Source: Myxococcota bacterium (GTDB taxonomy: Bacteria; Myxococcota; B64-G9). From it: a stretch of 64,000 nt of DNA. Both the position numbers and the translations under genes were made by a program. Positions 1-64,000 of this stretch are shown here, one piece after another (position 1 is the stretch's first letter; each line of letters begins with the position of its first letter). The notes under the pieces were generated by a model that was not told where the DNA came from, did not search any database, and saw only the letters and a program-made list of their open reading frames with translations. The stretch lies in NCBI GenBank assembly GCA_022710975.1, contig JAKLGA010000003.1, positions 124,001-188,000 of the forward strand. The letters run 5' to 3'.

Positions 1-768
1 AGCCAGATCGAGCTCCGCCCCGGAGCGCTGACCCTGCCCCGGGAGGCCGGTCGGTTCCAGGTGGCGAACCCCGTGACCCGGGTCGAGCTGCGCACGGCGG
101 CCGAGCTGCTCGACTCCCCGCCCGCCGAGGTCGAGGCCGAGGCCAGCGTGTACGACCCGGGCGGCGACTGGGAGACGTGGAGCTACCTGGTGCAGGTGCC
201 GCTCACCCGGGCCCAGGGCACGGCCGAGCTCGCCCTCCAGGTCGACGTCTCGCGCGTGGACGGCGCCTTCCCGGCGGACATCACCGTGGGCGCCGAGCCC
301 GCCGGCGCGAGCGTGTCCGCCGTGCTCCTCCTCGACGGCGGGTACGAGCCGCTGACGGACGAGGTGCACTACGGCCCCTGCGAGCTGGCCGGGCCCCCCG
401 TGCGCACGGTCCAGGCGACCTCCGCCGCGGGCACGCGGGTGGAGCTCGAGCTGCGCTCGGGGGGGTGGGGCGGGGCCTGCAGCATGGTCGGCGAGACCGC
501 CTGCTACTTCCTCACCCGGGCGGCCTACGCGCGCGGCGCCTACCAGGAGGAGATCACCGACCGCTGGCAGCTCGTGTACAACGGCTCCCACCACAACTGG
601 GCCGATCGCTACCTGCTGCTGCTCGCGCCGCCGGACGGCGCCAGCGCCGCCCTGCTGATCCTGTCGCCGGACTTCTTCACCCAGCAGGGCGCGGCCCTGG
701 TGCACCTGGACGCGGGCCTGCAGGAGATCTCGCGGGAGGAGCTGACCACCTGGCAGCAGGGCCCCTGA
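1..768 (+). CDS. Hypothetical protein, 5' end outside the window
   Basis: The reading frame is open from the first base and ends at TGA 766-768, so this is the C-terminal part (255 visible residues) of a longer protein. A GTG at 61 could start a 235-residue product, but the coding frame continues upstream without a stop, so a partial gene is more likely. I see no catalytic motif. The visible part is rich in beta-strand-like segments with three scattered Cys and many Trp and Tyr, suggesting an exported beta-rich domain. It converges on the next gene, leaving only 13 bases between stops. Function unknown. Confidence 0.6.
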   Translation, partial: SQIELRPGALTLPREAGRFQVANPVTRVELRTAAELLDSPPAEVEAEASVYDPGGDWETWSYLVQVPLTRAQGTAELALQVDVSRVDGAFPADITVGAEPAGASVSAVLLLDGGYEPLTDEVHYGPCELAGPPVRTVQATSAAGTRVELELRSGGWGGACSMVGETACYFLTRAAYARGAYQEEITDRWQLVYNGSHHNWADRYLLLLAPPDGASAALLILSPDFFTQQGAALVHLDAGLQEISREELTTWQQGP

Positions 769-781
769 GCGGTGGCCCGCG

Positions 782-1156
782 CTAGGGCGCGAGCAGGGCG
801 TCGACCTCGGCCCGGGTGAGCTCGCTCCAGTCGGGCCGGACGAAGCGCGCCCCGTCCCGCTGGAAGCTCACCCGGTAGAAGCTCTCGGCGTAGCTCTCGA
901 GCTTGGAGCCGGTCTCCGGGCTGTGCTCGACGAACACCAGCTTGTCCGGGTCGAGCCCGCGCTCGGCCGTGAGCCGGGTGGCCAGCTCCGCGCAGAAGTT
1001 GGTCACCGAGGTGCCCGGGTTCTGGTCGAACAGCTCGGTCACCACCAGCACCTGCCGGTCCGGGCGGCGGACGAGCTTCAGCCCGCACAGGCTCGGCACC
1101 TCCCACAGGCCCGGGAAGTGGTACACCTCGTCCACGTACGCGAGGTCGGTCCTCAT
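782..1156 (-). CDS. Conserved-looking 124-residue protein coupled to a B12-radical SAM gene
   Basis: The ATG at 1154-1156 overlaps the stop of the upstream radical SAM gene as ATGA, so translation is coupled and the two products probably act together. The protein begins MRTDLAYVDEVYHFPGLW and has a soluble composition with no signal peptide or membrane segment. It has two Cys, both in the N-terminal half, and I recognise no family. The coupling to a radical SAM enzyme makes an accessory or substrate-binding role plausible, but that is inference from position only. Confidence 0.7.
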   Translation of the reverse strand: MRTDLAYVDEVYHFPGLWEVPSLCGLKLVRRPDRQVLVVTELFDQNPGTSVTNFCAELATRLTAERGLDPDKLVFVEHSPETGSKLESYAESFYRVSFQRDGARFVRPDWSELTRAEVDALLAP

Positions 1157-2442
1157 ACCCCGCGCTCCTCGTCCGTGAGCTCGCGGCCGAAGCTCTGGCG
1201 CACCAGATCGCGCCGGCGGCCCCTGTAGGTGCCGAGCGCCCGCTCGCGCGCCACCGCGCGCTGCAGCAGTTTCATCATCTTCATGCTCTGCGGCTCGTCC
1301 CGGTAGAAGGTCTCCCAGGCCAGGTGGTAGAGCTCCTGCAGCCGGGCCGGGCTCATGTGCTTGGGCTGGAAGACCACCTCGCCGGCCGTGTAGCGATCCC
1401 AGTCGTCGCTCAGGATGCGCTTCTGCTTGCGCAGATCGTCCCGGCACTTGGTGTGCGGGAAGGGGGTCAGCACGGTGAACTCGGCCAGATCCAGATCGAT
1501 CTCCAGCAGGAAGTCGATCAGCCGGCGGATGGAGTCCTCGGTCTGATCGTCCAGGCCGAGCAGGACGGTGCCCTCCACGGCGATGCCGTGGTCGTGGTAG
1601 CGCTTGACCCGCTGCCTGATGAAGTCGGAGGTGTCGAACACCGCCTGGTAGACGTACCAGGCCCCGGCCTGGGCGGCCAGCGCCAGGACCTCGTCGTCGT
1701 CCTCGATGGTGTGGCTGCACCAGGTCTTCTTGAACGGGATCATGGTACGGAACAGCTCCTTCTCCCACTCCTTGTCCTGGGCGAGGGAGTTGTCCACCAC
1801 GAACAGCCGCCCGTTGGGGATGGCGGCCAGCTCCTCGGCCACCCGCGCCATGGGCCGCGGGCGGAAGCTGCGCCCGCCCAGGTAGGCCACCGCGCACGGG
1901 TAGCACTTGAAGCGGCAGCCGCGCGAGGCGTGGAAGAGATCCACCATGCGCACGCCCTTGTGGTGGTACAGCTCGTCCCGGAGGATCGACCGCCGGGCCG
2001 GGCCGACCAGCTCGATGGGCGGGTGGGCCTGCATGAAGTTGTAGACCTTCTGCAGCCGCCCGTGCGCGAGGTCCTCGAGCACCGCGCCGAGCCGGCCCTC
2101 CACCTCGCCCAGGAACAGCGCGTCCGCGTGCGCCAGGGTCTCCTCGGCGTGCAGCATGCTGGCGATGCCGCCGAACAGCACGCGCAGGCCGCGGGCGCGG
2201 AGCTGGTCGGCCAGCGCCCAGCCGCGCTTCACCTGGCTGGTCAGCATCATCGAGATGCACACCAGGTCGCAGCCCTCGCAGGCGGCCAGCGCGTCGCGGG
2301 GATCGACGTTCTCGTCCAGGAAGTCGAGCTCGACCCCGGGCGGGAGCGCGGCCGCCATGACCACCGGGCCGTGGGGCGGGAGGTGGAAGGTGGTCTGGCC
2401 CTCGAGTTTCTTCCAGCGCGGGTAGATCAGCTCGATCTTCAC
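1153..2442 (-). CDS. B12-binding domain radical SAM protein
   Basis: 429 residues from a GTG start. The first ~150 residues read as a cobalamin-binding Rossmann-like domain (LDFLDENVDPRDALAACEG, then ISMMLTSQVKRGWALADQL and VLFGGI). The radical SAM domain follows, with the [4Fe-4S] motif CX3CX2C at C176, C180 and C183 (SRGCRFKCYPC). The C-terminal part fits a TIM-barrel plus helical tail. Family members (B12-rSAM) catalyse methylations and ring rearrangements on many substrates; the substrate here cannot be told. A GAGGAG element lies about 9 bases upstream of the GTG. It is coupled by ATGA to the 124-residue gene downstream. Confidence 0.9.
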   Translation of the reverse strand: MKIELIYPRWKKLEGQTTFHLPPHGPVVMAAALPPGVELDFLDENVDPRDALAACEGCDLVCISMMLTSQVKRGWALADQLRARGLRVLFGGIASMLHAEETLAHADALFLGEVEGRLGAVLEDLAHGRLQKVYNFMQAHPPIELVGPARRSILRDELYHHKGVRMVDLFHASRGCRFKCYPCAVAYLGGRSFRPRPMARVAEELAAIPNGRLFVVDNSLAQDKEWEKELFRTMIPFKKTWCSHTIEDDDEVLALAAQAGAWYVYQAVFDTSDFIRQRVKRYHDHGIAVEGTVLLGLDDQTEDSIRRLIDFLLEIDLDLAEFTVLTPFPHTKCRDDLRKQKRILSDDWDRYTAGEVVFQPKHMSPARLQELYHLAWETFYRDEPQSMKMMKLLQRAVARERALGTYRGRRRDLVRQSFGRELTDEERGV

Positions 2443-2488
2443 CTGGGTGGCTCCTCGCCGGTGCAGGATACCCGAGGGCCCGGGAATT

Positions 2489-2869
2489 TCAACCGCCCGC
2501 GCCGGCCGGGGGCCCCTGCAGTCGCTCGGTCAGGCGCCGGAGCGCCCAGCGGCTGAAGGCGTTCATGTAGCGCAGCACGTCCGGCCCGCCGATCCACAGG
2601 GCCGCGCCGTACAGCACCCAGGAGAAGGCGTACACCGCCGGCCCGCCCACCAGCCCGATCAGGGGCTCGCGCAGGTAGACGGCCAGCCCGGCCAGGGCGC
2701 CCACCGCCGGCCAGCCGAGCAGCATGCTCACCGCCAGCACCCCCAGCCCGGTGAGCAGCCGGCGCGAGGGGCGCTGGCGGAAGGTGGACAGGTCGGCGCG
2801 CTCGTCGAGCGCGCGCCGGATGTAGGGTCTGCGGGCCAGCCACCCGCCCACGCGCCTGCCCAGGCCCAT
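2489..2869 (-). CDS. Small membrane protein, unknown
   Basis: 126 residues from the ATG at 2867-2869, which sits 6-7 bases after a strong GGAGGA ribosome site; an in-frame start 20 codons earlier has no such site. After a basic N-terminus (MGLGRRVGGWLARRPYIRR) there are about two hydrophobic segments (LLTGLGVLAVSMLLGWPAVGALAGLAV and an AVYAFSWVLYGAALWI stretch), then a basic C-terminal tail. No enzyme motif is visible. It is the last gene of the minus-strand series that begins near 9.3 kb, 132 bases after the metalloprotease gene. Confidence 0.65.
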   Translation of the reverse strand: MGLGRRVGGWLARRPYIRRALDERADLSTFRQRPSRRLLTGLGVLAVSMLLGWPAVGALAGLAVYLREPLIGLVGGPAVYAFSWVLYGAALWIGGPDVLRYMNAFSRWALRRLTERLQGPPAGAGG

Positions 2870-3001
2870 GGCCGCTCCTCCGGCGCTGTACCTAGCCCCG
2901 TGTCGCTTCGCGCCACGGGACAAGAACATCTTCGCCCGGGAATCCGGGCTCGAGTTTCTAGCAGGAATCCCGGCACGAGGCCAGGCCGGCGCTCGCGCGG
3001 C

Positions 3002-4486
3002 TCACTCGAGGAAGGGCTGCCCGGGGCGCAGGCGCTCCGCGCGCAGCAGGCGCTCCACCAGGCGCTGCAGCCCGTCCAGGTCCCGGACCCGCAGCACCAG
3101 GATCGCCCGGCCGTCGGGCTCGAGGGCGGCGAAGGCGAGCTCCCCGCCGGGGGCGAGCAGCCGCTCGCGGTGGGGCTGCAGCACCGGCAGGGCGTCCACG
3201 GCGCGGGCGAGCTGGCCGAGCTGCCCCTCCGAGATGGCCAGCACCACGGTGGAGCTGCGCGCCTCGGCCAGCGCGGCCAGGGCGTCCGGCCCACCGGCGG
3301 GGGCCATGCGCGAGAAGGAGTTGATGCGGAAGCGCGCCCGCAGCGCCTGCCCGACCCGGCGGGTGTCCAGCGCATCGCCGTCGCACAGCAGCAGCACGTC
3401 GGTGAGCAGGTTGTCGAAACGGTAGATGGCCTCGGGGAAGCGGCCGGCGAAGCGCGCCACGGCCTGGTCGACGAAGGCCGCGTCCAGGCGCCGCCCCCGG
3501 GTCAGGTAGTCGTGCACCAGCGGGTACAGCGCCCGGGCGTAGCCCTCGATGGTGGCCTCGTTGTACCAGGGATCCTCGTCCAGCCGGCCGGTCAAGCGGG
3601 CGTAGGTCTCGCCGTTGCCCACGGCCGCGGCCAGGCCCTCGTTCAGCAGGCGGTAGGCGTAGCGGGCGTACGGGGAGGGGTTGGCGGCGAAGCGCGCGTC
3701 CAGCTCGCGCTGGCGCTCCAGGGGCTGCGCGTCCCACAGCGAGTGGCAGGCCTCGTGCACCAGGATGCCGAGGATCCCGTCCACGTCCTCCTTGTCGGTC
3801 AGCACCCCCAGGGTCTCGAGGTTCGCGCTGCTCATGGAGATCGAGTGCCCCTGCCGGCCCGGGATGGGGTACAGGCGCACCTCGAAGGGCACCCCCGGGG
3901 GCCACTCGGCGCCGATCAGCTCGCGCGCCGCGCCCAGGATGCCCGCCAGGTCTGCCTGGCGGGCGCGCGCCTCGAGCCGGGCCTGGAAGGTGGCCAGCTC
4001 GCCCCGGTGGGGCTCCCACAGCGCCTCCAGGTAGATCGGGTAGAGCGCCCGGTAGGTGGCGAAGAGGCGGGCGTGCTCGGGGAAGGGCAGCAGCCCGCGG
4101 CAGCGCAGCTCGAGGTCGTCGAGATCGCGCGCCTGGGCCGCGGCCAGCAGCATCAGCTCCGGCAGCATGCGCGCCTGCCGGCGGGCCTCGGGGTAGGACT
4201 GGAAGACGATCGACTCCCGCAGGCTGGGCGCCTCGTCCAGGATCGCGGCCAGCTGCGCGCGCACCTCGGGCGTCGCCTGGCGGCTCCGCTCGAAGGCCTC
4301 GCGCAGGGTGGTCGAGCGCATGCTGTCCCCGCGGGCGGTCTCGACGAACACCAGGAAGGCCGGCAGCGGGTTCAGCGCGAAGCGCAGCTCGAGCGGCTCC
4401 GCGGCCAGGGCCGCGGACGCCCCGGCGCACAGCCAGGCGAGCGCGGCGAACCCGTGGAACCCCTGGAGCGGCCTGCGGGCCGGCAT
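3002..4486 (-). CDS. Exported HExxH (gluzincin-like) metalloprotease
   Basis: 494 residues from the ATG at 4484-4486, behind AAAGGTGG. A signal peptide is evident (MPARRPLQGFHGFAALAWLC then AGASAALAA). The zinc motif HEACH lies at H244-H248 and is followed ~35 residues later by NEG (E283) in a LLNEGLAAAV context, the usual third-ligand arrangement of gluzincins. The zinc site therefore looks complete. The C-terminal ~200 residues carry no recognised domain. It lies 29 bases after the Cys-rich gene and is probably co-transcribed with it. I did not match it to a named peptidase family; periplasmic or cell-surface proteolysis is inferred. Confidence 0.8.
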   Translation of the reverse strand: MPARRPLQGFHGFAALAWLCAGASAALAAEPLELRFALNPLPAFLVFVETARGDSMRSTTLREAFERSRQATPEVRAQLAAILDEAPSLRESIVFQSYPEARRQARMLPELMLLAAAQARDLDDLELRCRGLLPFPEHARLFATYRALYPIYLEALWEPHRGELATFQARLEARARQADLAGILGAARELIGAEWPPGVPFEVRLYPIPGRQGHSISMSSANLETLGVLTDKEDVDGILGILVHEACHSLWDAQPLERQRELDARFAANPSPYARYAYRLLNEGLAAAVGNGETYARLTGRLDEDPWYNEATIEGYARALYPLVHDYLTRGRRLDAAFVDQAVARFAGRFPEAIYRFDNLLTDVLLLCDGDALDTRRVGQALRARFRINSFSRMAPAGGPDALAALAEARSSTVVLAISEGQLGQLARAVDALPVLQPHRERLLAPGGELAFAALEPDGRAILVLRVRDLDGLQRLVERLLRAERLRPGQPFLE

Positions 4487-4515
4487 GCGTGACCACCTTT
4501 CGCGCGCGCGGGCGT

Positions 4516-5769
4516 TCAGCGCGACTCGTAACACAGCGGCTGCAGATCGCGCTCCACCGAGAAGGCGGGCCGCAGCGACAGCAGGGTGGGCTCGTCGGGC
4601 AGGCAGATGCGGAAGAAGGAGTCGCACACCTGCCCGTCCTCGACCCGGCAGTCCAGATCGCTCAGGCAGCTCGGCAGCCAGTAGTCCCTAAACACCATCA
4701 GGTAGCGGGCGTCCCGGGGCTGGCAGCCCCAGTAGGGCTCGGCCAGCGTGCAGTAGCCGCCGGGCATGGCCGCGTCGCCGATCTCGGCCAGGCACAGGCC
4801 CTCGTCCAGGGGGTGCGCGCAGTCCTCGTCCGCGCCGCAGGAGTTGCCGAGCGTCTGCCCGCAGGCCGGATCGCCGGCGTAGTTCAGGTAGGCGTAGCAC
4901 TGGCCGCGGGGCACCGCCACCCCGTCGGGCCAGCAGGTCAGGCAGGACAGCGAGCCCGACGGATCGAGGTCCACGCACGAGTAGCCCGTGCGCGGGCACT
5001 GCAGCGAGGAGGCGCACGGCCGGATCCAGACCACCTCGCCCAGCGAGATGCCCGTGCCCCCCAGCGGCTGGCAGCCGAGCTCGGTCAGGCGCATGGCGCA
5101 CATGCCGCGCTGCAGGGCGTAGGCGCCGAGCTCCAGCAGGCACACGCCCTGCGCGCCGCAGTCCCCGTCCGCGGCGCAGGCCGCCCCCAGCGGCACGCCG
5201 CACTCCTCGGTGCCCTGCACGCCTTGGTAGTCGCCGCCGCAGTCGAGCGGCACCGCGGCGAGCGAGAAGCCGCGCTCGAGCGGCGCCCCGGTGGGCGACT
5301 GCTCCTTGGGCAGCGGCGCGGGCGCGTACAGCAGCACGCGGTCCTCGGCCCCGCCCACCAGCTCGGAGGGGGAGGCGCCCGGGGTGAAGCGGCCGTTCCC
5401 GTCGCGGTCCTGGTACACCAGGATCAGCGCCAGCCCCCAGGGGGGGTCGGCGGCCACCAGGTCCTCCGCCCCGGGCGGGTAGAACACGCGGATCTCGAAC
5501 ACGGAGGGGAAGTCCACCGAGACCGAGGCCGAGGCCTGCTCGCGCAGCTCCTCGACCGGCACCTGGCTCTGGCCGGAGGGGCTCCAGAAGAGCGACACCT
5601 TGAGCTCGCCGCCCGGCAGCGTGCCCTCGTAGGACACCACCCGCCCGCGGAAGGCGAACAGCGGCTCGCCGCGGTAGCCCTCGTCCACCAGGGGGTCGCA
5701 GGCCAACCCCAAGGCGGCGCCCGCCACAGCCGTGGCGAGCAGGCACACCAGCCGCGCCTGGCAGCCCAC
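4516..5769 (-). CDS. Cys-rich secreted protein, possible lipoprotein
   Basis: 417 residues. The GTG start directly abuts the TAG of the caspase gene, and GGAGG lies 6-7 bases upstream, so it is translationally linked. The N-terminus is a signal sequence ending LGLACDPL; the Cys could be lipidated but the -3 residue is atypical. An N-terminal beta-rich part (~30-230) is followed by Cys-rich repeats of the form C-x-x-D-x-D-C ... GxC (for example CGADEDC and CLSDLDC), a pattern common in myxobacterial surface proteins. No enzymatic site is visible. A role at the surface alongside the caspase-like protein is inferred from operon position. Confidence 0.75.
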   Translation of the reverse strand: MGCQARLVCLLATAVAGAALGLACDPLVDEGYRGEPLFAFRGRVVSYEGTLPGGELKVSLFWSPSGQSQVPVEELREQASASVSVDFPSVFEIRVFYPPGAEDLVAADPPWGLALILVYQDRDGNGRFTPGASPSELVGGAEDRVLLYAPAPLPKEQSPTGAPLERGFSLAAVPLDCGGDYQGVQGTEECGVPLGAACAADGDCGAQGVCLLELGAYALQRGMCAMRLTELGCQPLGGTGISLGEVVWIRPCASSLQCPRTGYSCVDLDPSGSLSCLTCWPDGVAVPRGQCYAYLNYAGDPACGQTLGNSCGADEDCAHPLDEGLCLAEIGDAAMPGGYCTLAEPYWGCQPRDARYLMVFRDYWLPSCLSDLDCRVEDGQVCDSFFRICLPDEPTLLSLRPAFSVERDLQPLCYESR

Positions 5770-7344
5770 CTAGAGCCTCCAGGCCAGTCCGCCCGCGGCC
5801 CACCAGGTGATGGCCGCCCGCGTCTCGGCCCCGGTCACGGCCCCGCCCTCGAGCAGGGCCTGATCGAACACCCAGGCCACCGGGCCGGCCTCGATCCGCA
5901 GCTCCAGCCCCGCCCCCAGCGGGACGTCCAGGCCGGCCAGCGCCCCGAACCCGAAGCTCCAGGAGGAGCGGTCCCCGGCCCGGCCGAGGGTCTCGAAGGC
6001 CTGGGTGTGCCAGGCGCCCTCGACCAGCAGGCCGACCGACAGGCTCACGTACGGCAGGTCGATCACCCGCACCGCGCTCAGCCCCACGGCCAGCTCGTCC
6101 TGGGTGGACGAGACCAGGCCGTCCGCCGAGTCGAGCGCCGAGCGCGCCCAGCGCAGCCGCAGCCCCAGGCTGAGCCAGGGCAGATCCAGGCTCACCCCGA
6201 CCAGCGCGCCCGGGGCCACGGCCTCGCCGCCCAGCACCTCGCCGCGCGCCGCGCCGTAGGCGAAGACGCTCGCCTCCACCTCGCTCTCGCCGCCGCCCTT
6301 GCGCAGCAGCCGGGCGTACTCCACCCGGCGCCCGTCCTGGGCGGACAGCTCCAGCTCCTGGCCGGCCTGGAGCTCGACCCGGTACTCCAGGTAGTGATCG
6401 GGGGTGCGGCGCTGGACGAAGTAGCGCCCCGCCGGCAGCACCAGCCGGGCGCCGCCCGCCTCCACGGCCACCTCGGCCGCCACCGGCCCGCCCTCCTCCT
6501 GCTCGAGCACCAGGTAGAAGCCGGCCTCGCCCAGCGACAGCCGGCCGGAGCGGTTGCGGTCGTGGGTCAGCCGGCTGAGCACCAGCTCGCCCTTGCCCTT
6601 GATGTCGTACTGGTAGGTGGGGTGCTGCAGCTGCATGGTGCGGCCGCTGGAGCGCAGCGTCTGCTGGTAGGTGTAGCGGTAGGCCTCGTCGAGGGTGATC
6701 TGCCCGTCGCGGTCGCTGTCCGCCGCCCCGCGCAGCGCGTTGACCAGGTGGTGCGAGAAGAACGAGGCCCTCAGCTGGTCCGCCTCGTGGCTGTCCTCGC
6801 CGGCCGCGCTGGAGGTGATGATGGCCAGCCCCTCGGCCTGCAGCCGATCGTCCAGACGGATCTCGAACGGCTCGGCCTCGCGCAGGCCCTTGACCCGCGT
6901 GGCGCCGCCCGAGCGGCAGGAGTCGAGCACCAGCAGCCGTACGGCGGCGGGTGAGCCCAGCATGATGGCGTTCAGCTCGTCGAACGCGAGCGTGCTCGCG
7001 CCGAGGTGCAGGCCGGCGGCGTCCGCGTGGCCGGAGTAGAAGACGATCAGCACCGCGCCCTGCCGGGGCTGCTGGCGGATGCGGGCGTTCTGCTCGAGCA
7101 CCACCCGCCGCAGCGCGTCCGCGTCCTCGCCCAGCACCAGCACCGTGTTCTGCGCCGGCACCCCGCCCAGCCGCTGCAGCACCGCGGCCAGCTCGGTCGC
7201 GTCCCGCTCCGCGTAGCGCAGCGGCAGGTCCCCGGGGTGCCCCTGGTTGTTGCCGGCGGACACCAGGTAGAGCTCGGCCGCGCCTGCCGGCAGGGCCAGC
7301 GCGAGCAGGGCGACGACGAGCAGCGTGTGGCGGAGGCTCTTCAC
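5770..7344 (-). CDS. Caspase-like (peptidase C14) protein with EF-hand-like loops and C-terminal beta domain
   Basis: 524 residues from GTG 7342-7344; upstream in-frame codons belong to a shadow ORF. A signal peptide (HTLLVVALLALALPAGAA) suggests export. The p20-like domain has the His-Cys dyad in the expected contexts, FYSGH (H106) and LDSCRSG (C143). Acidic loops DSDRDGQITLDE (from D209) and DRNRSGRLSLGE resemble Ca-binding EF-hand or dockerin loops. From ~residue 360 the sequence has alternating hydrophobic strands and ends AGGLAWRL, like an outer-membrane barrel. It is preceded by the anti-sigma gene (50-base gap). The dyad looks active; the target is unknown. Confidence 0.85.
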   Translation of the reverse strand: MKSLRHTLLVVALLALALPAGAAELYLVSAGNNQGHPGDLPLRYAERDATELAAVLQRLGGVPAQNTVLVLGEDADALRRVVLEQNARIRQQPRQGAVLIVFYSGHADAAGLHLGASTLAFDELNAIMLGSPAAVRLLVLDSCRSGGATRVKGLREAEPFEIRLDDRLQAEGLAIITSSAAGEDSHEADQLRASFFSHHLVNALRGAADSDRDGQITLDEAYRYTYQQTLRSSGRTMQLQHPTYQYDIKGKGELVLSRLTHDRNRSGRLSLGEAGFYLVLEQEEGGPVAAEVAVEAGGARLVLPAGRYFVQRRTPDHYLEYRVELQAGQELELSAQDGRRVEYARLLRKGGGESEVEASVFAYGAARGEVLGGEAVAPGALVGVSLDLPWLSLGLRLRWARSALDSADGLVSSTQDELAVGLSAVRVIDLPYVSLSVGLLVEGAWHTQAFETLGRAGDRSSWSFGFGALAGLDVPLGAGLELRIEAGPVAWVFDQALLEGGAVTGAETRAAITWWAAGGLAWRL

Positions 7345-7394
7345 GGCTCCATCCTGCACCAAGTGGCCCGCCGGGACAATCGCGCCCCGGCGCA

Positions 7395-8165
7395 TCAACG
7401 CGCCTTGCGCAGGAGGAAGGAGGCCACCCGGCAGCCCTCCGGGGCGCGCACGGCGCCCGGTCCGGCCCCGGGGGACAGCTCGTCCGGCCCGAACGGCCGC
7501 GGGCAGTGCACCAGGTGGATCCACTCGTCGCCGGGGGCCTCGTCCAGCTCCACGGCGCCCTCCAGCGGGCCGGTGGAGCCGGCCTGGGCGGGCCGCGAGG
7601 CGGCGCCTGGGCCGAACGGGTGGCAGGGCTCCAGCCGGCCCTGGGCGTCCTGGGCCACCAGCAGCACGTGCCCGGCCACGGGCAGCTCCAGGGTGAAGCG
7701 CAGCCGGTCCCCGGCCTGGAACGAGTCGCCGCTCAGCGCCTCGGCCACCCGCTCCCCGCGCTTGAGGAACACGTTCAGGCCGAGCGAGCCCTTGGCGCGC
7801 ACGACCGGCTCCTGCGGCCCCGGGGGCGGGGACCAGAAGGCGACGGCCAGGAGCACCAGGGCGGCCGCCGCGGCCGCGCCCAGCGCGCCGAAGCGCACCC
7901 ACGAGAGGCTCCACCAGGGGCGGGCCGGCGGCTCCTCGAGCCTCGCCAGGATCCCCGCGAGCAGGCGGTCGGGCCGGGCCTCGGGGAAGGCGGCGAAGCC
8001 CTGGGTGCGCAGCGCCATGCGCTCCGCGCAAACCTCGCACCCCCCGGCGTGCTCCCTGAGCGCTCGCGCCTGCTCAGGCGGGAGCTCCCCGGCGTGCAGC
8101 CGGTCCAGGGTCAGGTCCGAGGGACAGCCCGCAGGCCGTCCGGCGAGGTTTTCCGTGAAGCGCAT
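7395..8165 (-). CDS. Anti-sigma factor, zinc-finger type with periplasmic DUF4384-like domain
   Basis: 256 residues. The N-terminus has the zinc-finger anti-sigma pattern, with LDRLHAGEL followed by HAGGCEVC (HX3CX2C). A single membrane segment (FGALGAAAAAALVLLAVAFW) follows at about 90-110, then a beta-rich periplasmic domain resembling the DUF4384 type (GDRLRFTLELPVAGHVLLVAQD). The gene lies 30 bases downstream of the ECF sigma gene, the usual sigma/anti-sigma order, so it most likely sequesters that sigma factor at the membrane and responds to an envelope signal. The exact class of the sensor domain is uncertain. Confidence 0.8.
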   Translation of the reverse strand: MRFTENLAGRPAGCPSDLTLDRLHAGELPPEQARALREHAGGCEVCAERMALRTQGFAAFPEARPDRLLAGILARLEEPPARPWWSLSWVRFGALGAAAAAALVLLAVAFWSPPPGPQEPVVRAKGSLGLNVFLKRGERVAEALSGDSFQAGDRLRFTLELPVAGHVLLVAQDAQGRLEPCHPFGPGAASRPAQAGSTGPLEGAVELDEAPGDEWIHLVHCPRPFGPDELSPGAGPGAVRAPEGCRVASFLLRKAR

Positions 8166-8195
8166 GGCGTGCCCCAGCGTCCTCCGTCGCCCTAC

Positions 8196-8729
8196 TTAAC
8201 CCGCCGCCCCTGGATCCGGGCAACCACCAGGCTCCGGAGGGGTCCCCGGCGGCGCGGTCAAGGCCTCGGACTGCTTGCGGAATCTATCCAGGAGGTTGCC
8301 GACGGTGCGCCTCGAGACCCCGAGGATCTCGGCCGCCTCCTCGTGGCTCATGCCGTCCACCAGCACGTAGATGGCAGCGGCCGCGCAGCTCTCGTCCACC
8401 ACGGCCAGCACCTTGCGGATCTCGGTCAGGTCCTCGGCGGAGGGCGCGCCCCGGGGGCCGTCGGGCTGGGCGCAGCCGTGCTCCTCCCACAGCTCGCGCC
8501 GCCGGCGGCGGTCGCGGATGCGGTTGAAGCAGTAGTTGGTGGTGATGCGGTAGAGCCAGGTGGTCACCTGGCCGCGCTCCTCCCAGGCCTGGGGGTAGCG
8601 CAGCACCCGGATGAACACCTCCTGGGTGGCCTCGTCCGCGTCGGCCGCGTTGCCCAAGAGGTAGCGCGCCCGGCGGTAGACCGCCGGGGCGTGCTTGGCG
8701 AACAGCTCGGATACCTCGTCGCGCTTCAA
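8196..8729 (-). CDS. ECF-type RNA polymerase sigma factor
   Basis: 177 residues. Region 2 is recognisable (LFAKHAPAVYRRARYLLGNA, then DEATQEVFIRVLRYP and TTWLYRITTNYCFNRIRDRRRR), and region 4 has the helix-turn-helix MSHEEAAEILGVSRRTVGNL. The start is TTG at 8727-8729: a stop lies four codons further upstream and no other start precedes region 2. No clear Shine-Dalgarno is seen. It heads the anti-sigma/caspase/Cys-rich set and probably directs transcription of that set and of itself, though I could not identify its promoter sequence. Confidence 0.88.
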   Translation of the reverse strand: MKRDEVSELFAKHAPAVYRRARYLLGNAADADEATQEVFIRVLRYPQAWEERGQVTTWLYRITTNYCFNRIRDRRRRRELWEEHGCAQPDGPRGAPSAEDLTEIRKVLAVVDESCAAAAIYVLVDGMSHEEAAEILGVSRRTVGNLLDRFRKQSEALTAPPGTPPEPGGCPDPGAAG

Positions 8730-8792
8730 GGCAGGGGGATACTACACATCCTCCCCGAGGCGTGGCAACCACGGCGAAGGGCGGAGCGAGCC

Positions 8793-9307
8793 TCACCGGC
8801 CGCGCAGCAATTCCAGGTAAGGCACGGGCACGCGGTCCTCGGGGCGCAGGGCGAGGGCGGCGGCGATCTCGCCGAGCTCGGCCTGGCCCGCCTCGTCGTC
8901 GAGCCCCTCCAGCACGGTCTCGAGCTCCACGAAGTCCCCGAGCCCCTCCACCCGGTCCAGGTGGATGCGGGTGGGCGCAGGAGGAGCAGCCGGCGCTCCT
9001 TCCGCACCTCTCCCACCACCCCCAGCGCGTCGGCGAGCACGGCGCGCAGGCCCCCCGGATCCGCCACCGGGATGATGAGGTAGTCGCTGCCGCGGGCCTC
9101 AGCCCGGTCTGGCCGCCGGTAGGAGATGAGCTCGGCCCGGCCGTCTCCCAGCTCGCGCAGCTTGAGCCTCGCCCGCTCCGCCCCGAAGAAGGTGTCCCGC
9201 TGGCGGAGCAGCGCAGCCTCCCGCGCACCCCGTCCGACGGCCAGGCGCCGTGCGGCCTCCAGGTCGGCGACGCGGCACTTCAGCTCGATGTTCCGTCCGG
9301 ACCGCAT
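8793..9307 (-). pseudogene. CYTH-domain (class IV adenylate cyclase-like) protein, single-base frameshift
   Basis: From ATG 9305-9307 (GGGAGG six bases upstream) the frame reads MRSGRNIELKCRVADLEAAR ... KLRELGDGRAELISYRRPD, a CYTH fold with the alternating ELK / KLR charges. After ERRLLLLRP the frame is lost; the neighbouring frame continues as RIHLDRVEGLGDFVELETVL and stops at TGA 8793-8795. That continuation is typical for the second half of class IV cyclase or CYTH proteins, so the two halves are one gene with one base missing near 8967-8978. The interval is 515 bases, one short of 172 codons. It could be a sequencing or assembly error or a real recent mutation. Confidence 0.75.
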
Positions 9308-9350
9308 CTCCAACCTCCCGGAATCGCAGCATTGACGCACTTCTTGACGC

Positions 9351-9410
9351 GCGTCAAAAAGAGCCTGGCACCTTTTTCTGGTAGCGTCATAAAGTGCCTG
9401 GCACCTTCTA
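9351..9410. repeat. REP-like repeats, two copies, at the 3' end of the HEAT-like gene
   Basis: Copy A1 (9351-9382) contains GCGTCAAAAAG then GCCTGGCACCTTTTTCTGG; copy A2 (9385-9410) begins GCGTCATAAAG and contains the odd palindrome GTGCC-T-GGCAC. A2 runs into the TAG of the HEAT-like gene (9408-9410). A1 is almost identical, over 32 bases, to the copy at 12949-12980 on the other side of that gene; only two positions differ. No transposase is visible nearby. Confidence 0.75.
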
Positions 9411-12400
9411 GGGCAGGGGGGCACTGCACCCCAGCAGGACTCGATCTAAGACCTCCTCCCGTCCGGTTCGATCGCCACCCTCTGCCTCCATGATGTCCAG
9501 GAGGTCAGCACAAGCCCGACGCCGATCGACCGACAGGAGCGCCTCCGCAGCCCCCCAGAGATAGGGATCGAGACCCTCGGGACTCGCCAGGACGAGCGGC
9601 ACTCGCTCGCCAAGGACGCACCAACCGCTCGCCGGCTCTAGGCCAGCGATGATGCGCACGAATCTCAGCAGGGGGGGGTACGCAGGTGCATTTCCTGGCA
9701 CGCCGAGGAGCCAGGCGTAGCTCAAGCAGACCCCGCGATCGGGCTCGCTCTCGAACAACCGCAAGAGCACCTCCCGCCCGCGGGATCCGAAACGGCCGAT
9801 CGACTCGACGAGCCGTTTCCTGTCCCTGGCGCCCTCGAAGGCATCGCTGTGCAGGCTCGGCCGTTTCCCGTCCCTGGCGCCCCAGAAGGCAGCATCGCTG
9901 GACAGACTCGGAAGGGGCGCCGGGTACCGATCCCAGAGGGCCCTCGAGAGATCATCGAACGCTGGTTCGAAGGGGAGTTGCGCCAGGGACTCCGCCACCG
10001 CGACCGAACTGCGCCCGTGCTCCTTGAAGAACGCGTGGAGTCTCTGCAGGTCCATGGGGGCCTTAATTCTCTCCAGTCGGCGCAGGTAACCCCCGGGAAG
10101 ACCCGAGCCGCGGCCTGCGATCTGGCACGCCTCCAGCGTTCGCTGCGTGAAGGCGCTGGCTGCGCGCTGGTCTCGCCACCCAGGGCAGTTCTCGAGCAGG
10201 ACGTAGCTGGCCCGGCAGGCCGCCATGCGAAGGGCGGGCTCGACGTCGGATAGCGATGGGGCGATGATCGCGGCAGCACGCGTGCACCGCCCGCGGGCCT
10301 CCGGTGAATCCTCCAGCCGGCGGTGCCCCTGGCTGCATGGGCCAAGAAGGATGACCTCGTTAACCCATTCGTTCACGAGCCGCCTAAGCTTCGGATCCCG
10401 GCGCCGCGCGAGGCGCGCCAACGCGTCGAGCCATGCATCCGGATCGAAGTCATCTGAACACCATCCGATCAGGGAGACGAGCCCGGGGGCGGCAGCGCTC
10501 TCGATGACCTCCTCCAGCGGCAGGCCAAGAAGGAGGTGGTTGAAGCACGATCTGACCGCCCGGTCTCCGTTGCGCCCTATCCCGGGGAGCTTCGCCAGGA
10601 CCACACGGGCGAGGTGCCGGTCTCCAGTGCGGGAGGCAAGGCACACGAGGCTATACAGCTCTTGACGGCGCTCCGGGCCAGCCCGCCCTGGGCTTTCACG
10701 CGGCGCGGAAAGGACCTGCTCGACACCCCGGACGAGGCGGCCGCGGCCACCCCGCTCGAGCACCCGAGGGCTCGCCTCGAGCATGGCCAGGCGGTCGACC
10801 GCATCCCAGCTCGGCGCCTGCCCGGGCCGCACGCCGGCCAGCGCCCGGCGCGCCCGTTCATCCCAGCGGGCGCCGAAGCGACGCAAGAGGTCCAGCGTGC
10901 ACTGGCCGAAATCGCGATCCGCGAGCAGGCGCGAGGCCTCGCCCTCGACGACCCAGAAGTAGGCAGTGGAAGAGGAGTCCGCGAGCTGCTGGAGCGCCAC
11001 CAGCTCGCCCGGGGGACCCGCCTGGAAAGCCAGCGCGGCGGCCAGCACGGGGAGATTCTTCTGTGGGGTCTCGGGAAAGGGACCCGCCGTGCGGCTGCCG
11101 TGAGGCAGGCAACCGGTGGCCACCGGACCGTCCGCCATCGGCCCAAGCAGGCCCCGGACGAGGTCGGGATCGTCGATCCGCGCGCGGATGGACTCGGACA
11201 GCAACTGCCTTCTGGGCTCCGCGGCCAGTCGCTCCCTCCGCGCGAGCTCGAAGAGTTCGGGTTGCCCCAGGCCCACGAGGGCCTCGACGAACACCTCGTG
11301 CTCGCGCCCGCGGGCGGCCAGGGCCCGCGTGAACGCGGTTGGCGCCCCGCGATCGTCACCCAGCGCGAGGAGCAGCAGGGCGGCGAAGCCCTGGCGAGGG
11401 TGGTCATCTTGGGCTGCCGCGGCGGCCCAGCCTTCAGGTCCCTCGTCGAGGAGCCCCTGTGCAGCGGGATCCAAGGACAGGCTGCCGGACCACCCGGAGA
11501 GCTTGCGCAGCCGCGACGAGAGCTCTCCGGGGCTGGTGGCGCGGAGGACGAAAGCAGCATCGAGGAGGCCGAGCTCTGGCGCAGGGGCCCCACGGGCGCC
11601 CGTCTCCTCCTCGAAGAACCGTCCCAGCCGTCCCCCATGAGTGCGCGCCAGCTCGAACGCCACCGCTCGCGCCGGAGCACTGCTCGCGCCGTTGATCGTT
11701 CCCGACCACCGGGAAGAGAGATAGTGTGCCAGCGCCTCGAACACCAGGGGTTCGGACTGATGCGAAGCCAGGCGCAGCGCCGCCCGATCGTTCCCGTGCA
11801 GCGCGAGCTCGCGCAGCAGGGGCATCGGCAGGCCGGAGAGATCCGAGGCGTACTCCGGCCAGCCGAGGTCGCGCGAGAGCGCCTGGGCGCGCAGGCTCTC
11901 CAGGGCGATCCTGGCCAGCGGGTCGTCCCGGAAGCGGACGTCCTCGGCCAGCCTGTCGAGCACCCCGGGCCCGAACGCGAGCAGTGCATTCCGGTACCTC
12001 TCGACGTCCCTGAATCCCAGCTCGACCGAGCGGATCCGGATCTGGCCCAGGTACTTGGCAAGGATCGCCGGAGCCGCGTCCGAGTAACCGAGCGCGCCCA
12101 GCATCTCGGCCAACCCGCTGGCGGTCCGACCCGGCGGGGCGGCCTCGAACCGCCGCACCATTTGCATCGCCGCGGTGTTACCTCGCAGCGCCGCCGCCGC
12201 CGCGAGGCGCTGCTCGTCGTCGAAGCCAGGCACGGCGCCACTCGCGACCCCGCCGAGCCAGTCCGAGACAGAGCTCCCGGCGGTCGCGATTGCCTGGCGG
12301 ATCCAGGGAGAGCGCGCACCGTCAGAAGCGGCCTCCAGCAGCAACGGTGCGAGCTCAGGCGGGGCGAAGCTACCCACGAGCACGGCGAGGCAACCGCCGT

Positions 12401-12869
12401 GCCTCAGCCCCCTCGGGCCCACCGCGCGCAGGTGTCCGGCGATGAAAGGGATCGCCGCGTGGTCGAAGAGCACACCCTCGGAGCTCCGGCCGACAGACAG
12501 AGCAAGGACCTGGCCGTCCGGCAGCGGCACCGCGACCGAGCAATGGCGCAACCCGGAATCCCACCTGGCCACCTGGTATGGCTGGCGCAGCCTCATCAGG
12601 ACATCTCTCGCCAGGAGCCTGCGCGCACCGTCGGCGCTCCGCGCCTCTCGTTCCAGGAGGCTCGCGATGGAAGACCCTCGTCCCTCCAGAAGGCTGCGAT
12701 ACGCCGCGAACTTCCCGCCTCGGAGATTCACCGTACGCTCGAAGAGTTCTTCCGCGGACAGGGCAGAGGGGACGAGCGGCTCAGGGCCACCGGCGAGAAC
12801 TTGCGCTGCCAGAAGGAAGAGCCAAGTACCTACCAGTAGATTGCGAACACTGGTCCCTGCATGCGACAC
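9408..12869 (-). CDS. Large exported protein with HEAT-like alpha-helical repeats
   Basis: About 1153 residues. I prefer the GTG at 12867-12869, which follows GAGGGGG at good spacing; a TTG at 12890 would add seven residues. A signal peptide follows (RNLLVGTWLFLLAAQVLAGG). The body is helix-rich, with many Leu/Ala/Arg segments spaced like HEAT or armadillo repeats (LERYRNALLAFGPGVLDRLAED-like units), and no catalytic motif is seen. Near the C-terminus the pair FWGARDGKRPSLHSDAF / FEGARDRKR is a local duplication. Base composition looks less GC-rich than the neighbours. It is bracketed by near-identical repeats at 9351 and 12949. A scaffold or binding role is inferred from repeat architecture only. 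Confidence 0.75.
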   Translation of the reverse strand: MSHAGTSVRNLLVGTWLFLLAAQVLAGGPEPLVPSALSAEELFERTVNLRGGKFAAYRSLLEGRGSSIASLLEREARSADGARRLLARDVLMRLRQPYQVARWDSGLRHCSVAVPLPDGQVLALSVGRSSEGVLFDHAAIPFIAGHLRAVGPRGLRHGGCLAVLVGSFAPPELAPLLLEAASDGARSPWIRQAIATAGSSVSDWLGGVASGAVPGFDDEQRLAAAAALRGNTAAMQMVRRFEAAPPGRTASGLAEMLGALGYSDAAPAILAKYLGQIRIRSVELGFRDVERYRNALLAFGPGVLDRLAEDVRFRDDPLARIALESLRAQALSRDLGWPEYASDLSGLPMPLLRELALHGNDRAALRLASHQSEPLVFEALAHYLSSRWSGTINGASSAPARAVAFELARTHGGRLGRFFEEETGARGAPAPELGLLDAAFVLRATSPGELSSRLRKLSGWSGSLSLDPAAQGLLDEGPEGWAAAAAQDDHPRQGFAALLLLALGDDRGAPTAFTRALAARGREHEVFVEALVGLGQPELFELARRERLAAEPRRQLLSESIRARIDDPDLVRGLLGPMADGPVATGCLPHGSRTAGPFPETPQKNLPVLAAALAFQAGPPGELVALQQLADSSSTAYFWVVEGEASRLLADRDFGQCTLDLLRRFGARWDERARRALAGVRPGQAPSWDAVDRLAMLEASPRVLERGGRGRLVRGVEQVLSAPRESPGRAGPERRQELYSLVCLASRTGDRHLARVVLAKLPGIGRNGDRAVRSCFNHLLLGLPLEEVIESAAAPGLVSLIGWCSDDFDPDAWLDALARLARRRDPKLRRLVNEWVNEVILLGPCSQGHRRLEDSPEARGRCTRAAAIIAPSLSDVEPALRMAACRASYVLLENCPGWRDQRAASAFTQRTLEACQIAGRGSGLPGGYLRRLERIKAPMDLQRLHAFFKEHGRSSVAVAESLAQLPFEPAFDDLSRALWDRYPAPLPSLSSDAAFWGARDGKRPSLHSDAFEGARDRKRLVESIGRFGSRGREVLLRLFESEPDRGVCLSYAWLLGVPGNAPAYPPLLRFVRIIAGLEPASGWCVLGERVPLVLASPEGLDPYLWGAAEALLSVDRRRACADLLDIMEAEGGDRTGREEVLDRVLLGCSAPLP
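9813..9911. repeat. Imperfect tandem duplication inside the HEAT-like gene
   Basis: Two adjacent units of 48 and 51 bases, each starting CCGTTTCC and ending in a GCTCGG or ACTCGG segment, share GTCCCTGGCGCC and AAGGC. They encode the repeated FWGARDGKR and FEGARDRKR segments. The length difference is one codon, so the frame is kept. Confidence 0.7.
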
Positions 12870-12948
12870 CACGAACCCCCTCGGCAGCAAGGCGACGGAC
12901 GAGTCCTAGGATACCCCAAGGAGGATACCCTAAGGAGAACCTGGTTCC

Positions 12949-12980
12949 GCGTCAAAAGAAGCCTGGCACCTTTTTCTGGT
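12949..12980. repeat. REP-like repeat copy upstream of the HEAT-like gene
   Basis: This 32-base element begins GCGTCAAAAGA and contains GCCTGGCACCTTTTTCTGG, matching the copy at 9351-9382 in the same orientation except for two adjacent positions. It sits between the divergent HEAT-like and DUF4215 genes. Just before it, 12909-12936 holds two tandem GGATACCC-AAGGA units. Together with the 3' copies it brackets the HEAT-like gene as direct repeats about 3.6 kb apart. Confidence 0.75.
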
Positions 12981-13050
12981 GGCCCACGCCGGCGCCGAGC
13001 CAGCCCGTCTCTGGTAAGATAGGTGGGTTCGAAAACATGGGGAGGCGTAC

Positions 13051-15528
13051 ATGAACCAGTCCCTGTCGTGGTGGGGTCTGTCCGTGCTCCTGGCGTGCTC
13101 CCCGTTCCAGCTCACCTGCGACGGAGGTTCGGGTGCCCTACCCGAGTGCGGCAACCAGCAAGTCGAAGCCGGAGAGGTCTGTGACGACGGCCGCAACGGC
13201 GACGCCTGCGATGGCTGCCTCGACGACTGCACCGCCCTGGTGAACACCTGTGGCGACGGCTACCCCTGCGGCGCCGAGGAGTGCGACGACCACAACACCA
13301 CCGGCGGGGACGGCTGCTCGGCCAACTGCGCCAACGAAGTCATCCCCGCGTGCGGAGACGGAATCCCCCAGGCCGGCGAGGACTGCGACGACGGCCGCGA
13401 CGGCGACAGCTGCGACGGCTGCCTGGACGACTGCACCTCCCACTCCAACACCTGCGGCGACGGATTCCGCTGCGACCTCGAGGAGTGCGACGACCACAAC
13501 ACCACCGATGGAGACGGCTGCTCCGCCCTGTGCCTGGACGAGGTCCTGCCGTCCTGCGGCGACGGCACCCCGGACAACGGCGAGGACTGCGACGACGGCC
13601 GCAACGGCGACGACTGCGACGGCTGCCTGGACGACTGCACCTCCCACTCCAACACCTGCGGCGACGGCTACCGCTGTGACCTCGAGGAGTGCGACGACCA
13701 CAACACCACGGACGGGGACGGCTGCTCCGCCCTGTGCCTGGACGAGATCCTGCCGGCCTGCGGCAACGGCACCCCGGAGGCCGGCGAGGGCTGCGACGAC
13801 GGCAACGGCGTGCTGACGGATGACTGCCCGGACGGACCGGGCGGCTCGTGCGAGCCGGCGTACTGCGGCGATGGGTTCACCAACCTGTCCGGTCCTGCCC
13901 GGCCCGTCGAGGGCTGCGACGACGGCAACCTCGTGGACGCGGACGCCTGCAGCAACGCCTGCCAGCCGAACCCGTCCTGCGGCATCGATCAGGACGCCGA
14001 CGGCTCCTTCCTCGACCCGGGCGAGGGCTGCGATCTCGGCCCGCAGAACTCGGCCACCACCTCGGGCGACTGCGCCAGCGCGTGCCGTCCGACCTGCGTG
14101 TGCCCCGCCTGTGGCGACGGGGTGGTGGACTACCCGCTGGGCGAGGAGTGCGACGACGGCGGCGGCGCCGCCGGGGACGGCTGCGACGGGCTCTGCCGGG
14201 TGGAGGTCACCCCGGCCTGCGGCGACGGCCATCTGGACGCCTACCTGGGAGAGGAGTGCGACGACGGCGCCACCGCGCCCGGCGACGGCTGCAGCCCGAC
14301 CTGCCAGCTCGAGCCCGTCGGCCAGACCTGCGGCGACCAGGTCCAGGACGCCCTGGAGGCCTGCGACGATGGGGGGGCCTGCGCGGACGGCTCGGCGTGC
14401 AGCCTGGACGCGGACTGCGCCGGCCAGCCCACCGCCCCGCCCTCGGACGATCGCTGCCTGCCGCGCAACGGCGACGGCTGCAACGCGACCTGCACCCTGA
14501 CCAACGCGGCCTCCACCTTCCACCTGCTCACGGGCGGGGTCACGCTGGAAGCGGACAACACGTATCTCTGGATGGCCCAGGAGGGGAGCGGGATCCTCGA
14601 GCGCCTCGACATCCAGGCCTGCATCCAGCACCTGGCGGCCAACCCCTGCCTGCCCGGGCCCCCGCCGACCTGCGCGCAGCCCTGCCCGACCCAGCAGGTG
14701 ACCACCTCGGCGATCAGCCTGGCTCTGCCCGCGTCCGATGGGCGCACCCTGTGGTTCACCGAGTCCGCGTACCAGGTGTCGATGGTCGTGCGCGCCCTCG
14801 ACATCGCCGCCTGCGACGCGGCCCTCGCCCTGGGCGGGGACTGCAGCGCATTGGTCCAGGACTTGGCCGGCGGCCCCTGGGGCCACATGGATGGCGTGGG
14901 GGCCGCGGCCCGCTTCGGAGAGCCGCGCGGCCTGACCTACCACCACGGCGCCCTCTACCTGCTCGACTCGGGCTGCGGCACGCTGCGGCGCATCGATCCT
15001 GTCAGCGGGACCGTGGTGACGGTGGTCGGCCCGGCGCAGCCCACCTGCCCGAGCCCGGGCGCCCTCGAAGGCTACGGCGCGGCGGCCCGCCTCGCCAGCC
15101 CGCGCTACATGGCCACCGACAACTCCGGCTTCCTGTACGTCTCGGACAACTTCGACCACGGCCTGTGGCGCTACCACACCGCCAGCGGCTACCTGGAGCG
15201 CTTCGTCGGCACCGGCGTCTCCGGCTACCTGGACGCCCTGGACGGGCGGCAGGCCCAGTTCGCCCGGCCGCGCGACATCGCCTCGGACGGGACCAGCCTG
15301 TTCGTGGCGGACTTCAACAACTACGTGCTGCGCGAGGTCCACCTGACCACCCGGCGCGTGACCACGCTGCTGGGCCAGGCCGGCGCCTGCGGCAGCGCCT
15401 GGGGCACGGGCGCGCTCGCCCGCCTGGACAAGCCGATGACGCTGGTCTTCCACCACCCCAGCCGCTCTGTGTTCGTCTACACCGCCTCCGATTGCGGCTC
15501 GGCGCCGCAGATCTGGCGGGTGCGCTGA
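13051..15528 (+). CDS. Secreted Cys-rich DUF4215-repeat protein with C-terminal NHL-type propeller
   Basis: 825 residues from ATG 13051, six bases after GGGGAGG. A signal peptide ends near a Cys (SPFQLTC), so lipidation is possible though the lipobox is poor. Residues ~30-480 consist of myxobacterial Cys-rich repeats of the type CGDG...EECDD...GDGCS..C, likely disulfide-bonded. Residues ~490-825 read as NHL or SMP-30-like propeller blades (RFGEPRGLTYHHGALYLLDS, FARPRDIASDGTSLFVADFN, ARLDKPMTLVFHHPSRSVFV). The first three repeat units are long tandem DNA duplications. It is likely displayed outside the cell. The ligand is unknown. Confidence 0.88.
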   Translation: MNQSLSWWGLSVLLACSPFQLTCDGGSGALPECGNQQVEAGEVCDDGRNGDACDGCLDDCTALVNTCGDGYPCGAEECDDHNTTGGDGCSANCANEVIPACGDGIPQAGEDCDDGRDGDSCDGCLDDCTSHSNTCGDGFRCDLEECDDHNTTDGDGCSALCLDEVLPSCGDGTPDNGEDCDDGRNGDDCDGCLDDCTSHSNTCGDGYRCDLEECDDHNTTDGDGCSALCLDEILPACGNGTPEAGEGCDDGNGVLTDDCPDGPGGSCEPAYCGDGFTNLSGPARPVEGCDDGNLVDADACSNACQPNPSCGIDQDADGSFLDPGEGCDLGPQNSATTSGDCASACRPTCVCPACGDGVVDYPLGEECDDGGGAAGDGCDGLCRVEVTPACGDGHLDAYLGEECDDGATAPGDGCSPTCQLEPVGQTCGDQVQDALEACDDGGACADGSACSLDADCAGQPTAPPSDDRCLPRNGDGCNATCTLTNAASTFHLLTGGVTLEADNTYLWMAQEGSGILERLDIQACIQHLAANPCLPGPPPTCAQPCPTQQVTTSAISLALPASDGRTLWFTESAYQVSMVVRALDIAACDAALALGGDCSALVQDLAGGPWGHMDGVGAAARFGEPRGLTYHHGALYLLDSGCGTLRRIDPVSGTVVTVVGPAQPTCPSPGALEGYGAAARLASPRYMATDNSGFLYVSDNFDHGLWRYHTASGYLERFVGTGVSGYLDALDGRQAQFARPRDIASDGTSLFVADFNNYVLREVHLTTRRVTTLLGQAGACGSAWGTGALARLDKPMTLVFHHPSRSVFVYTASDCGSAPQIWRVR
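13147..13758 (+). repeat. Three tandem 204-base repeats within the DUF4215 gene
   Basis: Units 13147-13350, 13351-13554 and 13555-13758 each encode 68 residues starting at the Cys of a CG(D/N)G motif. GAGGAGTGCGACGACCACAA recurs at 13276, 13480 and 13684, exactly 204 bases apart. Units 2 and 3 are closest. Degree of identity suggests recent duplication or gene conversion and a possible length-variable surface domain. Confidence 0.85.
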
Positions 15529-15601
15529 GCCTGGAGGCGCTCCCGCCCCGCGCGGCCGCCCGCTTGACTTGCGCCCCGGATGGGGGGCACCTTCCGCCCG
15601 C

Positions 15602-16909
15602 ATGGAGCGGCGCGCCTTCACCCACTGCGGCGTGAGCCTCGGCCAGGTGCACGCCCTGGCCGGCCGCCTGCGAGCCGAGCTGGGGTCGGCCGCGGGGCCC
15701 GTGTGCCTGGCCAGCCAGGATCGGCCCGTGGTGGCGGCCGCGCTGCTGTGCGCGCTGGCCGGCGGCCCGCCGCTGGTCCTGCCCCACGCGCTCTCGGCCC
15801 GGGTGCTGGCGGAGGCGCGCGAGGCCACCGGCTGCGGCCTGGCGCTGGTCGCCGGCGACGAGGTGGAGCTGCCCGACGGCGTGCAGGCCGTGCCGGCCGC
15901 GCTCGGTCCGGAGCCCCCGGCCGACACCCCGGCGCCCGCGCGCGCGCGGGCCGAGGACGAGGTGTTCCTGTCGCTGTTCACCGGCGGCTCGACCGGCCGG
16001 CCCCGGCTGTGGCCCAAGAGCCCGCGCGCCCTGCTCGGGGAGGCGGCCGCCCTGGTCCGGCGCTTCGGCTTCGGCCCCGCGGATCTGGTGCTCGCCACCG
16101 TGTCGCCGCTGCACATCTACGGCCTGCTGTTCTCGGTGCTGGCCCCGCTGCTGTCCGGGGCGCGGGTGCTGCGCCCCACGGCCTTCCTGCCGGCCGAGAT
16201 CGAGCGGCTGCTCGGTGAGCCCGGCCCGAGCTTGCTGGTCGGCGCGCCGGCCCACTACCGCGCGCTGCAGGCCGCCCGCCCGCGCGGCCCGCGCCTGCGG
16301 CTGGCCTTCTCCTCCGGGGGCATGCTGGACCCGGCCGACGGGGACCACTTCTCCCGCGCCTCGGGCGTGTCGGTGGTGGAGGTGTACGGCTCCACCGAGA
16401 CCGGCGGGGTGGCCACCCGCGACCGCCTGCGCGGGGAGCAGGACTGGACCCCGGCCGAGGGGGTGCGGCTGGGCTTCGCCGACGAGCGCCTGGCGGTGGA
16501 CTCGCCCTTCCTCTCGCCCGGCCTGCCGCGCCAGGCCGACGGGCTGTTCCTCACCGGCGACCGGGCCGCGCCCGCGCCGGGCGGGCGCTTCGCGCTGCTC
16601 GGGCGGGTGGACGGGATCGTCAAGGTGGCCGGGAAACGCGTGGACCTGGCCGAGGTGGAGCAGAAGCTCGGCGCGCTGCCCGGGGTGCGGGAGGCGGCGG
16701 TCCTGGCCGCCGAGGCCACGGGCGGCCGGGAGCACGAGATCCTCGCGCTGTACGCGGGCACGGCCGAGCCCGAGGCGGTGCGCGCCATGCTCGCCCAGCG
16801 CGTGGAGCCCCAGGCCCTGCCCCGGCGGATCCTGCGGGTCGACGCCATCCCGCTCACCCCGTCCGGCAAGCGCGATCGCCGGGCCCTCGAGACCCTGCTG
16901 AAGGGCTGA
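15602..16909 (+). CDS. AMP-dependent acyl/aryl ligase of the ketosynthase cluster
   Basis: 435 residues from ATG 15602. Core ANL motifs are present: the phosphate loop FTGGSTGRP (126-134), the A5 motif VYGSTETGG, the hinge and A8 region LLGRVDGIVKVAGKRVDLAEVE, and the A10 Lys motif PLTPSGKRDRRAL. It is short for the family (500+ residues are usual) because the N-terminal part is reduced, as in ligases of aryl polyene-type clusters. It would activate a carboxylic acid as the acyl-adenylate and pass it to the ACP or CoA; the substrate is not predictable by eye. It faces the minus-strand cluster tail to tail, with no bases between the two stop codons. Confidence 0.85.
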   Translation: MERRAFTHCGVSLGQVHALAGRLRAELGSAAGPVCLASQDRPVVAAALLCALAGGPPLVLPHALSARVLAEAREATGCGLALVAGDEVELPDGVQAVPAALGPEPPADTPAPARARAEDEVFLSLFTGGSTGRPRLWPKSPRALLGEAAALVRRFGFGPADLVLATVSPLHIYGLLFSVLAPLLSGARVLRPTAFLPAEIERLLGEPGPSLLVGAPAHYRALQAARPRGPRLRLAFSSGGMLDPADGDHFSRASGVSVVEVYGSTETGGVATRDRLRGEQDWTPAEGVRLGFADERLAVDSPFLSPGLPRQADGLFLTGDRAAPAPGGRFALLGRVDGIVKVAGKRVDLAEVEQKLGALPGVREAAVLAAEATGGREHEILALYAGTAEPEAVRAMLAQRVEPQALPRRILRVDAIPLTPSGKRDRRALETLLKG

Positions 16910-17689
16910 CTACAAGATCCTGCCCGACAGCCAGCCGGTGGCCACCACCACCCCGCCGGCCTGGAGCAGCGCGGGCGCGATCTCGGGGTCGGCCACCAGA
17001 TCCACCGTCCCGCCCAGCGTCTCGAGCAGCGCCCACACGAACGCGCGCCCGGTCTCCTCGTTGACGCGCCGCTCGACCGCCACGACGTGCCCGGCCAGCA
17101 GCGCCATGCTCTCTTCTTCGTCCGACTCGTCAGACCTGTCCGACCTGTCTGACTCGTCGGACTCCTCCCGGAACAGCCCCAGCGGGATGAAGGCCCGTGA
17201 GGCCAGCCGGACCTCGTCCTGCGGCCGGGCCTCGAAGGCCTCGAGCCCGGGGTAGACCTGCAGCTCGTGGGCGAAGAGCGCGAGCTGCACGTCGACCCGC
17301 GCGGGCAGCCTCCGGCCCGCCTGGCGGGCCGCGTCCGGGCAGTCGAACACGAACGGGTAGAGCCCGTCCTGGCTGTCGGCCAGGGCCTCGGGCGCGACCG
17401 CCCAGGCGTGGAAGGCGCCGTCCAGCGGGCTGTCGCCCTCCCGCGCCAGCTCCCGGGTCAGGACCGCCGGCATCCGCCCCCGCCCGTCCAGGTGGGGGTT
17501 CATGCCGACCAGCTCCTGCTCGGCGGAGATCTGCGCCCACAGCTCGGCGCCGCACGGCAGGCGCCAGTGCAGGTAGGCCCCGCGCTCGGACTCGACCAGC
17601 GCGCCCTCCTCGTCGGCGCGCGCGGCCAGGTCCACGAACTCCTCCTCGCTCTCCGCGTCGAACCCGATGCTGGTCAGGTGGCTGGCCAT
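16910..17689 (-). CDS. Hypothetical protein ending the ketosynthase cluster
   Basis: 259 residues. Its ATG at 17687-17689 lies inside the end of the dehydratase-PPTase gene (16-base overlap), so it belongs to the same transcript. It is acidic, with no signal peptide or membrane segment. Around residues 175-190 is a Ser-Asp/Glu-Arg tract encoded by a short tandem DNA repeat. The N-terminus (MASHLTSIGFDAESEEEFVD) resembles small cytosolic proteins of unknown function; I recognise no domain. It could be a structural partner of the biosynthetic enzymes or unrelated; position is the only evidence. Confidence 0.7.
   Translation of the reverse strand: MASHLTSIGFDAESEEEFVDLAARADEEGALVESERGAYLHWRLPCGAELWAQISAEQELVGMNPHLDGRGRMPAVLTRELAREGDSPLDGAFHAWAVAPEALADSQDGLYPFVFDCPDAARQAGRRLPARVDVQLALFAHELQVYPGLEAFEARPQDEVRLASRAFIPLGLFREESDESDRSDRSDESDEEESMALLAGHVVAVERRVNEETGRAFVWALLETLGGTVDLVADPEIAPALLQAGGVVVATGWLSGRIL
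17121..17165. repeat. Five 9-base tandem units encoding an acidic Ser/Asp tract
   Basis: The units TCCGACTCG, TCAGACCTG, TCCGACCTG, TCTGACTCG and TCGGACTCC follow one another. On the coding (minus) strand they give a Ser-Asp-Glu/Arg tract in the hypothetical protein. Because 9 is a multiple of 3, copy-number change would alter linker length without shifting frame. Confidence 0.7.
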
Positions 17690-19188
17690 GGGATCTCCTC
17701 CCCCAGGACGAGCAGGGCGAACACGTGCCCGTCCAGCTCGGCCACGCGCGCCTCGCACTCCAGGGCCGGCTCCGCGATGCGCAGCGCCACGCGCTCCGCC
17801 CCGAGGGCCGTGACGCGCACCCGCGCGAGCGCGCCGCCCAGGCCGAAACCGCAGGCCTTGGCCGCGGCCTCCTTGGCGCACCAGGCGCGGGTGGCCGCCG
17901 GCAGCTCCCCGAGCGGGCTCGCCGCCACCAGGGCGGCCTCGGCCTCGTCCAGGTACATGCGCCGGGTGGACAGCACCCGCGGGGCCATGCGCTCCACGTC
18001 CACGCCCAGCCGCCGCCCGTCCGCCGCGGCCACGGCGAAGCGGTCGTCGTGCGCCGCCGAGACCGGGCCGGCGAAGCCCGGGGCCGCGGGCAGCACCCCG
18101 TCGGGCGCGCTGGTCTCCAGGGCCGCGGGCGGGGAGGCGCGATCGCCGGTGAGCCGCCGCCCGAGCAGCTTCAGCGCCAGGCGCGCGCCCAGGAACGAGC
18201 GCCGGCGCCGGAGGCCCTGGCCCTCGAGGCGGGTCCGCTCGACCAGGGTGAGCGCACGGGTCACGGCCGGGCAGACCGCGTCCAGCTCGAGCACGACCAG
18301 CTCGCGGCAGCCCGCGCGGAGCGCGGCCAGCGGCTCGCCCGCCCGGACCTGCACCCAGCCGGCCGCCTGCATCCGCCCCCGGGACACGTCCTGCATGCCG
18401 AGGCCCAGGCAGGCCTCGCGCGGCGCGCCGCCGTCGTCGAAGAGCCACAGGTCGAACAGCAGCTTCTCGCCCTCCCGGCCGGTCGGGAACACCCGGCAGG
18501 ACACCTGCTCGCCCGGCCGGATCGGCTCGAGCACGCGGCGCTCGGCGTAGCCCGTGGGGAACGCGAGGGTCGCCGCGTAGCGCTGGCCCCAGGCGCAGGC
18601 CAGGTGGAAGGCCGCGTCCAGCGGGAAGGGCGAGCCGAGGGGCCCGGGCGGCGCAGGGTGGTCCGCGGCCACGAGCCGCCCGAGCGCGCCCGCCTCGCTC
18701 AGCCACACCGTGCCCTGCGCGTTGTGGAAGCTCGGCCCGAAGGGGACGAGGTCCGCGTACAGCCTCTCGGCCGGGAAGGAGCAGCCGGGCCCCGGCAGGC
18801 AGGCCAGCTCGTCGAGGGGCGGGATCGCCACCGGCGAGGTCCCGCCCCCCGGCGCGAAGGTCACCTCCACGTGGGTGCGCGCCCGGGCGAGGCCGGCCCG
18901 GCCCGCGGCCTGGCGGGTGACCAGGCGGGCCACCAGCGCGCCGCCCTCCAGCCGCTCGAGCTGCACCTCGGCCTCCACGGGAGAGCGGTCCGCGGGCGTC
19001 TCCAGGAAGCGCAGGAAGCGGGCCGCGCGCGAGGCGCCGACGTCCAGCCCGGGCTCCGCCTCGGCCGCCACCCGGGCCAGCAGCTGCAGCGCCTCCACGG
19101 CCGGCAGCACGGAGCGGCCCTCGGCGCGGTGGTCGGCCAGGTAGGCCGGGTTCTGGATGCGGACCGGGATGGCGCGCGCCGGGCTCAC
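17674..19188 (-). CDS. Fused polyketide-type dehydratase (PS-DH) and 4'-phosphopantetheinyl transferase
   Basis: 504 residues from a GTG (19186-19188) overlapping the thioesterase stop as GTGA. The N-terminal ~270 residues form a double-hotdog dehydratase with both catalytic motifs: HRAEGRSVLP (HX3GX4P, H20) and DAAFH (DX3H, D191 and H195). After a linker, residues ~360-504 are a Sfp/AcpS-type transferase with GVDVE (D397, E399) and WCAKEAAAKACGFG (K/E motif 438-444). One protein would thus both dehydrate beta-hydroxyacyl-ACP and install the phosphopantetheine arm on the ACP. Both halves look intact. The next gene starts inside its 3' end. Confidence 0.88.
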   Translation of the reverse strand: MSPARAIPVRIQNPAYLADHRAEGRSVLPAVEALQLLARVAAEAEPGLDVGASRAARFLRFLETPADRSPVEAEVQLERLEGGALVARLVTRQAAGRAGLARARTHVEVTFAPGGGTSPVAIPPLDELACLPGPGCSFPAERLYADLVPFGPSFHNAQGTVWLSEAGALGRLVAADHPAPPGPLGSPFPLDAAFHLACAWGQRYAATLAFPTGYAERRVLEPIRPGEQVSCRVFPTGREGEKLLFDLWLFDDGGAPREACLGLGMQDVSRGRMQAAGWVQVRAGEPLAALRAGCRELVVLELDAVCPAVTRALTLVERTRLEGQGLRRRRSFLGARLALKLLGRRLTGDRASPPAALETSAPDGVLPAAPGFAGPVSAAHDDRFAVAAADGRRLGVDVERMAPRVLSTRRMYLDEAEAALVAASPLGELPAATRAWCAKEAAAKACGFGLGGALARVRVTALGAERVALRIAEPALECEARVAELDGHVFALLVLGEEIPWPAT

Positions 19189-19664
19189 TTGGGGAAGTTC
19201 TGCCAGGTGGCCACGGTGATCGGATCCACGGCCACCACCTGGCCCCTGGGGTTCAGGGCGCAGTGGCGGGTGTGGCCCCGGCATACCAGGCAGCCCGACT
19301 CGGCGTGGGTGATCACGTAGTCGAACCGGATGCGCACCCGGTCGATGTCGCCGGTGCGCGTGTGGACGAGGAAGGGATCGTCGTAGCGCAGCGGCTGGAA
19401 GTACTGCACGCCCAGATCGAAGATCGGGTAGACGAAGCCCGAGGCCTCCACCTGGGCGTAGGGGAAGCCCACGTCGCGCATCAGGTTGGCCCGGCCGTAC
19501 TCGAAGTAGCGCAGGTAGTTGGCGTGGTAGACGATGTTCGAGCGGTCCGTGTCGGCGTACAGCACCCGGCTGGCCGCGCGGTTGTACACCAGCCCCGAGA
19601 CGCGATCGCGCACGAAGCGCGGGTCCCCCTCCAGCGGCGCGGGCTCGAACTTGGGCTGGCGCAT
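19185..19664 (-). CDS. 4HBT-type acyl thioesterase
   Basis: 159 residues with a single hotdog fold. The family signature is clear at residues ~33-58: RVLYADTDRSNIVYHANYLRYFEYGR, with the Asp expected for 4-hydroxybenzoyl-CoA-type thioesterases (DTD). An ACP- or CoA-thioester hydrolase releasing the finished chain is the natural role here. The start codon ATG is at 19662-19664, 20 bases after the ketosynthase stop; its own stop overlaps the GTG of the dehydratase-PPTase gene. Confidence 0.85.
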   Translation of the reverse strand: MRQPKFEPAPLEGDPRFVRDRVSGLVYNRAASRVLYADTDRSNIVYHANYLRYFEYGRANLMRDVGFPYAQVEASGFVYPIFDLGVQYFQPLRYDDPFLVHTRTGDIDRVRIRFDYVITHAESGCLVCRGHTRHCALNPRGQVVAVDPITVATWQNFPK

Positions 19665-19683
19665 CCCGTCGCTCCCCGCGGGC

Positions 19684-20949
19684 TCAGGTCGCCCGGAACA
19701 GCACGCAGCAGTTCGTGCCGCCGAAGCCGAAGGAGTTGGACAGCGCGATCTCCACCCGCGCCCGGCGGGCCTGGTTGGGCACCACGTCGAGATCGCCGAG
19801 CTCCGGATCCGGGAGGTAGTTGATGGTCGGCAGCAGCACGCCCCGCCGCATGCCCTCGATGGTCAGCGCGGCCTCGATGGCCGCCGAGGCGCCCAGCGTA
19901 TGGCCGAGCTGCGACTTGTTGGAGGACACCGGGATGCGCCCGAGCGCCGGGCCGAACACCTCGCGCAGGCAGGCCACCTCGCAGGCGTCCCCGCGCGGGG
20001 TCGAGGTGCCGTGGGCGTTGACGTACTGCACGTCGCCGGGCTGCAGGCCCGCGTCCGCCAGCGCCTCGCGCATGGCGCGCTGGATGGTGGGCGGGTTCGG
20101 CTTGGTGAAGTGGTTGGCGTCGGAGGTCCAGCCGACGCCCAGCACCTCGGCCCGGGCCTCGAGCCCGTGGGCCCGCACGCACTCCTCGGCCGCCAGCACC
20201 AGCGCGCCCGCGCCCTCGCTCAGCACGAAGCCCTTGCGGTCGCGCGAGAAGGGCCGCGAGGCCTGCGCGGGATCGTCGCAGGCCCGGTCGCCGGGCTTGA
20301 CCTTGATGGTGGCGCCCATGTTGTCGAAGCCGTGGATGATCTCGGGCAGGATGGCGGCGTCGGCCCCGCCCACCAGGGCGAAGTCCAGGTCGCCGTCGCG
20401 GATCAGCCGCGCGGCCAGCCCGATGGCGTGGTTGCCGGAGGCGCAGGCGCCCTGGGGCGAGAAGCTCACCCCGGTGAAGCCGAGCAGCATGCCCGCCTTG
20501 CCGCCCGGCAGGTTGCCGCACAGGTTGGGCAGCAGGTAGGGGCTGACCTTGAGCGGCCCGTGCTCGGCCAGGCTGTGGACCGCGGCGCGGTAGGCGTCGT
20601 GCCCGTTGAGCGCCGAGCCCATCAGGCAGGCCGTGCGCGGGGCGACCGCGGGCGTCATCTCGAGCCGCGCGTCCCGCAGCGCCTCCTGGCACACGGCCAT
20701 GGTCATCAGCACCACGGCGGCGTTCCAGTTGTAGGCCTCCTTCTCCGTGGCGAAGTCGAGCTGGCCGAGATCCCAGTCGGGGATCTCCCCCACCACGTCG
20801 CAGGCGGAGTCGACCCGGCAGCGGGTCACCCGGCGGAAGCCGGCCTGGCCGGCCAGGGACCGCTCGAAGGTCGTCGCGAAGCGCATCCCCAGCGGGGTGG
20901 CCGCCCCGTAGCCGATCACGAACACCCGCCGGTTGCTGGGAGCCCGCAT
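19684..20949 (-). CDS. Beta-ketoacyl-ACP synthase (KAS II-like), first of a pair
   Basis: 421 residues with a thiolase-fold ketosynthase pattern. The catalytic triad is complete: C169 in QGACASGNHA, H313 in NAHGTSTPRGD and H350 in NKSQLGHTLGAS, with K345. The C-terminus has the usual NSFGFGGTN loop. It therefore should be an active condensing enzyme, not a chain-length factor. It lies nine bases after the second ketosynthase gene. The region around the active Cys (PQGACASGNHA) differs from typical FabF (TACA), suggesting an unusual acyl pocket. GAGGTG precedes the ATG. Confidence 0.92.
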   Translation of the reverse strand: MRAPSNRRVFVIGYGAATPLGMRFATTFERSLAGQAGFRRVTRCRVDSACDVVGEIPDWDLGQLDFATEKEAYNWNAAVVLMTMAVCQEALRDARLEMTPAVAPRTACLMGSALNGHDAYRAAVHSLAEHGPLKVSPYLLPNLCGNLPGGKAGMLLGFTGVSFSPQGACASGNHAIGLAARLIRDGDLDFALVGGADAAILPEIIHGFDNMGATIKVKPGDRACDDPAQASRPFSRDRKGFVLSEGAGALVLAAEECVRAHGLEARAEVLGVGWTSDANHFTKPNPPTIQRAMREALADAGLQPGDVQYVNAHGTSTPRGDACEVACLREVFGPALGRIPVSSNKSQLGHTLGASAAIEAALTIEGMRRGVLLPTINYLPDPELGDLDVVPNQARRARVEIALSNSFGFGGTNCCVLFRAT

Positions 20950-20958
20950 CCCGTCACC

Positions 20959-22209
20959 TCACTCGAGCCGCCCGAGCACCAGGCAGGCGTTGCAGCCACC
21001 GAAACCGAAGGCGTTCTTCAGCACGTGCCGCTGCGGGTGGGGGCGGGCCTGCTCCACCAGGCTCACCAGCCCCAGCTCGGGGTCGGGCGTGTGGTTGAGG
21101 GTCGGCGGCAGCTCGCCGCGCAGCAGGCCCTCCACGGCCAGCACCGTCTCGATGGCCGAGGCGGCGCCCATGGCGTGGCCGAGCAGCGACTTGTTGGCGG
21201 TCACCGGCGGGGGCCGGGCGCCGAACACGGCGCGCAGGGCCTCGGCCTCGACCGCGTCGCCGGCCTTGGTCGAGGTGGCGTGGGCGTTGACTGCGTCGAT
21301 GTCCCCGGGCGCCAGCCCGGCGCTCTCGATGGCCAGCCGCATGGCCCGCTCCACGGTGGGCAGGTGCGGGGCCACGAAGTGGTGGGCGTCGGAGGTCTGC
21401 CCGTAGCCCGCGAGCTCCACGCGGGGGTGCAGCCCGTGCGCCCGGGCGAAGTCCGCGCTCGCGAGCACCAGCGCCGCGGCGCCCTCGGACACCACGAAGC
21501 CCCGCCGATCCACGGAGAAGGGCCGGCTGACCCGGGCCGGGTCCTCGCTGGCGCCGCCGGCCGGCCGCTTGGCCGCGCCGTTCATGGTGGCGAAGCCGGC
21601 CACGATGGGCTCCACCAGGCAGAAGTCGACCGCCCCGCACACGGCCACGTCCGCCTGGCCCGAGGCGATCAGCATGGCGCCCACGATGAGCGAGCTGCAG
21701 CCCGTGGCGCAGGCGGAGACGGTGGACACGATCGGCCCGGTGGCGCCGGTCAGCATGCTGACCTTGCCGCCCACCATGTTGATGCAGGAGTTCGGGTTGA
21801 CGAACGGGTGGGGCAGCTTGCGCTCGGCGATCATGCGCCGATCCGCGGCCAGCACCGCGTCCAGCCCGCCCACGGCCGAGGAGAACGTGGTGGCCACCCG
21901 CGGCGCGAGGGACGGGGTGATCTCCAGCCCGGCCCGCGCCAGCGCCCGGTGCACCACCAGCAGCGCGTGCGGGAAGATGGGCGAGGTCCAGTGGGCCATG
22001 GCCCGGGGCCTGAGGAACTCGTACGGCCCGGCGTCGAGCTCCGGGACCTGGCCCGCCACGTCGACCGGGAAGGCCTCGTCCAGGGGGAAGCGCGTCAGCC
22101 GCCCCACCCCGCTCTGGCCGGCCAGCGCCCGCCGCCACTGGTCCTCGAGCTCGGTCCCCAGCGGAGACACGAGGTCATGACCCAGCAGGACTGGCTTGGC
22201 CTGCGCCAT
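20959..22209 (-). CDS. Beta-ketoacyl-ACP synthase (KAS II-like), second of a pair
   Basis: 416 residues. The triad is C167 (VSACATGCSS), H310 (NAHATSTKAGD) and H345 (NKSLLGHAMGAA), with K340, so it is catalytically complete. The closing loop NAFGFGGCN is present. It is clearly a paralog of the neighbouring ketosynthase but with a FabF-like active-site context. Two active ketosynthases without a Cys-less partner differ from classical type II PKS (KS plus chain-length factor). It follows the first radical SAM gene by nine bases. Confidence 0.92.
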   Translation of the reverse strand: MAQAKPVLLGHDLVSPLGTELEDQWRRALAGQSGVGRLTRFPLDEAFPVDVAGQVPELDAGPYEFLRPRAMAHWTSPIFPHALLVVHRALARAGLEITPSLAPRVATTFSSAVGGLDAVLAADRRMIAERKLPHPFVNPNSCINMVGGKVSMLTGATGPIVSTVSACATGCSSLIVGAMLIASGQADVAVCGAVDFCLVEPIVAGFATMNGAAKRPAGGASEDPARVSRPFSVDRRGFVVSEGAAALVLASADFARAHGLHPRVELAGYGQTSDAHHFVAPHLPTVERAMRLAIESAGLAPGDIDAVNAHATSTKAGDAVEAEALRAVFGARPPPVTANKSLLGHAMGAASAIETVLAVEGLLRGELPPTLNHTPDPELGLVSLVEQARPHPQRHVLKNAFGFGGCNACLVLGRLE

Positions 22210-22218
22210 GGGATGCGC

Positions 22219-23217
22219 TCACCAGGGCAGGAAACGGTACAGCTTGGCGAACATCTCGTAGACCGTGATCCAGTTCTGCAGGTCCTGGGTCGAGCGCAGG
22301 TGCTCGCGCTTGTTGACCATCACCCAGCTCATGTGCGCCGCGCCGTCCATGCAGGTGGTGCAGTCGCGCGTGGCGGAGGTGCAGCAGCGGTGCATGGTCT
22401 TCAGATCCGCGGCCCAGCGGATGAAGCGGATGAGCCGCCGGGGCTGGGGCGAGCGCGTGTCCATGGGCTCGGTGACCGAGGGGCACTCCTGCCAGCCGAA
22501 CCTGCGGCCCATCATGATCCGGGTGGTGAGCACCTCGTGGTAGTAGCGGCTGGAGATGACGCTGCGGGGGTAACGCTCCAGCGCAGCGTCCATCTCGTCG
22601 CGCACCTGGGCGAGCTGCGCCTCGGTCCAGCTGAAGCCGTCCACGCCCTCGTCGTTGGACAGCAGCTGCATGTGGACCTTCAGGCCCACGTCGTCGATGC
22701 GCTTCACCACCTCCCCGAGCCGGCCGAGCTGGCGCGGGGTGATGGTGTAGAGGTAGTAGGTGTACGGGTCGCCGGCGTAGTTCTTGCTGGAGACGGCGAA
22801 GGTGTCCCGGCCGCGCAGCTTCTTCTCCGTCTCCGGGTCACCCCACAGGGAGATGCCCACCATCATGTCCGGGAAGCGATCGCGGGGCACCTTGATCTGC
22901 CCGTTCGTGGCGCAGTAGGTCGGCAGGCGCTTGTAGAACGCCTCGATGCGGTCCATGTACAGGGTGGGCTCGCCGCCGATCAGGATGGCCAGGTTGACCC
23001 CGCGCTCCCGCTCGCGCTCGATGAACTCGACCCAGCGGGCGGGATCCTTCTCCTCCCGGGCCGCCTTGTGCTCGTCGGAGGAGAAGAAGAAGCAGCCCTT
23101 GCAGCGCAGGTTGCAGCGGTCGGTGACGTCGTAGATGGAGCTGCGGATGTTGAGGCGCGAGATGCGCTTGTAGCGCTCGTACCATTCGTCATCCAGCAAC
23201 GAACGGACCGTGTTCAT
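22219..23217 (-). CDS. Radical SAM protein with C-terminal second Cys cluster (paralog 1)
   Basis: 332 residues. The cluster motif CX3CX2C is C35-C39-C42 (DRCNLRCKGCFFF), GGEP follows at 81-84 and ISLWGD at 122-127. A second Cys group near the C-terminus (C245, then C278, C279, C286 and C289; pattern CC-x6-C-x2-C) suggests an auxiliary Fe-S site as in SPASM or Twitch proteins. It matches the next protein along its whole length. The substrate may be an ACP-bound acyl chain given the cluster, but that is inference. It lies nine bases before the ketosynthase gene. Confidence 0.9.
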   Translation of the reverse strand: MNTVRSLLDDEWYERYKRISRLNIRSSIYDVTDRCNLRCKGCFFFSSDEHKAAREEKDPARWVEFIERERERGVNLAILIGGEPTLYMDRIEAFYKRLPTYCATNGQIKVPRDRFPDMMVGISLWGDPETEKKLRGRDTFAVSSKNYAGDPYTYYLYTITPRQLGRLGEVVKRIDDVGLKVHMQLLSNDEGVDGFSWTEAQLAQVRDEMDAALERYPRSVISSRYYHEVLTTRIMMGRRFGWQECPSVTEPMDTRSPQPRRLIRFIRWAADLKTMHRCCTSATRDCTTCMDGAAHMSWVMVNKREHLRSTQDLQNWITVYEMFAKLYRFLPW

Positions 23218-23248
23218 CGGATCGCCTCTCCTCGGCGGGCATCGCGCC

Positions 23249-24433
23249 TCAGCTCGGGCGGACGCTCTCTCCCGGGGGCGCCACCAGGTGCCGGCACAGG
23301 TTCTGGCCCTTGTCGTAGCCGGTGACCCAGACCGCCAGGTAGGTGTCCACGTAGTCCAGCCAGGCGCGGAAGGTGTCGGGATCGGTCGCGTGCCGGTGCA
23401 GCCGGGCGGTGACCACCGCCGAGCCGGAGGCGTAGTGCCGGCAGTCGGCGCAGTCGGTGTCCGGCACGCAGCAGGCCGCGCTGCGGTCCCAGTTCAGATC
23501 GGTGCGGTACTGGCGGAAGGAGCGTCCCAGGCCGATGTCCGTGGACGGGTTCATGCGCGGGTAGGAGCAGCCGAACAGGTCGTGCAGCCCCTTCGCGTGC
23601 GTGTGCGCCACGGCGCTGTAGGTGGAGAACAGCACGGCCCCGGGGTGGGCGTCGAGCAGCTCCAGCATCATCCGGCGCGTGGCCAGCAGGCTGTCCGGGG
23701 TGTGGGTCAGCCCGCCCTGGTGCCCGACGGGCGCCGAGAACATGTTGAAGGTGACCTTGCAGCCGGCGGCCGCCAGGCGCGCGACCACCCCGCGCGCCTC
23801 CTCGACGTTCTGGCGGGTGAAGGTGTACACGAACACCGCGCGCGTGTCCCCGGCGTAGTTGTCCATCTGGCGAGACAGCAGCGCCCGGGCCCGGCGCACC
23901 CGCGCGCTGGTCTGGTCGTCGCCCCACACCGAGATGTGCAGCTTGTAGCCCACCGAGGCGGGGATCCGGCGAACGCCGTTGGTGGCGATGCAGCCCAGCG
24001 GCTGCTCCTGGTGGCACACCTCGAGCAGCTCCGGCACCAGGGCCGGCTCGGCCCCGGCCAGCACCACGAAGGTGATGCCCCGCGCCCGCTCGGCCCGCAT
24101 CAGCGCCCGCCAGGCCTCGGGCGAGCCGTTCTCGTGGGCGTGCTGCTTCTCGCCCTCGAAGTAGTAGCAGCCCTCGCAGCGGATGTTGCAGCGGTTGGAC
24201 ATGTCGTAGGTGGACTCGCGCAGGAAGAAGAACTTGCGCACCCGCTCCCAGCGGGCGGCCACCTGGGGATCCTGGAGCAGCTCGGTGAACTTCCACCTGC
24301 GGGCCGGCCGGACCGGCTGGACCGGCTGGACGAGCTGCAGCGGACGCACGGGCGCGGCCTCGCGCGCGGGCGCGGGCTGCGCCAGCGGGACGAACTCGGG
24401 CACGTGCCTGCTCGTCTGACCCAGCTTGGACAT
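23249..24433 (-). CDS. Radical SAM protein with C-terminal second Cys cluster (paralog 2)
   Basis: 394 residues from ATG 24431-24433 with GGAGG five bases upstream. A Pro/Val/Gln-rich N-terminal tail (~1-45) precedes the core. The [4Fe-4S] motif is C82-C86-C89 (NRCNIRCEGCYYF). The SAM-binding GGEP is altered to GAEP (127-130); ISVWGD and NYAGD match paralog 1. The C-terminal cluster is C289, then C321, C322, C328 and C331 (CC-x5-C-x2-C). It follows the ACP gene by 22 bases. The altered GGEP may be tolerated or may signal a specialised role. Confidence 0.9.
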   Translation of the reverse strand: MSKLGQTSRHVPEFVPLAQPAPAREAAPVRPLQLVQPVQPVRPARRWKFTELLQDPQVAARWERVRKFFFLRESTYDMSNRCNIRCEGCYYFEGEKQHAHENGSPEAWRALMRAERARGITFVVLAGAEPALVPELLEVCHQEQPLGCIATNGVRRIPASVGYKLHISVWGDDQTSARVRRARALLSRQMDNYAGDTRAVFVYTFTRQNVEEARGVVARLAAAGCKVTFNMFSAPVGHQGGLTHTPDSLLATRRMMLELLDAHPGAVLFSTYSAVAHTHAKGLHDLFGCSYPRMNPSTDIGLGRSFRQYRTDLNWDRSAACCVPDTDCADCRHYASGSAVVTARLHRHATDPDTFRAWLDYVDTYLAVWVTGYDKGQNLCRHLVAPPGESVRPS

Positions 24434-24455
24434 GCTGCCTCCAACCCGCCGCGCT

Positions 24456-24716
24456 TCAGCCCGCCATGCGAGCGTGCACGTACTCCGCGATGAGCCGGAG
24501 GTTCTTGAGCTTCGGGTAGTCGTCCTCGTCGATGGTGATGCCGTACTCGTCCTGGAGCACCAGCACCACGGCCGTCAGGTCCATCGAGTCGATGCCCAGC
24601 TCGTCGACCAGATCCAGGCCGCGATCGAAGGAATCGGCGGTGACGTCCTCCAGCTTGAGCTCGGAGATGATGATCTCTGCCACGCGCTGCTCGACTGCCT
24701 TGATGTCCGGTTTCAC
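24456..24716 (-). CDS. Acyl carrier protein of the ketosynthase cluster
   Basis: 86 residues, acidic and helical, with the phosphopantetheine site Ser at S44 in ELGIDSMDLTAVV. Helix I (IKAVEQRVAEIIISEL) and the loop with D-rich residues fit an AcpP-like four-helix bundle. It leads the gene run that continues with the two radical SAM genes and the ketosynthases, so the pathway intermediates are probably tethered to it. The PPTase domain encoded at 17674-19188 likely modifies it. A GGAGGG ribosome site precedes the ATG. Confidence 0.92.
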   Translation of the reverse strand: MKPDIKAVEQRVAEIIISELKLEDVTADSFDRGLDLVDELGIDSMDLTAVVLVLQDEYGITIDEDDYPKLKNLRLIAEYVHARMAG

Positions 24717-24820
24717 GCCCTCTCCCTCCGGCCTGGCCGGCTCACCGACGGGTCATGCGCTCCGCTCGAGGGGTCGTTCAAGCCCGTCTCGCCTGACGAA
24801 TCACCTCGCAGAGCTTGATG

Positions 24821-24849
24821 CTGCTAACATCCCGAACGGCTGAAGTCAA
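24821..24849 (-). promoter_or_regulatory. Possible promoter ahead of the ACP-led gene run
   Basis: On the minus strand TTGACT (24844-24849) is followed after 17 bases by TAGCAG (24821-24826). The -35 is good, the -10 matches poorly (three of six). The surrounding 184-base gap is less GC-rich than the genes, as expected of a promoter region, and separates the FabZ-like gene from the ACP gene. Confidence 0.35.
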
Positions 24850-24900
24850 GGACGCTCCAGAGAACAACGGATTCCAATTATCCCGATTCCATGGGCAGGG

Positions 24901-25275
24901 TCAAGCCCCAGAAACCATGACGAGCACACCTCTGCCCACATCTTCCTCTCCCTCCCGGAGCTGGAACTCGGCCCGGAGCGAACCTCCGTCCCGGGTGCAC
25001 GCGAGCCGGATCTCCAGCCTGGCCCCGGGGCGGAGCGCTTTCCTGAAGCGCACGCGCTTGAAGCGCTCCGCCGCCCACGCCGCCCTGGGCAGCTCCAGGC
25101 CGCGCAGCACGGCCTCCTCCACCAGGGCCAGCAACCCCAGGCCGGGGAAGATAGGATTTCCCGGGAAGTGCCCATCGAACCAGGGTGAATCCGGCCTGAG
25201 CACCACGTCCGCCTCGACCTGCCCGGGCCCGGGAGAAGCGCAGCCATCCAGGTGCAACCAGGCCTGAGCGTCCAA
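24901..25275 (-). CDS. FabZ/ApeI-like single-hotdog protein
   Basis: 124 residues. I chose the TTG at 25273-25275 because CGAGGTGA sits five bases upstream; a TTG at 25323 would add 16 residues but lacks a ribosome site. The dehydratase-type motif DGHFPGNPIFPG is present (His ~36), placing it with FabZ or the ApeI-type hotdogs of polyene clusters. In FabZ the catalytic Glu follows five residues after PG; here that position is Ala (PGLGLLALVEEA). It may be a non-classical dehydratase, a binding partner, or use another residue. It lies upstream of the ACP gene on the same strand. Confidence 0.78.
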   Translation of the reverse strand: MDAQAWLHLDGCASPGPGQVEADVVLRPDSPWFDGHFPGNPIFPGLGLLALVEEAVLRGLELPRAAWAAERFKRVRFRKALRPGARLEIRLACTRDGGSLRAEFQLREGEEDVGRGVLVMVSGA

Positions 25276-25333
25276 GGGTTCACCTCGCTCGTGCTTCGAC
25301 GGCGACCCGGCCAGCCTCTTCAAGGCGCCCCGG

Positions 25334-26179
25334 TCACCACAGGATCGTGCTGCCCAGGCCTGCGCTCACGGCGTCGGGCGCGCGCAGCAGATCCAGCCCC
25401 AGGCTCCCGTCCACCTGCCAGTGGGGCACGGGCCGGAAGGCGAAGCCCACCTGGAGCACGGCCCGGGCGTCGTCCTGGGCGAGCTCGGGGATCTGGCCAT
25501 AGCCCTCGAGGAACAGGCGGGTGCGCTCGCCGGCCTCGAAGCCCAGCGCCAGGCTGACCAGGTAGATGCGGTCCTGGGCCGAGGAGCCGGCGCCCAGGCC
25601 GAGGACGTCCACGCCGAAGTTGGCCCGCGCGTCGACCCAGTCCGCGAGCTCCACCTCGCCCGTCAGGGCCAGCGCGAGGCTCACCCCCTTCGAGTCGTAG
25701 GCCTCGCCCCGCAGCGGCAGCCCGACCATGCCGAGCAGGCCGACGTCGAAGCTCTCACCCAGGGAGAAGGTGTACTTGCCGCCCAGCGACAGCGGGCCCA
25801 TCTCGACCTCGCCCGGGCCCGTGTCCGGGAAGGTGGCCTCGAGCCCGGCGAAGCCCACCCGCACCTCGCCCCCGCCGCCCAGGCCGTAGCGCACCAGCAG
25901 CCGCGGGAGCGTGAGGAGCTGGGTGTCCTCGCCCACGTGGTACCCGAGCCCGAGCTCGAACAGGGCGAAGCCCGCGGGCGCGACCTGGCTGGAGGCGCTC
26001 ATGGTGGGCCGCTCGGACACGAGCTCGGGCGGGGGGCCGGGCACCACCGGGGCCTTGGGGTCCGCCGGTTCGAGCGGGGCGGGCGGCGGCGGACCGGCGC
26101 CGTCCTCGGCCCAGGCCCCCAGCCCCGCGAGCCACACGGCCAGCCCCACGCTCCAGACGCTCGCCCACGCGCTGCGCAT
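25334..26179 (-). CDS. Outer-membrane beta-barrel protein
   Basis: 281 residues from ATG 26177-26179 after GGAGGT. A signal peptide (SVWSVGLAVWLAGLGAWA) and a Pro-rich linker (~25-50) precede alternating amphipathic strands (FELGLGYHVGEDT, LGGKYTFSLGESFDVGLLGMVGLP) and a terminal aromatic residue (TILW). The architecture resembles the PF13557-type outer-membrane channels found near aromatic or fatty-acid uptake genes. It lies next to the FabZ-like gene, so it might serve export of the cluster product, but this is uncertain. The next gene (mutM) is divergent. Confidence 0.7.
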   Translation of the reverse strand: MRSAWASVWSVGLAVWLAGLGAWAEDGAGPPPPAPLEPADPKAPVVPGPPPELVSERPTMSASSQVAPAGFALFELGLGYHVGEDTQLLTLPRLLVRYGLGGGGEVRVGFAGLEATFPDTGPGEVEMGPLSLGGKYTFSLGESFDVGLLGMVGLPLRGEAYDSKGVSLALALTGEVELADWVDARANFGVDVLGLGAGSSAQDRIYLVSLALGFEAGERTRLFLEGYGQIPELAQDDARAVLQVGFAFRPVPHWQVDGSLGLDLLRAPDAVSAGLGSTILW

Positions 26180-26244
26180 CGGACCTCCACCTCCAGGGCG
26201 AGGCACACTACCACGAAGGCGCGCGGCGGTGTAGCATCGCGCGC

Positions 26245-27063
26245 ATGCCCGAGCTGCCCGAAGTAGAGACCATCGTGCGCGCCATCCGGCCCGCGCTCGT
26301 GGGCCGGCGCATCACGGGCTTCGAGGCGAGCTGGCCCCGCCAGGTGCAGCCCTCGGTGGACGCGGTGCGCGCGGCGCTCCTCGGCCGCCGCGTCCAGGCC
26401 GTCTCCCGGCGGGGCAAGTACGTCGTGCTCGAGCTCGGCGGCGGGGCCGGGCTGCTCGTCCACCTGAAGATGTCCGGGCGGCTGTGCGTGGCCGAGGGGC
26501 ACGGCCAGGAGCGGCCGCAGCACCAGCGGGCCGTGCTGCGGCTCTCGGGCGGAGCGCCGCTGCGCTTCTACGACGCCCGCAAGTTCGGCCGGCTGCGCTT
26601 CGCCCCGGAGCTCGCCGCGGCGCTCTCGGGCCTCGGCCCCGAGCCGCTGGACCCGGCCCTCGGCCCGGCCCGCTTCCACGCCATGCTGTCCGCCCGGCGG
26701 CGCCAGCTCAAGCCGCTGCTGCTCGACCAGTCCTTCCTGGCCGGGCTGGGCAACATCTACACCGACGAGGCGCTCTTCCGCGCCCGCCTGCACCCGCGCC
26801 GCAGCTCCGCGGGCCTCGACGCCCGCCAGGCCCGGGCCCTGCTCGCGGCCATCCGGGCGGTGCTTTTGCAGGCCATCGCCTGCGCCGGCACCTCGCTCGA
26901 CTGGATCTACCCGGGCGGGCGGATGCAAGCACGCCTGCGGGTGTACGGGCGCGAGGGCGAGCCCTGCCCGCGCTGCCGCGCCCCCCTCCGCGCCCAGGCG
27001 GTCGGCCAGCGCACGGCCCACTTCTGCCCCCGCTGCCAGCCCGCCCCGCGGAGCCGGGCGTGA
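26245..27063 (+). CDS. mutM: Formamidopyrimidine-DNA glycosylase
   Basis: 272 residues beginning MPELPEVETI, so the catalytic Pro2 and Glu3 are present. The conserved Lys lies in RRGKYVVLEL, the H2TH region includes LLDQSFLAGLGNIYTDEALF, and the C-terminal zinc finger has CPRC and CPRC pairs. It removes oxidised purines such as 8-oxoguanine and cleaves the abasic site. The stop TGA overlaps the GTG of the following gene by two bases. No strong ribosome site was seen. Confidence 0.96.
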   Translation: MPELPEVETIVRAIRPALVGRRITGFEASWPRQVQPSVDAVRAALLGRRVQAVSRRGKYVVLELGGGAGLLVHLKMSGRLCVAEGHGQERPQHQRAVLRLSGGAPLRFYDARKFGRLRFAPELAAALSGLGPEPLDPALGPARFHAMLSARRRQLKPLLLDQSFLAGLGNIYTDEALFRARLHPRRSSAGLDARQARALLAAIRAVLLQAIACAGTSLDWIYPGGRMQARLRVYGREGEPCPRCRAPLRAQAVGQRTAHFCPRCQPAPRSRA

Positions 27064-27884
27064 TCGTCTCGGTCAGCCGCAGGTGCGACGTCCCGGCCCA
27101 CCAGGCCGGCTGGTTCGTCGAGCGCCTGCGCGCGGGCTTCGCCGAGGTGTCCAACCCCTTCAACCCCCGCCAGATCTCCCGGGTGAGCCTGGCGCCCGCG
27201 GACGTGGACGCCTTCGTGTTCTGGACCCGGGACGGGCGGGGGTTCGGGCCGGCGCTCGACGAGGTGGAGGCCCGCGGCATCCCCTGCGTCGTGCTGCACA
27301 CCCTCACGCCCTACGGCGCCGATCTGGAGCCCGGCGGCCGGCCGGAGGCCGAGCGGCTGGAGAGCTTCCTGCGACTGTCGGACCGCCTCGGCCCCGAGCA
27401 GATCGCCTGGCGCTACGATCCGATCCTGTTCGGCTCGGGCTGGGGCCCGGACTTCCACCGGCGCGCCTTCGCGCGCCTGTCCCAGGCGCTCGAGGGGCGC
27501 ACCCGCCGGGTGATCGTCAGCCTGGTGGACTACTACCGCAAGGTGGAGCGCCGCCTGCGCCCGCGCGAGGCGGCCGGGGCCGAGTTCCTGCGCACCCCGC
27601 TCTCCTCCTCCGCCGCGCGCGCCCTGCTGGCCGAGCTGCCGGTCGTGGCGGCCGGCCGCGGCCTGGCCCTGCAGTCCTGCGCGGCGCCCGGGGAGCTGGC
27701 CGGGCTGGGGATCCAGGCCGGGGCGTGCATCGACGCGGCCTGGCTCGGGGCGCTCACCGGCCTGCGGCTGGCCGCGGGCAAGGACCCCGGCCAGCGCCCG
27801 GCCTGCCGCTGCGCGCGCTCGCGCGACATCGGCCGCCACGGACCCTGCCCGACCGGCTGCCTGTACTGCTACGCCTGCCCGTGA
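27060..27884 (+). CDS. DUF1848 protein with radical SAM-like C-terminal Cys motif
   Basis: 274 residues. The GTG start at 27060 overlaps the mutM stop. The N-terminus (VIVSVSRRCDVPAHQAGWFVERL) and the SLVDYYRKVERR segment fit the DUF1848 family. At the C-terminus GPCPTGCLYCYA is CX3CX2C, like the Fe-S motif of radical SAM proteins but at the opposite end of the protein; further Cys lie just upstream (CRCARS). The family is known to carry this cluster. Function is unknown; coupling to mutM may be incidental. Confidence 0.85.
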   Translation: MIVSVSRRCDVPAHQAGWFVERLRAGFAEVSNPFNPRQISRVSLAPADVDAFVFWTRDGRGFGPALDEVEARGIPCVVLHTLTPYGADLEPGGRPEAERLESFLRLSDRLGPEQIAWRYDPILFGSGWGPDFHRRAFARLSQALEGRTRRVIVSLVDYYRKVERRLRPREAAGAEFLRTPLSSSAARALLAELPVVAAGRGLALQSCAAPGELAGLGIQAGACIDAAWLGALTGLRLAAGKDPGQRPACRCARSRDIGRHGPCPTGCLYCYACP

Positions 27885-27926
27885 GGCGCTGGCATCGCCC
27901 GTTCGGGTCATGGTAGGTTGGCAGCG

Positions 27927-28721
27927 ATGCGCGCCACGGACTCCCAGGTCGCCCAGCTCCTGCTCAACACCAAGCTGATCGACCAGTTCCAGTACCAGGC
28001 GGTGGCGGAGCGCCAGGCCCGGACGGGCGAGCGGTTCCACCTGCTGGTGATCGAGCTGGGCATGGTGGCCGAGGAGCGGGCCATGAGCTCCCTGGCCCAG
28101 GTCTCCAACATCCCGCTGGTGGCGCTGGAGAAGATGAAGGTCGATCCCCGCGCGGTGGCCTGCCTGCCCGGCGCCTTCTGCAAGCGCCACAACGCGTTCC
28201 CCTGCGCGCTGCGCGACGGGGGCAAGACGCTGTGGCTGGCCATGGCCGACCCGCTGGACGAGGATGCGCTGCAGGCCGCGCGCCAGCACTTCGGCGCGGG
28301 CACCATCCGCCCGCTCACCGCGCTGCCCAGCGAGATCGGCGCCTACATCCAGGCCTACTACGGCGCCGAGCTCGACGCGGCCGCCTCCAGCCCCTTCGGC
28401 GGGGCCGCCATCGACCTGTCGATGTCGCCCGAGGAGGAGGAGGAGGAGTTCAAGATCACCGACATGTCGGGCCACACCCTGGTCAAGCACCGCGGCGAGC
28501 TGGGGGCCGAGGCCCCGCCGGCCGCCGTCCCGGCCCGGGCGCCCGCGCGGCCGGCCGTCCCGGAGCCCCGGGCCGCGGGGCCCGAGCCGATGCTCGACCA
28601 GCGCCTGGAGCGGCTGGAGCGCAACCAGCAGAAGGCCGCCCGGATCATCCGGGCGCTGATGGGGCTCTTGCTGGAGAAGGGCTTCTTCTCCCAGGACGAG
28701 TACCACGCCAAGGTCAAGTGA
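27927..28721 (+). CDS. MshEN (GspE N-terminal)-domain protein with coiled-coil tail
   Basis: 264 residues from ATG 27927. The first ~150 residues fit the MshEN/T2SSE_N domain (LLLNTKLIDQFQYQAVAERQARTG and PLTALPSEIGAYIQAYYG), which in other proteins binds c-di-GMP or acts as an adaptor of type II/IV pilus ATPases. An acidic Glu tract (EEEEEEFK) follows, then a Pro/Ala-rich linker and a C-terminal segment with heptad-like Leu/Arg. No ATPase domain is attached. It may be a stand-alone regulator of a pilus or secretion system such as the PilT encoded at 60996. Confidence 0.8.
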   Translation: MRATDSQVAQLLLNTKLIDQFQYQAVAERQARTGERFHLLVIELGMVAEERAMSSLAQVSNIPLVALEKMKVDPRAVACLPGAFCKRHNAFPCALRDGGKTLWLAMADPLDEDALQAARQHFGAGTIRPLTALPSEIGAYIQAYYGAELDAAASSPFGGAAIDLSMSPEEEEEEFKITDMSGHTLVKHRGELGAEAPPAAVPARAPARPAVPEPRAAGPEPMLDQRLERLERNQQKAARIIRALMGLLLEKGFFSQDEYHAKVK

Positions 28722-28755
28722 CGGCGCCGCGCCGCCCGGCCCAGAGGAGGACCCG

Positions 28756-29229
28756 ATGAGCGACCCGATCCAGACCGCCCTCGCCCGCGTCCCGTACGGC
28801 GTGAGCGTGGTGACCGTGGGCGTGGGCGGCGCGGAGAGCGGGCTGACCGTCTCCTGGCTCAGCCAGTGCTCGTCCAGGCCGCCCATGCTGTGCTTCTCCA
28901 TCCACCCGCACCACTACAGCCGGGAGTTGCTCCAGGATCACCCGCACTTCGTGGTCAACCTGCTGCGGAGCGGGCAGCAGGAGCTGGCCGCGCGCTTCGC
29001 CCGGACCGCCCTGCAGAAGGAGAGCAAGCTCGACGGGCTGGCGACGCGCCCGGCGCCCAGCGAGTGCCTGCTGCTGGAGGACGCCCTGGCCTGGTTCGAC
29101 TGCCGGGTGGCCGGGCTGCACGAGGCGGGCGATCACCTGCTGGTGGTGGGCGAGATCGAGGCCGCGGGCGTGCTCGGCGACGGGTCGGCCATGACCACGG
29201 CCGAGGGGCTGCGCTACCGCCCGAAGTGA
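28756..29229 (+). CDS. Flavin reductase-like FMN-binding protein
   Basis: 157 residues after a GAGGAGG site. The fold markers YGVSVVTVGVGGAESGLTVSWLSQ, SSRPPMLCFSIHP and FVVNLL agree with the flavin reductase / split-barrel FMN family. Such proteins reduce FMN or act as partners of flavin-dependent monooxygenases. The substrate cannot be assigned. It follows the MshEN gene by 34 bases on the same strand and is followed by a convergent gap of 61 bases with two GGGCGCGGCCGCCGA direct repeats. Confidence 0.85.
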   Translation: MSDPIQTALARVPYGVSVVTVGVGGAESGLTVSWLSQCSSRPPMLCFSIHPHHYSRELLQDHPHFVVNLLRSGQQELAARFARTALQKESKLDGLATRPAPSECLLLEDALAWFDCRVAGLHEAGDHLLVVGEIEAAGVLGDGSAMTTAEGLRYRPK

Positions 29230-29290
29230 GCCGCGGGCGCGGCCGCCGATCCGCCCACATCACCCGGGCGCGGCCGCCGACCTGCCCGGC

Positions 29291-31165
29291 TCAGAAATCC
29301 ATGATGAACGAGTAGGTGTCCTCGTTGAGCTTGCTCTGCACCTTGAAGCCGCTCTTGTAGAAGACCGCCTGCATGGCCTTGTTCTCGCGCAGCACCTCGG
29401 CGGTGAAGCCGGCGATGCCGTTGCGGCGGGCGACGGTGGCGAGCTGGGCCAGCATGAAGCGGCCGATGCCCCGGCCCTGCCAGCCGTCGCGCACGGTGAA
29501 GGCCACCTCGGCCCGGTTGGTCTTGGGATCGAGGTAGAACCGCCCGATGGCCACGATCATCTCGCCGTGGGCCTCGGGCACGGTGCCCGCCAGGGCCACG
29601 TCGTTGCGGTGGTCCACGTACACGAAGTTCTGCACCTGCTTCTGAGGCAGACGCTTCATGTGGGACATGAAGCGGTAGTAGATGGTCTCGCGCGACAGGG
29701 CGTAGAACAGCTCCTTGTAGGCCTCCTCGTCGGTCGGGCGCATGGCGCGGAAGGTGATCTCCCCGCCGTCGTCGAGCAGCATGCGCGTGCGCGTCTCGGG
29801 CGGCTCGATGCGGATGCGGCCCTCCACGTCCGCCAGCTCGCTGCGCAGGTACTTGTACTCGATGGCCTTGCGCAGCAGCTCTTCGCGGTAGTCCGGGTGG
29901 GCGATGGAGATGAGCGCCAGCGCGCGCTCCTGGACGCTCTTGCCGTGCAGGTAGGCCACCCCGTACTCGGTCACCACGTAGTGCACGTCCCCGCGCGTGG
30001 TGACCACCCCGGCGCCCGGGCTGAGCTGGGCCACGATGCGGGACTTGGTCCCGCGCAGGGCGGTCGAGGCCAGCGCGATGATGGCCTTGCCGTGCTCGGC
30101 GCGGGCCGCGCCGCGGTTGAAGTCCACCTGGCCGCCGATGCCGGAGAAGAAGCGCGTGCCCAGGGAGTCGGCGCACACCTGGCCGGTGAGATCGACCTCG
30201 AGCGCCACGTTGATCGCCACCATGTGCTCGTGCTGCGCGATGCGGAAGGGATCGTTGACGTACTCGGTGGGGTGGAAGGCGAAGGCCGGGTTGTCGTCGA
30301 TGTAGTCGTACAGGCGGCGGGAGCCGGTGCAGAAGGAGGCCACCACCTTGCCGCGGTCGAAGGACTTGCGCGCGCCGGTGATCACCCCGGCCTCGATCAT
30401 GTCCAGGATGGAGTCGTTGAGCATCTCCGTGTGGATGCCGAGGTCCCTCTTGTCCTTCAGGTTCTCGAGCGCGGCGTGCGGGATGCGGCCGATGCCCAGC
30501 TCGAGGGTGGCGCCGTCCTCCACCAGGCCGGCGATGTACATGCCGATGCGCCGGGTGGTCTCGTCCGTCTCGGTCGGCTTGGTCTCCAGCAGCGGCATGT
30601 CCACCGGCACCATGAGGTCGAGATCGTGCACCGACAGCAGGCTGTCGCCGCGGGTGCGCGGCATCTGCGGATTCACCTGGGCGATCACCAGGGAGGCGTT
30701 CTCCGCGGCCGAGCGCACGATGTCGACCGAGATGCCCAGGCTGACCATGCCGCGCGCGTCGGGCGGGGTGACGTGGATGAGCGCCACGTCGATGGGCAGC
30801 CGGCCCGAGCGGAACAGGCGCGGGATGTCGGACAGGAAGATGGGGGTGTAGTCCCCCAGCCCCTCCTGGATGAGGTCGCGCACGTTCTCGTTGATGAAGA
30901 AGGAGTTGACCGAGAAGTGCTGGGTGAGCTCCCGCTGGGCGTAGGGCGCGTCGCCCATGGTCAGCAGGTGCACGATCTTGATGTCCGACAGCTCCGCGGA
31001 GCGGGCGGTCAGCGCCCGCACCAGCGCCAGCGGCTGGGCGCAGCCCGTGCCGATGAACACCCGGTTGCCCGGCCGGATGCGCGCCGCGGCCTCCTCGGGG
31101 GTGGCCAGCAGGTGTCTGTACTTCTCCTGCCAGCCGGGGTCGTAGCTCGGCTTCCTGTCGCTCAC
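29291..31165 (-). CDS. Acyl-CoA hydrolase/transferase fused to a GNAT acetyltransferase
   Basis: 624 residues from a GTG (31163-31165) overlapping the stop of the upstream ligase gene. Residues ~10-450 form the two halves of the 4-hydroxybutyrate/acetyl-CoA transferase family (GTGCAQP, GIGRIPHAALENL, DLGIHTEMLNDSI, FSGIGGQVDFNRGA). Residues ~465-624 form a GNAT domain with the acetyl-CoA loop GWQGRGIGRFML. It would move CoA between acyl groups or hydrolyse acyl-CoA. The fused GNAT could acetylate the adjacent ligases or itself, which would link acyl-CoA level to enzyme control; this is inference. Last gene of the acyl-CoA operon. Confidence 0.9.
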   Translation of the reverse strand: MSDRKPSYDPGWQEKYRHLLATPEEAAARIRPGNRVFIGTGCAQPLALVRALTARSAELSDIKIVHLLTMGDAPYAQRELTQHFSVNSFFINENVRDLIQEGLGDYTPIFLSDIPRLFRSGRLPIDVALIHVTPPDARGMVSLGISVDIVRSAAENASLVIAQVNPQMPRTRGDSLLSVHDLDLMVPVDMPLLETKPTETDETTRRIGMYIAGLVEDGATLELGIGRIPHAALENLKDKRDLGIHTEMLNDSILDMIEAGVITGARKSFDRGKVVASFCTGSRRLYDYIDDNPAFAFHPTEYVNDPFRIAQHEHMVAINVALEVDLTGQVCADSLGTRFFSGIGGQVDFNRGAARAEHGKAIIALASTALRGTKSRIVAQLSPGAGVVTTRGDVHYVVTEYGVAYLHGKSVQERALALISIAHPDYREELLRKAIEYKYLRSELADVEGRIRIEPPETRTRMLLDDGGEITFRAMRPTDEEAYKELFYALSRETIYYRFMSHMKRLPQKQVQNFVYVDHRNDVALAGTVPEAHGEMIVAIGRFYLDPKTNRAEVAFTVRDGWQGRGIGRFMLAQLATVARRNGIAGFTAEVLRENKAMQAVFYKSGFKVQSKLNEDTYSFIMDF

Positions 31166-33258
31166 GGCGCGACCCCCTTGGCGATGACCAGGCGGGCGTC
31201 CGCCACGATCGACTCCTGGCCCGGGCGGCCGACGATGAACGGGCTCACCTCCACCTCGCGCACCTGGGGGAAGTCGGTGGCCAGCTGGCTCAGGCGCTGC
31301 AGCGCGCTGGCGATGGCCGCCACGTCCATGCCCACGCGCGCCTTGCGGGCCTCGATGGTCTGGAAGGAGCGGGTGCTCTTGAGCATCTGCAGGGCCTCGT
31401 CCTCGGTGATGGGCGCCAGGTAGAAGGCCACGTCCTCCAGGACCTCGATCGCGATGCCGCCCAGGCCGAACATGAGCAGCGGGCCGAACTCCGGATCGCG
31501 GGTCATGCCCACCACCACCTCCAGGCCGCGCGGGCACATCTTCTCCACCACCAGGCCCTCGATCAGCGCGTCCGGGCGCTGCTTCTGGATGCGCAGCATG
31601 ATCAGGTCGAACCCGTCGCTGACCTGCTCCGGGTTGACCAGCCCCAGGCGCACGCCGCCCACGGCGGACTTCTGCACGATGTCGGGCGAGACGATCTTCA
31701 GCACCACCGGGTAGCCCAGCCGCTCGGCCGCCTCCACGGCCTCGTCGGCGGTCGTCACCAGCTGGCCCTGGGGGATGGAGAAGTCGTAGGCGGCCAGCAC
31801 CTCCTTGGCCATGAACTCCTCGACGTCCGTGCGCCCCTCGCGCTCCACCCGGCGCAGGATGCGCTCCACGCGCCGGCGGTTGACCGGGTAGCGGGTGACC
31901 ACGCGCGGCGGGCGCCGCCGCCAGGTGGCGTACTCGCACAGCGCGCCCAGGGAGCGGGCCGCCCGGTGCGGGGCGGGGAAGTCGGGCACCCCGGCCGCCA
32001 CCAGCGCCTGGCGAGCCTCCACCACCCCGCCGCCGCCCATGAAGGCGGCCAGCGCCGGCTTGCTGTGGTCGAGGCAGGCCACCAGCGCGCGGGCCGTCTC
32101 GACCGGGCGGGTGGAGGCCTGGGGCGCGAGCACCAGCACGATCCCGTCCACGCCGGGATCGGCCTGCACGCTGCGCACCGCCTCGGCGAACCGGGCGGGA
32201 TCCGCGTCGCCCAGCACGTCCACCGGGTTCTCCACGCCCGCCTCGGGCGGCAGGAGCTTGCGCAGCGCGGCCAGCGTCCCCTGGCCGAGGGCCGCGAGCT
32301 GCATGCCGTGCTGCTCCAGCGCGTCGGCGGCCATGATGCCCGGGCCGCCCGCGTTGGTCACCACGGCCATGCGGGGGCCCCGCGGCAGGGGCTGGCTGAC
32401 CAGCGCGCGGGCCGAGTCGAGCAGCATCTGGAAGGACTCGGCCCGCACCACGCCCGAGCGCTTGAAGGCCGCGCCGTAGGCCATCTCCGCCGCCGGCGGT
32501 TCGCCCAGGTGGGCCGCGGAGGCCCGCGCGCCCGCGCCCGTGCTGCCGGTCTTCAGCAGGATCACCGGTTTCACCGAGGACAGCGCCTCGGCCACCTTGA
32601 GGAAGTCGCGCCCGGCGCGGATGTACTCCAGGTAGCCGATGACCACCCGGGTGGTCGGGTCGCCGAGCAGGTGCTCGAACACGTCGATCTCGTCGACGTC
32701 GAGCTTGTTGCCCAGCGCGATCAGCTTGGAGATGCCCACCCCGCGGCTGGCCGTCCAGTCCAGGATGGCCGCGGCCAGCGCGCTGGACTGCGACACCACG
32801 GCGATGGAGCCCACGGGCGGGAGGTGCTCGACGAAGGTGGCGTTCAGCCCGTGGGCGCGGTTCACCACCCCCAGGCTGGAGGGGCCCAGCAGGCGCACCC
32901 CGCGGGCCTTGCAGGCGGCCAGCAGCTCCCGCTCGAGCTCCCCCTTCTCCGAGCCCACCCGCCGCTCGAGCGGGGTGGCCACCTGGATGGCCTGCGCGCC
33001 CGCGCCCAGCGCGGCCTCGACCGCGGCCTGCACCTCCCGGGCCGGCGTGGCCACCACCGCGAGGTCCACCGCCTGACCGAGCTCGGTCGCGACCGGCCGG
33101 CCGTCGAGCTGCCCGCCCTGCGGGTGCACCAGCACGATCTCGCCCCCGAAACCGCCGGCGCACAGGTTGTGGGCCACGCGGTGGCCGAGGTCGCCGGGCT
33201 CCGGGGAGGCGCCCAGCACGGCCACGCTCTCGGGGGACAGCAGCGCGTCGAGCTTCAT
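31162..33258 (-). CDS. NDP-forming acyl-CoA ligase (acetate-CoA ligase type)
   Basis: 698 residues with the single-chain alpha-beta layout: CoA-binding Rossmann domain (VAVLGASPEPGDLG), succinyl-CoA-ligase-like domains with the phospho-acceptor His at H250 (ASAAHLGEPP), and a C-terminal ATP-grasp half (TRDPEFGPLLMFGLGGIAIEVLED). The reaction is acyl-CoA + NDP + Pi to acid + CoA + NTP, conserving energy in fermentation. The catalytic His and SQSS loop look intact. It follows the AMP-ligase gene by 22 bases and is coupled to the CoA-transferase gene. Confidence 0.92.
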   Translation of the reverse strand: MKLDALLSPESVAVLGASPEPGDLGHRVAHNLCAGGFGGEIVLVHPQGGQLDGRPVATELGQAVDLAVVATPAREVQAAVEAALGAGAQAIQVATPLERRVGSEKGELERELLAACKARGVRLLGPSSLGVVNRAHGLNATFVEHLPPVGSIAVVSQSSALAAAILDWTASRGVGISKLIALGNKLDVDEIDVFEHLLGDPTTRVVIGYLEYIRAGRDFLKVAEALSSVKPVILLKTGSTGAGARASAAHLGEPPAAEMAYGAAFKRSGVVRAESFQMLLDSARALVSQPLPRGPRMAVVTNAGGPGIMAADALEQHGMQLAALGQGTLAALRKLLPPEAGVENPVDVLGDADPARFAEAVRSVQADPGVDGIVLVLAPQASTRPVETARALVACLDHSKPALAAFMGGGGVVEARQALVAAGVPDFPAPHRAARSLGALCEYATWRRRPPRVVTRYPVNRRRVERILRRVEREGRTDVEEFMAKEVLAAYDFSIPQGQLVTTADEAVEAAERLGYPVVLKIVSPDIVQKSAVGGVRLGLVNPEQVSDGFDLIMLRIQKQRPDALIEGLVVEKMCPRGLEVVVGMTRDPEFGPLLMFGLGGIAIEVLEDVAFYLAPITEDEALQMLKSTRSFQTIEARKARVGMDVAAIASALQRLSQLATDFPQVREVEVSPFIVGRPGQESIVADARLVIAKGVAP

Positions 33259-33280
33259 GGCCGCACCCTTTCTGGCGTCC

Positions 33281-35089
33281 TCACGCCCCAGGCTTTCCGC
33301 CCGGCTCGGGCGGGGCGACGGAGGCCAGCAGCCGCAGGATCACGTCGGGATCGGCGGCCGCCTCCACCCGCTCCAGCCCCTGCGTGTCGCCCTCGGCGAT
33401 GCGCCGGAGCACCGAGCGCAGCAGCTTGCCGCTGCGGGTGTAGGGCAGCTCCTGCACCACCTGGACGGACACGGGCTCGGCCTCCGGCCCGAGGCGCTCG
33501 CGCAGCCGGGCGCTCACCAGCTCGGCCAGCCCGGGCCCACGGGTGGACTGCACGAAGGCCCAGGTGCGGTCCTCCTGGCCGGGGGCCTGGAAGCGCACCA
33601 CGGCCACCCGGTCCACGCCCTCCAGGCTGGCGATCATGGCCTCCAGCTCGGAGGTGGCCACCTGGAGCTCCTCGGGCCGGTCCACGCGCACCTCCCCCAT
33701 GGTCCACAGCAGCCCCTCGCGATCGATGCGCATGCGCACCCCGTTGGGCAGGGGCGGCGCGAGCCGCTGCAGCTCGAGGGCCACGCTCGGCGCGACCGCG
33801 CGCAGCGCCAGCAGCCCGCCGTAGTTGACCGGGCAGGGCTGGCCGCGCTCATCGACCACGGCCACCTGGAAGCCCGGCGCGGCCTGCATCACCGAGGCCG
33901 GCCGCACGGCCTGGGCCGCCGGGCAAGGCCCGGCCAGGAAGCCGCCCGCCTCCGGCCGGCACAGCGCCTGCACCACGTGGGTCTGGCCGTCGAACAGCCG
34001 CTCGCGGACCTCGCGGTACAGGCCCGGGCTCACGGCCTCGCCCTCGATCACCAGCAGCCGCGGGCCCGCCAGGCGCGGGGCGGCCTCCTCCGGGGCGGCC
34101 CCGGGCGCGGCCTCGGCCGGCGCGTAGCGCTGGAGCGAGCGCACCTGGATCACCAGCACCCGCGGCCGGCAGGCGGCCAGCGCCGCGCCGAGCTCCGCGG
34201 GGGTCTGGACCGAGCGGGCGCGCGGCAACACCAGCCGCCCGCCCCCGGCCAACGCGCCCAGGGCCACGGCGGCGAAGGTCGAGTGGTGCGCCGGAACCTG
34301 CAGCCAGTGGGCGTCGCCGGCGCCGCGGCCGTCCAGCAGGTGCCGGTAGGCCGACAGGGCCGAGACCAGCAGGCCCGCGGCGGGCACGGCGAAGGCCTGG
34401 CCCGAGGACTCGTGGTGCAGGACCGCCGGGTGCATGGGCTCCAGGGCCAACGGCTCGGGCGGGGCGGAGGGCGCGCGCTCCCAGCCGGGCTCGAGCACCA
34501 GGCGGCGCGGCAACCCGCGCAGCAGCTCGGCCGCGGCGGGCTCGCACACGCCCGCCTTGCAGCCGGCCGCCTGGCCGCGGCGCTCGACGCGCCCGGGATC
34601 GCCGAGCTGCGGATCCAGCGGCACGCAGGTCAGCCCCAGCCACAGGCAGGCCAGCTCGGCCGCCAGGAGCTCGGTCGAGCGCGGCAGGGCGAGCAGCACC
34701 CGCGCGGCCGGGGGCAGGCCCCAGGCCTGGAAGACCGTCGCCAGCGCCCCCACCCGGGCGCCGAGCTCGGCCCGGCTCCAGGTCGTCGCCGCGCGGCCGT
34801 CCCAGCCGGTCAGCACCGGCTCCTCGGCCCTGCCGGCCAGGCAGGCCTGGACCGGGCTCAGCCGCCCGCCCGCGAACCACACCCCGGGCCCACCGGCCTC
34901 GGCGAAGGGGGTCCGCCAGGGCAGCTCGCGGGCCTGCTCGGCCCAGAAGGCCGGCGGATCCTGCTCCGCCCGCCGCAGCAGCTCCGCGTAGGCCGCCGCG
35001 CCGGAGATGCGCGCGCCGGCGCGCAGCCCCTCGGGCGGCTCCAGCCGGCCGAGCCCCAGCAGAGACATGCGATCGCCCGCCGCGCTCAT
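33281..35089 (-). CDS. Degenerate AMP-dependent acyl-CoA synthetase
   Basis: 602 residues with the acetyl-CoA-synthetase outline: an N-terminal AcsA-like region (AFWAEQARELPW), a central domain, and a C-terminal domain with the A10 Lys motif PYTRSGKLLRSVLR. The phosphate loop expected as TSGTTGxPK is replaced by HESSGQAFAVP, and the A5 motif (YGxTE) is not visible, so adenylation may be lost. It may be a regulatory or scaffold subunit. The ATG overlaps the stop of the kinase-phosphotransferase gene as ATGA. The gap to the NDP-forming ligase is 22 bases. Confidence 0.82.
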   Translation of the reverse strand: MSAAGDRMSLLGLGRLEPPEGLRAGARISGAAAYAELLRRAEQDPPAFWAEQARELPWRTPFAEAGGPGVWFAGGRLSPVQACLAGRAEEPVLTGWDGRAATTWSRAELGARVGALATVFQAWGLPPAARVLLALPRSTELLAAELACLWLGLTCVPLDPQLGDPGRVERRGQAAGCKAGVCEPAAAELLRGLPRRLVLEPGWERAPSAPPEPLALEPMHPAVLHHESSGQAFAVPAAGLLVSALSAYRHLLDGRGAGDAHWLQVPAHHSTFAAVALGALAGGGRLVLPRARSVQTPAELGAALAACRPRVLVIQVRSLQRYAPAEAAPGAAPEEAAPRLAGPRLLVIEGEAVSPGLYREVRERLFDGQTHVVQALCRPEAGGFLAGPCPAAQAVRPASVMQAAPGFQVAVVDERGQPCPVNYGGLLALRAVAPSVALELQRLAPPLPNGVRMRIDREGLLWTMGEVRVDRPEELQVATSELEAMIASLEGVDRVAVVRFQAPGQEDRTWAFVQSTRGPGLAELVSARLRERLGPEAEPVSVQVVQELPYTRSGKLLRSVLRRIAEGDTQGLERVEAAADPDVILRLLASVAPPEPGGKPGA

Positions 35090-37359
35090 GACTGCCTCCC
35101 GGCCTGGCGCAGGTTGATGAGCAGCACCGCCAGCGCGATGGAGCAGAGCTTGCTGCGCGCGCTGTCACCCCGCGAGGTGAGGATGATGGGGCTCTCGCCG
35201 CCGATGATCACCCCCGCGGTGGTGGCCCCCGAGGTCACGGTGAAGGCCTTGTAGATGGCGTTGCCGGCGTCGATGTCGGGCACCAGCAGCACGTCCGCGT
35301 CGCCCTGGATGCGGCCCGGGTAGCGTTTCTCGTGCGCCGAGGAGGGCGACAGGGCGAGATCCACCGACAGCGGGCCCTCGATGATCACATCCTCGCGGCC
35401 CTGGAAGGCCTGGGCGATCTCCTGGCCCTCCAGCGAGGACAGCACGGCCTTGGAGGGCTTCTCCACGGCCGAGATCACCGCCACCTTGGGCTTGCGGAAG
35501 CCCAGCAGGTGCATGGCCCCGAGGGCGTTCTCCAGGATGGCCTCGCGCGCCGGGACGTCCGGGGAGGTGTTCATGGCCGCGTCGGTGACCGCCACCAGCT
35601 TGGGCCGGCCGGGGATCTCGAAGAAGCCCAGGTGGCTCAGCCGCAGGTGCGGGCCGGTCAGCCCCCGCGCCTTCAGGTAGCCCAGGTAGCCCTTGAGCAC
35701 CTCCGCGGTCGTGGCGTTGCCCTTCATGACCGTGTCCGCCAGGCCCGCCACCAGCAGCTCGGTGGCCGTGGCCACCGGGTTGGCGGTGTCCACGATGGCG
35801 ATGTTCTGGTCGTCGATGGGCACGTCCAGCTCCCAGGCCAGCTGGGAGACGGCCGCGTAGGGCCCGAGCAGCAGGAAGCGGGCCATGGGGCCGTCGGGCT
35901 GCTCGGTGGCCTCCTTGATGGCCAGCAGCGCCTCGTCGCAGTCCGCGCCCACCAGCGCGATGGTGGGCGAGGCGCCGGTCGCGGCCGCGCGGACCACCTC
36001 GTCGAGCCGGCTCGGGGCGCGCAGCTCGCGCCGGGCCGGGTCGGCCCCGCCGAAGATGGGCACCTCGGCCACGGCCTCCAGCCGCTCGCGCTCGATCGCC
36101 AGCCGGTCGCGCACCTCGACGTAGGTCTGGCGGGCCTCCTGCTCGGCGCAGGCCTTGAGCAGGCCGGCCGCCAGGGCCGACTGCTCCACCGAGCCCGGCA
36201 CCCGCGCCACGGGCACGGGCAGCGGGAGGCGCGCGGCGATCCGCCGGCAGAAGTCCGCGGCCCGGGCCAGGCCGCCGGTCAGCACCACCAGATCCAGCGG
36301 CCGCTCGGCGGCCGAGAGCGACAGGATGCAGCCGGCGATGCGCGCCACGAAGAACTCCGTCACCAGGCGGATCTTCTCCTGCTGCGCGGGGCTCGCCCCG
36401 CGCTCGGCGAACTCGAACAGGGCCTTGAAGTCGTGGGTGCCCGCCAGCGCCACCAGCCCGCCGGCCGAGGTCACGTCCCGCCGCAGGTCGTCGAGCGAGT
36501 AGCTGTGGCTCTCCATCAGCCGCAGGATGTGCTGCAGGGGCAGGGCGCCGGAGCGGTTGGCCGAGGGCATGCCGCCGAAGCCGTGCGAGACCGCCAGCAT
36601 GCGGCCGTCCAGGTGCCGGGCGGCCGACATGCCGCCGCCCATGTGGCAGGTGACCAGGTGCAGCTCGCTGCGCCGGGCGCCGAGCGTCTGCGCCACCAGC
36701 TCGGCCACCGCCCGCTGGTTCAGGTAGTGCACGGGCGTGCCGTCGTTGCGGATGCGCGCCGAGCCCGTCAGGCGCTCGGCCGGCTCGAGCTCGTCCACGG
36801 TGACCGGATCGGTGGTGGTCAGCACCACGTCCGGACCGATGCGCTCGCCGAGCTTCAGCGCCATGGGCACGCCCAGGTTGGAGGCGTGGGACACGGCGGC
36901 GTGCGCCAGATCCTCGAGCATGCGCTCGGAGATGCGGTAGGTGCCGCTGGCGACCGGCGCCATGAGCCCGCCGCGGGCGGCGATGCCCGTCACCTCCAGC
37001 AGGTTCAGCCCCGAGCTCTCCAGCCAGCCGGCCACCTGGGCCACCCGCTCCTCCAGCCCGTCCGGCGCGCCGGCCTCCACCCGCAGCTCGTCCGAGGCGA
37101 GCAGCACCAGCCCGTTGTAGACCGTGACCTTGGTCGAGGTGGAGCCCGGGTTGAGCACCAGGGAGCTCCAGCGCACCTTGCGCACCAGCGCGGACAGGTC
37201 TGGCCCCAGCAGCCGCACCAGGACGGGATCCTCCTCGCCCGGACGGCAGGCCGCCAGCAGCCCCTCGAACTCGGAGGTGAGCGCGTCGCCCGCCGCCTGG
37301 AGCGCGCGGCGCAGCTCCGTCCCCTCCTGGATGCGTTGCCTCAGCTGGGTCCAGTCCAT
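35086..37359 (-). CDS. Fused butyrate kinase and phosphate butyryltransferase
   Basis: 757 residues. A ~65-residue N-terminal extension precedes the kinase signature LNPGSTSTK (70-77); CHMGGGMSAARHLDGR and TGGLARAADFC continue the butyrate/acetate kinase domain to ~430. Residues ~450-757 match phosphotransacetyl/butyryl-transferases, ending with LTSRGDSARSKLCSIALAVL. The normal pair of separate Buk and Ptb proteins is thus one chain, channelling acyl-CoA + Pi to acyl-phosphate and then to acid + ATP. It heads the acyl-CoA operon; a divergent membrane-protein gene lies upstream. Chain length preference is unknown. Confidence 0.9.
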   Translation of the reverse strand: MDWTQLRQRIQEGTELRRALQAAGDALTSEFEGLLAACRPGEEDPVLVRLLGPDLSALVRKVRWSSLVLNPGSTSTKVTVYNGLVLLASDELRVEAGAPDGLEERVAQVAGWLESSGLNLLEVTGIAARGGLMAPVASGTYRISERMLEDLAHAAVSHASNLGVPMALKLGERIGPDVVLTTTDPVTVDELEPAERLTGSARIRNDGTPVHYLNQRAVAELVAQTLGARRSELHLVTCHMGGGMSAARHLDGRMLAVSHGFGGMPSANRSGALPLQHILRLMESHSYSLDDLRRDVTSAGGLVALAGTHDFKALFEFAERGASPAQQEKIRLVTEFFVARIAGCILSLSAAERPLDLVVLTGGLARAADFCRRIAARLPLPVPVARVPGSVEQSALAAGLLKACAEQEARQTYVEVRDRLAIERERLEAVAEVPIFGGADPARRELRAPSRLDEVVRAAATGASPTIALVGADCDEALLAIKEATEQPDGPMARFLLLGPYAAVSQLAWELDVPIDDQNIAIVDTANPVATATELLVAGLADTVMKGNATTAEVLKGYLGYLKARGLTGPHLRLSHLGFFEIPGRPKLVAVTDAAMNTSPDVPAREAILENALGAMHLLGFRKPKVAVISAVEKPSKAVLSSLEGQEIAQAFQGREDVIIEGPLSVDLALSPSSAHEKRYPGRIQGDADVLLVPDIDAGNAIYKAFTVTSGATTAGVIIGGESPIILTSRGDSARSKLCSIALAVLLINLRQAGRQS

Positions 37360-37401
37360 GGCCTCACTCTCCGGGTGCCGATGACACGCCGCTTCATGAG
37401 C

Positions 37402-37430
37402 CTTATGCCAAAAGCACCGGAGAACCGCAA
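37402..37430 (-). promoter_or_regulatory. Possible promoter of the acyl-CoA operon
   Basis: On the minus strand TTGCGG (37425-37430), a 17-base spacer and CATAAG (37402-37407; four of six -10 matches) lie 43-71 bases upstream of the kinase-phosphotransferase ATG. The -35 is weak. The surrounding 141-base divergent gap must hold promoters for both directions. Confidence 0.35.
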
Positions 37431-37500
37431 GGCTGGCCCGGGGCAGCGGCCGGCTGGCGCTGTTGACTCCCCGGGCCCGGCTGTGGGACAAGGAGCGGTC

Positions 37501-38748
37501 ATGGAGCCGGCCGCGCCCCAGTCCGCGCCCAACCCTTCCTGGTGGCAGAGGAATCGACTGCCCCTGGCGATCTTCGGCGTCGCCCTCTGCGTCCTCGCGG
37601 CCACCAGCGCCGACCGCCTGCTCTCCCAGTCCCGGGCCCCGCACTTCGTGTACCAGGCGGACGCCTTCCTGCACGGCCAGCTCGAGCTCCGGGTCCCGCC
37701 ACCCAACGACAACGACTGGATCCTGTTCGAGGGCAAGCACTACGTGAGCTTCCCTCCCGTGCCGGCCGTGCTGATGACGCCGTTCGTGGCGGTGTTCGGG
37801 CTCGGCTTCAACGACGTGCTGTTCACCCTGTGCTTCGGCGCGCTGAACGTGCTGCTCATGTTCCTGGTCCTCCAGCGGCTCGGGCGGGAGGGGCTGAGCG
37901 GGCTGGACGTGCGCGGGAACCTCTGGCTGACCGCCCTGTTCGGCTTCGGGACCCTGCACTACGTCTACACCGTGCTGGGCGAGGTCTGGTTCACCGCCCA
38001 GGTCCTGGGCGTCACCTTCAGCCTGCTGTACGTCCTCTGCGCCATCCGGGCCGAGCGGCCGATCCTGGCCGGGCTCTGCCTGGTCCTGGCCTTCGACTGC
38101 CGGGCCAACCTGGCCTTCACCGCGGGCTTCTTCCTGCTCCAGCTCGTCTTCCCCCGGCAGGCGGACGGCCGCCTCGCGGCGGGCTCGTGGAGCGTGGCGC
38201 TGCGCAAGCTCGCGCTGTTCGGGGTTCCCATCGCCCTGGTGGGCACCGCCCAGATGCTCATGAACCATGCCCGCTTCCACGACGCCATGGAGTTCGGCCA
38301 CGTGTTCCTGGGCGGCCCGGCCGGGCGGCGCATCCAGGAGCACGGCATGTTCTCCTGGTACTACCTCGAGTGGAACCTGCACGCGCTGTTGCTGCGCCTG
38401 CCGGTGGCCCTCGAGCGGTTCCCGTGGATCGGTTACAACGCCGACGGGATGAGCATCTTCCTCACCACCCCGGTGTTCGTACAGCTCCTCTGGCCCAGGG
38501 CGCGCCCGTGGATGGTCCCCATCCTCTGGGCCACAGCCCTGCCCGCCCTGGCGCTTCCGCTCTTCTACCAGAACTCGGGCTACGTGCAGTTCGGCTACCG
38601 CTTCTCCCTCGACATCACCCCGTACCTGGTGATGCTGCTCGCGGTGGGTAGGATGCCGCTGAACCGCTGGACCAAGGCCCTCATCCTGCTCGGGATCGCG
38701 GTCAACCTGGTGGGCGCCGTCGCCTTCAAGCGCTCCGGACCGGTCTGA
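37501..38748 (+). CDS. Polytopic membrane protein, glycosyltransferase-39-like
   Basis: 415 residues with about nine hydrophobic segments, beginning with one at ~20-37 (LPLAIFGVALCVLAATSA). The first periplasmic loop (DAFLHGQLELRVPPPNDNDW) and the alternating loop pattern resemble lipid-linked-sugar-dependent transferases of the PMT/ArnT (GT-C) group, but the DE-type motif is not clear. AAGGAG lies seven bases before ATG 37501. It stands alone between two divergent or tandem operons. Sugar transfer is a guess from architecture. Confidence 0.7.
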   Translation: MEPAAPQSAPNPSWWQRNRLPLAIFGVALCVLAATSADRLLSQSRAPHFVYQADAFLHGQLELRVPPPNDNDWILFEGKHYVSFPPVPAVLMTPFVAVFGLGFNDVLFTLCFGALNVLLMFLVLQRLGREGLSGLDVRGNLWLTALFGFGTLHYVYTVLGEVWFTAQVLGVTFSLLYVLCAIRAERPILAGLCLVLAFDCRANLAFTAGFFLLQLVFPRQADGRLAAGSWSVALRKLALFGVPIALVGTAQMLMNHARFHDAMEFGHVFLGGPAGRRIQEHGMFSWYYLEWNLHALLLRLPVALERFPWIGYNADGMSIFLTTPVFVQLLWPRARPWMVPILWATALPALALPLFYQNSGYVQFGYRFSLDITPYLVMLLAVGRMPLNRWTKALILLGIAVNLVGAVAFKRSGPV

Positions 38749-38771
38749 CAAATTCAGCTTTGTTTTCAATT

Positions 38772-38836
38772 GAGTCAGGTTGACTCTGCAGTCGATCCGG
38801 ACCTGGCTGGGTCGATTGGTCCGCTTCGGGTCGATT
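38772..38836. promoter_or_regulatory. Inverted and direct repeats upstream of the activase gene
   Basis: GAGTCA-GGT-TGACTC (38772-38786) is a perfect 6-3-6 inverted repeat. GGGTCGATT occurs twice in the same orientation, at 38809-38817 and 38828-38836. The stretch is clearly AT-richer than the rest of the window. These look like binding sites for one or more regulators of the downstream gene. Confidence 0.5.
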
Positions 38837-38840
38837 TTTG

Positions 38841-38879
38841 TTGACTTCGGATCGCTCCCGACTAGACTGACATGTCAGT
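38841..38879 (+). promoter_or_regulatory. Promoter with overlapping operator palindrome for the activase gene
   Basis: TTGACT (38841-38846), a 16-base spacer and TAGACT (38863-38868) form a sigma-70-like promoter about 60 bases before the start codon. The perfect 14-base palindrome ACTGACATGTCAGT (38866-38879) overlaps the -10 and the expected start site and is followed by TTTT. A repressor bound there would block initiation; a role as a weak terminator is less likely because it lies between promoter and gene. Confidence 0.5.
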
Positions 38880-38926
38880 TTTGTAGCCTAGCAGACCACA
38901 TCGCATCACAGACCTGGAGGATCTCC

Positions 38927-41900
38927 ATGGCGGCACCCTCGGTCCTCGAGCGAATCGGGCTGGACATCGGCGCGCTGTACGTCAAGGCCGTGAGGCTGGA
39001 CGCCGGCGGCAAGCCCGCGGGCAGCTTCTACGAGGCCCACCACGGCGATCCCGGCAAGTCCATCGAGGCGGCCCTGACGGCCCTGGGCGCCAGGTCCGGC
39101 ACCCCCATCGGCATCACCGGCAACGCCGCGGCCCTGTACGCCGAGACCCTGGGGATCGAGCGGCTGGACCTCACCCGCTGCCAGATCGAGGCCATCGCCC
39201 GGCTGGTGCCGCAGGCGCGCTTCATCATCGACATCGGCGGCGCCTCGGCCACGCTGATCGAGCTGGACGAGCACGGCCGCTTCCTGGGGCACGCCACCAA
39301 CTCCCTGTGCGCGGCCGGCACCGGCTCGTTCCTGGACGAGCAGGCCGCCCGCCTGGGCATCTCGCACACCGACGCGGCCTCCTTCGAGCACGTGGAGGAG
39401 CCCCCCACCATCGCCACCCGCTGCTCGGTGTTCGCCAAGAGCGACCTCATCCACCGCCAGCAGGAGGGCCACACCAAGGCGGCCATGTGGTCGGGCCTGT
39501 GCCGCGGCATGACCCGCACGCTGCTGGGCACCCTGCTGCACGGCCGACCGCTGGACAACCCCGCGGCCATCGTCGGCGGCGTGGCCCAGAACCGCGAGGT
39601 CATGCGCTGGCTGCGGGCGGCCTACCCCGGGCTGCTGCACGTGCCGGCCGAGCCCCACCTGTGCGCGGCCCAGGGCGCCGCCCGCCTGGCCAGCCAGGCC
39701 ATCGCGCTCGGCCAGGGCCACTCCTTCGCCCGGCCGGTGCTGGCTGCGGACGACGGCAAGCACCCCTGGGCGCTGAGCCTGGAGCGCTCGAGCTACCCCA
39801 CCTTCGCCACCCAGGAGTCGTGGGAGGACGAGGAGCACAACGAGATCCGCCTGGTGAGCTGGCCGGAGGGCCAGGCCGAGATCGCCGGGCACCTGGGCAT
39901 CGACATCGGCTCGACCAGCACCAAGGCCCTGCTGCTGGACGCGGACGACCGGGTGGTGCTGGACGTCTACCGCAAGACCGGCGGCGATCCGATCGGGGCC
40001 ACCAAGCTGCTCTTCCGGGCGCTGCGCGACGTGGAGCAGAAGAAGGGCGTCAAGCTCCGCATCCTGGGCGCCGGCACGACCGGCTCGGGCCGCAAGCTGG
40101 TGGGCAAGGTCATCGGCGCGGACGCCATCATCAACGAGATCAGCGCCCACGTGGCCGGGGCGGTCAAGACCGACCCCAGCGTGGACACCATCTTCGAGAT
40201 CGGCGGCCAGGACTCCAAGTACATGCACGTGGTGGACGGGCACATCCGCGACTCCAACATGAACTACGTGTGCGCCGCCGGTACCGGCTCGTTCGTCGAG
40301 GAGCAGGCCCACAAGCTCGGCTACCCGGTCAGCCGGGTGGGCGCGGCCGTGCTGGGCCGCCGGCCGCCGCGCACCTCCGACCGCTGCACCGTGTTCATGG
40401 AGCAGGACGTCACCCGGCTGGTCCAGGGCGGCACCAGCCCGGAGGACGCGCTGGCGGGCGTGATGGTGTCGGTGGTCAAGAACTACCTGAACAAGGTGGT
40501 CGGCAACCGCCACTACAGCCGCAAGAAGATCTTCTTCCAGGGCGCCACCGCGCGGAACCAGGCGCTGGTGGCCGCGTTCGAGCGGGTGCTGGGCGTGCCC
40601 GTGGTGGTCTCGCCCTACTGCCACGTGATGGGCGCCTACGGGGTGGCGCTGCTGACCCGCCAGGCCATGCTGGAGCAGGGCAAGACCGAGTCCTCCTTCC
40701 GCGGGCTGGACCTCGACCGGCGCGAGATCCGCCTGCGGCACGACGTCTGCCACCTGTGCGCCAACGACTGCAAGATCTCCTTCGCCGACATCGAGGGCGT
40801 GGAGGCGTCCCCCTCGTGGGGCTACATGTGCGGCCGCGATCCGGAGGAGCAGCGCGTGCGGGTGAACACCCACGAGCGCGCGCTGCGCAAGCGCCAGAGC
40901 CTGTGGCGCGAGCGGGGCGCCCTCGAGGTGCCGGACGACGCCCCGGTCGTCGGCCTGCCCCAGGCGCTGACCACCTGGAGCTACCTGCCGCTGTGGCGCC
41001 GCTTCCTCAACCGCCTGGGCTACCGGGTACAGCTGTCCGGCCCGACCGACGACCGCGTGCGCGAGCTGGGCACGCGCATCACCGGGGCCGACTTCTGCTT
41101 CCCGGCCAAGATCGCCATGGGCCACGCCGCGGCGCTGGCCACCCAGGAGGGCGTGGACTTCATCCTCATGCCGCACATGGTGTCCGTGGTGCCCGGGCCC
41201 AACACCACCGCGGCCAAGTTCTGCCCCTACGTGCAGGCGCTGCCCTCCTACACCCGCACCGCGCTCGGGTTGAACGGCCTGCCGGCCAGCCGCATCCTGG
41301 CGCCGGTGGTGGATCTGCGCCTGAGCGAGGCCCGCCTGGTGGCCCGCCTGGTCGAGGCCCTGGCCGGTCCGCTGGGGCGCTCACGGCGCGAGCTCCGCGA
41401 CGCCTGGCGCGACGCCGTGCGGGTCCAGGCGGACTTCGACGCCGCCTGCCTCGAGGAGGGGCGGAAGGTGATCGAGTCCGCCCGGGCCAAGGGCGAGCCG
41501 CTGCTGGTGCTGCTCGGCCGGCCCTACAACATGTACGACAGCGGCATGAACCTGGGCCTGCCCAAGAAGCTGGCCGAGCAGGGCCGCACGGTGATCCCGC
41601 TCGACATGCTGGAGACCGACACCCGCCTGCTGGGCACCCGCTACCGCAACACCTTCTGGAGCTACGGCCAGCGCATCCTGGCCGGCGCCGAGCAGATCTC
41701 GCGCGCCGACGACATGGCCGCCGTGTACCTGACCAACTTCAGCTGCGGGCCGGACAGCTTCCTGCTCACCTTCGCCGAGGAGATCTTCGCCAACCGGCCC
41801 TTCCTGGCGCTGGAGCTGGACGAGCACGGCGCGGACGCGGGCTACATGACCCGCATCGAGGCCTTCTTCGACGTGCTGCGTCGGCCGCGGGCCGCGTCGC

Positions 41901-43165
41901 AGCCCCGCCGGACGCACGCGCCCGAGCCGAATGATCTGCGCGACCGCATCATCTGGCTGCCGCCCATGCACCCCATGGGCGTGACCCTGATGGCCGCGGC
42001 CTTCCGCGCCCACGGCTTCGAGTGCAACCCCGTCCCGGCCGAGGACCGCGAGGCCTTCGAGCTGGGCCGCTCGCTCACCCGCGGCTCCGAGTGCCTGCCC
42101 AACGCGCTCACCCTGGGCTCCTTCCTCAAGGCGATCCAGGCCTCCAGCGAGCCCGCCCGCCGGCACGCGCTGTTCATGCCCACGGCCGAGGGACCCTGCC
42201 GCTTCGGCCAGTACTGCACCCTCCACCGCCAGGTGCTCGACCGCCTGGGGCTCACGGACGTGGCCATCATGTCGCCCTCGTCCTTCAACTCCTACCAGGG
42301 GCTGAGCGAGCCGGTGCGGCGGGACGTGTGGAAGGCGCTGCTCTTGGGCGACGTGCTGTTCAAGGCGGCCTGCAAGCGCCGACCGTACGAGCTGCACCGG
42401 GGCGAGACCGACCGGGTCGTGGCGCTCGAGCGGAAACGCCTCGAGGCCGTCATGGAGACCCGCGGCGACCTGCACGCGGCCACGCGCGCGGCCGTCGAGC
42501 GCATCGCGGCCGTGCCGCACCGGCCCGGCCAGAAGCCGCTGGTGGGCATCGTGGGCGAGATCTACGTGCGCTGCAACACCTTCTCCAACGAGGACGTGGT
42601 GGGCGCCATCGAGCGCTACGGCGGCGAGGCCTGGCTGGCGCCCATGTCCGAGTGGATCATCTACACGGCGACCATGCAGAACCTGAGCTTCAAGGACGGC
42701 GGCGCCAACCCGTTCAAGAAGTGGGTCTCCATGCTCAAGAACCAGTACATCTTCTGGCAGGAGCACAAGATGTACCGGGCGGCGGGCGAGTTCCTGGCCG
42801 ACCGGCGCGAGCCCGACATGGCGGCCATGCTGGCCGAGGGCTTCAAGCTGCTGCCCTCCGAGTTCGAGGGCGAGGCCGTGCTCACCCTGGCGCGCGCCGC
42901 GGAGTTCGCCAGGCAGGGCGCCTGCATGGTGGTCAACTGCGCCCCGTTCGGCTGCATGCCCGGCACGCTGACCACCGCCATGTTCCGCGAGCTGGCCCCC
43001 AAGCTCGGCCTCCCGGTGGTGGGCATGTTCTACGACGGGCACGGCAACCTGAACAGCCGCCTCGAGGTGTTCCTCAGGAACGCGGTGGATCTCGCCCGGG
43101 GCTCCCAGCGGCCCGAGCTCCCCGCCCAGCCCGAGATCGCCCCGGAGATCCGCCCCCAGGCCTGA
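38927..43165 (+). CDS. Large acyl-CoA dehydratase activase (double BadF/HgdC type plus DUF2229/HgdB-like parts)
   Basis: 1412 residues from ATG 38927, with GGAGG seven bases before it. Two ASKHA-type BadF/BadG/HgdC modules lie in tandem: IGLDIGALYVKAV (~8-20) with cluster Cys C128 (NSLCAAGTGSF), and LGIDIGSTSTKALLL (~322) with C449 (NYVCAAGTGSF). A Cys pair region CHLCANDC (~608) opens the DUF2229-like part, followed by an HgdB-like C-terminal region (LNPMHPMGVTLMAAAF and CAPFGCMPGTL). Such proteins drive ATP-dependent electron transfer to 2-hydroxyacyl-CoA dehydratases or benzoyl-CoA reductases and are oxygen-sensitive, suggesting anaerobic metabolism. The partner dehydratase is not in this window. 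Confidence 0.9.
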   Translation: MAAPSVLERIGLDIGALYVKAVRLDAGGKPAGSFYEAHHGDPGKSIEAALTALGARSGTPIGITGNAAALYAETLGIERLDLTRCQIEAIARLVPQARFIIDIGGASATLIELDEHGRFLGHATNSLCAAGTGSFLDEQAARLGISHTDAASFEHVEEPPTIATRCSVFAKSDLIHRQQEGHTKAAMWSGLCRGMTRTLLGTLLHGRPLDNPAAIVGGVAQNREVMRWLRAAYPGLLHVPAEPHLCAAQGAARLASQAIALGQGHSFARPVLAADDGKHPWALSLERSSYPTFATQESWEDEEHNEIRLVSWPEGQAEIAGHLGIDIGSTSTKALLLDADDRVVLDVYRKTGGDPIGATKLLFRALRDVEQKKGVKLRILGAGTTGSGRKLVGKVIGADAIINEISAHVAGAVKTDPSVDTIFEIGGQDSKYMHVVDGHIRDSNMNYVCAAGTGSFVEEQAHKLGYPVSRVGAAVLGRRPPRTSDRCTVFMEQDVTRLVQGGTSPEDALAGVMVSVVKNYLNKVVGNRHYSRKKIFFQGATARNQALVAAFERVLGVPVVVSPYCHVMGAYGVALLTRQAMLEQGKTESSFRGLDLDRREIRLRHDVCHLCANDCKISFADIEGVEASPSWGYMCGRDPEEQRVRVNTHERALRKRQSLWRERGALEVPDDAPVVGLPQALTTWSYLPLWRRFLNRLGYRVQLSGPTDDRVRELGTRITGADFCFPAKIAMGHAAALATQEGVDFILMPHMVSVVPGPNTTAAKFCPYVQALPSYTRTALGLNGLPASRILAPVVDLRLSEARLVARLVEALAGPLGRSRRELRDAWRDAVRVQADFDAACLEEGRKVIESARAKGEPLLVLLGRPYNMYDSGMNLGLPKKLAEQGRTVIPLDMLETDTRLLGTRYRNTFWSYGQRILAGAEQISRADDMAAVYLTNFSCGPDSFLLTFAEEIFANRPFLALELDEHGADAGYMTRIEAFFDVLRRPRAASQPRRTHAPEPNDLRDRIIWLPPMHPMGVTLMAAAFRAHGFECNPVPAEDREAFELGRSLTRGSECLPNALTLGSFLKAIQASSEPARRHALFMPTAEGPCRFGQYCTLHRQVLDRLGLTDVAIMSPSSFNSYQGLSEPVRRDVWKALLLGDVLFKAACKRRPYELHRGETDRVVALERKRLEAVMETRGDLHAATRAAVERIAAVPHRPGQKPLVGIVGEIYVRCNTFSNEDVVGAIERYGGEAWLAPMSEWIIYTATMQNLSFKDGGANPFKKWVSMLKNQYIFWQEHKMYRAAGEFLADRREPDMAAMLAEGFKLLPSEFEGEAVLTLARAAEFARQGACMVVNCAPFGCMPGTLTTAMFRELAPKLGLPVVGMFYDGHGNLNSRLEVFLRNAVDLARGSQRPELPAQPEIAPEIRPQA

Positions 43166-43172
43166 GCCCGGC

Positions 43173-43535
43173 TCAGCCCTCCGTCAGGTGCGCGAGCGCC
43201 ACGTCCTCGGTGTCGAAGGCGCGCATCGGGCTCTTGGTCGCCCGGGTGTAGGCGTTCAGCAGGATGCGGCGGATGCCCGAGTCCACCCCGATCACCGCCA
43301 CCCGCTCGCACTTCTTGGTGGCCTCCGGCGTGGCCAGCTCCTTGGCCCGGGCCATCACCCTGGGAGGCAAGTTGCAGCCGCGGATGTCCACCAGGATCCG
43401 CAGCGGCACCAGGGACTGCACGATGATCTTCATCGCCGCCTCGAGCGTCCGCAGCAGGTCTTCCTCCCTGATCTGGTTGGAGAAGTCTGCCAGCAGCAGC
43501 CTCTTCCCCGCGTGGTCCTTCCAGCTCACTGGCAT
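43173..43535 (-). CDS. STAS/SpoIIAA-like protein
   Basis: 120 residues from ATG 43533-43535. The pattern of beta strands (KRLLLADFSN, LRILVDIRGCNL, CERVAVIGVDSG) with intervening helices fits the SpoIIAA-like (STAS) fold, often seen in small lipid-binding or anti-sigma-antagonist-like proteins. The phospho-accepting Ser of true SpoIIAA is not evident. It converges on the activase with a seven-base gap and diverges from the SOD gene. Function is unknown. Confidence 0.65.
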   Translation of the reverse strand: MPVSWKDHAGKRLLLADFSNQIREEDLLRTLEAAMKIIVQSLVPLRILVDIRGCNLPPRVMARAKELATPEATKKCERVAVIGVDSGIRRILLNAYTRATKSPMRAFDTEDVALAHLTEG

Positions 43536-43568
43536 CGGCGCACCCCTTTCGTCCCACGCCCTGGGGGA

Positions 43569-43597
43569 TCTATGCACGGCGGTCGCCGGACCGTCAA
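43569..43597 (-). promoter_or_regulatory. Possible promoter of the STAS-like gene
   Basis: Minus-strand TTGACG (43592-43597), a 17-base spacer and CATAGA (43569-43574) lie about 35 bases upstream of the start codon. The -35 matches five of six, the -10 three of six. Confidence 0.4.
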
Positions 43598-43697
43598 TGC
43601 TCGATCCAGGCCGGTGGGACTGTAGGGTTCCGGCCCCGGCGCCGACCCAGGGGCGAGAGGGAGATCGACAACCCATCATCCCCAAAGGGGGTTCGAC

Positions 43698-44318
43698 ATG
43701 TTCAAGCTTCCCGAGCTCGCGTACGCCTACGACGCCCTGGACCGGAGCATCGACGCCAGGACCATGGAGATCCACCACCAGAAGCACCACGGGGCCTACG
43801 TCACCAACCTCAACAAGGCCCTGGAGATCGCGGACGGGGGCAAGTGGCTGGAGCGGCCCCTCGAGGACATCCTGAGGAACCTGGCCGAGCTGCCCGAGGC
43901 CCAGCGCGCCGCGGTGCGCAACAACGGCGGCGGCCACTACAACCACTCCCTGTTCTGGCGGCTGCTCTCGCCGGACGGCGGCGGCAAGCCCACGGGCGAT
44001 CTGGGCGGGACCATCGCCAACACCTTCGGGTCTTTCGAGAAGTTCAAGGAGCAGTTCTCGGCCGCCGCCCTGGGCCGCTTCGGCTCGGGCTGGGCCTGGC
44101 TCACCCTCGACGGGGGCAAGCTCGCCATCGCCAGCACCCCCAACCAGGACAACCCACTCATGGACGGCCGCGGGGCGCCGCTGGTCGGCCTGGACGTCTG
44201 GGAGCACGCCTACTACCTCCGCTACCAGAACCGGCGGGCGGACTACGTCAACGCCTTCTGGGACGTGGTGAGCTGGGCCGAGGCCGAGCAGCGCTTCCAG
44301 GCCGCGCTGCGGGCCTGA
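43698..44318 (+). CDS. Fe/Mn superoxide dismutase, Mn-type features
   Basis: 206 residues after an AAAGGGGG site. The four ligands are in place: H26 (MEIHHQKHH), H83 (HYNHSLFW), D166 and H170 (LDVWEHAYY). The [11 protein letters not shown] context and the Gln at 150 (NQDNPLM) are those of Mn-dependent enzymes rather than the Fe type. It converts superoxide to hydrogen peroxide and oxygen. Its place beside an oxygen-labile activase suggests a tolerance role in an organism that meets oxygen, but no shared promoter was seen. Confidence 0.95.
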
Positions 44319-44354
44319 GGTGGCAAATTTCCTCCGGGCGGGTACAGTGGGGGC

Positions 44355-44807
44355 ATGCCGGCCCCCCTGACAGCCCGCGCCCGCTGGGCGCTCGTGCCCC
44401 TGCTGCTCTCGGATCTGCTGCTGCTCGTGCGCGTGGCCCCGGGCGGCGACGGCGCCAGCCAGCTCTCCCTGGGGCTCTCCAGCCTGGTGTGGATCCTGGG
44501 GGGGATCGACCTCGCGCTGGGTGCCGGGCTGCTGCTCGGTGCGCACTGGGCCCGGGAGCTCGGCCGCCACCGCTGCTGGCTCGCGGCCGCCTTCCTGGGC
44601 TTCACCTGGCTGGTGTACCTGATGGCGCTCCCGTCCACGACGGGCACCGGGGTGGGCCCGGCCGAGCTGACGGCCATCGGCCGGGACGGGCTGGTGATCG
44701 GGCTCTACGCCGCGGCCTGGGCGCTGCTGCGCGAGCCGCGCCGGCCACCGTCCTCGGCGCCGGACCGGGGCGCTAGCGCATCCCCAGCGCCGCCTTCAGC
44801 CCCTTGA
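44355..44807 (+). CDS. Small four-helix membrane protein, unknown
   Basis: 150 residues with about four hydrophobic segments (WALVPLLLSDLLLLVRV, LSLGLSSLVWILGGIDLALG, CWLAAAFLGFTWLVYLMAL and LVIGLYAAAWALL) and a Pro/Ser-rich tail. Its 3' end overlaps the convergent Cys-rich gene by 35 bases. No ribosome site of good strength precedes the ATG. I do not recognise a family; the membrane topology is the only prediction. Confidence 0.6.
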   Translation: MPAPLTARARWALVPLLLSDLLLLVRVAPGGDGASQLSLGLSSLVWILGGIDLALGAGLLLGAHWARELGRHRCWLAAAFLGFTWLVYLMALPSTTGTGVGPAELTAIGRDGLVIGLYAAAWALLREPRRPPSSAPDRGASASPAPPSAP

Positions 44808-45195
44808 CCAGCTCGAAGTACTCGGTCCGCTCGTGGGGCTCGTTGAGGATGTGGAAGTCCTTCTTGCCCAGCCCCACGCAGCCGAAGCAGTAGGTGCAGT
44901 CCACGCAGGCGTCGCACAGCGTGAGGTAGGCCGAGCCCGAGCAGTTGGCGCAGTCCACGCAGTAGGCGCACTGGTGGCAGAAGCGGCAGCGCAGCGCGTG
45001 GGTGGTGTGCGCGCACTGCACGCACTCGACCGAGTGGGTGCAGCGGTAGCAGCCCTGGCAGGCCTGGCAGAACATGCAGCTCGTGCACTGGGTGCAGCCC
45101 CGGCACTCGAACGAGCCGGGGTTCGTGTCGGCGGTGGCGTACTCCTTGCGCAGCCGCTCGAGCTCCCGCTGGAACTCGGCCTTGCCCATGCTCAT
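44773..45195 (-). CDS. Cys-ladder protein with continuous C-x-x-C steps
   Basis: 140 residues from ATG 45193-45195 with AGGAGGAG just upstream. After a helical ~30-residue N-terminus, the centre has 21 Cys, mostly at every third position (CRGCTQCTSCMFCQACQGCY, then CRFCHQCAYCVDCANC and CDACVDCTYCFGC), with a few His. A ~30-residue helical tail follows. No signal peptide is seen, so it is cytosolic. This pattern resembles Cys-rich proteins sometimes named caib/baif-associated, whose function is unknown. The array could bind several metal ions or Fe-S clusters. Confidence 0.75.
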   Translation of the reverse strand: MSMGKAEFQRELERLRKEYATADTNPGSFECRGCTQCTSCMFCQACQGCYRCTHSVECVQCAHTTHALRCRFCHQCAYCVDCANCSGSAYLTLCDACVDCTYCFGCVGLGKKDFHILNEPHERTEYFELVKGLKAALGMR

Positions 45196-45303
45196 GCGTC
45201 TCCTCCTGTGGCAGCGGCCGCGAGCGTACCACGTCCCGCGGGCGTTGGCATCCCCGGCGGCGCGGTGTACCCTCGGCCCTGGGTTGGGAACGGAGGTGGC
45301 GCG

Positions 45304-46851
45304 ATGGGCGAGCTGAACCGGAGGGACTTCCTGCGGGCCGTGGCCGCGGGCACGGCCGTGGTGGCGCTGCCCGCGCTCTCCTGCGCGCCGGCGGGCGGGG
45401 CGCTGCGCGGCGCGGCCGGCCCGGCCGGCGAGGGCGGCGCGTACTTCGACCAGTTCGGCGTGGACGAGGGGCTGCTCGGGCGGGTGCTGGCGCGCGCCCT
45501 CTCGCGCGGGGGCGAGTTCGCCGAGGTCTTCCTGCAGCACACCCTGCGCCACAGCGTGGGGCTCGAGGACGGCGCGGTCAACAAGGCCTTCACCAGCGTG
45601 GATCTCGGGGCCGGCATCCGCGTGCTCAAGGGCGACGCGACCGGTTTCGCCTTCTGCGAGGACCTGACCGAGGCCGCCCTGCTCGCCACGGCCGAGACGG
45701 CGGCCAGCGTGGCCGACGGCGCCCCGGGGGCGGCCCCGAGGCGCTTCGCCGCCTCGCGCCCGCCCAGCCGCTACCGCCTGGCCGTGCCCTGGAGCGAGGT
45801 GGGCATCCAGCGCAAGCTCCCCCTGGTCGCCAGGCTGGACCGCTCGGCTCGGGCCCGGGACGCGCGCGTCATCAAGGTCTCGGCCAGCCTGACGGACGAG
45901 ACCTCGCACCTCCTGGTGGCCAACTGCGAAGGGCTGCGGGTCGAGGACCTGCAGCCCATGCTGGTGCTGGGCGCCAGCTGCGTGGCCGAGCGCCAGGGCA
46001 AGGTGGAGACCAACTCCCAGGCCCTGGCCAAGCGCCAGGGGGTGGACTGGGCCACGGACGGGCGCATCGACGCGCTGGCCGCGCGCCTGGTCGATCGCTG
46101 CGTGGCGCTGTTCGAGGCCGTGCCGCCGCCCATCGGCGAGCTGCCGGTGGTGCTGGCCGCGGGCTCCTCGGGCATCCTGCTGCACGAGGCCATCGGCCAC
46201 GGCATGGAGGCCGACTTCAACCGCAAGGGCACCTCCATCTTCGCGGACAAGATCGGCCAGCGCATCGCCCCGCCCGGGGTCACCATCGTGGACGACGCCA
46301 CCCGGCCGCACGAGCGCGGCAGCCTCAACGTGGACGACGAGGGCCGGGAGGGCGAGCGCACCGTGCTGGTCGAGGACGGCGTCCTGCGCACGTTCCTGCA
46401 CGACCGCATCTCGGCCCGGCACTACGGGCTCCCGGCCTCGACCGGCTCGGGCCGGCGCCAGAGCTTCCGCTTCCCGCCCGTGCCGCGCATGCGCAACACC
46501 TACATGGAGCGGGGCCCGCACAAGCCCGAGGAGGTGATCGCCTCGGTGAAGAAGGGCCTGTACGCCGAGGACTTCTCCAACGGCCAGGTGGCCATCGGGG
46601 CCGGCGACTTCACCTTCTTCCTCAAGTACGGCCGGCTGATCGAGGACGGCAAGCTCACCGCGGTCGTCAAGGACGCGAACCTGATCGGCTCCGGGCCCAA
46701 GGTGCTGGAGAAGGTGGACATGGTGGCCGACGACCTGATCATCGACGAGAACGCCTGGACCTGCGGCAAAGACGGCCAGGGGGTGCCGGTCAGCCTGGGC
46801 CTGCCCACCGCGCGCGCGGGCGCCATCTCCATCGGCGGGAGGAAGGCATGA
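45304..46851 (+). CDS. tldD: TldD-family metalloprotease with Tat signal
   Basis: 515 residues from ATG 45304, seven bases after GGAGGT. The N-terminus is a twin-arginine signal (RRDFLRAVAAGTAVVALPAL) followed by a Cys (LSCAP), so the protein is probably exported folded. The TldD zinc motif HEAIGH (H294, E295, H299) and GMEADFNRKGTS follow the family. Usual TldD proteins act in the cytosol with TldE to trim peptides or antitoxins; an exported form differs. It is coupled to the TldE-like gene by ATGA. Confidence 0.9.
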   Translation: MGELNRRDFLRAVAAGTAVVALPALSCAPAGGALRGAAGPAGEGGAYFDQFGVDEGLLGRVLARALSRGGEFAEVFLQHTLRHSVGLEDGAVNKAFTSVDLGAGIRVLKGDATGFAFCEDLTEAALLATAETAASVADGAPGAAPRRFAASRPPSRYRLAVPWSEVGIQRKLPLVARLDRSARARDARVIKVSASLTDETSHLLVANCEGLRVEDLQPMLVLGASCVAERQGKVETNSQALAKRQGVDWATDGRIDALAARLVDRCVALFEAVPPPIGELPVVLAAGSSGILLHEAIGHGMEADFNRKGTSIFADKIGQRIAPPGVTIVDDATRPHERGSLNVDDEGREGERTVLVEDGVLRTFLHDRISARHYGLPASTGSGRRQSFRFPPVPRMRNTYMERGPHKPEEVIASVKKGLYAEDFSNGQVAIGAGDFTFFLKYGRLIEDGKLTAVVKDANLIGSGPKVLEKVDMVADDLIIDENAWTCGKDGQGVPVSLGLPTARAGAISIGGRKA

Positions 46852-48176
46852 GCACCGAGCTGCTGGAGAAGGCCTGGGAGGTCGTCCGCGGCGCGGGCAA
46901 GCGCGGCGCCCAGGGCGCGCGCGCCTCGGCCTACCGGGTGCGCGAGAGCAGCCTGGAGTGGCGCGACGGCAAGCTCGAGCGGCTGCAGGAGTCCACCCAG
47001 CTCGGCCTGGGGGTGACGCTGCTGGTGGATGGGCGCTACTCGGCCCACTCGACCAGCGATCTCCGCCCGGAGGCGCTGGACGCCTTCCTGGACGAGTGCG
47101 TGGCCATGACCCGGGTGCTCAGTCCGGACGAGCACCGGAAGCTGGCCGACCCGGCCCGCTACCAGGGCCGCTTCGCGGGCGAGCTCGGCATCCTGGACGA
47201 GGCCGGGGTCGCGGCCACTGGTCCGGATCACCGCAAGCGCGCGGCCCAGGCCCTCGAAGCGGCCACCCGCTCCGGGCCGGGCGCGGAGCGGATCGTGTCC
47301 GTCACCAGCGGCTGGTCGGACACCTCGGGGGAGAGCGCGCTGGTGTGCTCGAACGGCATGGAGGGCAGCCGGCGCTCGTCCTCCTTCAGCCTGTGGGCCG
47401 AGTGCGCCGTCGGGGACGCGGACGGCCGTAAGCCCGAGGGCTGGTGGTACTCGGCCGCCCGCTTGCGCGACGCGCTGCAGCCGGCCGGGGAGATCGGCCG
47501 GGAGGCGCTCCGCCGGGCGCTGGCCCAGGTGGGCGCCAGGCCCGAGAGGAGCGGCGAGTACCCGTGCGTGGTCGAGGCGGCCGTGGCGGGCCGGCTGTTC
47601 AGCGATCTGCTCACCCCGCTGTCGGGCGGGGCCATCCAGCAGAAACGCTCCTGCCTGGCCGACAAGCTCGATCAGCAGGTGGCGGCCCCGTGCCTCACGC
47701 TGGCGGACGATCCGCTGCTGCCGGCCGGGCTCGCCTCCCGGACCTACGACGACGAGGGCATGAGCGCCGCGCGCCGGCCCGTGTTCGAGCAGGGCGTGCT
47801 GCGGAGCTTCTTCCTCGACACCTACTACGCCAGCAAGCTGGGGCGGGCGCCGACCACGGCCGGCCCCTCGAACCTGGTGTTCCAGGGCGGCGACAGGGAT
47901 CTGGCCGGCCTGCTCCAGGCCATGGGCACGGGCCTGCTCATCACCGGCTTCTCGGGCGGCAACTCGAACTCGGCCACGGGCGACTTCTCGCTGGGGGTGA
48001 AGGGCACGTGGATCGAGGGGGGGAAGGCCGTCCGTCCCGTGGCCGAGATGAACCTCTCGGGCAACCACCTGGCGCTGTGGAAGCGGCTGGCCGAGCTCGG
48101 CAACGATCCCAACCCGAGCTCCTCCATGCGCATCCCCTCCCTGCGCTTCGAGCCGGTCCAGTTCTCCGGGACGTGA
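46848..48176 (+). CDS. TldE/PmbA-family partner of the exported TldD
   Basis: 442 residues; the ATG overlaps the TldD stop (ATGA). The family markers are LEWRDGKLERLQESTQLGLGV near the N-terminus, SLADKLDQQV-like and YDDEGMSAARRPVFEQGVLRSF segments, and GFSGGNSNSATGDFSLGVKG near the C-terminus. TldE lacks the zinc motif and forms a heterodimer with TldD. I see no Tat signal on this subunit, so if the TldD product is exported, co-export on the partner's signal would be needed; otherwise the Tat prediction needs care. Confidence 0.88.
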   Translation: MSTELLEKAWEVVRGAGKRGAQGARASAYRVRESSLEWRDGKLERLQESTQLGLGVTLLVDGRYSAHSTSDLRPEALDAFLDECVAMTRVLSPDEHRKLADPARYQGRFAGELGILDEAGVAATGPDHRKRAAQALEAATRSGPGAERIVSVTSGWSDTSGESALVCSNGMEGSRRSSSFSLWAECAVGDADGRKPEGWWYSAARLRDALQPAGEIGREALRRALAQVGARPERSGEYPCVVEAAVAGRLFSDLLTPLSGGAIQQKRSCLADKLDQQVAAPCLTLADDPLLPAGLASRTYDDEGMSAARRPVFEQGVLRSFFLDTYYASKLGRAPTTAGPSNLVFQGGDRDLAGLLQAMGTGLLITGFSGGNSNSATGDFSLGVKGTWIEGGKAVRPVAEMNLSGNHLALWKRLAELGNDPNPSSSMRIPSLRFEPVQFSGT

Positions 48177-48263
48177 TCCCGAAGACGCCTGCGGAGCCCT
48201 GGTGAATCGCCGGACCCTGGCATGGGCAGCCCGGGGCAGAGGCGGACGCAGGAATTGTAAGTT

Positions 48264-48299
48264 GGATTGACAATCCGTGCGCGCCGGGCCATGATGGCC
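48264..48299 (+). promoter_or_regulatory. Promoter with two palindromes, probably leaderless
   Basis: TTGACA (48267-48272, perfect), a 17-base spacer and CATGAT (48290-48295) place the start of transcription near 48302, the A of the ATPase ATG. No ribosome site exists between, which fits a leaderless message. GGATT-GAC-AATCC (48264-48276) covers the -35 and GGCCAT-G-ATGGCC (48287-48299) covers the -10, so both could be operators. Confidence 0.5.
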
Positions 48300-48301
48300 A
48301 C

Positions 48302-49486
48302 ATGGTCCCGCGAAATCTAGAGAAAATACTCCTCGAACTGGCTGGCCACTACCCGGTGGTGACGGTCACTGGCCCGCGCCAGTCCGGCAAGACCACCCTG
48401 TGCCAGCAGGTCTTCCCGGACAAGCAGTACGTCAGCCTCGAGCCCCTCGACCTGCGCGAACACGCCACCCGCGACCCCCGCGGGTTCCTCGCCCCGCTCA
48501 CGGACGGCGCGGTCATCGACGAAGTGCAGCACGCGCCCGGGCTCCTCTCCTACCTCCAGGTCGAGGTGGATCGGAACCCCACACCCGGGCGCTTCGTCCT
48601 GACGGGCTCCCAGCACCTGGGGCTCTCGGCGGCGGTGTCCCAGTCTCTGGCCGGCCGGACCGGGGTGGTCCACCTGCTCCCCCTCGGGCTGGACGAGCTG
48701 CGGCGATTCCCCGGCGCCCCGCAGGGGCTCCTCGAGACCCTGTGGGCCGGGGGGTACCCGCGCATCCACGACCAGCACGTGCCCGCCGGCCGCTGGCTGT
48801 CGGACTACGTCGGCACGTATGTGCAGCGCGACCTACGGCAGCTCCTCCGGGTGGGTGACCTGCAGGCCTTCATCACCTTCTTGCGGCTGTGCGCCGGCCG
48901 GACAGGGCAGGTGCTTAACCTGTCCGCGCTGGGCGCGGACGCCGGCGTCTCCCACAACACCGCCAGGGCCTGGCTGAGCGTGCTCGAGGCGAGCTTCCTG
49001 GTGCTGCGCCTGCCGGCCTGGGAGCGAAGCATCCGCAGGCAGCTCACCCGGGCGCCGAAGCTGCACTTCCTGGACAGCGGCCTGGCCTGCCACCTGCTGG
49101 GCATCCGTGAGCCCGCCCAGCTCGCGTTGCACCCCTTGCGCGGCGCAGTGTTCGAGAGTTGGGTGGTGAGCGAGGTGGCCAAGGCGCGGGCCCATGCGGG
49201 CCAGGCGCTCGACCTGTTCCACTTCCGGGACCATCGCGGCTTCGAGGTCGACCTGGTCGTGGAGGCCGGCGCGCGGATCCTGTTCGCGGAGATGAAGAGC
49301 GGCGCCACGCTGGCAGACGACTTCTTCGGGCCGCTCGACCGGCTGGCCGGATGGGCTGGGCCGGTGCTCGCCGGGCGCGCGCTCGAGCGGCGCCTGCTCT
49401 ACGGCGGCGAGGAGCGCCGGACCTGGGGCGCGGCCGAGGCCATCCCGTGGCACGAGGTCGCCTCGGCGGGCTGGCTGGATCGCTGA
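48302..49486 (+). CDS. AAA ATPase with DUF4143 domain
   Basis: 394 residues. The N-terminal AAA_14-type ATPase has Walker A GPRQSGKTT (24-32) and Walker B AVIDEVQ, plus a sensor-like FVLTGSQ. The DUF4143 domain follows from ~190 (LCAGRTGQVLNLSALGADAGVSHNTARAWLSVLEASFLVLRLP) with a nuclease-like fold segment ending in FAEMKSG. This two-domain family is widespread and its cellular role is not settled. It lies directly before a toxin-antitoxin pair, and its own palindromes suggest autoregulation, so it may be part of a mobile or selfish gene set. Confidence 0.9.
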   Translation: MVPRNLEKILLELAGHYPVVTVTGPRQSGKTTLCQQVFPDKQYVSLEPLDLREHATRDPRGFLAPLTDGAVIDEVQHAPGLLSYLQVEVDRNPTPGRFVLTGSQHLGLSAAVSQSLAGRTGVVHLLPLGLDELRRFPGAPQGLLETLWAGGYPRIHDQHVPAGRWLSDYVGTYVQRDLRQLLRVGDLQAFITFLRLCAGRTGQVLNLSALGADAGVSHNTARAWLSVLEASFLVLRLPAWERSIRRQLTRAPKLHFLDSGLACHLLGIREPAQLALHPLRGAVFESWVVSEVAKARAHAGQALDLFHFRDHRGFEVDLVVEAGARILFAEMKSGATLADDFFGPLDRLAGWAGPVLAGRALERRLLYGGEERRTWGAAEAIPWHEVASAGWLDR

Positions 49487-49525
49487 ACGGATCCCACCTC
49501 GGAGCCAGCCACCTGCACACTGCGC

Positions 49526-49575
49526 TTGCGCCGGGAGCGGCGCGATGCTACCATTTGCTAGAAAATGGTAGCATC
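49526..49575 (+). promoter_or_regulatory. Promoter and 13-base inverted-repeat operator of the toxin-antitoxin pair
   Basis: TTGCGC (49526-49531), 17 bases and TACCAT (49549-49554) form a promoter. GATGCTACCATTT (49544-49556), a 6-base spacer and AAATGGTAGCATC (49563-49575) are a perfect inverted repeat that covers the -10 and the start of transcription. This is typical of an operator bound by a ribbon-helix-helix antitoxin that represses its own genes. Confidence 0.7.
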
Positions 49576-49591
49576 AACCGGAGGTGAGCTC

Positions 49592-49816
49592 GTGTCGCAG
49601 TCTCAGCTGGCCACCCGCATCGACGTCCGGGTGAAGAAGGCCGTCGAGGAGGTCTGCCGCCTGCGCGGCCTCAAGATCGGCCGCTTCATCGAGGACGCGC
49701 TGCTCGACAAGCTCGAGGAGCTCGAGGACGTGGAGGACATCAAGAAGATCCGCCACGAGCCCACCCGCCCCCTGTCGGCCGTGCTCGAGGACCTCAAGCT
49801 CGATGGCAAGCTTTGA
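49592..49816 (+). CDS. Ribbon-helix-helix antitoxin
   Basis: 74 residues from the GTG at 49592, which follows GGAGGTGA; an upstream ATG at 49565 falls inside the operator palindrome and has no ribosome site. Residues ~8-45 (LATRIDVRVKKAVEEVCRLRGLKIGRFIEDALLDKLEEL) fit a ribbon-helix-helix DNA-binding domain. The C-terminal part (IKKIRHEPTRPLSAVLEDLK) would bind the toxin. Its last 14 bases overlap the toxin start. Confidence 0.85.
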   Translation: MSQSQLATRIDVRVKKAVEEVCRLRGLKIGRFIEDALLDKLEELEDVEDIKKIRHEPTRPLSAVLEDLKLDGKL

Positions 49817-50063
49817 GATCGAGGTCTCGGCCTCGGCCGAGCGGCAGCTCCGCCGCCTGCCGCGCGCGGACCAGATCCGCGTGGCGCGGGCCATCCTCGG
49901 GCTCGGCCGGGAGCCCTTCCCGCGCGGCTTCCGCAAGCTCTCGGGCTACAGCGACGTGTTCCGCGTCCGCGTGGGGACCTACCGGGTGCTCTACAGCGTG
50001 GACCGGGGCCGGGTGGTGATCGTCGTCCTCAAGGTCGGCCACCGCCGCGACGTGTACCGCTGA
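49803..50063 (+). CDS. RelE/ParE-family toxin
   Basis: 86 residues. The RelE/ParE fold is clear from FEIEVSASAERQLRRLPRADQIRVARAI, then YSDVFRVRVGTYRVLYSVDRGRVVIVVLKVGHRRDVYR. The conserved Arg and Tyr pattern of the C-terminus (GTYRVLY and HRRDVYR) is that of mRNA-cleaving RelE members. The start overlaps the antitoxin by 14 bases. Toxin action is inferred from family. Confidence 0.9.
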   Translation: MASFEIEVSASAERQLRRLPRADQIRVARAILGLGREPFPRGFRKLSGYSDVFRVRVGTYRVLYSVDRGRVVIVVLKVGHRRDVYR

Positions 50064-50162
50064 GCTGACCCCAACTTCCCGCCCAGCTTCCCGCTGGGGC
50101 TACGCGGTGGTTGGACCGAGCCGGGGGAAGGTGGTAGGAGGGATCCCGGGGGCGGAGGGGCG

Positions 50163-52181
50163 ATGAAGATGGAGGCGTGGATGGGGAGGGCCATGAGGGG
50201 CGCCTTGTTCTCTTCCGTGTGCGTGCTGGCCTGCTGCGCGGGCAGCTGCGCGCCGGTCATGCTCGAGGTGATCGAGCTCGTGCCCGCGGAGGCGCGGGGA
50301 GCGCCGACCGCAGAGGCCATGGCCGGCGTGGACGCGCACGTGGTCTACCTGCTGGACGCCGGCTGGGTGCACCCCGTGCCCGACGGAACGCCGCCGGTCC
50401 AGGGCATGCCCTACGCCCTGACGCACGAGAGCGAGGATCTGCTGCGCGATCGCGCGGCTACCGAGAGCCACGGCCAGGTCGTGGTGCGCCACCTCGGCCC
50501 GCTGCTGTCTCTCGACGCGGCCGTGGTGAAGGCGGACGGCCGGAGGGTAGCGCTCGGGACGGGGGACGTGTTCACCAAGGTCGTCCGGAAGGAGGCGGTG
50601 CCCGACAAGGAGCACCCCCTCGATCTCCTGGAGACCACCCTGGTGTTCCCCGGCCTGGAGCCAGGCGACCGGCGCTGGTACCGCTACATGCGCCGGGACG
50701 CGGACTGGGAGTGGGCCTTCCAGGCGCCAGACGGCCCGGTGCTCTTCTCGCGCTTCGTGTTCCCCGAGGCCCACTGGGGCTCACAGATCAAGATGCACTT
50801 CGAGGTGCGCAACCCCGCGGGTCTGGCCATCGAGGAGCGGCGGCACAGGGCGGCCGGCACCGTGGCCAGCGTGCCAGTGATCCACTACCGGAGCTTCACC
50901 GCGCGCGACCTGCCCGCGGTGGAGCCCCTCCCCGGCGCCCTGCCGGTGGGCGAGCGCCAGGCCCTCCTCAGGGTCTACCTGACCTCCACGAGTATCGGGC
51001 TCCCGAACCTCGGACGCTTCTACCACCGCTGGCTCACCCGCGACGGCAACGTGCCCTACGGCTTCGACGTGCTGGCGGCAAACGCCGCGGGCCAGGCGAG
51101 GGTCGAGCTGGACAAGGCGCGGAGGCTGCACGACTGGTTGAAGAAGGAGCTGACCCTCGAGGACGGGGACGGCCTAGGAATCGACTTCCCCTACCTGGAC
51201 GCCAAGCCGCTCGCCCTCGGCAGCGTGGTCCAGGGGCGGCGGGTGAGCGCGGTGGAGGCAGCAGCCATCCTGTGGGCTCTCCTGCGCGCGCTGGACGTGC
51301 CCGCGCGGCCCGTGCTCACCACGCGGCGCGGGTGGGTGCCGGCGGGCATGGACATCCCCAGCCTGCGGCCCTGGAGCCACGTGCTGCTCGCGCTGCGCGA
51401 CGGCACCCTGATCGATCCCTCGGACTCCCGGGTGCCCTTCGGCCGCATCGGGGCCCGTTTCGAGGGCCGCCCCGCGCTCTACCTCGACGGGAGGGGGGTG
51501 GAGCTGAAGGCGCTGCCGCGCAGCCAGGCGAAGGACAACCGTTTCGAGCGCGAGGTCGCGCTGCGGGTCGAGGATTCCGGGGACCTGACGGGCAGCGTGG
51601 TGCTGCGCTTCGTCGGGCACCCGGCGACACGCGTCCGCCGGGACCTCGGGCGCGAGGCAGCGGCAAAGATCGAGGAGCTCGCCCGCGCCAGGATCCTGGC
51701 GCTCGCCCGAGACGCCGAGGTGCAGCACGTCGAGGTGAGCGCCCTGGAGGGTCCCCTGGAGGCGCCGGTCGAGATCCGGGCCGAGGTGCGGCTGCGCGGC
51801 CTGGCCGAGGGCGCGCGGACGGGCCCGCGGCCTATCGCCCTTGGGTCCCTCTTGAGCCTGGGCGACGCGGGGGAGGGCTTGACGTACGCCTTCAGCGCGC
51901 GCCTGCGCTTCGAGCTCTCCCTCCCCGTGGGGTTGCGCCTGGTCGAGCTACCCAGGGACGGCGGCGCGGGCGGGCCCGATGGGCAGGCACCGATTCGCTA
52001 TGCGAGCAAGGCCTCGCCTGGCCCGGAAGGGAGAGGCCTGCGCCTGGAGCGGAGCCTCGAGCTGCATCGGACCGATCTGCCGGCCGAGGAGGCAGCTCGC
52101 CTGGAAGCCCTCCGCGAGGAGATCGCCTCCCTCGAGGCCTCCCCGCTCGTACTGGCGCCTGCAGCGGGGGCCGCGGAATAG
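50163..52181 (+). CDS. DUF3857/transglutaminase-like lipoprotein lacking the catalytic Cys
   Basis: 672 residues with a signal peptide ending in ACCAGSC, so probably lipidated. Residues ~55-280 fit DUF3857 (YLLDAGWVHPVPD and WYRYMRRDADWEWAFQ), and ~320-420 fit a transglutaminase core. The catalytic Cys position, normally in GxCxxxAxL, lies in RRVSAVEAAAILWALLRAL where no Cys occurs; the His (WSHVLLAL) and Asp (IDPSD) remain. It may bind rather than cross-link. The C-terminal ~240 residues are beta-rich. No operon partner on this strand. Confidence 0.8.
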   Translation: MKMEAWMGRAMRGALFSSVCVLACCAGSCAPVMLEVIELVPAEARGAPTAEAMAGVDAHVVYLLDAGWVHPVPDGTPPVQGMPYALTHESEDLLRDRAATESHGQVVVRHLGPLLSLDAAVVKADGRRVALGTGDVFTKVVRKEAVPDKEHPLDLLETTLVFPGLEPGDRRWYRYMRRDADWEWAFQAPDGPVLFSRFVFPEAHWGSQIKMHFEVRNPAGLAIEERRHRAAGTVASVPVIHYRSFTARDLPAVEPLPGALPVGERQALLRVYLTSTSIGLPNLGRFYHRWLTRDGNVPYGFDVLAANAAGQARVELDKARRLHDWLKKELTLEDGDGLGIDFPYLDAKPLALGSVVQGRRVSAVEAAAILWALLRALDVPARPVLTTRRGWVPAGMDIPSLRPWSHVLLALRDGTLIDPSDSRVPFGRIGARFEGRPALYLDGRGVELKALPRSQAKDNRFEREVALRVEDSGDLTGSVVLRFVGHPATRVRRDLGREAAAKIEELARARILALARDAEVQHVEVSALEGPLEAPVEIRAEVRLRGLAEGARTGPRPIALGSLLSLGDAGEGLTYAFSARLRFELSLPVGLRLVELPRDGGAGGPDGQAPIRYASKASPGPEGRGLRLERSLELHRTDLPAEEAARLEALREEIASLEASPLVLAPAAGAAE

Positions 52182-52188
52182 GCTCCCT

Positions 52189-52199
52189 GGGTCAGACCC
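52189..52199. repeat. Short palindrome GGGTCAGACCC between convergent genes
   Basis: GGGTC-A-GACCC is an odd perfect palindrome in the 26-base gap between two stop codons, followed by CCGAATTCCC. Short palindromes of this form occur as dispersed REP-like elements in some bacteria. A second loosely similar sequence (TGACCCCAACTTCCC) occurs near 50068, just upstream of the DUF3857 gene. Confidence 0.4.
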
Positions 52200-52207
52200 C
52201 GAATTCC

Positions 52208-52855
52208 CTAGAACCTGAGCGTCAGCATGCCCCCGGCCACACCCGGCCCGGCGAGCGGCTCGACCTGGAGGCTGACGCCCGGGCCGTCGGTTTCTGCCAG
52301 CACCTCGATGTCGCCGCGCTTGTTGATCGCCGTGTCGAGGATGATGCCCAGCCCAGTGGCTTGCGTCCCGACGATGGTGAGGATGCCCATCCAGTACAGC
52401 GGGGCGAGGGCGTCGCCGATGTCCCCGTAGTCCCCGCCCTCGCCAGAGTCGTCCGAGGATTGACGCTCCCTGGTCAGGCCGAACGGGACCAGGATCGGAC
52501 CGACCAGGGGGATGACCCCCAGGCCGTCCTTCATCACCCCCGCGAGGGCGAGCGAGGCGGCGATCCCGGGTAACAGCAGACCGAGCCCCACCCCGTAGCG
52601 CGCGGGCCTGGCATTCGTGTATGCGAACTCCACCATCTCCCCACGCGGGACGAGCACGTCCCCAGGCTCGAGGCGGATGCGTACGGGCTTGCCCTTGGGA
52701 TCCACGGCGTCCACCTCGGTCGGGCCGCCGCACTCGAGTGCCTGCTCTGCCGACCGGGCGTCCCCCGGCCTCAGCGAATAGATCTTCGCCTTGGCGCATC
52801 CCCCCAGCAGCAGCACCAGGAGCAGCCCGATTGACCATCCCCGTTCCGCGCGCAT
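52208..52855 (-). CDS. Lipoprotein with internal hydrophobic segments, unknown
   Basis: 215 residues from ATG 52853-52855 with GGGAGGCC upstream. A lipobox LLLGGC (Cys ~20) follows the signal segment WSIGLLLVLL. Later hydrophobic stretches (YGVGLGLLLPGIAASLALAG and LGVIPLVGPILVPFGL) may be membrane-active or helical hairpins. Acidic and Gly-rich loops separate them. I recognise no family. It lies next to the porin gene on the same strand, 163 bases away. Confidence 0.7.
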   Translation of the reverse strand: MRAERGWSIGLLLVLLLGGCAKAKIYSLRPGDARSAEQALECGGPTEVDAVDPKGKPVRIRLEPGDVLVPRGEMVEFAYTNARPARYGVGLGLLLPGIAASLALAGVMKDGLGVIPLVGPILVPFGLTRERQSSDDSGEGGDYGDIGDALAPLYWMGILTIVGTQATGLGIILDTAINKRGDIEVLAETDGPGVSLQVEPLAGPGVAGGMLTLRF

Positions 52856-53018
52856 CGCTGGCCTCCCTTCCCTCGCACCTGCGGCCCGGAGAAGCAAGAA
52901 CGACACCACCCCTCGCAGAATGCCTCGAACCCTCCGAAGTGAATGGAGCTTCCCCCTCCCAGATCTCAGGACCTGCGGCCTCCGTCCCCCGGGCCAGAGG
53001 CGCACGTGTGCGGCTGGC

Positions 53019-54119
53019 TCACAGGCTCAGGCGGACGTGGAGCAGGACGCGGGTGGGGACCGCGCGGGTCACCCGCTTGGGCTCGAGCTGGCCGGGGGTG
53101 AAGTACTCGGGCTCCTCGTAGGCGAGCTCCCCGAGCCCGCCCTCGGCCGACAGCACCACCGCCGCATGGGGGCCCACGCCGAGGGTCAGGGCGCCGGCCA
53201 GCCGCACCGCCCGGCCGCCGCCCACCCCGTCGTCGGGGTCCAGGATCTCGGCCATGAAGGCCGGGGTGAGCACCAGGAGCTCGCCGAAGCGGATGCGGTA
53301 GGAGGCCGTGGCGTGCCCCCCGAGCAGCCGGCGGCCCTTGACCGCGTTCGGGTTGTCCCCCCAGGCGCCCTCGAGCTGCAGGCGGAAGCCGGCCAGGGAC
53401 CAGCGCAGGTCGAAGCCCACCAGGTTGAACCAGTGCTCCAGCTCCTGGCCGGGCGCCAGCAGGATGCCGGCCCGCTTGTAGCAGTAGTCGGCGGCCAGGA
53501 TGAGCCCCTTGAGCGGCCTGAGCTGCAGCCGGGCCACGTAGTCGCGGTGGCTCGCGTTCGGCGCGTCGGGGTCGTCGGCGTCCCGGTAGAAGCCCGGCAC
53601 CAGCGTGCGGCCGTCGAACACGCCCGCGAAGTACTTGAACTTGACCTCCTTGCCCACGCTGCCGGACGCCATCAGCCCGATGTCCCGGCCGCCGAAGCCG
53701 CCGTAGGGGCCGTCGCTGATCACCTCGCCGTCGAGCAGCCCGCGCCGGGGGATCAGCAGCTCCCAGGGGGAATCGAGCCGCAGCCGCGAGAAGGGTTTCT
53801 TGAAGCTGCCGAGGGTGAGCCGGAAGGCCTTGTGGACCTGGTAGCGGGCGTAGGCGTCCCGGAGCGCGAGCCCGTCGGCCAGCTCGACCTCGAGCACCAG
53901 GCGGAGGTCCTCGACCACCTCCCAGCGCCCGTCGAGCCGGGCGTTCCGGAGCGAGAAGGTGTCGGTCCAGCGGCCGATCTTGCCCTCCTCGTCCCGCAGC
54001 TCGTACGCCCCGATCAGCCGCCCGCGCAGCCGCAGCCCCTCGAGCTCCCAGGCCGCGGCCGGCGCGGCGGTCAGCAGGATCCCCAGGACACAGAGCCAGG
54101 CGCTCGTCGGTCGCTTCAT
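53019..54119 (-). CDS. Phosphate-selective-type porin (OprO/OprP-like)
   Basis: 366 residues from ATG 54117-54119 after GAGGTGG. A signal peptide ends AAPAAAWE. The sequence RLDGRWEVVEDLRLVLEVELADG, then ARYQVHKAFRLTLGSFKKPFSRLRLDSPWELLIPRRGL is typical of the OprO/OprP family, with Arg/Lys-rich strands that could bind anions. It ends ...HVRLSL, a barrel-like C-terminus. It follows the CotH-like gene by eight bases, so the two are probably co-transcribed. Anion selectivity is an inference. Confidence 0.82.
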   Translation of the reverse strand: MKRPTSAWLCVLGILLTAAPAAAWELEGLRLRGRLIGAYELRDEEGKIGRWTDTFSLRNARLDGRWEVVEDLRLVLEVELADGLALRDAYARYQVHKAFRLTLGSFKKPFSRLRLDSPWELLIPRRGLLDGEVISDGPYGGFGGRDIGLMASGSVGKEVKFKYFAGVFDGRTLVPGFYRDADDPDAPNASHRDYVARLQLRPLKGLILAADYCYKRAGILLAPGQELEHWFNLVGFDLRWSLAGFRLQLEGAWGDNPNAVKGRRLLGGHATASYRIRFGELLVLTPAFMAEILDPDDGVGGGRAVRLAGALTLGVGPHAAVVLSAEGGLGELAYEEPEYFTPGQLEPKRVTRAVPTRVLLHVRLSL

Positions 54120-54127
54120 CTGCCACC

Positions 54128-55819
54128 TCACAGCTTGGGGTCGCGCAGATCCGCGCTCACCGCGCCGCGGACCGCGGCGCCGTCCACGGTGCCGGCCTGC
54201 TCGAACACGAGGTCGCCCTCCACCGCGATGAACGGCTCGAGCGCCTGCCAGGTCGCGGGATCCAGCTCGGTCACGTAGCAGACCCCCGCGGCCAGATCGA
54301 GCGGCACGGCCTGCCCGGGCGCCAGGAGCTCGGGCTGGCCGAACTCGAACACCGCGGCCGCCAGCCGGTCGCCGGCCGCGCCCGGGAAGACCGCCAGCAG
54401 GATGAGCTGGGGCCTGGGGGGCTGGCCCGGGGGAGGGTTCTGGTTCCAGCCCGCGGCCGCGCCCACGGTGGTGCCCAGCCACTCCTCGCCCCGGACCGTG
54501 GCGCGGAAGGTGCCGGTGCCGGCCTCGAAGAAGTCCACCGTGCCCAGGGTGCCCCAGGTGGTGGAGAAGGTGAGCTCGACGTCGCCCACCAGCTCGAAGC
54601 AGGGCGGCGGGCCGAGTGGCCTGTCCCAGGCGACCGGCCCGGAGTCCAGCTCGGCCCGGATGGCGGCCGGGACACCCTCGACGAAGCGCCGCACCCCCTC
54701 GATGTCCGCGTGGACCGCCGGGTTCTCGAAGCTGGCCAGGGGCGCGATGTGAGACTCCATGCGCGCGAGCTCGGCCAGGATGGTCTCCACGTCCCAGACC
54801 GTGGCCAGCTTCTCCTCGAGCCGATCGAGGTACACCCGGCGGGACTCGGGCAGCAGGTAGAGCCGGTGGGCCAGGATGCCGTCCGCGAACACCGAGCGCA
54901 GCGCGCCCGGCTGGGCGAACAGGATGGCGTCGATGCCCCAGGGCAAGAAGTGGAGCCGGCCGCCGCGCGGGTCGTGGTACAGGTAGAAGTTGTTGTGGTT
55001 GGAGCCGTACCCGTCCCAGTGCGCGGTCAGCACCTCCATCACCCAGAAGTCGTAGAACCGGTCGAGGTCGACCAGCGGCTCCAGGGCCGCGAGCAGCGCG
55101 TCGTCCGGCGCGGCCGCCGCCAGCACCACCTCGTCCAGCTCGCTGCGGTCCGGGCTCTCCTCGTTCGACTTCTTCTGGAAGGTCCCCGCCCAGGCCGGCT
55201 GGAAGTCCGAGAGCGCGCCCTCCCACAGGTCGCCGCCGGCGTCCTCGAAGTAGCGGGCCACCAGCTCGGTCTGGATGCTCTCGACGTGGGCGTACAGGCC
55301 GAGCGGCTGGCCGTTCACCCGCACCAGGGCGAAGTTGCAGCGCGGGGCCGGCACCCCGGCCCGGTCGAACAGCCAGTAGCCCAGGCACTGGTGGACGAAC
55401 GAGGGATCCTGGTTGCAGTTGTTGAGCGTCATGCGCCGCAGCCCGAGGTAGCGCTGGCCGGGGATCAGGGCGTTGAAGGCGATCTTCAGCGAGGGCTTGT
55501 CGGGGTCGATCGAGCCGAAGAAGCCCTTCTTGCGCACCGTGACCCGCTCGAGCCGGACGCCGTCGATGGTCGCGTCGGCCTCGAACTCGGTGAACGGGTT
55601 CTCCGGCGGACCGGGGTTGCAGAACACGGACCAGAGATCGCGCGCCTGGAGGCGCAGCGCGTCCCAGTCCGCGGGGTCGAGCTCGAGATCGACCTGGAGC
55701 ACCCAGCCGGGATCGAACGCCTCGGCGTCGCCCAGCATGGCCGGGGCCGGGCCGCAGGCCGCGAGCCCGGCGAGCGCCGCCAGGACGGCCAGCCAGCGCA
55801 GGGTTCGCGCGCCCTCCAT
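54128..55819 (-). CDS. CotH-family lipoprotein
   Basis: 563 residues with lipobox LAAC (Cys ~22). Residues ~40-400 fit the CotH fold: VTVRKKGFFGSIDPDKPSLKI, GLRRMTLNNCNQDPSFVHQCLGYWLFDRAGVPAPRCN, then FYDFWVMEVLTAHWDGYGSNHNNFYLYHD. The late motif usually WDxD is here WGID (PWGIDAIL), so one Asp of the metal site is missing. The C-terminal ~170 residues are beta-rich (VELTFSTTWGTLGTVDFF). CotH proteins are atypical kinases; this one may be impaired or altered. It precedes the porin gene. Confidence 0.85.
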   Translation of the reverse strand: MEGARTLRWLAVLAALAGLAACGPAPAMLGDAEAFDPGWVLQVDLELDPADWDALRLQARDLWSVFCNPGPPENPFTEFEADATIDGVRLERVTVRKKGFFGSIDPDKPSLKIAFNALIPGQRYLGLRRMTLNNCNQDPSFVHQCLGYWLFDRAGVPAPRCNFALVRVNGQPLGLYAHVESIQTELVARYFEDAGGDLWEGALSDFQPAWAGTFQKKSNEESPDRSELDEVVLAAAAPDDALLAALEPLVDLDRFYDFWVMEVLTAHWDGYGSNHNNFYLYHDPRGGRLHFLPWGIDAILFAQPGALRSVFADGILAHRLYLLPESRRVYLDRLEEKLATVWDVETILAELARMESHIAPLASFENPAVHADIEGVRRFVEGVPAAIRAELDSGPVAWDRPLGPPPCFELVGDVELTFSTTWGTLGTVDFFEAGTGTFRATVRGEEWLGTTVGAAAGWNQNPPPGQPPRPQLILLAVFPGAAGDRLAAAVFEFGQPELLAPGQAVPLDLAAGVCYVTELDPATWQALEPFIAVEGDLVFEQAGTVDGAAVRGAVSADLRDPKL

Positions 55820-55839
55820 CCGGCACCCCTCCCCGCCGC

Positions 55840-56691
55840 TCAGGGCGGCGGCACGCACACCCGCACCGCCGCGTTGCAGGTGTAGCCCTCCGCCTGGCGG
55901 CAGTCCGCGTCCGTGCCGCAGCCGTCCAGGCAGCACATCTGCACCCCCAGGTCGACGCACACGTCCCCGGCCGGGCAGTCCGGGGCGGACGCCAGGCAGG
56001 GGCTGGTGCAGTAGCCGCCCGGCCAGAAGCCCATGCACAGCCCCCGGCAGTCTCCGTGGGCCGCGCAGGCCCCGCCGTTCTCTGCCCCCGCGCCCGGGGC
56101 GTCGTTGCACAGCCCCGACCACTCGTTGCACACCCCCGACGCGCAGCCCGCGGGCGCGCAGGCCGGTTGGCACACGGCCAGGGCCTGCTGGGTGACGAGG
56201 TCCACGGCCACGAGCGGCGCCCAGTCCGGGCGGCAGCCCGCCAGGGGCCCGTAGGGCGGCAGGCAGTACGCCCCGCCCCCCAGGAAGGGGCTGAGGGTCA
56301 CCACGCAGGCGAGGCCCTGCTCCGCGCAGCCGGGCTGCTCCGCCGAGCACGGGCTCGCGCACACCCCGCCCGGCGCGCCCGAGGTCTGCTCCTCCAGGCA
56401 CTGCCGGCCGAGGCAGTCCGCGTCCTGTGCGCAGGCCTCCCCGGCGGGGGCGCCGGTCGGGACGCAGGTGGCGGTGGCGCGCTCGCAGGCGTAGCCGCCG
56501 GCCGGGCAGTCCGCGTCCGTGAGGCAGCAGCCCGGGCGGAAGAGGTGGGAGCAGACGCCCAGGCGGCAGCGCTCCTCGGTGCACGGCTGCCCGTCGTCGC
56601 AGTCCTCGGCCGCCGCGCAGTCCTCCGCGTCGCAGCCCGTCAGGCAGCCCGCCGCCAGCAACCCGAGGATGACGATGAGCGCGCGGAGCAT
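55840..56691 (-). CDS. Cys-rich lipoprotein with C-x-x-D-x-D-C repeats
   Basis: 283 residues from ATG 56689-56691; a longer shadow ORF extends upstream. The lipobox is LLAAGC. The rest is four to five Cys repeats such as CLTDADC, CAQDADC, CAAHGDC and CGTDADC, each followed by GxC, the same style as the protein at 4516-5769. It lies 20 bases upstream of the CotH-like gene, so it heads that transcript. Surface binding or structural role is inferred. Confidence 0.82.
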   Translation of the reverse strand: MLRALIVILGLLAAGCLTGCDAEDCAAAEDCDDGQPCTEERCRLGVCSHLFRPGCCLTDADCPAGGYACERATATCVPTGAPAGEACAQDADCLGRQCLEEQTSGAPGGVCASPCSAEQPGCAEQGLACVVTLSPFLGGGAYCLPPYGPLAGCRPDWAPLVAVDLVTQQALAVCQPACAPAGCASGVCNEWSGLCNDAPGAGAENGGACAAHGDCRGLCMGFWPGGYCTSPCLASAPDCPAGDVCVDLGVQMCCLDGCGTDADCRQAEGYTCNAAVRVCVPPP

Positions 56692-56803
56692 GCGCCGCCC
56701 ATTGTACAGGATGCCCTTCGCCCTGGGTACCGCCGAGCATCTCGAGGTTGCCTCCGGGCCGCGAATCGCGGACAATGGCCCGGAACCCGCCAGGAGGATC
56801 GAG

Positions 56804-56920
56804 ATGGCGAACAAGGACCAGAGCCAGAAGAAGAACAAGCTGAACAAGCCCAAGCTCAGCACCAAGGAGAAGAAGCAGAAGAAGGCCGAGAAGCGCCTGG
56901 CCAAAGAGAACCAGCAGTAG
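56804..56920 (+). CDS. 38-residue Lys-rich protein
   Basis: The ATG at 56804 follows AGGAGG at seven bases, one of the best ribosome sites in the window. The product is highly basic (about 16 Lys and Arg) with Gln, Asn and Glu, no aromatic residue, and helical propensity. Its codons for Lys are almost all AAG as in the neighbours. The size and charge suggest a nucleic-acid-binding or ribosome-associated peptide, but there is no family match I can make. It is divergent from the Cys-rich lipoprotein gene. Confidence 0.65.
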   Translation: MANKDQSQKKNKLNKPKLSTKEKKQKKAEKRLAKENQQ

Positions 56921-56977
56921 CGGGTCCTCCCGGGACCCGGGTCAGGCCGATCGTCCACCGGTCCAGGAGAGACGAGC

Positions 56978-57000
56978 ACTCCCCGCGGGGGGCGGGGAGT
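56978..57000 (+). terminator. GC-rich hairpin between two plus-strand genes
   Basis: ACTCCCCGC (56978-56986), a 5-base G loop and GCGGGGAGT (56992-57000) form a nine-pair hairpin. No T tract follows, so it may be an intrinsic-like terminator for the small basic gene or an RNA element in the leader of the next gene, 32 bases before its ATG. Confidence 0.4.
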
Positions 57001-57032
57001 ACCCAGCGCCACGCGCGCGAGGAGCGTACGCC

Positions 57033-58130
57033 ATGCACCGCCTTCCGGCCGTCACCCTGCTCGCCCTGGCGCTGTCCGCCTGCGGCGGCGACCCCGACGC
57101 GAACGGCCAGGACGGCGGGGAGGGCGAGCCGATCCTGGGCGAGCCCTGCGCCCCCCCGCCGGCCTACGTCGAGGACGTGAGCGGCTGCGCCCCGGCCGCG
57201 GACGCCTACCAGCCCCGCGGGGGCCAGGACACCTGGCCGGCCTGCGTGAGCGACGACGGCGTCTACCACCCCCTCGGCGCGAGCATCTCGAGCATCGCCC
57301 GGGTGCAGGCCTACCATGCCATCGCGCTCCTCTTGTGGAGCGCCGATCCCCGCCCCACCAGGCAGGACTTCCTGGACGCCCGCATCCTGTTCGAGGAGGA
57401 GCAGGGCCTGGGTTCGCGGGTGGCCCGCCGCTACGACCCGCACTTCCCCGCGCCGGCCGCGGGGAAGTGCGAGGACGAGGGGGTGCCGGCCGCGAACCCG
57501 GACTACTGCGTGGGCCCGGCCACCCTCCAGCCCCTGCTGACCGGCGCCTTCGCCTCCGGGGCGGAGGGCGAGGCGCGCCTGGTGAACGCCGCCCGCATCC
57601 ACGCCGCGCTCCAGTGGTTCCTGTACGTGTCGGTCATCAAGGAGGCCACCACCTGCGCCACCACCGCGGCCGACTGCGACTCGCACTGGGCCTACTACGC
57701 GGGCGGCGGGCCGCGCGAGAGCCCGCTCGGCCTGGGCGCGGAGATCCTGGCCCTGGCGCCGGAGACCCACCAGCGCATCTACGACGGGCTGCTGGCCGTG
57801 CGCTGCTGGCGGAACCTCGACCACGAAGGGGGTGAGGCCACCGATCTGGCGCTGCGCGACCGGGCCATCGCCCAGCTCGACCGGGCGCTCCTGCGGGGCA
57901 TGGCCGTGCTCGTCCGCCAGCGCTTCGCCGAGCTCGGGTGCGCGAGCGAGCACTACCGGCAGGCCGCCCTGGAGGCGCTGCGCGTCCTGGTGCCGCTGCT
58001 CGACCGCGCCGTCCGCGAGCGCGACGCCTCCGCGGCGGGCTTCCTGGCCGCCGAGGTGCAGAAGGAGGCCGCGGCCATCGACGCCGCCGGCGCGATCTCC
58101 AGGCTCGACGCCCTGTTCCCGTGCTATTAG
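57033..58130 (+). CDS. Lipoprotein paired with a TonB-dependent receptor
   Basis: 365 residues with lipobox LSAC (Cys ~17) followed by a Gly/Asp/Glu-rich linker. The mature part is helical with paired Cys (CEDEGVPAANPDYC and CATTAADC) and a long C-terminal helix pair. It ends seven bases before the GTG of the receptor gene, so both are one transcript. By analogy with other receptor-lipoprotein pairs it could capture the ligand at the surface. I recognise no family and cannot name the ligand. Confidence 0.78.
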   Translation: MHRLPAVTLLALALSACGGDPDANGQDGGEGEPILGEPCAPPPAYVEDVSGCAPAADAYQPRGGQDTWPACVSDDGVYHPLGASISSIARVQAYHAIALLLWSADPRPTRQDFLDARILFEEEQGLGSRVARRYDPHFPAPAAGKCEDEGVPAANPDYCVGPATLQPLLTGAFASGAEGEARLVNAARIHAALQWFLYVSVIKEATTCATTAADCDSHWAYYAGGGPRESPLGLGAEILALAPETHQRIYDGLLAVRCWRNLDHEGGEATDLALRDRAIAQLDRALLRGMAVLVRQRFAELGCASEHYRQAALEALRVLVPLLDRAVRERDASAAGFLAAEVQKEAAAIDAAGAISRLDALFPCY

Positions 58131-58137
58131 ATCGGGC

Positions 58138-60420
58138 GTGCGCCGGTCACCCACACCCCTCGGCCTGCTCCTGCTGGCGTGCCTGGCCTGGCCCGCGCCC
58201 TCCGCCGGCGAGGAGGCGCCCGGCGAGGAGGCGCCTGCTCCGCCCGCGGGCGAGGAGGAGCCCGAGGTCGACGAGGAGATCCTCATCACCTCCAGCCCGG
58301 CCCCGGGCAGCCGCCTGCCCTCCGCGCGGGCCCGCAGCGAGGTGACCCGCGAGGACCTGGCGCGCCGCCTGCCGCGCTCGGCGCCCGACGCGCTGCGCTT
58401 CGAGCCCGGGGTGTTCGTCCAGCAGAGCGCCCACGGCCAGGGCTCGGCCTACCTGCGCGGGCTGACCGGCCAGCAGACCGTCCTGCTGTTCGACGGCATC
58501 CGCTTGAACAACAGCACCTACCGCCAGGGGCCCAACCAGTACTTCTTCACCCTGGACTCGCAGAGCCTGGCGTCCATCCAGGTCCAGCGCGGGGGCGGCT
58601 CCACCCGCTGGGGCTCGGACGCGCTGGGCGGGGTCATCCTGGCGCTGCCCGTCGAGCCGCGGCCCGAGGCCAGCCCGGGCGACTGGTTCGGCTGGGACCC
58701 CCACCTGAGGGTGGCGAGCGGGACGGCCGACGGCGAGATCGGCGGCCGCCTCCAGACCGGGCTCAGCTTCGGCGACACCTTCGCCTTCCTGGGCGGGGCC
58801 GGCGGGCGCCACGTGGGCCAGCTCGAGAGCGGCGGGGCCGTGCACAACCCCGCCGACGGCGAGCTGCCGCTGGTGCCGCGCTTCGCCGACGACGGCCGCA
58901 CCCAGCTCGGCACCGGCTTCGACGAGCTCACCTTCGACGGGCGCCTGGTGGCCAACCTCTCGCCGCGCCACCGGCTCAAGCTCGCGCTTTACGGCTACCG
59001 CCAGTTCGACGCGCCGCGCACCGACCAGTGCCCGGCGGCCCACGCGCCCTACGACGAGTGTCTGAAGTACGACGAGCAGTTCCGCACCCTGCTGTACGCC
59101 GTCTACGAGGGCCGCCGCCTCGGCCCGGTGGTCGATCAGCTGCGGGCCACCCTGTCCTGGCAGCAGCAGCGCGAGCGGCGCACCATGGCGCGCCCCCGCG
59201 CCGCCGTCCAGCACACCGGCCGCGACGTGGTCGACAGCCTGGGGCTCACGGCGCTGGCGCGCTCCCCGCGGCTCGCGCTGGCCGACGCGCTCGACCTGCA
59301 GCTCGAGGCCGGGCTGGACACCTACCACGACCTGGTGAGCTCGGCGGCCTGGATCGCCTTCACCGACATCGACGTGACCGCGCGGCGCAGCCGGGGCCAG
59401 TACCTGGAGGGCTCGCGCTACACCTACGGCGGGCTCTACGCCCAGGCCGGCCTGGAGGCCTTCGGCCAGCTGCGCGCGCGCGCCGGCGCCCGCCTGTCCT
59501 GGATCGACGCCCGGGCCCCGGACGACCCCGAGTCGGGCACGCGGGCGGTCGAGCGCAGCTGGCTGCCCATGGTGGGCAACGCGGGGCTCGAGTGGCGGCC
59601 GCTGTCGTCGCTGGCGGTGCTCGTCAACTACGACCGCTCCTTCCGCGCCCCGAACCTCGACGATCTCACCTCGCGCCAGCAGACCGGGCCGGGCTTCCAG
59701 TTCGAGAACCCCGCGCTCGGGCCCGAGCAGGCCGACACCTTCGAGCTGGGCCTGCGCCTGAGCGCGCCGATCCTGCTGGAGGCCTGGGGCTTCCGCACCA
59801 CGCTGCACGACGCGGTGGTCAAGAGCCCCCGCCAGGACGCGGACTGCCCGCCGGACACCCCCGCCTGCCAGGCCTCCTGGACCAAGCTGCAGCTCGTCAA
59901 CGCACCGGCGGACGCGGCCCTGTGGGGCGTCGAGGGCTCGCTCCTGGCCGAGCTGCCCTGGGGCCTCGAGGCGCGCGCCAGCGTGGCCTGGACCTGGGGC
60001 GAGGGGCCGAACGTCACCCCGCGGCCCACGGACCCGGACGCCGCCTACCAGGCGCGGGTGCCGCTGTCGCGCGTGCCGCCGCTGAACGGGACGGTGGAGC
60101 TCGTGTGGCGCAGCGCCTTCGGGCTGACGCTCGGCGCGGACGTGCGCTGGGCCACGCGCCAGGACCGCCTGGCGCTCTCGGATCTGTCCGACGCGCGCAT
60201 CCCCCGGGGCGGGACCCCGGGCTTCGCCGTGCTCGATCTGCGCGCCTCGGCCCGCCTGGCCGAGCGGCTGCTGGTGTCCGTCGCCATGGAGAACGTCCTC
60301 GACGCGGCCTACCGCTACCACGGCTCGAGCGTGAACGGCCCGGGCCGGAGCTTCATCTTCCTGATCGACCTCGGGCCGCTGTGGCGATCGCCGGAGCCCG
60401 CGCGGCCGGCCGGCCCTTGA
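58138..60420 (+). CDS. TonB-dependent outer-membrane receptor
   Basis: 760 residues from GTG 58138. After a signal peptide (LGLLLLACLAWPAPSAG) and an acidic linker comes a TonB-box-like stretch (EEILITSSPAPG). The plug domain (ARSEVTREDLARRLPRSAPDALRFEPGVFVQQ, then RGLTGQQTVLLFDGIRLNN) and the 22-strand-type barrel follow, with ENVLDAAYRYHGSSVNGPGR near the end. The final residues ARPAGP extend beyond the usual aromatic terminus, which is odd. Substrate is unknown; iron complexes, cobalamin or oligosaccharides are all possible. Confidence 0.93.
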   Translation: MRRSPTPLGLLLLACLAWPAPSAGEEAPGEEAPAPPAGEEEPEVDEEILITSSPAPGSRLPSARARSEVTREDLARRLPRSAPDALRFEPGVFVQQSAHGQGSAYLRGLTGQQTVLLFDGIRLNNSTYRQGPNQYFFTLDSQSLASIQVQRGGGSTRWGSDALGGVILALPVEPRPEASPGDWFGWDPHLRVASGTADGEIGGRLQTGLSFGDTFAFLGGAGGRHVGQLESGGAVHNPADGELPLVPRFADDGRTQLGTGFDELTFDGRLVANLSPRHRLKLALYGYRQFDAPRTDQCPAAHAPYDECLKYDEQFRTLLYAVYEGRRLGPVVDQLRATLSWQQQRERRTMARPRAAVQHTGRDVVDSLGLTALARSPRLALADALDLQLEAGLDTYHDLVSSAAWIAFTDIDVTARRSRGQYLEGSRYTYGGLYAQAGLEAFGQLRARAGARLSWIDARAPDDPESGTRAVERSWLPMVGNAGLEWRPLSSLAVLVNYDRSFRAPNLDDLTSRQQTGPGFQFENPALGPEQADTFELGLRLSAPILLEAWGFRTTLHDAVVKSPRQDADCPPDTPACQASWTKLQLVNAPADAALWGVEGSLLAELPWGLEARASVAWTWGEGPNVTPRPTDPDAAYQARVPLSRVPPLNGTVELVWRSAFGLTLGADVRWATRQDRLALSDLSDARIPRGGTPGFAVLDLRASARLAERLLVSVAMENVLDAAYRYHGSSVNGPGRSFIFLIDLGPLWRSPEPARPAGP

Positions 60421-60486
60421 CAGGCTCGCTTCGCCCCCCCTACCCTCGGACGACCCGAACGACTCGCCGCGCGGCGGGGAGGAGCC

Positions 60487-60981
60487 ATGCAGCACCTGGA
60501 GCTGGGAGAGGTGGAGGGCATCGAGCACGTGCAGAAGCTGCCCGTGTTCGCCCGCCTGACCTACGCCGAGACCGCCCGGCTGGCGAAGCTCGTGCACCAC
60601 GAGACGCGCGCCGCGGGCGAGGTGATCATCGAGCGCAACGCGCTGGGGGAGGCGCTGTACGTGGTGCTGGAGGGCGAGGTGCGGGTGACCCGCGGCGGGC
60701 CCGGCCAGGAGGAGGGCGAGCCGCTCGGCCGCCTGGGGGTGGGCGAGCTGTTCGGCGAGATGTCGCTGGTCGACGATCTGCTGACCAGCGCGCGGGTGAC
60801 CGCCAGCCGCGAGACCCGGCTGCTGGTGCTCCCGCGGGCCGAGTTCCAGGCCCTGATGGCCGCCGAGCAGGCCCTGGCGCTCAAGGTGTACCGGGCCTTC
60901 TGCCAGACCCTGTCCGCGCGCCTGCGGCGGGTCAACGAGCTGCTGTCGGGCGAGCAGGCCTTCTCCGTCGGCGTGCGCTGA
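60487..60981 (+). CDS. Cyclic nucleotide-binding domain protein
   Basis: 164 residues after GGGGAGGAG. The cNMP fold is clear: LPVFARLTYAETARLAKLVHHE, then AGEVIIERNALGEALYVVLEGEVRV and the phosphate-binding cassette GELFGEMSLVDDLLTSARVTA. The Arg of the cassette is present (SARV). No DNA-binding or enzymatic domain follows, so it is a single-domain sensor. It is followed within 14 bases by a PilT gene, suggesting control of pilus retraction by a cyclic nucleotide; that link is inference. Confidence 0.9.
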   Translation: MQHLELGEVEGIEHVQKLPVFARLTYAETARLAKLVHHETRAAGEVIIERNALGEALYVVLEGEVRVTRGGPGQEEGEPLGRLGVGELFGEMSLVDDLLTSARVTASRETRLLVLPRAEFQALMAAEQALALKVYRAFCQTLSARLRRVNELLSGEQAFSVGVR

Positions 60982-60995
60982 GCAAGGGAGGACGC

Positions 60996-62072
60996 GTGGA
61001 CAAGGAAGCCTTCCACAGATTCCTGGGCGCCGCGGTCAACGCGGGCGGCTCCGACATCCACTTCAAGGCGGGCGCCTCGCCGGCGGTGCGGGTCAACGGC
61101 GAGCTGGTGGCCTTCAAGGTGCCGGCGCTGCTCGGGGAGGACACCGAGGCCATCGTCCGCACGATCCTGGAGCAGGTGCGCTTCAAGGGGAAGCTGGAGG
61201 ACATCGTCGAGATGGACGCCAGCTACGCGCTGGAGGGGGTGGGCCGGTTCCGCGCCAACCTGTTCCGCAGCAAGGGCCACCTCGGCGTCATCCTGCGCTC
61301 CATCCCGCTGGACATCCCCTCCTTCGAGGCGCTGGGGCTGCCCAAGGTGCTGGAGCAGATCGCCGCCTACGACCGCGGCCTGATCCTGGTGACCGGGGTG
61401 ACCGGCTCGGGCAAGAGCACCACGCTGGCCGCGCTGGTGGGGTACATCAACGCCCGGGAGCGCAAGCACATCATCACCATCGAGGATCCCATCGAGTTCT
61501 ACCACGAGGACAAGCTGGCCCGGGTCACCCAGCGCGAGATCGGCCGGGACTCGGCCTCCTTCGCCACGGCGCTGAAAAACGCGCTGCGCCAGGACCCGGA
61601 CGTGATCATGCTGGGCGAGATGCGCGACCTCGAGACCATCGAGATCGCCATCAAGGCGGCCGAGACCGGCCACCTGGTGCTGTCGACGGTGCACACCCAG
61701 GACGCGGTGCGCACCATCAACCGCCTGCTGGGCGTGTTCCCGCCCGAGTCGCAGCAGGGGGTGCGCAACCGCCTGGCCGACACGCTGCGGGCCACCGTCT
61801 CCCAGCGCCTGCTGCCGCGCGCCAGCGGCAAGGGGCGGGTGCCGGCTCTGGAGATCATGATCAACACCACCACCATCGCCGCCTACATCCGCGAGGCGGA
61901 CAAGACCGGGGAGATCAAGGACTACATCGAGAAGAGCGCCGCCACCATGGGCACCCAGAGCTTCGACCAGCACCTGGCCACGCTGCTGCGCGCGGGCGAG
62001 ATCACCGAGGCGGTGGCCATGGAGGCGGCCACCAACGCGGCCGACCTCCAGCGCGCCATGTCCTTCGAGTAA
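60996..62072 (+). CDS. pilT: Type IV pilus retraction ATPase PilT-like
   Basis: 358 residues from GTG 60996, with AAGGGAGG upstream. The N-terminal PAS-like domain (GGSDIHFKAGASPAVRVNGEL) and the motor domain are complete: Walker A GVTGSGKST (134-142), Asp box TIEDPIEF, Walker B IMLGEMRDLETI and the His box GHLVLSTVHT. PilT and PilU proteins pull in pili during twitching. The C-terminus has QSFDQHLATLLRAGEIT, as in the family. No pilin or other pilus genes are nearby, so it works with a pilus encoded elsewhere. Confidence 0.93.
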   Translation: MDKEAFHRFLGAAVNAGGSDIHFKAGASPAVRVNGELVAFKVPALLGEDTEAIVRTILEQVRFKGKLEDIVEMDASYALEGVGRFRANLFRSKGHLGVILRSIPLDIPSFEALGLPKVLEQIAAYDRGLILVTGVTGSGKSTTLAALVGYINARERKHIITIEDPIEFYHEDKLARVTQREIGRDSASFATALKNALRQDPDVIMLGEMRDLETIEIAIKAAETGHLVLSTVHTQDAVRTINRLLGVFPPESQQGVRNRLADTLRATVSQRLLPRASGKGRVPALEIMINTTTIAAYIREADKTGEIKDYIEKSAATMGTQSFDQHLATLLRAGEITEAVAMEAATNAADLQRAMSFE

Positions 62073-62073
62073 G

Positions 62074-62092
62074 CGCCGGCCACCTCCCGGCG
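62074..62092 (+). terminator. Weak hairpin after the pilT-like gene
   Basis: CGCCGG (62074-62079), a 7-base loop and CCGGCG (62087-62092) can form a six-pair stem directly after the stop codon, followed by TTCAGCTTGT. The T content is low, so termination efficiency is uncertain. Confidence 0.3.
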
Positions 62093-62163
62093 TTCAGCTT
62101 GTCGGCCTCACCTTGACAGGGATCCCGGTTCCCCGTAGCATGCCCGCCGGATCGGAGTCAGCC

Positions 62164-62475
62164 ATGCGATCGTTCCTCTCGTGCCTGCTCGCCGCCGCCC
62201 TCCTGCTGATCGGCGCAGCCCTGCTCTCCGGCTGCGACAGCGCCTGCAAGGAGCTGGGCTCCAAGGTGTGCGACTGCCAGACCTCCCGCTCCAGGGAGGA
62301 GCGCTGCCGCACGGCCATCGACGCGGCCTACGAGAACCGCGAGCCCTCCGACGGCGAGGAGGACACCTGCCAGTCCATCCTCGACGAGGGCACCTGCACC
62401 TGCGAGGCCGTCGAGGCGGACAACCTGGCCGCCTGCGGCCTGTCCAACGACGCGGCCTCGATCTGGACCGACTGA
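62164..62475 (+). CDS. Small Cys-rich lipoprotein
   Basis: 103 residues from ATG 62164. The signal segment (FLSCLLAAALLLIGAALL) ends in lipobox LSGC. The mature part has eight further Cys (CKELGSKVCDCQTS, CQSILDEGTCTCEA) within ~75 residues and is acidic, so a small disulfide-bonded surface domain is likely. No family recognised. It stands alone between the pilT-like and kinase genes. Confidence 0.75.
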   Translation: MRSFLSCLLAAALLLIGAALLSGCDSACKELGSKVCDCQTSRSREERCRTAIDAAYENREPSDGEEDTCQSILDEGTCTCEAVEADNLAACGLSNDAASIWTD

Positions 62476-62532
62476 CCACCCCCAAGAAAATGCCCCCTTG
62501 AGCCGGCCCCCCGGCCGGGCGATGATCCGCCC

Positions 62533-64000
62533 GTGAGCGACGAGATCCCAGCCGGACAGGCGGCCCACGCCCCCGACTCCCTGGCGGTGACCCCGGAGGC
62601 CCCGGGCCGCTACGGGCAGGAGCAGGAGATCGGCCGCGGGGGCATCGGCCGGGTGCTGCTCGCGCAGGACAGCCACCTGGGCCGGGCGGTGGCGCTCAAG
62701 GAGCTCCTGCCGGCCCGCGAGGCCACCGCGGGCGACACGGACGGCCCGGACGGCTCCGCCCGCCCCAGCGCGCCCACCCGGGCCATGCTGCGCCTGCTGC
62801 GCGAGGCCCGGGTGACCGGACAGCTCGAGCACCCCAACATCGTGCCGGTCTACGAGCTCGGCCAGCGCGCGGACGGCACCCTGTACTACACCATGAAGGT
62901 GGTGCGCGGCCGCACCCTGGGGGAGGCGCTGGGCCAGGCCCGCGGGCTGGCCGAGCGGCTGAAGCTCCTCAAGCACTTCGTCGACCTGTGCCACGCGCTG
63001 GCCTACGCCCACAGCCGCGGCGTGGTCCACCGCGACATCAAGCCCGACAACGTGATGCTGGGGGAGTTCGGCGAGACCGTGGTGCTCGACTGGGGGCTGG
63101 CCAAGGTGCGCGGCCAGGCCGATCTGCGCGGACGCGAGCTCCAGCGCGAGCTCGAGCTGCTCCAGGAGGGGACCGGCAGCCAGACCGTGGCCGGCACCGC
63201 CGTGGGCACCCCGGCCTACATGAGCCCGGAGCAGGCCGAGGGGGATCTCGAGCGCGTGGACGAGCGCTCGGACGTCTGGAGCCTGGGCGCGGTGCTGTAC
63301 CAGGTGCTGACCGGGCGGATGCCGTTCGAGGGCCGCCACGCCTTCGAGGTGCTGGGCAAGGTCATGCGCGGCGCCTTCCGGCCCGTGCCCGAGGCGTGCC
63401 CGCAGGCGCCCGCGGAGCTGGCGGCGGTGTGCGCCAAGGCGCTCTCCCGCGAGCGCGAGGCGCGCTACCCGGGCGCGGCCGCGCTGGCCCGCGAGGTGGA
63501 GGCCTACCTCACGGGCGGCAGGGTGCAGGCCCACGAGTACAGGCTGGGCGAGCTGCTCGGCCGCTTCGCCCGCCGCCACCGCGGGCCCCTGGCGGTGGCC
63601 GCGGCCGCGGCCCTGCTGCTGGCCGGGCTGGCGGTGGCCTCCTACCGGGAGGTGGTGGCCGAGCGCAACCGGGCCGTGGAGGCCGAGGCGGAGGCCCGCG
63701 CCCGCCTGAGCGACAGCCTGCGGGAGGGCGCCCGGGCGGCCTGGCTGAGCCAGGAGCTGCCCGAGGCGCGCGCCCACCTGCGCTCGAGCCTCCAGCTCCA
63801 GGACTCGCTCGCCAGCCGCGGGCTGTGGCGCGCGCTGGAGGCGAGCCCGCTCGCCTGGCGCCACGATCTCGGCAACCGCGTCTGGGATCTGGCCTTCTCC
63901 CCCGACGGCCGCACGCTGGCGGCCGGCTCGGAGGACGGCCAGGTGTACCTGGTGGACGTGGCCACCACCCGGACCGAGGCGCTGCGGGGTTTCGGGCCGC
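62533..64000 (+). CDS. Membrane Ser/Thr protein kinase with WD40-like sensor part, 3' end outside the window
   Basis: The frame starts at GTG 62533 and is open to the window end (489 visible residues). The PknB-like kinase has the Gly loop IGRGGIGRV, K56 (VALKE), catalytic loop HRDIKPDN (H166-N173), and GTPAYMSPEQA. The DFG motif is DWG (VVLDWGLAK), as in many bacterial kinases. One membrane segment (PLAVAAAAALLLAGLAVA) lies at ~352-370, followed by a coiled-coil-like stretch and the first WD40-type blade (VWDLAFSPDGRTLAAGSEDG). The outside part would act as a sensor. The kinase looks active. Confidence 0.9.
   Translation, partial: MSDEIPAGQAAHAPDSLAVTPEAPGRYGQEQEIGRGGIGRVLLAQDSHLGRAVALKELLPAREATAGDTDGPDGSARPSAPTRAMLRLLREARVTGQLEHPNIVPVYELGQRADGTLYYTMKVVRGRTLGEALGQARGLAERLKLLKHFVDLCHALAYAHSRGVVHRDIKPDNVMLGEFGETVVLDWGLAKVRGQADLRGRELQRELELLQEGTGSQTVAGTAVGTPAYMSPEQAEGDLERVDERSDVWSLGAVLYQVLTGRMPFEGRHAFEVLGKVMRGAFRPVPEACPQAPAELAAVCAKALSREREARYPGAAALAREVEAYLTGGRVQAHEYRLGELLGRFARRHRGPLAVAAAAALLLAGLAVASYREVVAERNRAVEAEAEARARLSDSLREGARAAWLSQELPEARAHLRSSLQLQDSLASRGLWRALEASPLAWRHDLGNRVWDLAFSPDGRTLAAGSEDGQVYLVDVATTRTEALRGFGP

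Follow-up and report, generated by a model that had tools for sequence, protein, structure and literature searches.

A conserved radical SAM/ketosynthase module, probably one half of an aryl-polyene-like cluster, in a Myxococcota genome

The genes at 15,602-25,323 of the window (the whole 64,000-nucleotide stretch analysed here) probably make up the radical SAM (rSAM)/ketosynthase half of a type II polyketide cluster that is highly reducing, aryl-polyene-like and of an anaerobe type, a reading to which we assign a probability of about 0.62. In our best reading, the pathway yields an aryl-polyene-like outer-membrane lipid and carries an extra rSAM/ketosynthase module. Gene content, linkage and conservation are direct observations, and from them we infer the chemistry of the cluster.

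Genes and catalytic residues of the rSAM/ketosynthase half

An earlier note, made from the letters alone, had listed nine genes in this region, including two complete ketosynthases and two rSAM proteins. Pfam and motif searches recovered all of them in place. The ligase (15602-16909, plus strand; PF00501 3.6e-25, PF13193 2.5e-8) is an AMP-dependent acyl/aryl-ACP ligase related to ApeH. The minus strand encodes a PKS-type dehydratase fused to a 4'-phosphopantetheinyl transferase (DH-PPTase, 17674-19188; PF14765 1.5e-8, PF01648 7.3e-11), whose start codon lies at 19185 or 19188, and a 4HBT/hotdog thioesterase related to ApeK (TE, 19185-19664; PF13279 2.6e-14). These are followed by the FabF-like ketosynthases KS1 (19684-20949) and KS2 (20959-22209), which match TIGR03150 at 3e-112 and 8e-95, both under its cut-off. 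The same strand carries rSAM1 (22219-23217; PF04055 2.5e-8), its paralogue rSAM2 (23249-24433; PF04055 2.5e-5, under the Pfam cut-off), the acyl carrier protein ACP1 with a GTG start (24456-24716; PF00550 1.3e-8), and a FabA/FabZ-like hotdog dehydratase related to ApeI (24901-25323; PF07977 1.8e-8, PF22818 (ApeI-like) 4.5e-5). Among solved structures, the latter matches 6qsr (7.5e-6) and only weakly 7qv0/8ayb (0.23), which we take to be anammox FabZ.

The tight packing described previously holds for the minus-strand genes from DH-PPTase through ACP1, which are spaced by -4, 19, 9, 9, 31 and 22 bases. The ligase lies on the opposite strand to the remaining cluster genes, in convergent orientation, and the FabZ-like gene is 184 bases from ACP1. 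Between the ligase and DH-PPTase lies an ORF of 257-259 aa (16910-17689, minus strand) that matched no Pfam or NCBIfam family, and a SUKH-4 gene occupies the equivalent position in relative G003. This ORF is probably accessory or unrelated. Like the genes at 3.0-15.5 kb, it is not conserved in relatives and was therefore ruled out as part of the cluster.

The enzymes of this half have retained their catalytic motifs. Cys-His-Lys-His is intact in each ketosynthase, and these residues are conserved in 67-68 of 67-68 loci for KS1 and in 78-80 loci for KS2. DH-PPTase has the dehydratase motif HxxxGxxxxP, whose His is kept in all 63 aligned loci, and the PPTase motifs GVDVE and WxxKEAxxK, invariant in all 20 loci where this domain aligns. 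The DS motif of ACP1 is present in 75/75 loci.

The two rSAM proteins share 28% identity. Each carries CxxxCxxC and a second, C-terminal Cys cluster, which in rSAM1 forms an auxiliary [Fe-S] motif, CC-x6-C-x2-C. The seven motif Cys and C245 of rSAM1 are invariant (84/84), as are CxxxCxxC (77/77) and CC-x5-C-x2-C (81/81) in rSAM2, which has GAEP where GGEP is expected. The predicted model of rSAM1 (pLDDT 83) finds anSME as its best match among solved structures. No NCBIfam model scored above its cut-off for either protein, and their Cys spacing differs from that of canonical SPASM domains.

Linkage to an aryl-polyene half and conservation of the module

The earlier note had found no ketoreductase and had suggested that housekeeping FabG might supply it. 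This proved incorrect: a second gene set, of aryl-polyene (APE) type, carries a ketoreductase 2 kb upstream of the window start, so the 9.7 kb described in the note cover one half of a larger gene cluster. Counted from the window start, the APE half runs from about -17.9 to +2.9 kb. Besides the ketoreductase and a KS-CLF, it encodes a second dehydratase and a second ACP, an export system of LolA/MMPL type, transferases for glycosyl and acyl groups, an aromatic ammonia-lyase and B12 radical SAM proteins. It continues into the window at 1153-2869, where the minus strand encodes a B12-binding radical SAM protein (1153-2442; weak PF02310/PF04055 matches) and a small membrane protein of 126 aa (2489-2869). 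Homologues of the former, 63-69% identical, adjoin DUF3261-LolA-FabG in ten loci of other genomes, and homologues of the latter occur in 28 of the 56 cluster loci that measure 12 kb or more.

We searched with the APE proteins of Escherichia coli CFT073 (ApeA-R) as phmmer queries. Kinship with aryl polyene clusters, proposed earlier, was borne out within the rSAM half by the ligase (ApeH, 5.7e-30), the thioesterase (ApeK, 1.5e-17) and the FabZ-like protein (ApeI, 1.3e-7). In the APE half, we matched FabG to ApeQ (5e-61), the second hotdog protein to ApeP (3e-11), the second ACP to ApeE (6e-21), MMPL and LolA of the export set to ApeM (2e-14) and ApeL (5e-7), and the family 2 glycosyltransferase and the acyltransferase to ApeJ (6e-34 and 8e-14). 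The KS-CLF, which lies outside the window, matches ApeO (2.5e-55) and ApeC (4.5e-6) and is close to the solved ApeO structure 6qsp. Relative G008 has a further ketosynthase, KS4, that matches ApeR (4e-105). ApeG, ApeB, ApeD and ApeA had no significant match among the cluster genes, nor did ApeN (0.58), and DUF3261 was assigned by position alone.

The core ACP-rSAM2-rSAM1-KS2-KS1-TE-DH has kept its order and single strand in 61/61 testable loci of other genomes, from Thermodesulfobacteriota, Spirochaetota and Myxococcota, and is therefore not a chance arrangement. The joint presence of rSAM and ketosynthase genes in the loci of relatives is what the earlier note had expected of a defined pathway. 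Among the best 80 matches, rSAM1 is 73-80% identical, and all 21 Thermodesulfobacteriota carriers have rSAM2 no more than 4 kb from rSAM1. About 7% of the Thermodesulfobacteriota sampled carry the cluster, as do named culturable isolates such as Desulfosarcina widdelii, Desulfofustis glycolicus DSM 9705 and Desulfogranum japonicum DSM 18378, and it is common to hundreds of bacteria, most of them oxygen-avoiding. In the rSAM1 tree, whose deep support is weak, the sequences of the window's own family fall in two places.

The APE-half link is looser than the core, which raises the question of whether the two halves belong together. They might be independent neighbours, a modified APE cluster beside a separate rSAM/ketosynthase lipid or polyketide pathway, with location alone in common. 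Consistent with this, at least two of 12 APE-half genes lie within about 10 kb in 25/40 well-flanked loci (at most one in the other 15), about 12.7 kb of unrelated genes separate the halves in the window's genome, and they are on different contigs in relative G006. Yet the halves are fully interleaved in relatives G008, on one contig, and G003, in one stretch, and form a single operon-like run in distant phyla, as in six loci of Spirochaetota and Thermodesulfobacteriota. In the window's own family, KS-CLF is found in 5/5 rSAM carriers and in 1/4 non-carriers (relative G005 has it without rSAM). The ligase is linked in G003, G008 and six other loci, and the APE-type ligase, FabZ and TE sit inside the rSAM half itself. 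These patterns make two separate pathways unlikely, and argue for one aryl-polyene-like cluster in two halves.

Proposed pathway and alternative products

In such an aryl-polyene-like pathway, the starter would often come from the ammonia-lyase. A HAL-type lyase (47-64% identity), separate from the HutH-like ones at 35-40%, occurs in 19/41 carriers, with ASG as its MIO triad and Gln where HutH has Glu414. Our best reading is a Phe/Tyr-type enzyme that supplies the starter in many genomes; these active-site residues suggest cinnamate or coumarate as its product. It is missing from about half of the carriers, including most Desulfobulbales, and an aryl starter is thus not universal. UbiC, the source of the canonical 4-HBA starter of E. 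coli-type APE, was ruled out as a starter source since PF04345 was absent from 19/19 genomes tested and found in the E. coli control.

By homology, the ApeH-like ligase would load the aryl acid onto an ACP, and KS-CLF, FabG and the two hotdog dehydratases would build a conjugated polyene by rounds of condensation, reduction and dehydration. The ACP1-rSAM2-rSAM1-KS2-KS1-TE-DH/PPTase module may then modify or further extend the chain on ACP1. With an extra Fe-S cluster as in anaerobic sulfatase maturase, the rSAM pair could, independently of oxygen, oxidise an ACP1-bound intermediate or form a C-C bond on it, a substrate and reaction suggested by predicted fold class (TM about 0.5). Once released, the acyl chain would be attached to an anchor, either a lipid or a sugar, and reach the outer membrane via MMPL/LolA.

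The closest precedent is a FAS II/rSAM class of 'ladderane' candidates in Kuenenia and Desulfotalea, whose product is uncharacterised (Rattray et al. 2009, PMC2649909); the locus thus matches no characterised pathway. For these genera, Rattray et al. proposed an anaerobic FAS II extension (PMC2649909), and our cluster may similarly make polyunsaturated fatty acids or hydrocarbons, with rSAM and flavin enzymes inserting the double bonds. This reading is in line with the C31:8 and C31:9 hydrocarbons, and lack of ladderanes, of the cluster-bearing Desulfotalea psychrophila (PMC2649909), and with the presence of DH, KR, KS and TE in the window cluster. However, its central enzyme, a phytoene-desaturase-like flavoprotein (cut-off 1e-60), occurs in 22 carriers besides G007 and G008 but is absent from 16/40, with none in the window's genome, G003 or G006; its absence from the window's genome rules it out as a required part. 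Moreover, C31:9 hydrocarbons arise in other bacteria from OleABCD chemistry, and neither an aromatic ammonia-lyase nor an ApeH-like ligase nor a LolA/MMPL export set would be expected in a fatty-acid pathway, which makes this product quite improbable.

Polycyclic ladderane-like chains, formed by rSAM cyclisation of a polyene on ACP1, are a highly doubtful product: Kuenenia stuttgartiensis kuste3335-3352 has a matching inventory (adjacent rSAM 3342/3343, ligase 3344, FabG 3341, several FabF, membrane protein 3337, GT 3335, deacetylase 3351) and antiSMASH reports clusters of ladderane type in Desulfobacterota and Myxococcota (PMC9902471), but D. psychrophila made no ladderanes, and the Kuenenia genes expressed in E. 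coli gave no product, although rSAM 3342/3343 were not detected. Should the pair, against the odds as we see them, form strained or polycyclic rings from an ACP1-bound polyene that an APE-type synthase has made, ladderane biosynthesis in anammox bacteria would derive from an aryl-polyene pathway, and lipids resembling ladderanes would be expected in numerous sulfate reducers, syntrophs, spirochaetes and myxobacteria.

Comparison with known systems

The aryl-polyene-like cluster shares with E. coli APE the ligase, both dehydratases (ApeI and ApeP), the thioesterase, KS-CLF, ketoreductase, ACPs, LolA, the MMPL exporter and GT/AT. It adds the rSAM pair, two extra ketosynthases, the DH-PPTase fusion, B12 radical SAM proteins and the ammonia-lyase, whereas the chorismate lyase used by E. 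coli is missing. Unlike in E. coli, KS and CLF are fused and the ApeJ counterpart is split over two genes.

The rSAM pair has a predicted fold and a post-barrel auxiliary Cys cluster in common with the twitch/SPASM enzymes anSME, CteB, TigE and AbmM, but at just 12-17% identity and a TM of about 0.5, and its pattern CC-x5/6-C-x2-C is distinct. Plasmid-borne rSAM genes of Alteromonas, Burkholderia and Tistrella are 31-34% identical to rSAM1 and share its radical SAM motif and its C-terminal Cys motif, but are single rather than paired. In Alteromonas and Burkholderia, they adjoin genes for a hotdog protein and a diiron protein of the 'phenylacetic acid catabolic' kind, not ketosynthase genes.

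By gene lists, the Kuenenia and Desulfotalea clusters, which bear the antiSMASH label 'ladderane', share with ours the adjacent rSAM pair and several FabF, the kinship suggested in the earlier note, as well as ACPs, FabZ, FabG, a ligase, GT, an MMPL-like membrane protein, a deacetylase, a methyltransferase and anaerobic hosts. The window cluster differs in having no phytoene-desaturase-like protein and a linked aromatic ammonia-lyase. As the note had also judged, neither class fits exactly: APE clusters lack the rSAM pair and extra ketosynthases, and the class of Rattray et al. has the flavoprotein.

Ladderane biosynthesis is a long-standing question and, to our knowledge, the only candidate genes studied are from bacteria that cannot be grown as pure cultures. 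Since the present cluster occurs in named, culturable isolates, its chemistry is testable in pure culture. The 'ladderane' calls of antiSMASH outside anammox bacteria may often mark a different, polyene-based lipid. Given the equal gene content of the class described in 2009, the window cluster represents a variant within a class already known though uncharacterised; what is new is its aryl-polyene identity, the invariant seven-gene module and the breadth of that module. By gene content, a cluster with the inventory of the ladderane candidates thus looks like an aryl-polyene-type assembly line joined to an invariant seven-gene rSAM/ketosynthase module.

Two linked halves of one cluster

The window lies at bases 124,001-188,000 of contig C23, in a 7.13-Mb genome of 29 contigs. 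We translated the ten ORFs at 15602-25323 and scanned them for domains (Pfam/NCBIfam). Nine match known domains, which upholds the nine assignments of the earlier note. Apart from the ligase gene, all lie on the minus strand, with short intergenic gaps. The Cys-His-Lys-His residues are intact in both ketosynthases (KS1 and KS2), and the dehydratase-PPTase fusion (DH-PPTase) carries HxxxGxxxxP in its dehydratase, and GVDVE and KEAxxK in its PPTase domain. A 257-aa protein of no known family (16910-17689, minus strand) contains a short Ser-Asp-Glu repeat (ESDRSDRSDESDEEE, ~17050-17130).

This 9.7-kb piece is half of a larger cluster. The other half, of aryl polyene (APE) type, is mostly in the 20 kb preceding the window, where successive genes encode an LpxL-type acyltransferase, an MMPL-type exporter fused to a methyltransferase, a family-2 glycosyltransferase, a DegV/DAK protein, an aromatic ammonia-lyase, a LuxR-type gene product, a deacetylase-methyltransferase, a B12 radical SAM protein, a fused ketosynthase-chain length factor (KS-CLF, 754 aa), an ACP (ACP2), a hotdog dehydratase (hotdog2), a FabG ketoreductase, LolA and a DUF3261-like lipoprotein. 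Two genes of this half fall within the window (1153-2442 and 2489-2869). Hence, the ketoreductase previously regarded as missing is present: FabG sits in the APE half, 17-18 kb from the ligase. The halves are separated by ~12.7 kb of genes without conservation with the cluster. An 825-aa Cys-rich DUF4215 repeat protein is encoded between them (13051-15528, plus strand). Elsewhere in the window, 44773-45195 (minus strand) encodes a 140-aa Cys-repeat protein whose Cys are numerous and close together (CRGCTQCTSCMFCQACQGCYRC...).

Distribution and conservation

The radical SAM pair (rSAM1 and rSAM2) occurs in 5 of 195 genomes of its own phylum, all from the same family, where KS-CLF is found in 5/5 carriers versus 1/4 non-carriers. 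Across 84,980 species genomes, a single scan detected at least 424 relatives of rSAM1. The best 80 of these (73-80% identity, full length) come from Thermodesulfobacteriota (Syntrophales, Desulfobacterales, Desulfobulbales), Spirochaetota and Myxococcota; this breadth is a lower bound because just the best 80 of 424 were examined, and more distant members may differ. Named isolates among the carriers include Desulfosarcina widdelii, Desulfogranum japonicum, Desulfofustis glycolicus and Desulfopila sp., and many of the compared loci are metagenome-assembled. Of 297 genomes drawn evenly from the phylum of Desulfosarcina, 21 encode rSAM1, with rSAM2 at most 4 kb away in 21/21.

The proposed co-occurrence of radical SAM and ketosynthase genes across genomes was confirmed: the order ACP1-rSAM2-rSAM1-KS2-KS1-TE-DH (TE, thioesterase) and its strand are constant in 61/61 loci with at least six of these seven genes visible. 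At least 2 of 12 APE-half genes occur in 25 of 40 well-flanked loci, and the halves are interleaved or in one stretch in two other carriers, G008 and G003. The rSAM1 tree, weakly supported in its deep branches, is compatible with either vertical descent or transfer. In a Myxococcales MAG (L106:4080-5066), rSAM1 has an in-frame stop and rSAM2 is in two pieces, which is decay or an assembly error.

The radical SAM pair and the starter unit

The two enzymes are paralogues (28% identity). Neither reached a family cut-off in the NCBIfam scan, and a PDB sequence search gave weak matches at most. Their Fe-S cysteines are invariant (84/84 for rSAM1; 77/77 and 81/81 for rSAM2). Of all proteins in the set, rSAM1 is the best conserved, which points to a single fixed reaction. 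Its predicted fold combines a radical SAM barrel and an additional Fe-S domain; the AlphaFold model (pLDDT 83) has its best matches in anaerobic sulfatase maturase, CteB, TigE and AbmM (TM ~0.5). Enzymes of this build typically catalyse oxygen-independent oxidations or bond formations. Because the ACP1-rSAM2-rSAM1 order is fixed, we infer that the pair would act on the ACP1-bound chain, the least supported step. No heme-copper oxidase was found in the window's genome, in line with an anaerobic life; one is present in 2/5 carriers of the family.

Plasmids encode rSAM1 relatives with 32-34% identity and the same C-terminal Cys motif (L031:17929-19095, L032:17956-19089, L033:17962-19227). In Alteromonas and Burkholderia stagnalis, the plasmid gene is flanked by those for a diiron 'phenylacetic acid catabolic' protein and a hotdog protein, the three genes forming a compact cassette; the Tistrella gene has one for a Rieske-type dioxygenase upstream. 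Family members G003 and G004 share a distinct, small radical SAM family (CNLKCRHCYHF; L028:16160-17041 and L029:9359-10363), and in G003 a Cys-rich repeat gene follows it.

In alignment, the ammonia-lyase shows the MIO triad, and Gln at the Glu414 position of histidine ammonia-lyase, a feature of Phe/Tyr lyases. Of 41 rSAM carriers, 19 have an orthologue (47-64% identity), and some of the others have more distant, HutH-like lyases. Chorismate lyase, which supplies the APE starter in E. coli, was found in 0/19 genomes tested. An aryl 2-enoic acid is the likely starter in lyase carriers.

Relation to aryl polyene and ladderane-type clusters

A PDB search placed KS-CLF close to the ApeO structure 6qsp and the FabZ-like protein close to 6qsr, an ApeI structure. 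We compared the 18 proteins of the E. coli CFT073 APE cluster (gene table in PMC8253772) with our protein set by phmmer, and the map is close to one-to-one. ApeH, ApeI and ApeK correspond to the ligase, FabZ-like protein and thioesterase of the radical SAM half; ApeQ (FabG), ApeP (hotdog2), ApeO/ApeC (KS-CLF), ApeM (MMPL), ApeL (LolA), ApeJ (GT2+AT) and ApeE (ACP2) correspond to the APE half. The counterpart of ApeR is a ketosynthase of G008. For ApeN, ApeG, ApeB, ApeD and ApeA, no protein of this set gave a significant match.

FAS II clusters that include neighbouring radical SAM genes (kuste3342/3343) are described for Kuenenia stuttgartiensis, and a syntenic one for Desulfotalea psychrophila; roles in PUFA and ladderane synthesis were suggested (Rattray et al. 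2009, PMC2649909). D. psychrophila makes C31:8 and C31:9 hydrocarbons and no ladderanes (PMC2649909). When the Kuenenia genes were expressed in E. coli, no product formed and neither radical SAM protein was detected (PMC4790861); a later structural study states that the pathway lacks direct evidence (PMC9821293). In the Cariaco Basin, antiSMASH 'ladderane' clusters without known function span many phyla (PMC9902471). Our literature search found no paper tying this class to aryl polyenes. Given the published Kuenenia and Desulfotalea clusters, the locus is a variant of an already described, uncharacterised class, likened to the anammox cluster by published gene content. It differs in that an ammonia-lyase is present and the phytoene-desaturase-like flavoprotein is absent from the window's genome. 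As the latter occurs in 24 of 40 rSAM carriers (G007, G008 and 22 others; none at 1e-60 in G003 or G006), the class comprises two or more subtypes.

Follow-up and report, generated by a model that had tools for sequence, protein, structure and literature searches.

Two neighbouring genes of a Myxococcota bacterium, rSAM1 and rSAM2, encode radical SAM paralogues with invariant cysteines, and they are located in a conserved order among ketosynthase, acyl carrier protein (ACP) and dehydratase genes. We propose, with a probability of about 0.4, that both proteins act, either as two subunits or as successive enzymes, in a single tailoring step that depends on ACP and belongs to an anaerobic pathway to lipids of the aryl-polyene (APE)/ladderane type. 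The genes lie in the window, i.e. the whole stretch of DNA analysed (64,000 nucleotides of contig JAKLGA010000003.1).

The radical SAM pair and its core genes

The preliminary description placed two full-length radical SAM paralogues at 22219-24433 and derived them from one ancestor. Both open reading frames are indeed present on the minus strand, and their products share 28% identity over 328 columns (BLASTP, E=1e-35), in agreement with a common ancestor. The window copy of rSAM2 has the motifs RCNLRCKGC, GGEP, SLWGD, NYAGD and CC-x6-C-x2-C, and that of rSAM1 has RCNIRCEGC, GAEP, SVWGD, NYAGD and CC-x5-C-x2-C.

Table 1. Features of the window (scores in bits; homologue counts refer to the 34 full-flank loci).
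Feature	Position	Strand	Properties
rSAM1, radical SAM	23249..24433	-	394 aa; CX3CX2C 82, 86, 89; GAEP; tail C289 + CC(321,322)-x5-C328-x2-C331
rSAM2, radical SAM	22219..23217	-	332 aa; CX3CX2C 35, 39, 42; GGEP; tail C245 + CC(278,279)-x6-C286-x2-C289
FabA/ApeI-like 3-hydroxyacyl-ACP dehydratase (hotdog), first core gene	24901..25323	-	Pfam FabA 34.5, cut-off 23; homologue 34/34
ACP, DSMD pantetheine site	24456..24716	-	PP-binding 35.4, cut-off 20.8; homologue 34/34
KS1, FabF-like ketosynthase	20959..22209	-	Pfam; Cys-His-His (SACATG, NAHATST, NKSLLGH); homologue 34/34
KS2, FabF-like ketosynthase	19684..20949	-	Pfam; Cys-His-His (GACASG, NAHGTST, NKSQLGH); homologue 34/34
YbgC/FadM-type 4HBT thioesterase (TE)	19185..19664	-	TIGR00051 84.3, cut-off 68.7; homologue 33/34
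PKS-type double-hotdog dehydratase + phosphopantetheinyl transferase fusion (PS-DH/ACPS)	17674..19284	-	PS-DH 34.6, ACPS 42.4, both over cut-offs; PS-DH homologue 33/34
AMP-dependent acyl ligase	15569..16909	+	AMP-binding 88.9; relative 10/34
B12-binding radical SAM protein	1153..2442	-	66% identical to Desulfosarcina widdelii locus copy

The tails of both proteins are strictly conserved. C245, C278, C279, C286 and C289 are cysteines in 83/83 rSAM2 copies, and so are C289, C321, C322, C328 and C331 in 81/81 rSAM1 copies (counted without L040 and L042, which come from the same genomes as L027 and L026), an invariance of the C...CC-x5/6-C-x2-C pattern far above chance. The shared CC-x5/6-C-x2-C tail reported earlier stands, with the addition of the upstream cysteine that had been overlooked. 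CX3CX2C is found in all 83 rSAM2 and in 76 of 81 rSAM1, the other five being truncated ahead of it. SxWGD and NYAGD were likewise described as common to both proteins; they are so in the window pair but are less strict family-wide, with SxWG[D/N] in 74/83 rSAM2 and 76/81 rSAM1 (5 of the 81 cut) and [N/A]YxxD in 73/83 and 77/81, respectively. The proline-rich N-terminus noted for rSAM1 exists in the window copy but was rejected as a family trait, as it is missing in 4/4 aligned relatives from the same family; two rSAM1 reading frames with more proline are very long and seem to have an over-extended start. Residues 1-23 of the window rSAM1 are predicted with pLDDT <50 (AlphaFold2).

The contrast of GGEP in one paralogue with GAEP in the other, first seen in the window, holds across the family (83/83 rSAM2 vs 76/76 rSAM1 copies extending to that region), and rSAM1 may therefore bind SAM differently, a point against the proposed tailoring by both proteins. 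One could imagine rSAM2 as the sole catalyst, with rSAM1 retaining its clusters but serving only for electron transfer or as a scaffold; the stronger conservation of rSAM2 would suit this (73-80% identity to the window copy vs 62-75% for rSAM1, in the best 80 of 342 loci). Nevertheless, CX3CX2C is intact in each of the 76 rSAM1 copies that reach this region, and we regard such a division of labour as unlikely.

The conserved core has the order dehydratase, ACP, rSAM1, rSAM2, KS1, KS2, thioesterase, PKS-type dehydratase. The order ACP-rSAM1-rSAM2-KS1-KS2 is kept in 34/34 loci with full flanks (80 loci minus L042 and 45 with shorter flanks), which bears out the FAS-type setting suggested at first, and TE and PS-DH follow KS2 in 33/34, with TE and PS-DH separated by other genes in four. 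In the window, the ACP gene lies upstream of rSAM1 with a gap of 22 bp, and the first dehydratase reaches 24.1 bits against the ApeI-like model, under its cut-off of 28.5. The ketosynthase motifs in Table 1 were read in the window copies. The true start of PS-DH/ACPS is probably near the TE stop, because homology starts at 19164. The acyl ligase on the opposite strand is probably accessory. The B12-binding protein scores below the Pfam cut-offs (B12-binding 29.1 vs 32.1; Radical_SAM 21 vs 29.5) and, since unrelated genes separate it from the core, is only a distant accessory candidate. Accessory families within 10 kb flanks of the 34 loci include FabG (17), DUF3261 (17), LolA (16), ApeP (14) and MMPL (9).

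Among the closest relatives (best 80 of 342), rSAM1 is followed by rSAM2 on one strand in 78/80 loci, and both loci without rSAM1 begin at a contig end. In the Desulfogranum japonicum family, 29 of 73 genomes have matches: 23 possess both genes (22 adjacent, 1 apart), and 6 have a single match, always at a contig end. Joint action of the two proteins, which the preliminary description had considered possible, is thus supported, because genomes hold both genes or neither, save these six. Adjacency is not absolute, since G359 carries ApeI-ACP-rSAM1 on one contig and rSAM2-KS1-KS2-TE-PSDH on another, with other genes between; this disproves the idea that rSAM1 and rSAM2 are never separated. Furthermore, the pair is ~12 kb from KS1/KS2 on the same contig in G002 and on a different contig in G003. 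These three split or distant cores count against strict linkage within the core. In four same-family genomes tested, KS2 was present in the two with the pair (G002, G003) and absent at E<=1e-60 from the two without it (G005, G008). Cultured carriers of the pair include Desulfosarcina widdelii, Desulfogranum japonicum and Desulfatitalea alkaliphila.

Family assignment and outside relatives

Both proteins are members of the radical SAM superfamily: PF04055 matches at E<=0.01 in 50/50 members (rSAM2, rSAM1, Planctomycetota and third-branch proteins), the window rSAM2 (34.7 bits) being over the cut-off of 29.5 and rSAM1 (24.9 bits) under it. In the same 50 members, PF13186 (SPASM) gave no match at E<=0.01. 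The SPASM domain has a seven-Cys pattern, whereas the tails of rSAM1 and rSAM2 have five conserved cysteines. The proposal of an auxiliary Fe-S site outside SPASM is therefore upheld as to the invariant non-SPASM tail, and the second cluster itself is a prediction from sequence. Twitch is a shortened SPASM with one auxiliary cluster; its motif differs from these tails in Cys spacing, and NF033640, used for this comparison, matched 28/50 members by E-value (E<=0.01). The best scores against named NCBIfam radical SAM equivalogs were 32.5 bits vs 400 for the window rSAM2 and 26.3 vs 325.25 for rSAM1, and the Pfam/NCBIfam searches assigned neither protein to a named subgroup with an unrelated substrate.

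The AlphaFold2 models (pLDDT 86.8 for rSAM1, 90.1 for rSAM2) resemble SPASM/Twitch enzymes (SkfB, CteB, anSME) and BlsE, which provide the closest solved folds and many weak HMM matches but differ in the tail described above. The best matches of rSAM2 were BlsE (7vob, Z 17.5, 3.8 A over 258) and SkfB (6efn, Z 16.9, 4.0 A over 238), and that of rSAM1 was SkfB (Z 17.7, 5.0 A over 243); several of the best-matching folds carry auxiliary clusters. As viperin, MoaA, anSME, NifB and lipoyl synthase were matched too (Z 11 or more), the predicted folds resemble many radical SAM enzymes at similar Z and single out no reaction. Our literature search, with subscription papers mostly outside its coverage, found no paper whose title or abstract opening describes the pair.

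The nearest outside relatives, from Planctomycetota, are 31-36% identical. With the third branch as root, the tree places rSAM2 closer to these proteins than to rSAM1 (support 96/87), so the duplication is old if this root is right; rSAM1 and rSAM2 are an old, widespread pair. In 4/4 sample genomes the Planctomycetota relative directly follows LipS1 and LipS2, and TusA comes next in 3/4. The nearest outside relatives thus adjoin lipoate rather than FAS genes, which counts against the proposed lipid tailoring. Each of the four genomes has LipS1 next to LipS2 (models NF053742 / NF053743 were used for LipS1/LipS2), the LipS1 scores being 219.7 to 234.2 bits (1/4 over the cut-off of 230), vs 9 matches in 14 control genomes, 0 over the cut-off; the idea that the relative replaces LipS1 was therefore rejected.

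This neighbourhood raises the alternative that the pair is a two-component C-S bond-forming system like LipS1/LipS2, in which the tail clusters would be consumed to put sulfur onto an ACP-bound chain. LipS1 and LipS2 are also two cooperating radical SAM proteins, and the auxiliary cluster of T. kodakarensis LipS1 has similar ligands, C230 further upstream together with the CC doublet C276/C277, according to the accessible part of PMC9585515. However, the relative leaves LipS1 in place, and no LipS1, LipS2, LipA or BioB model is found among the 16 NCBIfam matches of the window rSAM1 (E<=0.01) or among the matches listed for rSAM2 (best 25 of 31 by E-value). Both proteins differ from LipS1/LipS2 also in the extra C-x2-C and the ACP/KS context, and the 27 gene families that were followed near the core include no sulfur carrier. 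Auxiliary clusters of sulfur donors leave one site open, which the two further invariant cysteines would occupy. The five tail cysteines could fully ligate a cluster, and therefore, judging from general radical SAM enzymology, electron transfer fits better than sulfur donation. We consider sulfur insertion quite improbable.

Relation to aryl-polyene and ladderane clusters

The rSAM1/rSAM2 clusters are akin to APE/ladderane-type clusters. In the window, the APE-type components are the ApeI-like dehydratase, ACP, two ketosynthases and thioesterase, and the accessory families around the core correspond to the E. coli APE gene list. As far as the accessible text of PMC8253772 goes, apeA-R has in common with the core loci ketosynthases, ApeI/ApeP-type dehydratases, ketoreductase, thioesterase, LolA-like and DUF3261 proteins, RND/MMPL exporter, acyltransferase and acyl-ACP synthetase, and the word "radical" does not occur there. 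APE clusters differ from those studied here, in which rSAM1/rSAM2 are inside the core and PlsY, B12 radical SAM and CrtI-like genes are extra. The APE-like accessory genes, together with the sub-cut-off score of the AMP ligase against 4-coumarate ligase (100.2 bits, cut-off 334.7), would agree with the pair supplying the starter of an aryl-polyene-like chain, e.g., an aromatic acid, instead of modifying the chain; yet a ligase relative is found in only 10/34 full-flank loci and the pair in 34/34, which makes this role improbable. Peptide (RiPP) maturases placed by chance in a lipid cluster are a very remote explanation: weak matches to NCBIfam models and to solved folds often point to SPASM peptide maturases, but the NCBIfam matches listed are all far under their curated cut-offs, and ACP and ketosynthase genes flank the pair in every full-flank locus.

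FASII clusters of Kuenenia and Desulfotalea have been proposed to make ladderanes or polyunsaturated hydrocarbons (accessible part of PMC2649909). We compared one anammox-type genome, probably Kuenenia by inference. Its cluster shares with other genes of our clusters a B12 radical SAM (31%) and a SPASM-type radical SAM (44%), as well as CrtI-like, FabG, polysaccharide deacetylase and several FabF genes. The SPASM-type protein matches rSAM2/rSAM1 over 59/85 residues only (E ~3e-4), and a whole-genome search revealed no rSAM1/rSAM2 beyond a third-branch relative, the best match of rSAM2 (E=1.2e-15), outside the three FAS loci read. Despite the common accessory families, identity of the pair with the ladderane genes kuste3342/kuste3343 is hardly credible: it is refuted for this genome, where the counterparts are the B12 and SPASM-type radical SAMs.

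Proposed reaction and significance

In the proposed tailoring step, SAM would be cleaved at the CX3CX2C cluster of each protein to a 5'-deoxyadenosyl radical, which would abstract hydrogen from the chain on the neighbouring ACP. A second Fe-S cluster, held by the tail C...CC-x5/6-C-x2-C of each protein, would take up the electron and leave the chain oxidised, with an oxygen-independent double bond or C-C link. KS1/KS2 may elongate the chain, the ApeI-like and PS-DH enzymes dehydrate it and the thioesterase release it; PlsY, acyltransferase, MMPL, LolA and DUF3261 proteins, where present, would contribute to lipid attachment and outward transport of the product. A more far-reaching and rather doubtful version is that of a two-protein synthase with novel C...CC-C-C auxiliary clusters for O2-independent desaturation, ring formation or cross-linking of ACP-bound chains, leading to an unrecognised class of membrane lipids in sulfate reducers, syntrophs, Spirochaetes and Myxococcota, parallel to but distinct from the ladderane pathway.

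The pair touches on the open question of how strict anaerobes build polyunsaturated or cyclised lipids. Desulfotalea psychrophila contains C31:8/C31:9 polyenes (accessible part of PMC2649909), and no product is known for clusters labelled "ladderane" outside anammox genomes, according to the accessible part of PMC9902471. The signatures of the pair mark which clusters share a step and separate them from the one Kuenenia-type genome examined. Its presence in cultured organisms gives a direct handle for lipidomics and in vitro tests. The pair probably modifies the growing fatty chain made by a conserved fat-building gene set, mostly in bacteria living without oxygen.

The radical SAM pair and its distribution

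The window genes rSAM1 and rSAM2, described preliminarily as full-length radical SAM paralogues, are both complete, carry all the motifs claimed for them, and share 28% identity across 328 columns (E=1e-35, pairwise comparison of the window copies), which bears out the paralogy. rSAM1 lies upstream of rSAM2 with a spacing of 31 bp, and the window's genome contains a single copy of each, its remaining hits being weak and partial. Pfam recognized only the radical SAM core in these proteins (below cut-off in rSAM1), plus a sub-cut-off Fer4_12 match in rSAM2; NCBIfam matches were weak and spread over many families of radical SAM proteins, and none approached its cut-off.

Coordinates of the radical SAM genes, their relatives and other features
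Feature	Location	Strand	Description
rSAM2	window 22219-23217	minus	complete radical SAM gene, 332 codons
rSAM1	window 23249-24433	minus	complete radical SAM gene, 394 codons
PKS-type dehydratase	window 17674-19284	minus	fused to phosphopantetheinyl transferase
B12-binding radical SAM protein	window 1153-2442	minus	about 15-20 kb from core; 66% identity to accessory gene in Desulfosarcina widdelii cluster
Caspase-domain (Peptidase_C14) protein and nearby gene	window 5770-8040, 8196-8729	minus	nearby gene looks, from its sequence, like a sigma factor gene
DUF4215 repeat protein	window 13051-15528	plus	Cys-rich, 825 aa, adjoins cluster
Two genes, presumably acetyl-CoA hydrolase-like and acyl-CoA synthetase-like	window 29291-33258	minus	relatives also flank cluster in genome G006 (80% and 59% identity)
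Split loci of genome G359	L197:9168-10163, L198:829-1875
rSAM2-like genes, Planctomycetota sample	L143:5081-6196, L144:9381-10538, L145:9566-10663, L146:9629-10720
Third-branch genes	L030:9360-10241, L031:9160-10041, L139:9705-10727		related C...C-x5-C-x2-C-G-C tail

After removal of two duplicate loci, the tail cysteines proved invariant in all 83 rSAM2 (CC-x6-C-x2-C, 83/83) and all 81 rSAM1 sequences (CC-x5-C-x2-C, 81/81). GGEP is present in 83/83 rSAM2 and GAEP in 76/81 rSAM1, the other five being truncated short of this region. The last cysteine ahead of CC lies 33 residues upstream in the 83 rSAM2, 32 in 76 rSAM1 and 27 in five rSAM1. The invariant tail and this upstream cysteine therefore give a tail site with five candidate ligands.

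A scan of named genomes, with ten aligned sequences as query (five rSAM1, five rSAM2), revealed relatives encoded at 342 places. Among the best 80 of these 342, the two genes share a strand in 78, with rSAM1 upstream; the two loci without rSAM1 (L055, L059) start at a contig end. Record titles of these best 80 name mostly sulfate reducers, Syntrophaceae, Smithella, other Deltaproteobacteria and Spirochaetes, i.e., largely anaerobic groups. Matches at E<=1e-40 occur in 5 of 195 genomes of the window's phylum (its own included), all from one family; two named loci (L054, L062) are likewise labelled Myxococcota. The Desulfogranum japonicum family has a match in 29/73 genomes: two matches in 23, adjacent in 22 of them, and a single match, always at a contig end, in six. 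On one contig titled Planctomycetota (L099), the pair groups with a deltaproteobacterial pair in the rSAM1 tree (97/94); this contig is possibly mis-binned, or the pair was transferred.

The lipid-type core around the pair

The core census covered 34 loci with 10 kb on either side and 27 tracked gene families, the flanks limiting the counts. Homologues of ACP, the ApeI-like dehydratase, KS1 and KS2 were each found in 34/34 loci, and thioesterase (TE) and PKS-type dehydratase (PS-DH) in 33/34, the sole miss being L065, where the locus end cuts. The order ACP-rSAM1-rSAM2-KS1-KS2 holds among the tracked families in 34/34, with KS2 about 8 kb further along in L065; the window has the same core order, and its KS1 and KS2 retain the Cys-His-His motifs. 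The ApeI gene directly precedes ACP in 32/34 loci (elsewhere in L062 and L082), and other genes separate TE and PS-DH in four of 34. Given the PS-DH-phosphopantetheinyl transferase fusion in the window, the enzyme that activates the ACP may be encoded within the cluster itself.

Accessory families in these 34 loci include B12 radical SAM proteins (B12_8 in 25, two others in 12 and 10), polysaccharide deacetylase and PlsY (22 each), FabG, DUF3261 and KS-KS (17 each), LolA (16), MMPL (9), CrtI-like (6) and SPASM-type radical SAM proteins (2). This set parallels the E. coli aryl polyene gene list (PMC8253772) and the Kuenenia/Desulfotalea FASII clusters (PMC2649909).

The non-adjacent pair of the Desulfogranum japonicum family belongs to genome G359, where ApeI-ACP-rSAM1, followed by other genes, lie on one contig and rSAM2-KS1-KS2-TE-PS-DH on another. 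The split falls exactly between rSAM1 and rSAM2 of the eight-gene core, with both halves present and no rSAM1 in the 9 kb before rSAM2; it may be a misassembly. As both genes are kept and each core half is intact, the split leaves the odds of the mechanism unchanged. In G002 and G003, both of the window's family, the core is less compact: some 12 kb separates KS1 and KS2 from the pair in G002, all on one contig, and in G003 they occupy a different contig from it. KS2 had no match at E<=1e-60 in G005 and G008, two genomes of the window's family that lack the pair.

Relatives in Kuenenia and Planctomycetota

Identity of the pair with kuste3342/kuste3343, the Kuenenia ladderane-cluster radical SAM genes, was rejected on the basis of one probable Kuenenia genome (G150). 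There, the cluster with the gene order expected contains two radical SAM genes in succession: one with 44% identity to a SPASM-type protein of the Desulfogranum locus, the next, of B12 type, with 31% identity to another cluster gene. The former matches rSAM2 and rSAM1 in short core stretches only (E about 3e-4). These genes differ from the pair, which is therefore not part of the Kuenenia-type set; accessory genes are common to both. Across the whole of G150, rSAM2 hits best a third-branch protein (E=1.2e-15), which is encoded elsewhere than in the three FAS loci examined; PMC2649909 gives the number of FAS clusters as four. At E<=1e-30, a counterpart of the kuste3343-like gene was found in 4/10 genomes tested, all Desulfobacterota. 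The other six lack it: four belong to the window's family, one of these being the window's own, and the remaining two are a spirochaete and a Syntrophales member.

Among 294 sampled genomes from the phylum of G058 (record titled Planctomycetota), four, not counting G058, encode a single rSAM2-like gene (E<1e-60) with the CC-x6-C-x2-C tail. It is the third radical SAM gene of sulfur/lipoate-type clusters, directly after LipS1 and LipS2 in 4/4. TusA comes next in 3/4 and lies 5 kb further along in the fourth, DsrE follows in 4/4, and GcvH-like and Hdr-like genes in 3/4. LipS2 scores 201 and 189 bits in two genomes, under the cut-off of 270; the LipS2 proteins of the other two genomes share 69-70% identity with one of the two scored. 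The FAS and lipoate neighbourhoods, judging from these four related genomes, hint that carrier-protein-bound acyl chains may be the common substrate.

The 53-row tree places rSAM1 in one clade and rSAM2 in another; if rooted on the third branch, rSAM2 and the Planctomycetota clade are joined (96/87), so the duplication would be old. Third-branch genes also occur in anammox-like genomes outside the FAS loci examined, and the L139 protein reaches 64.9 bits with a PTO1314-type radical SAM model, far under its cut-off.

Proposed role

AlphaFold2 models are confident (pLDDT 86.8 for rSAM1, 90.1 for rSAM2), and their best solved-structure matches are radical SAM enzymes, SkfB, BlsE, SuiB and anSME among them; many other radical SAM folds score close behind, so the modelled fold would indicate the class rather than the reaction. 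Our tentative reading (probability about 0.42) is that rSAM1 and rSAM2 tailor an ACP-linked chain oxidatively, a putative second cluster taking up the electron. This is favoured by the ACP neighbour in 34/34 full-flank loci, the number of candidate tail ligands, the mostly anaerobic hosts, and the absence of an oxygen-dependent desaturase from the recurring gene families annotated around the core. A single catalyst within the pair is unlikely, a role in sulfur insertion rather improbable, and starter unit formation slightly more so. None of the papers listed by literature searches describes the pair in its title or the opening of its abstract. rSAM1 and rSAM2 are a genuine pair of enzymes, conserved and widely distributed, and the lipid cluster that surrounds them is of a known style.
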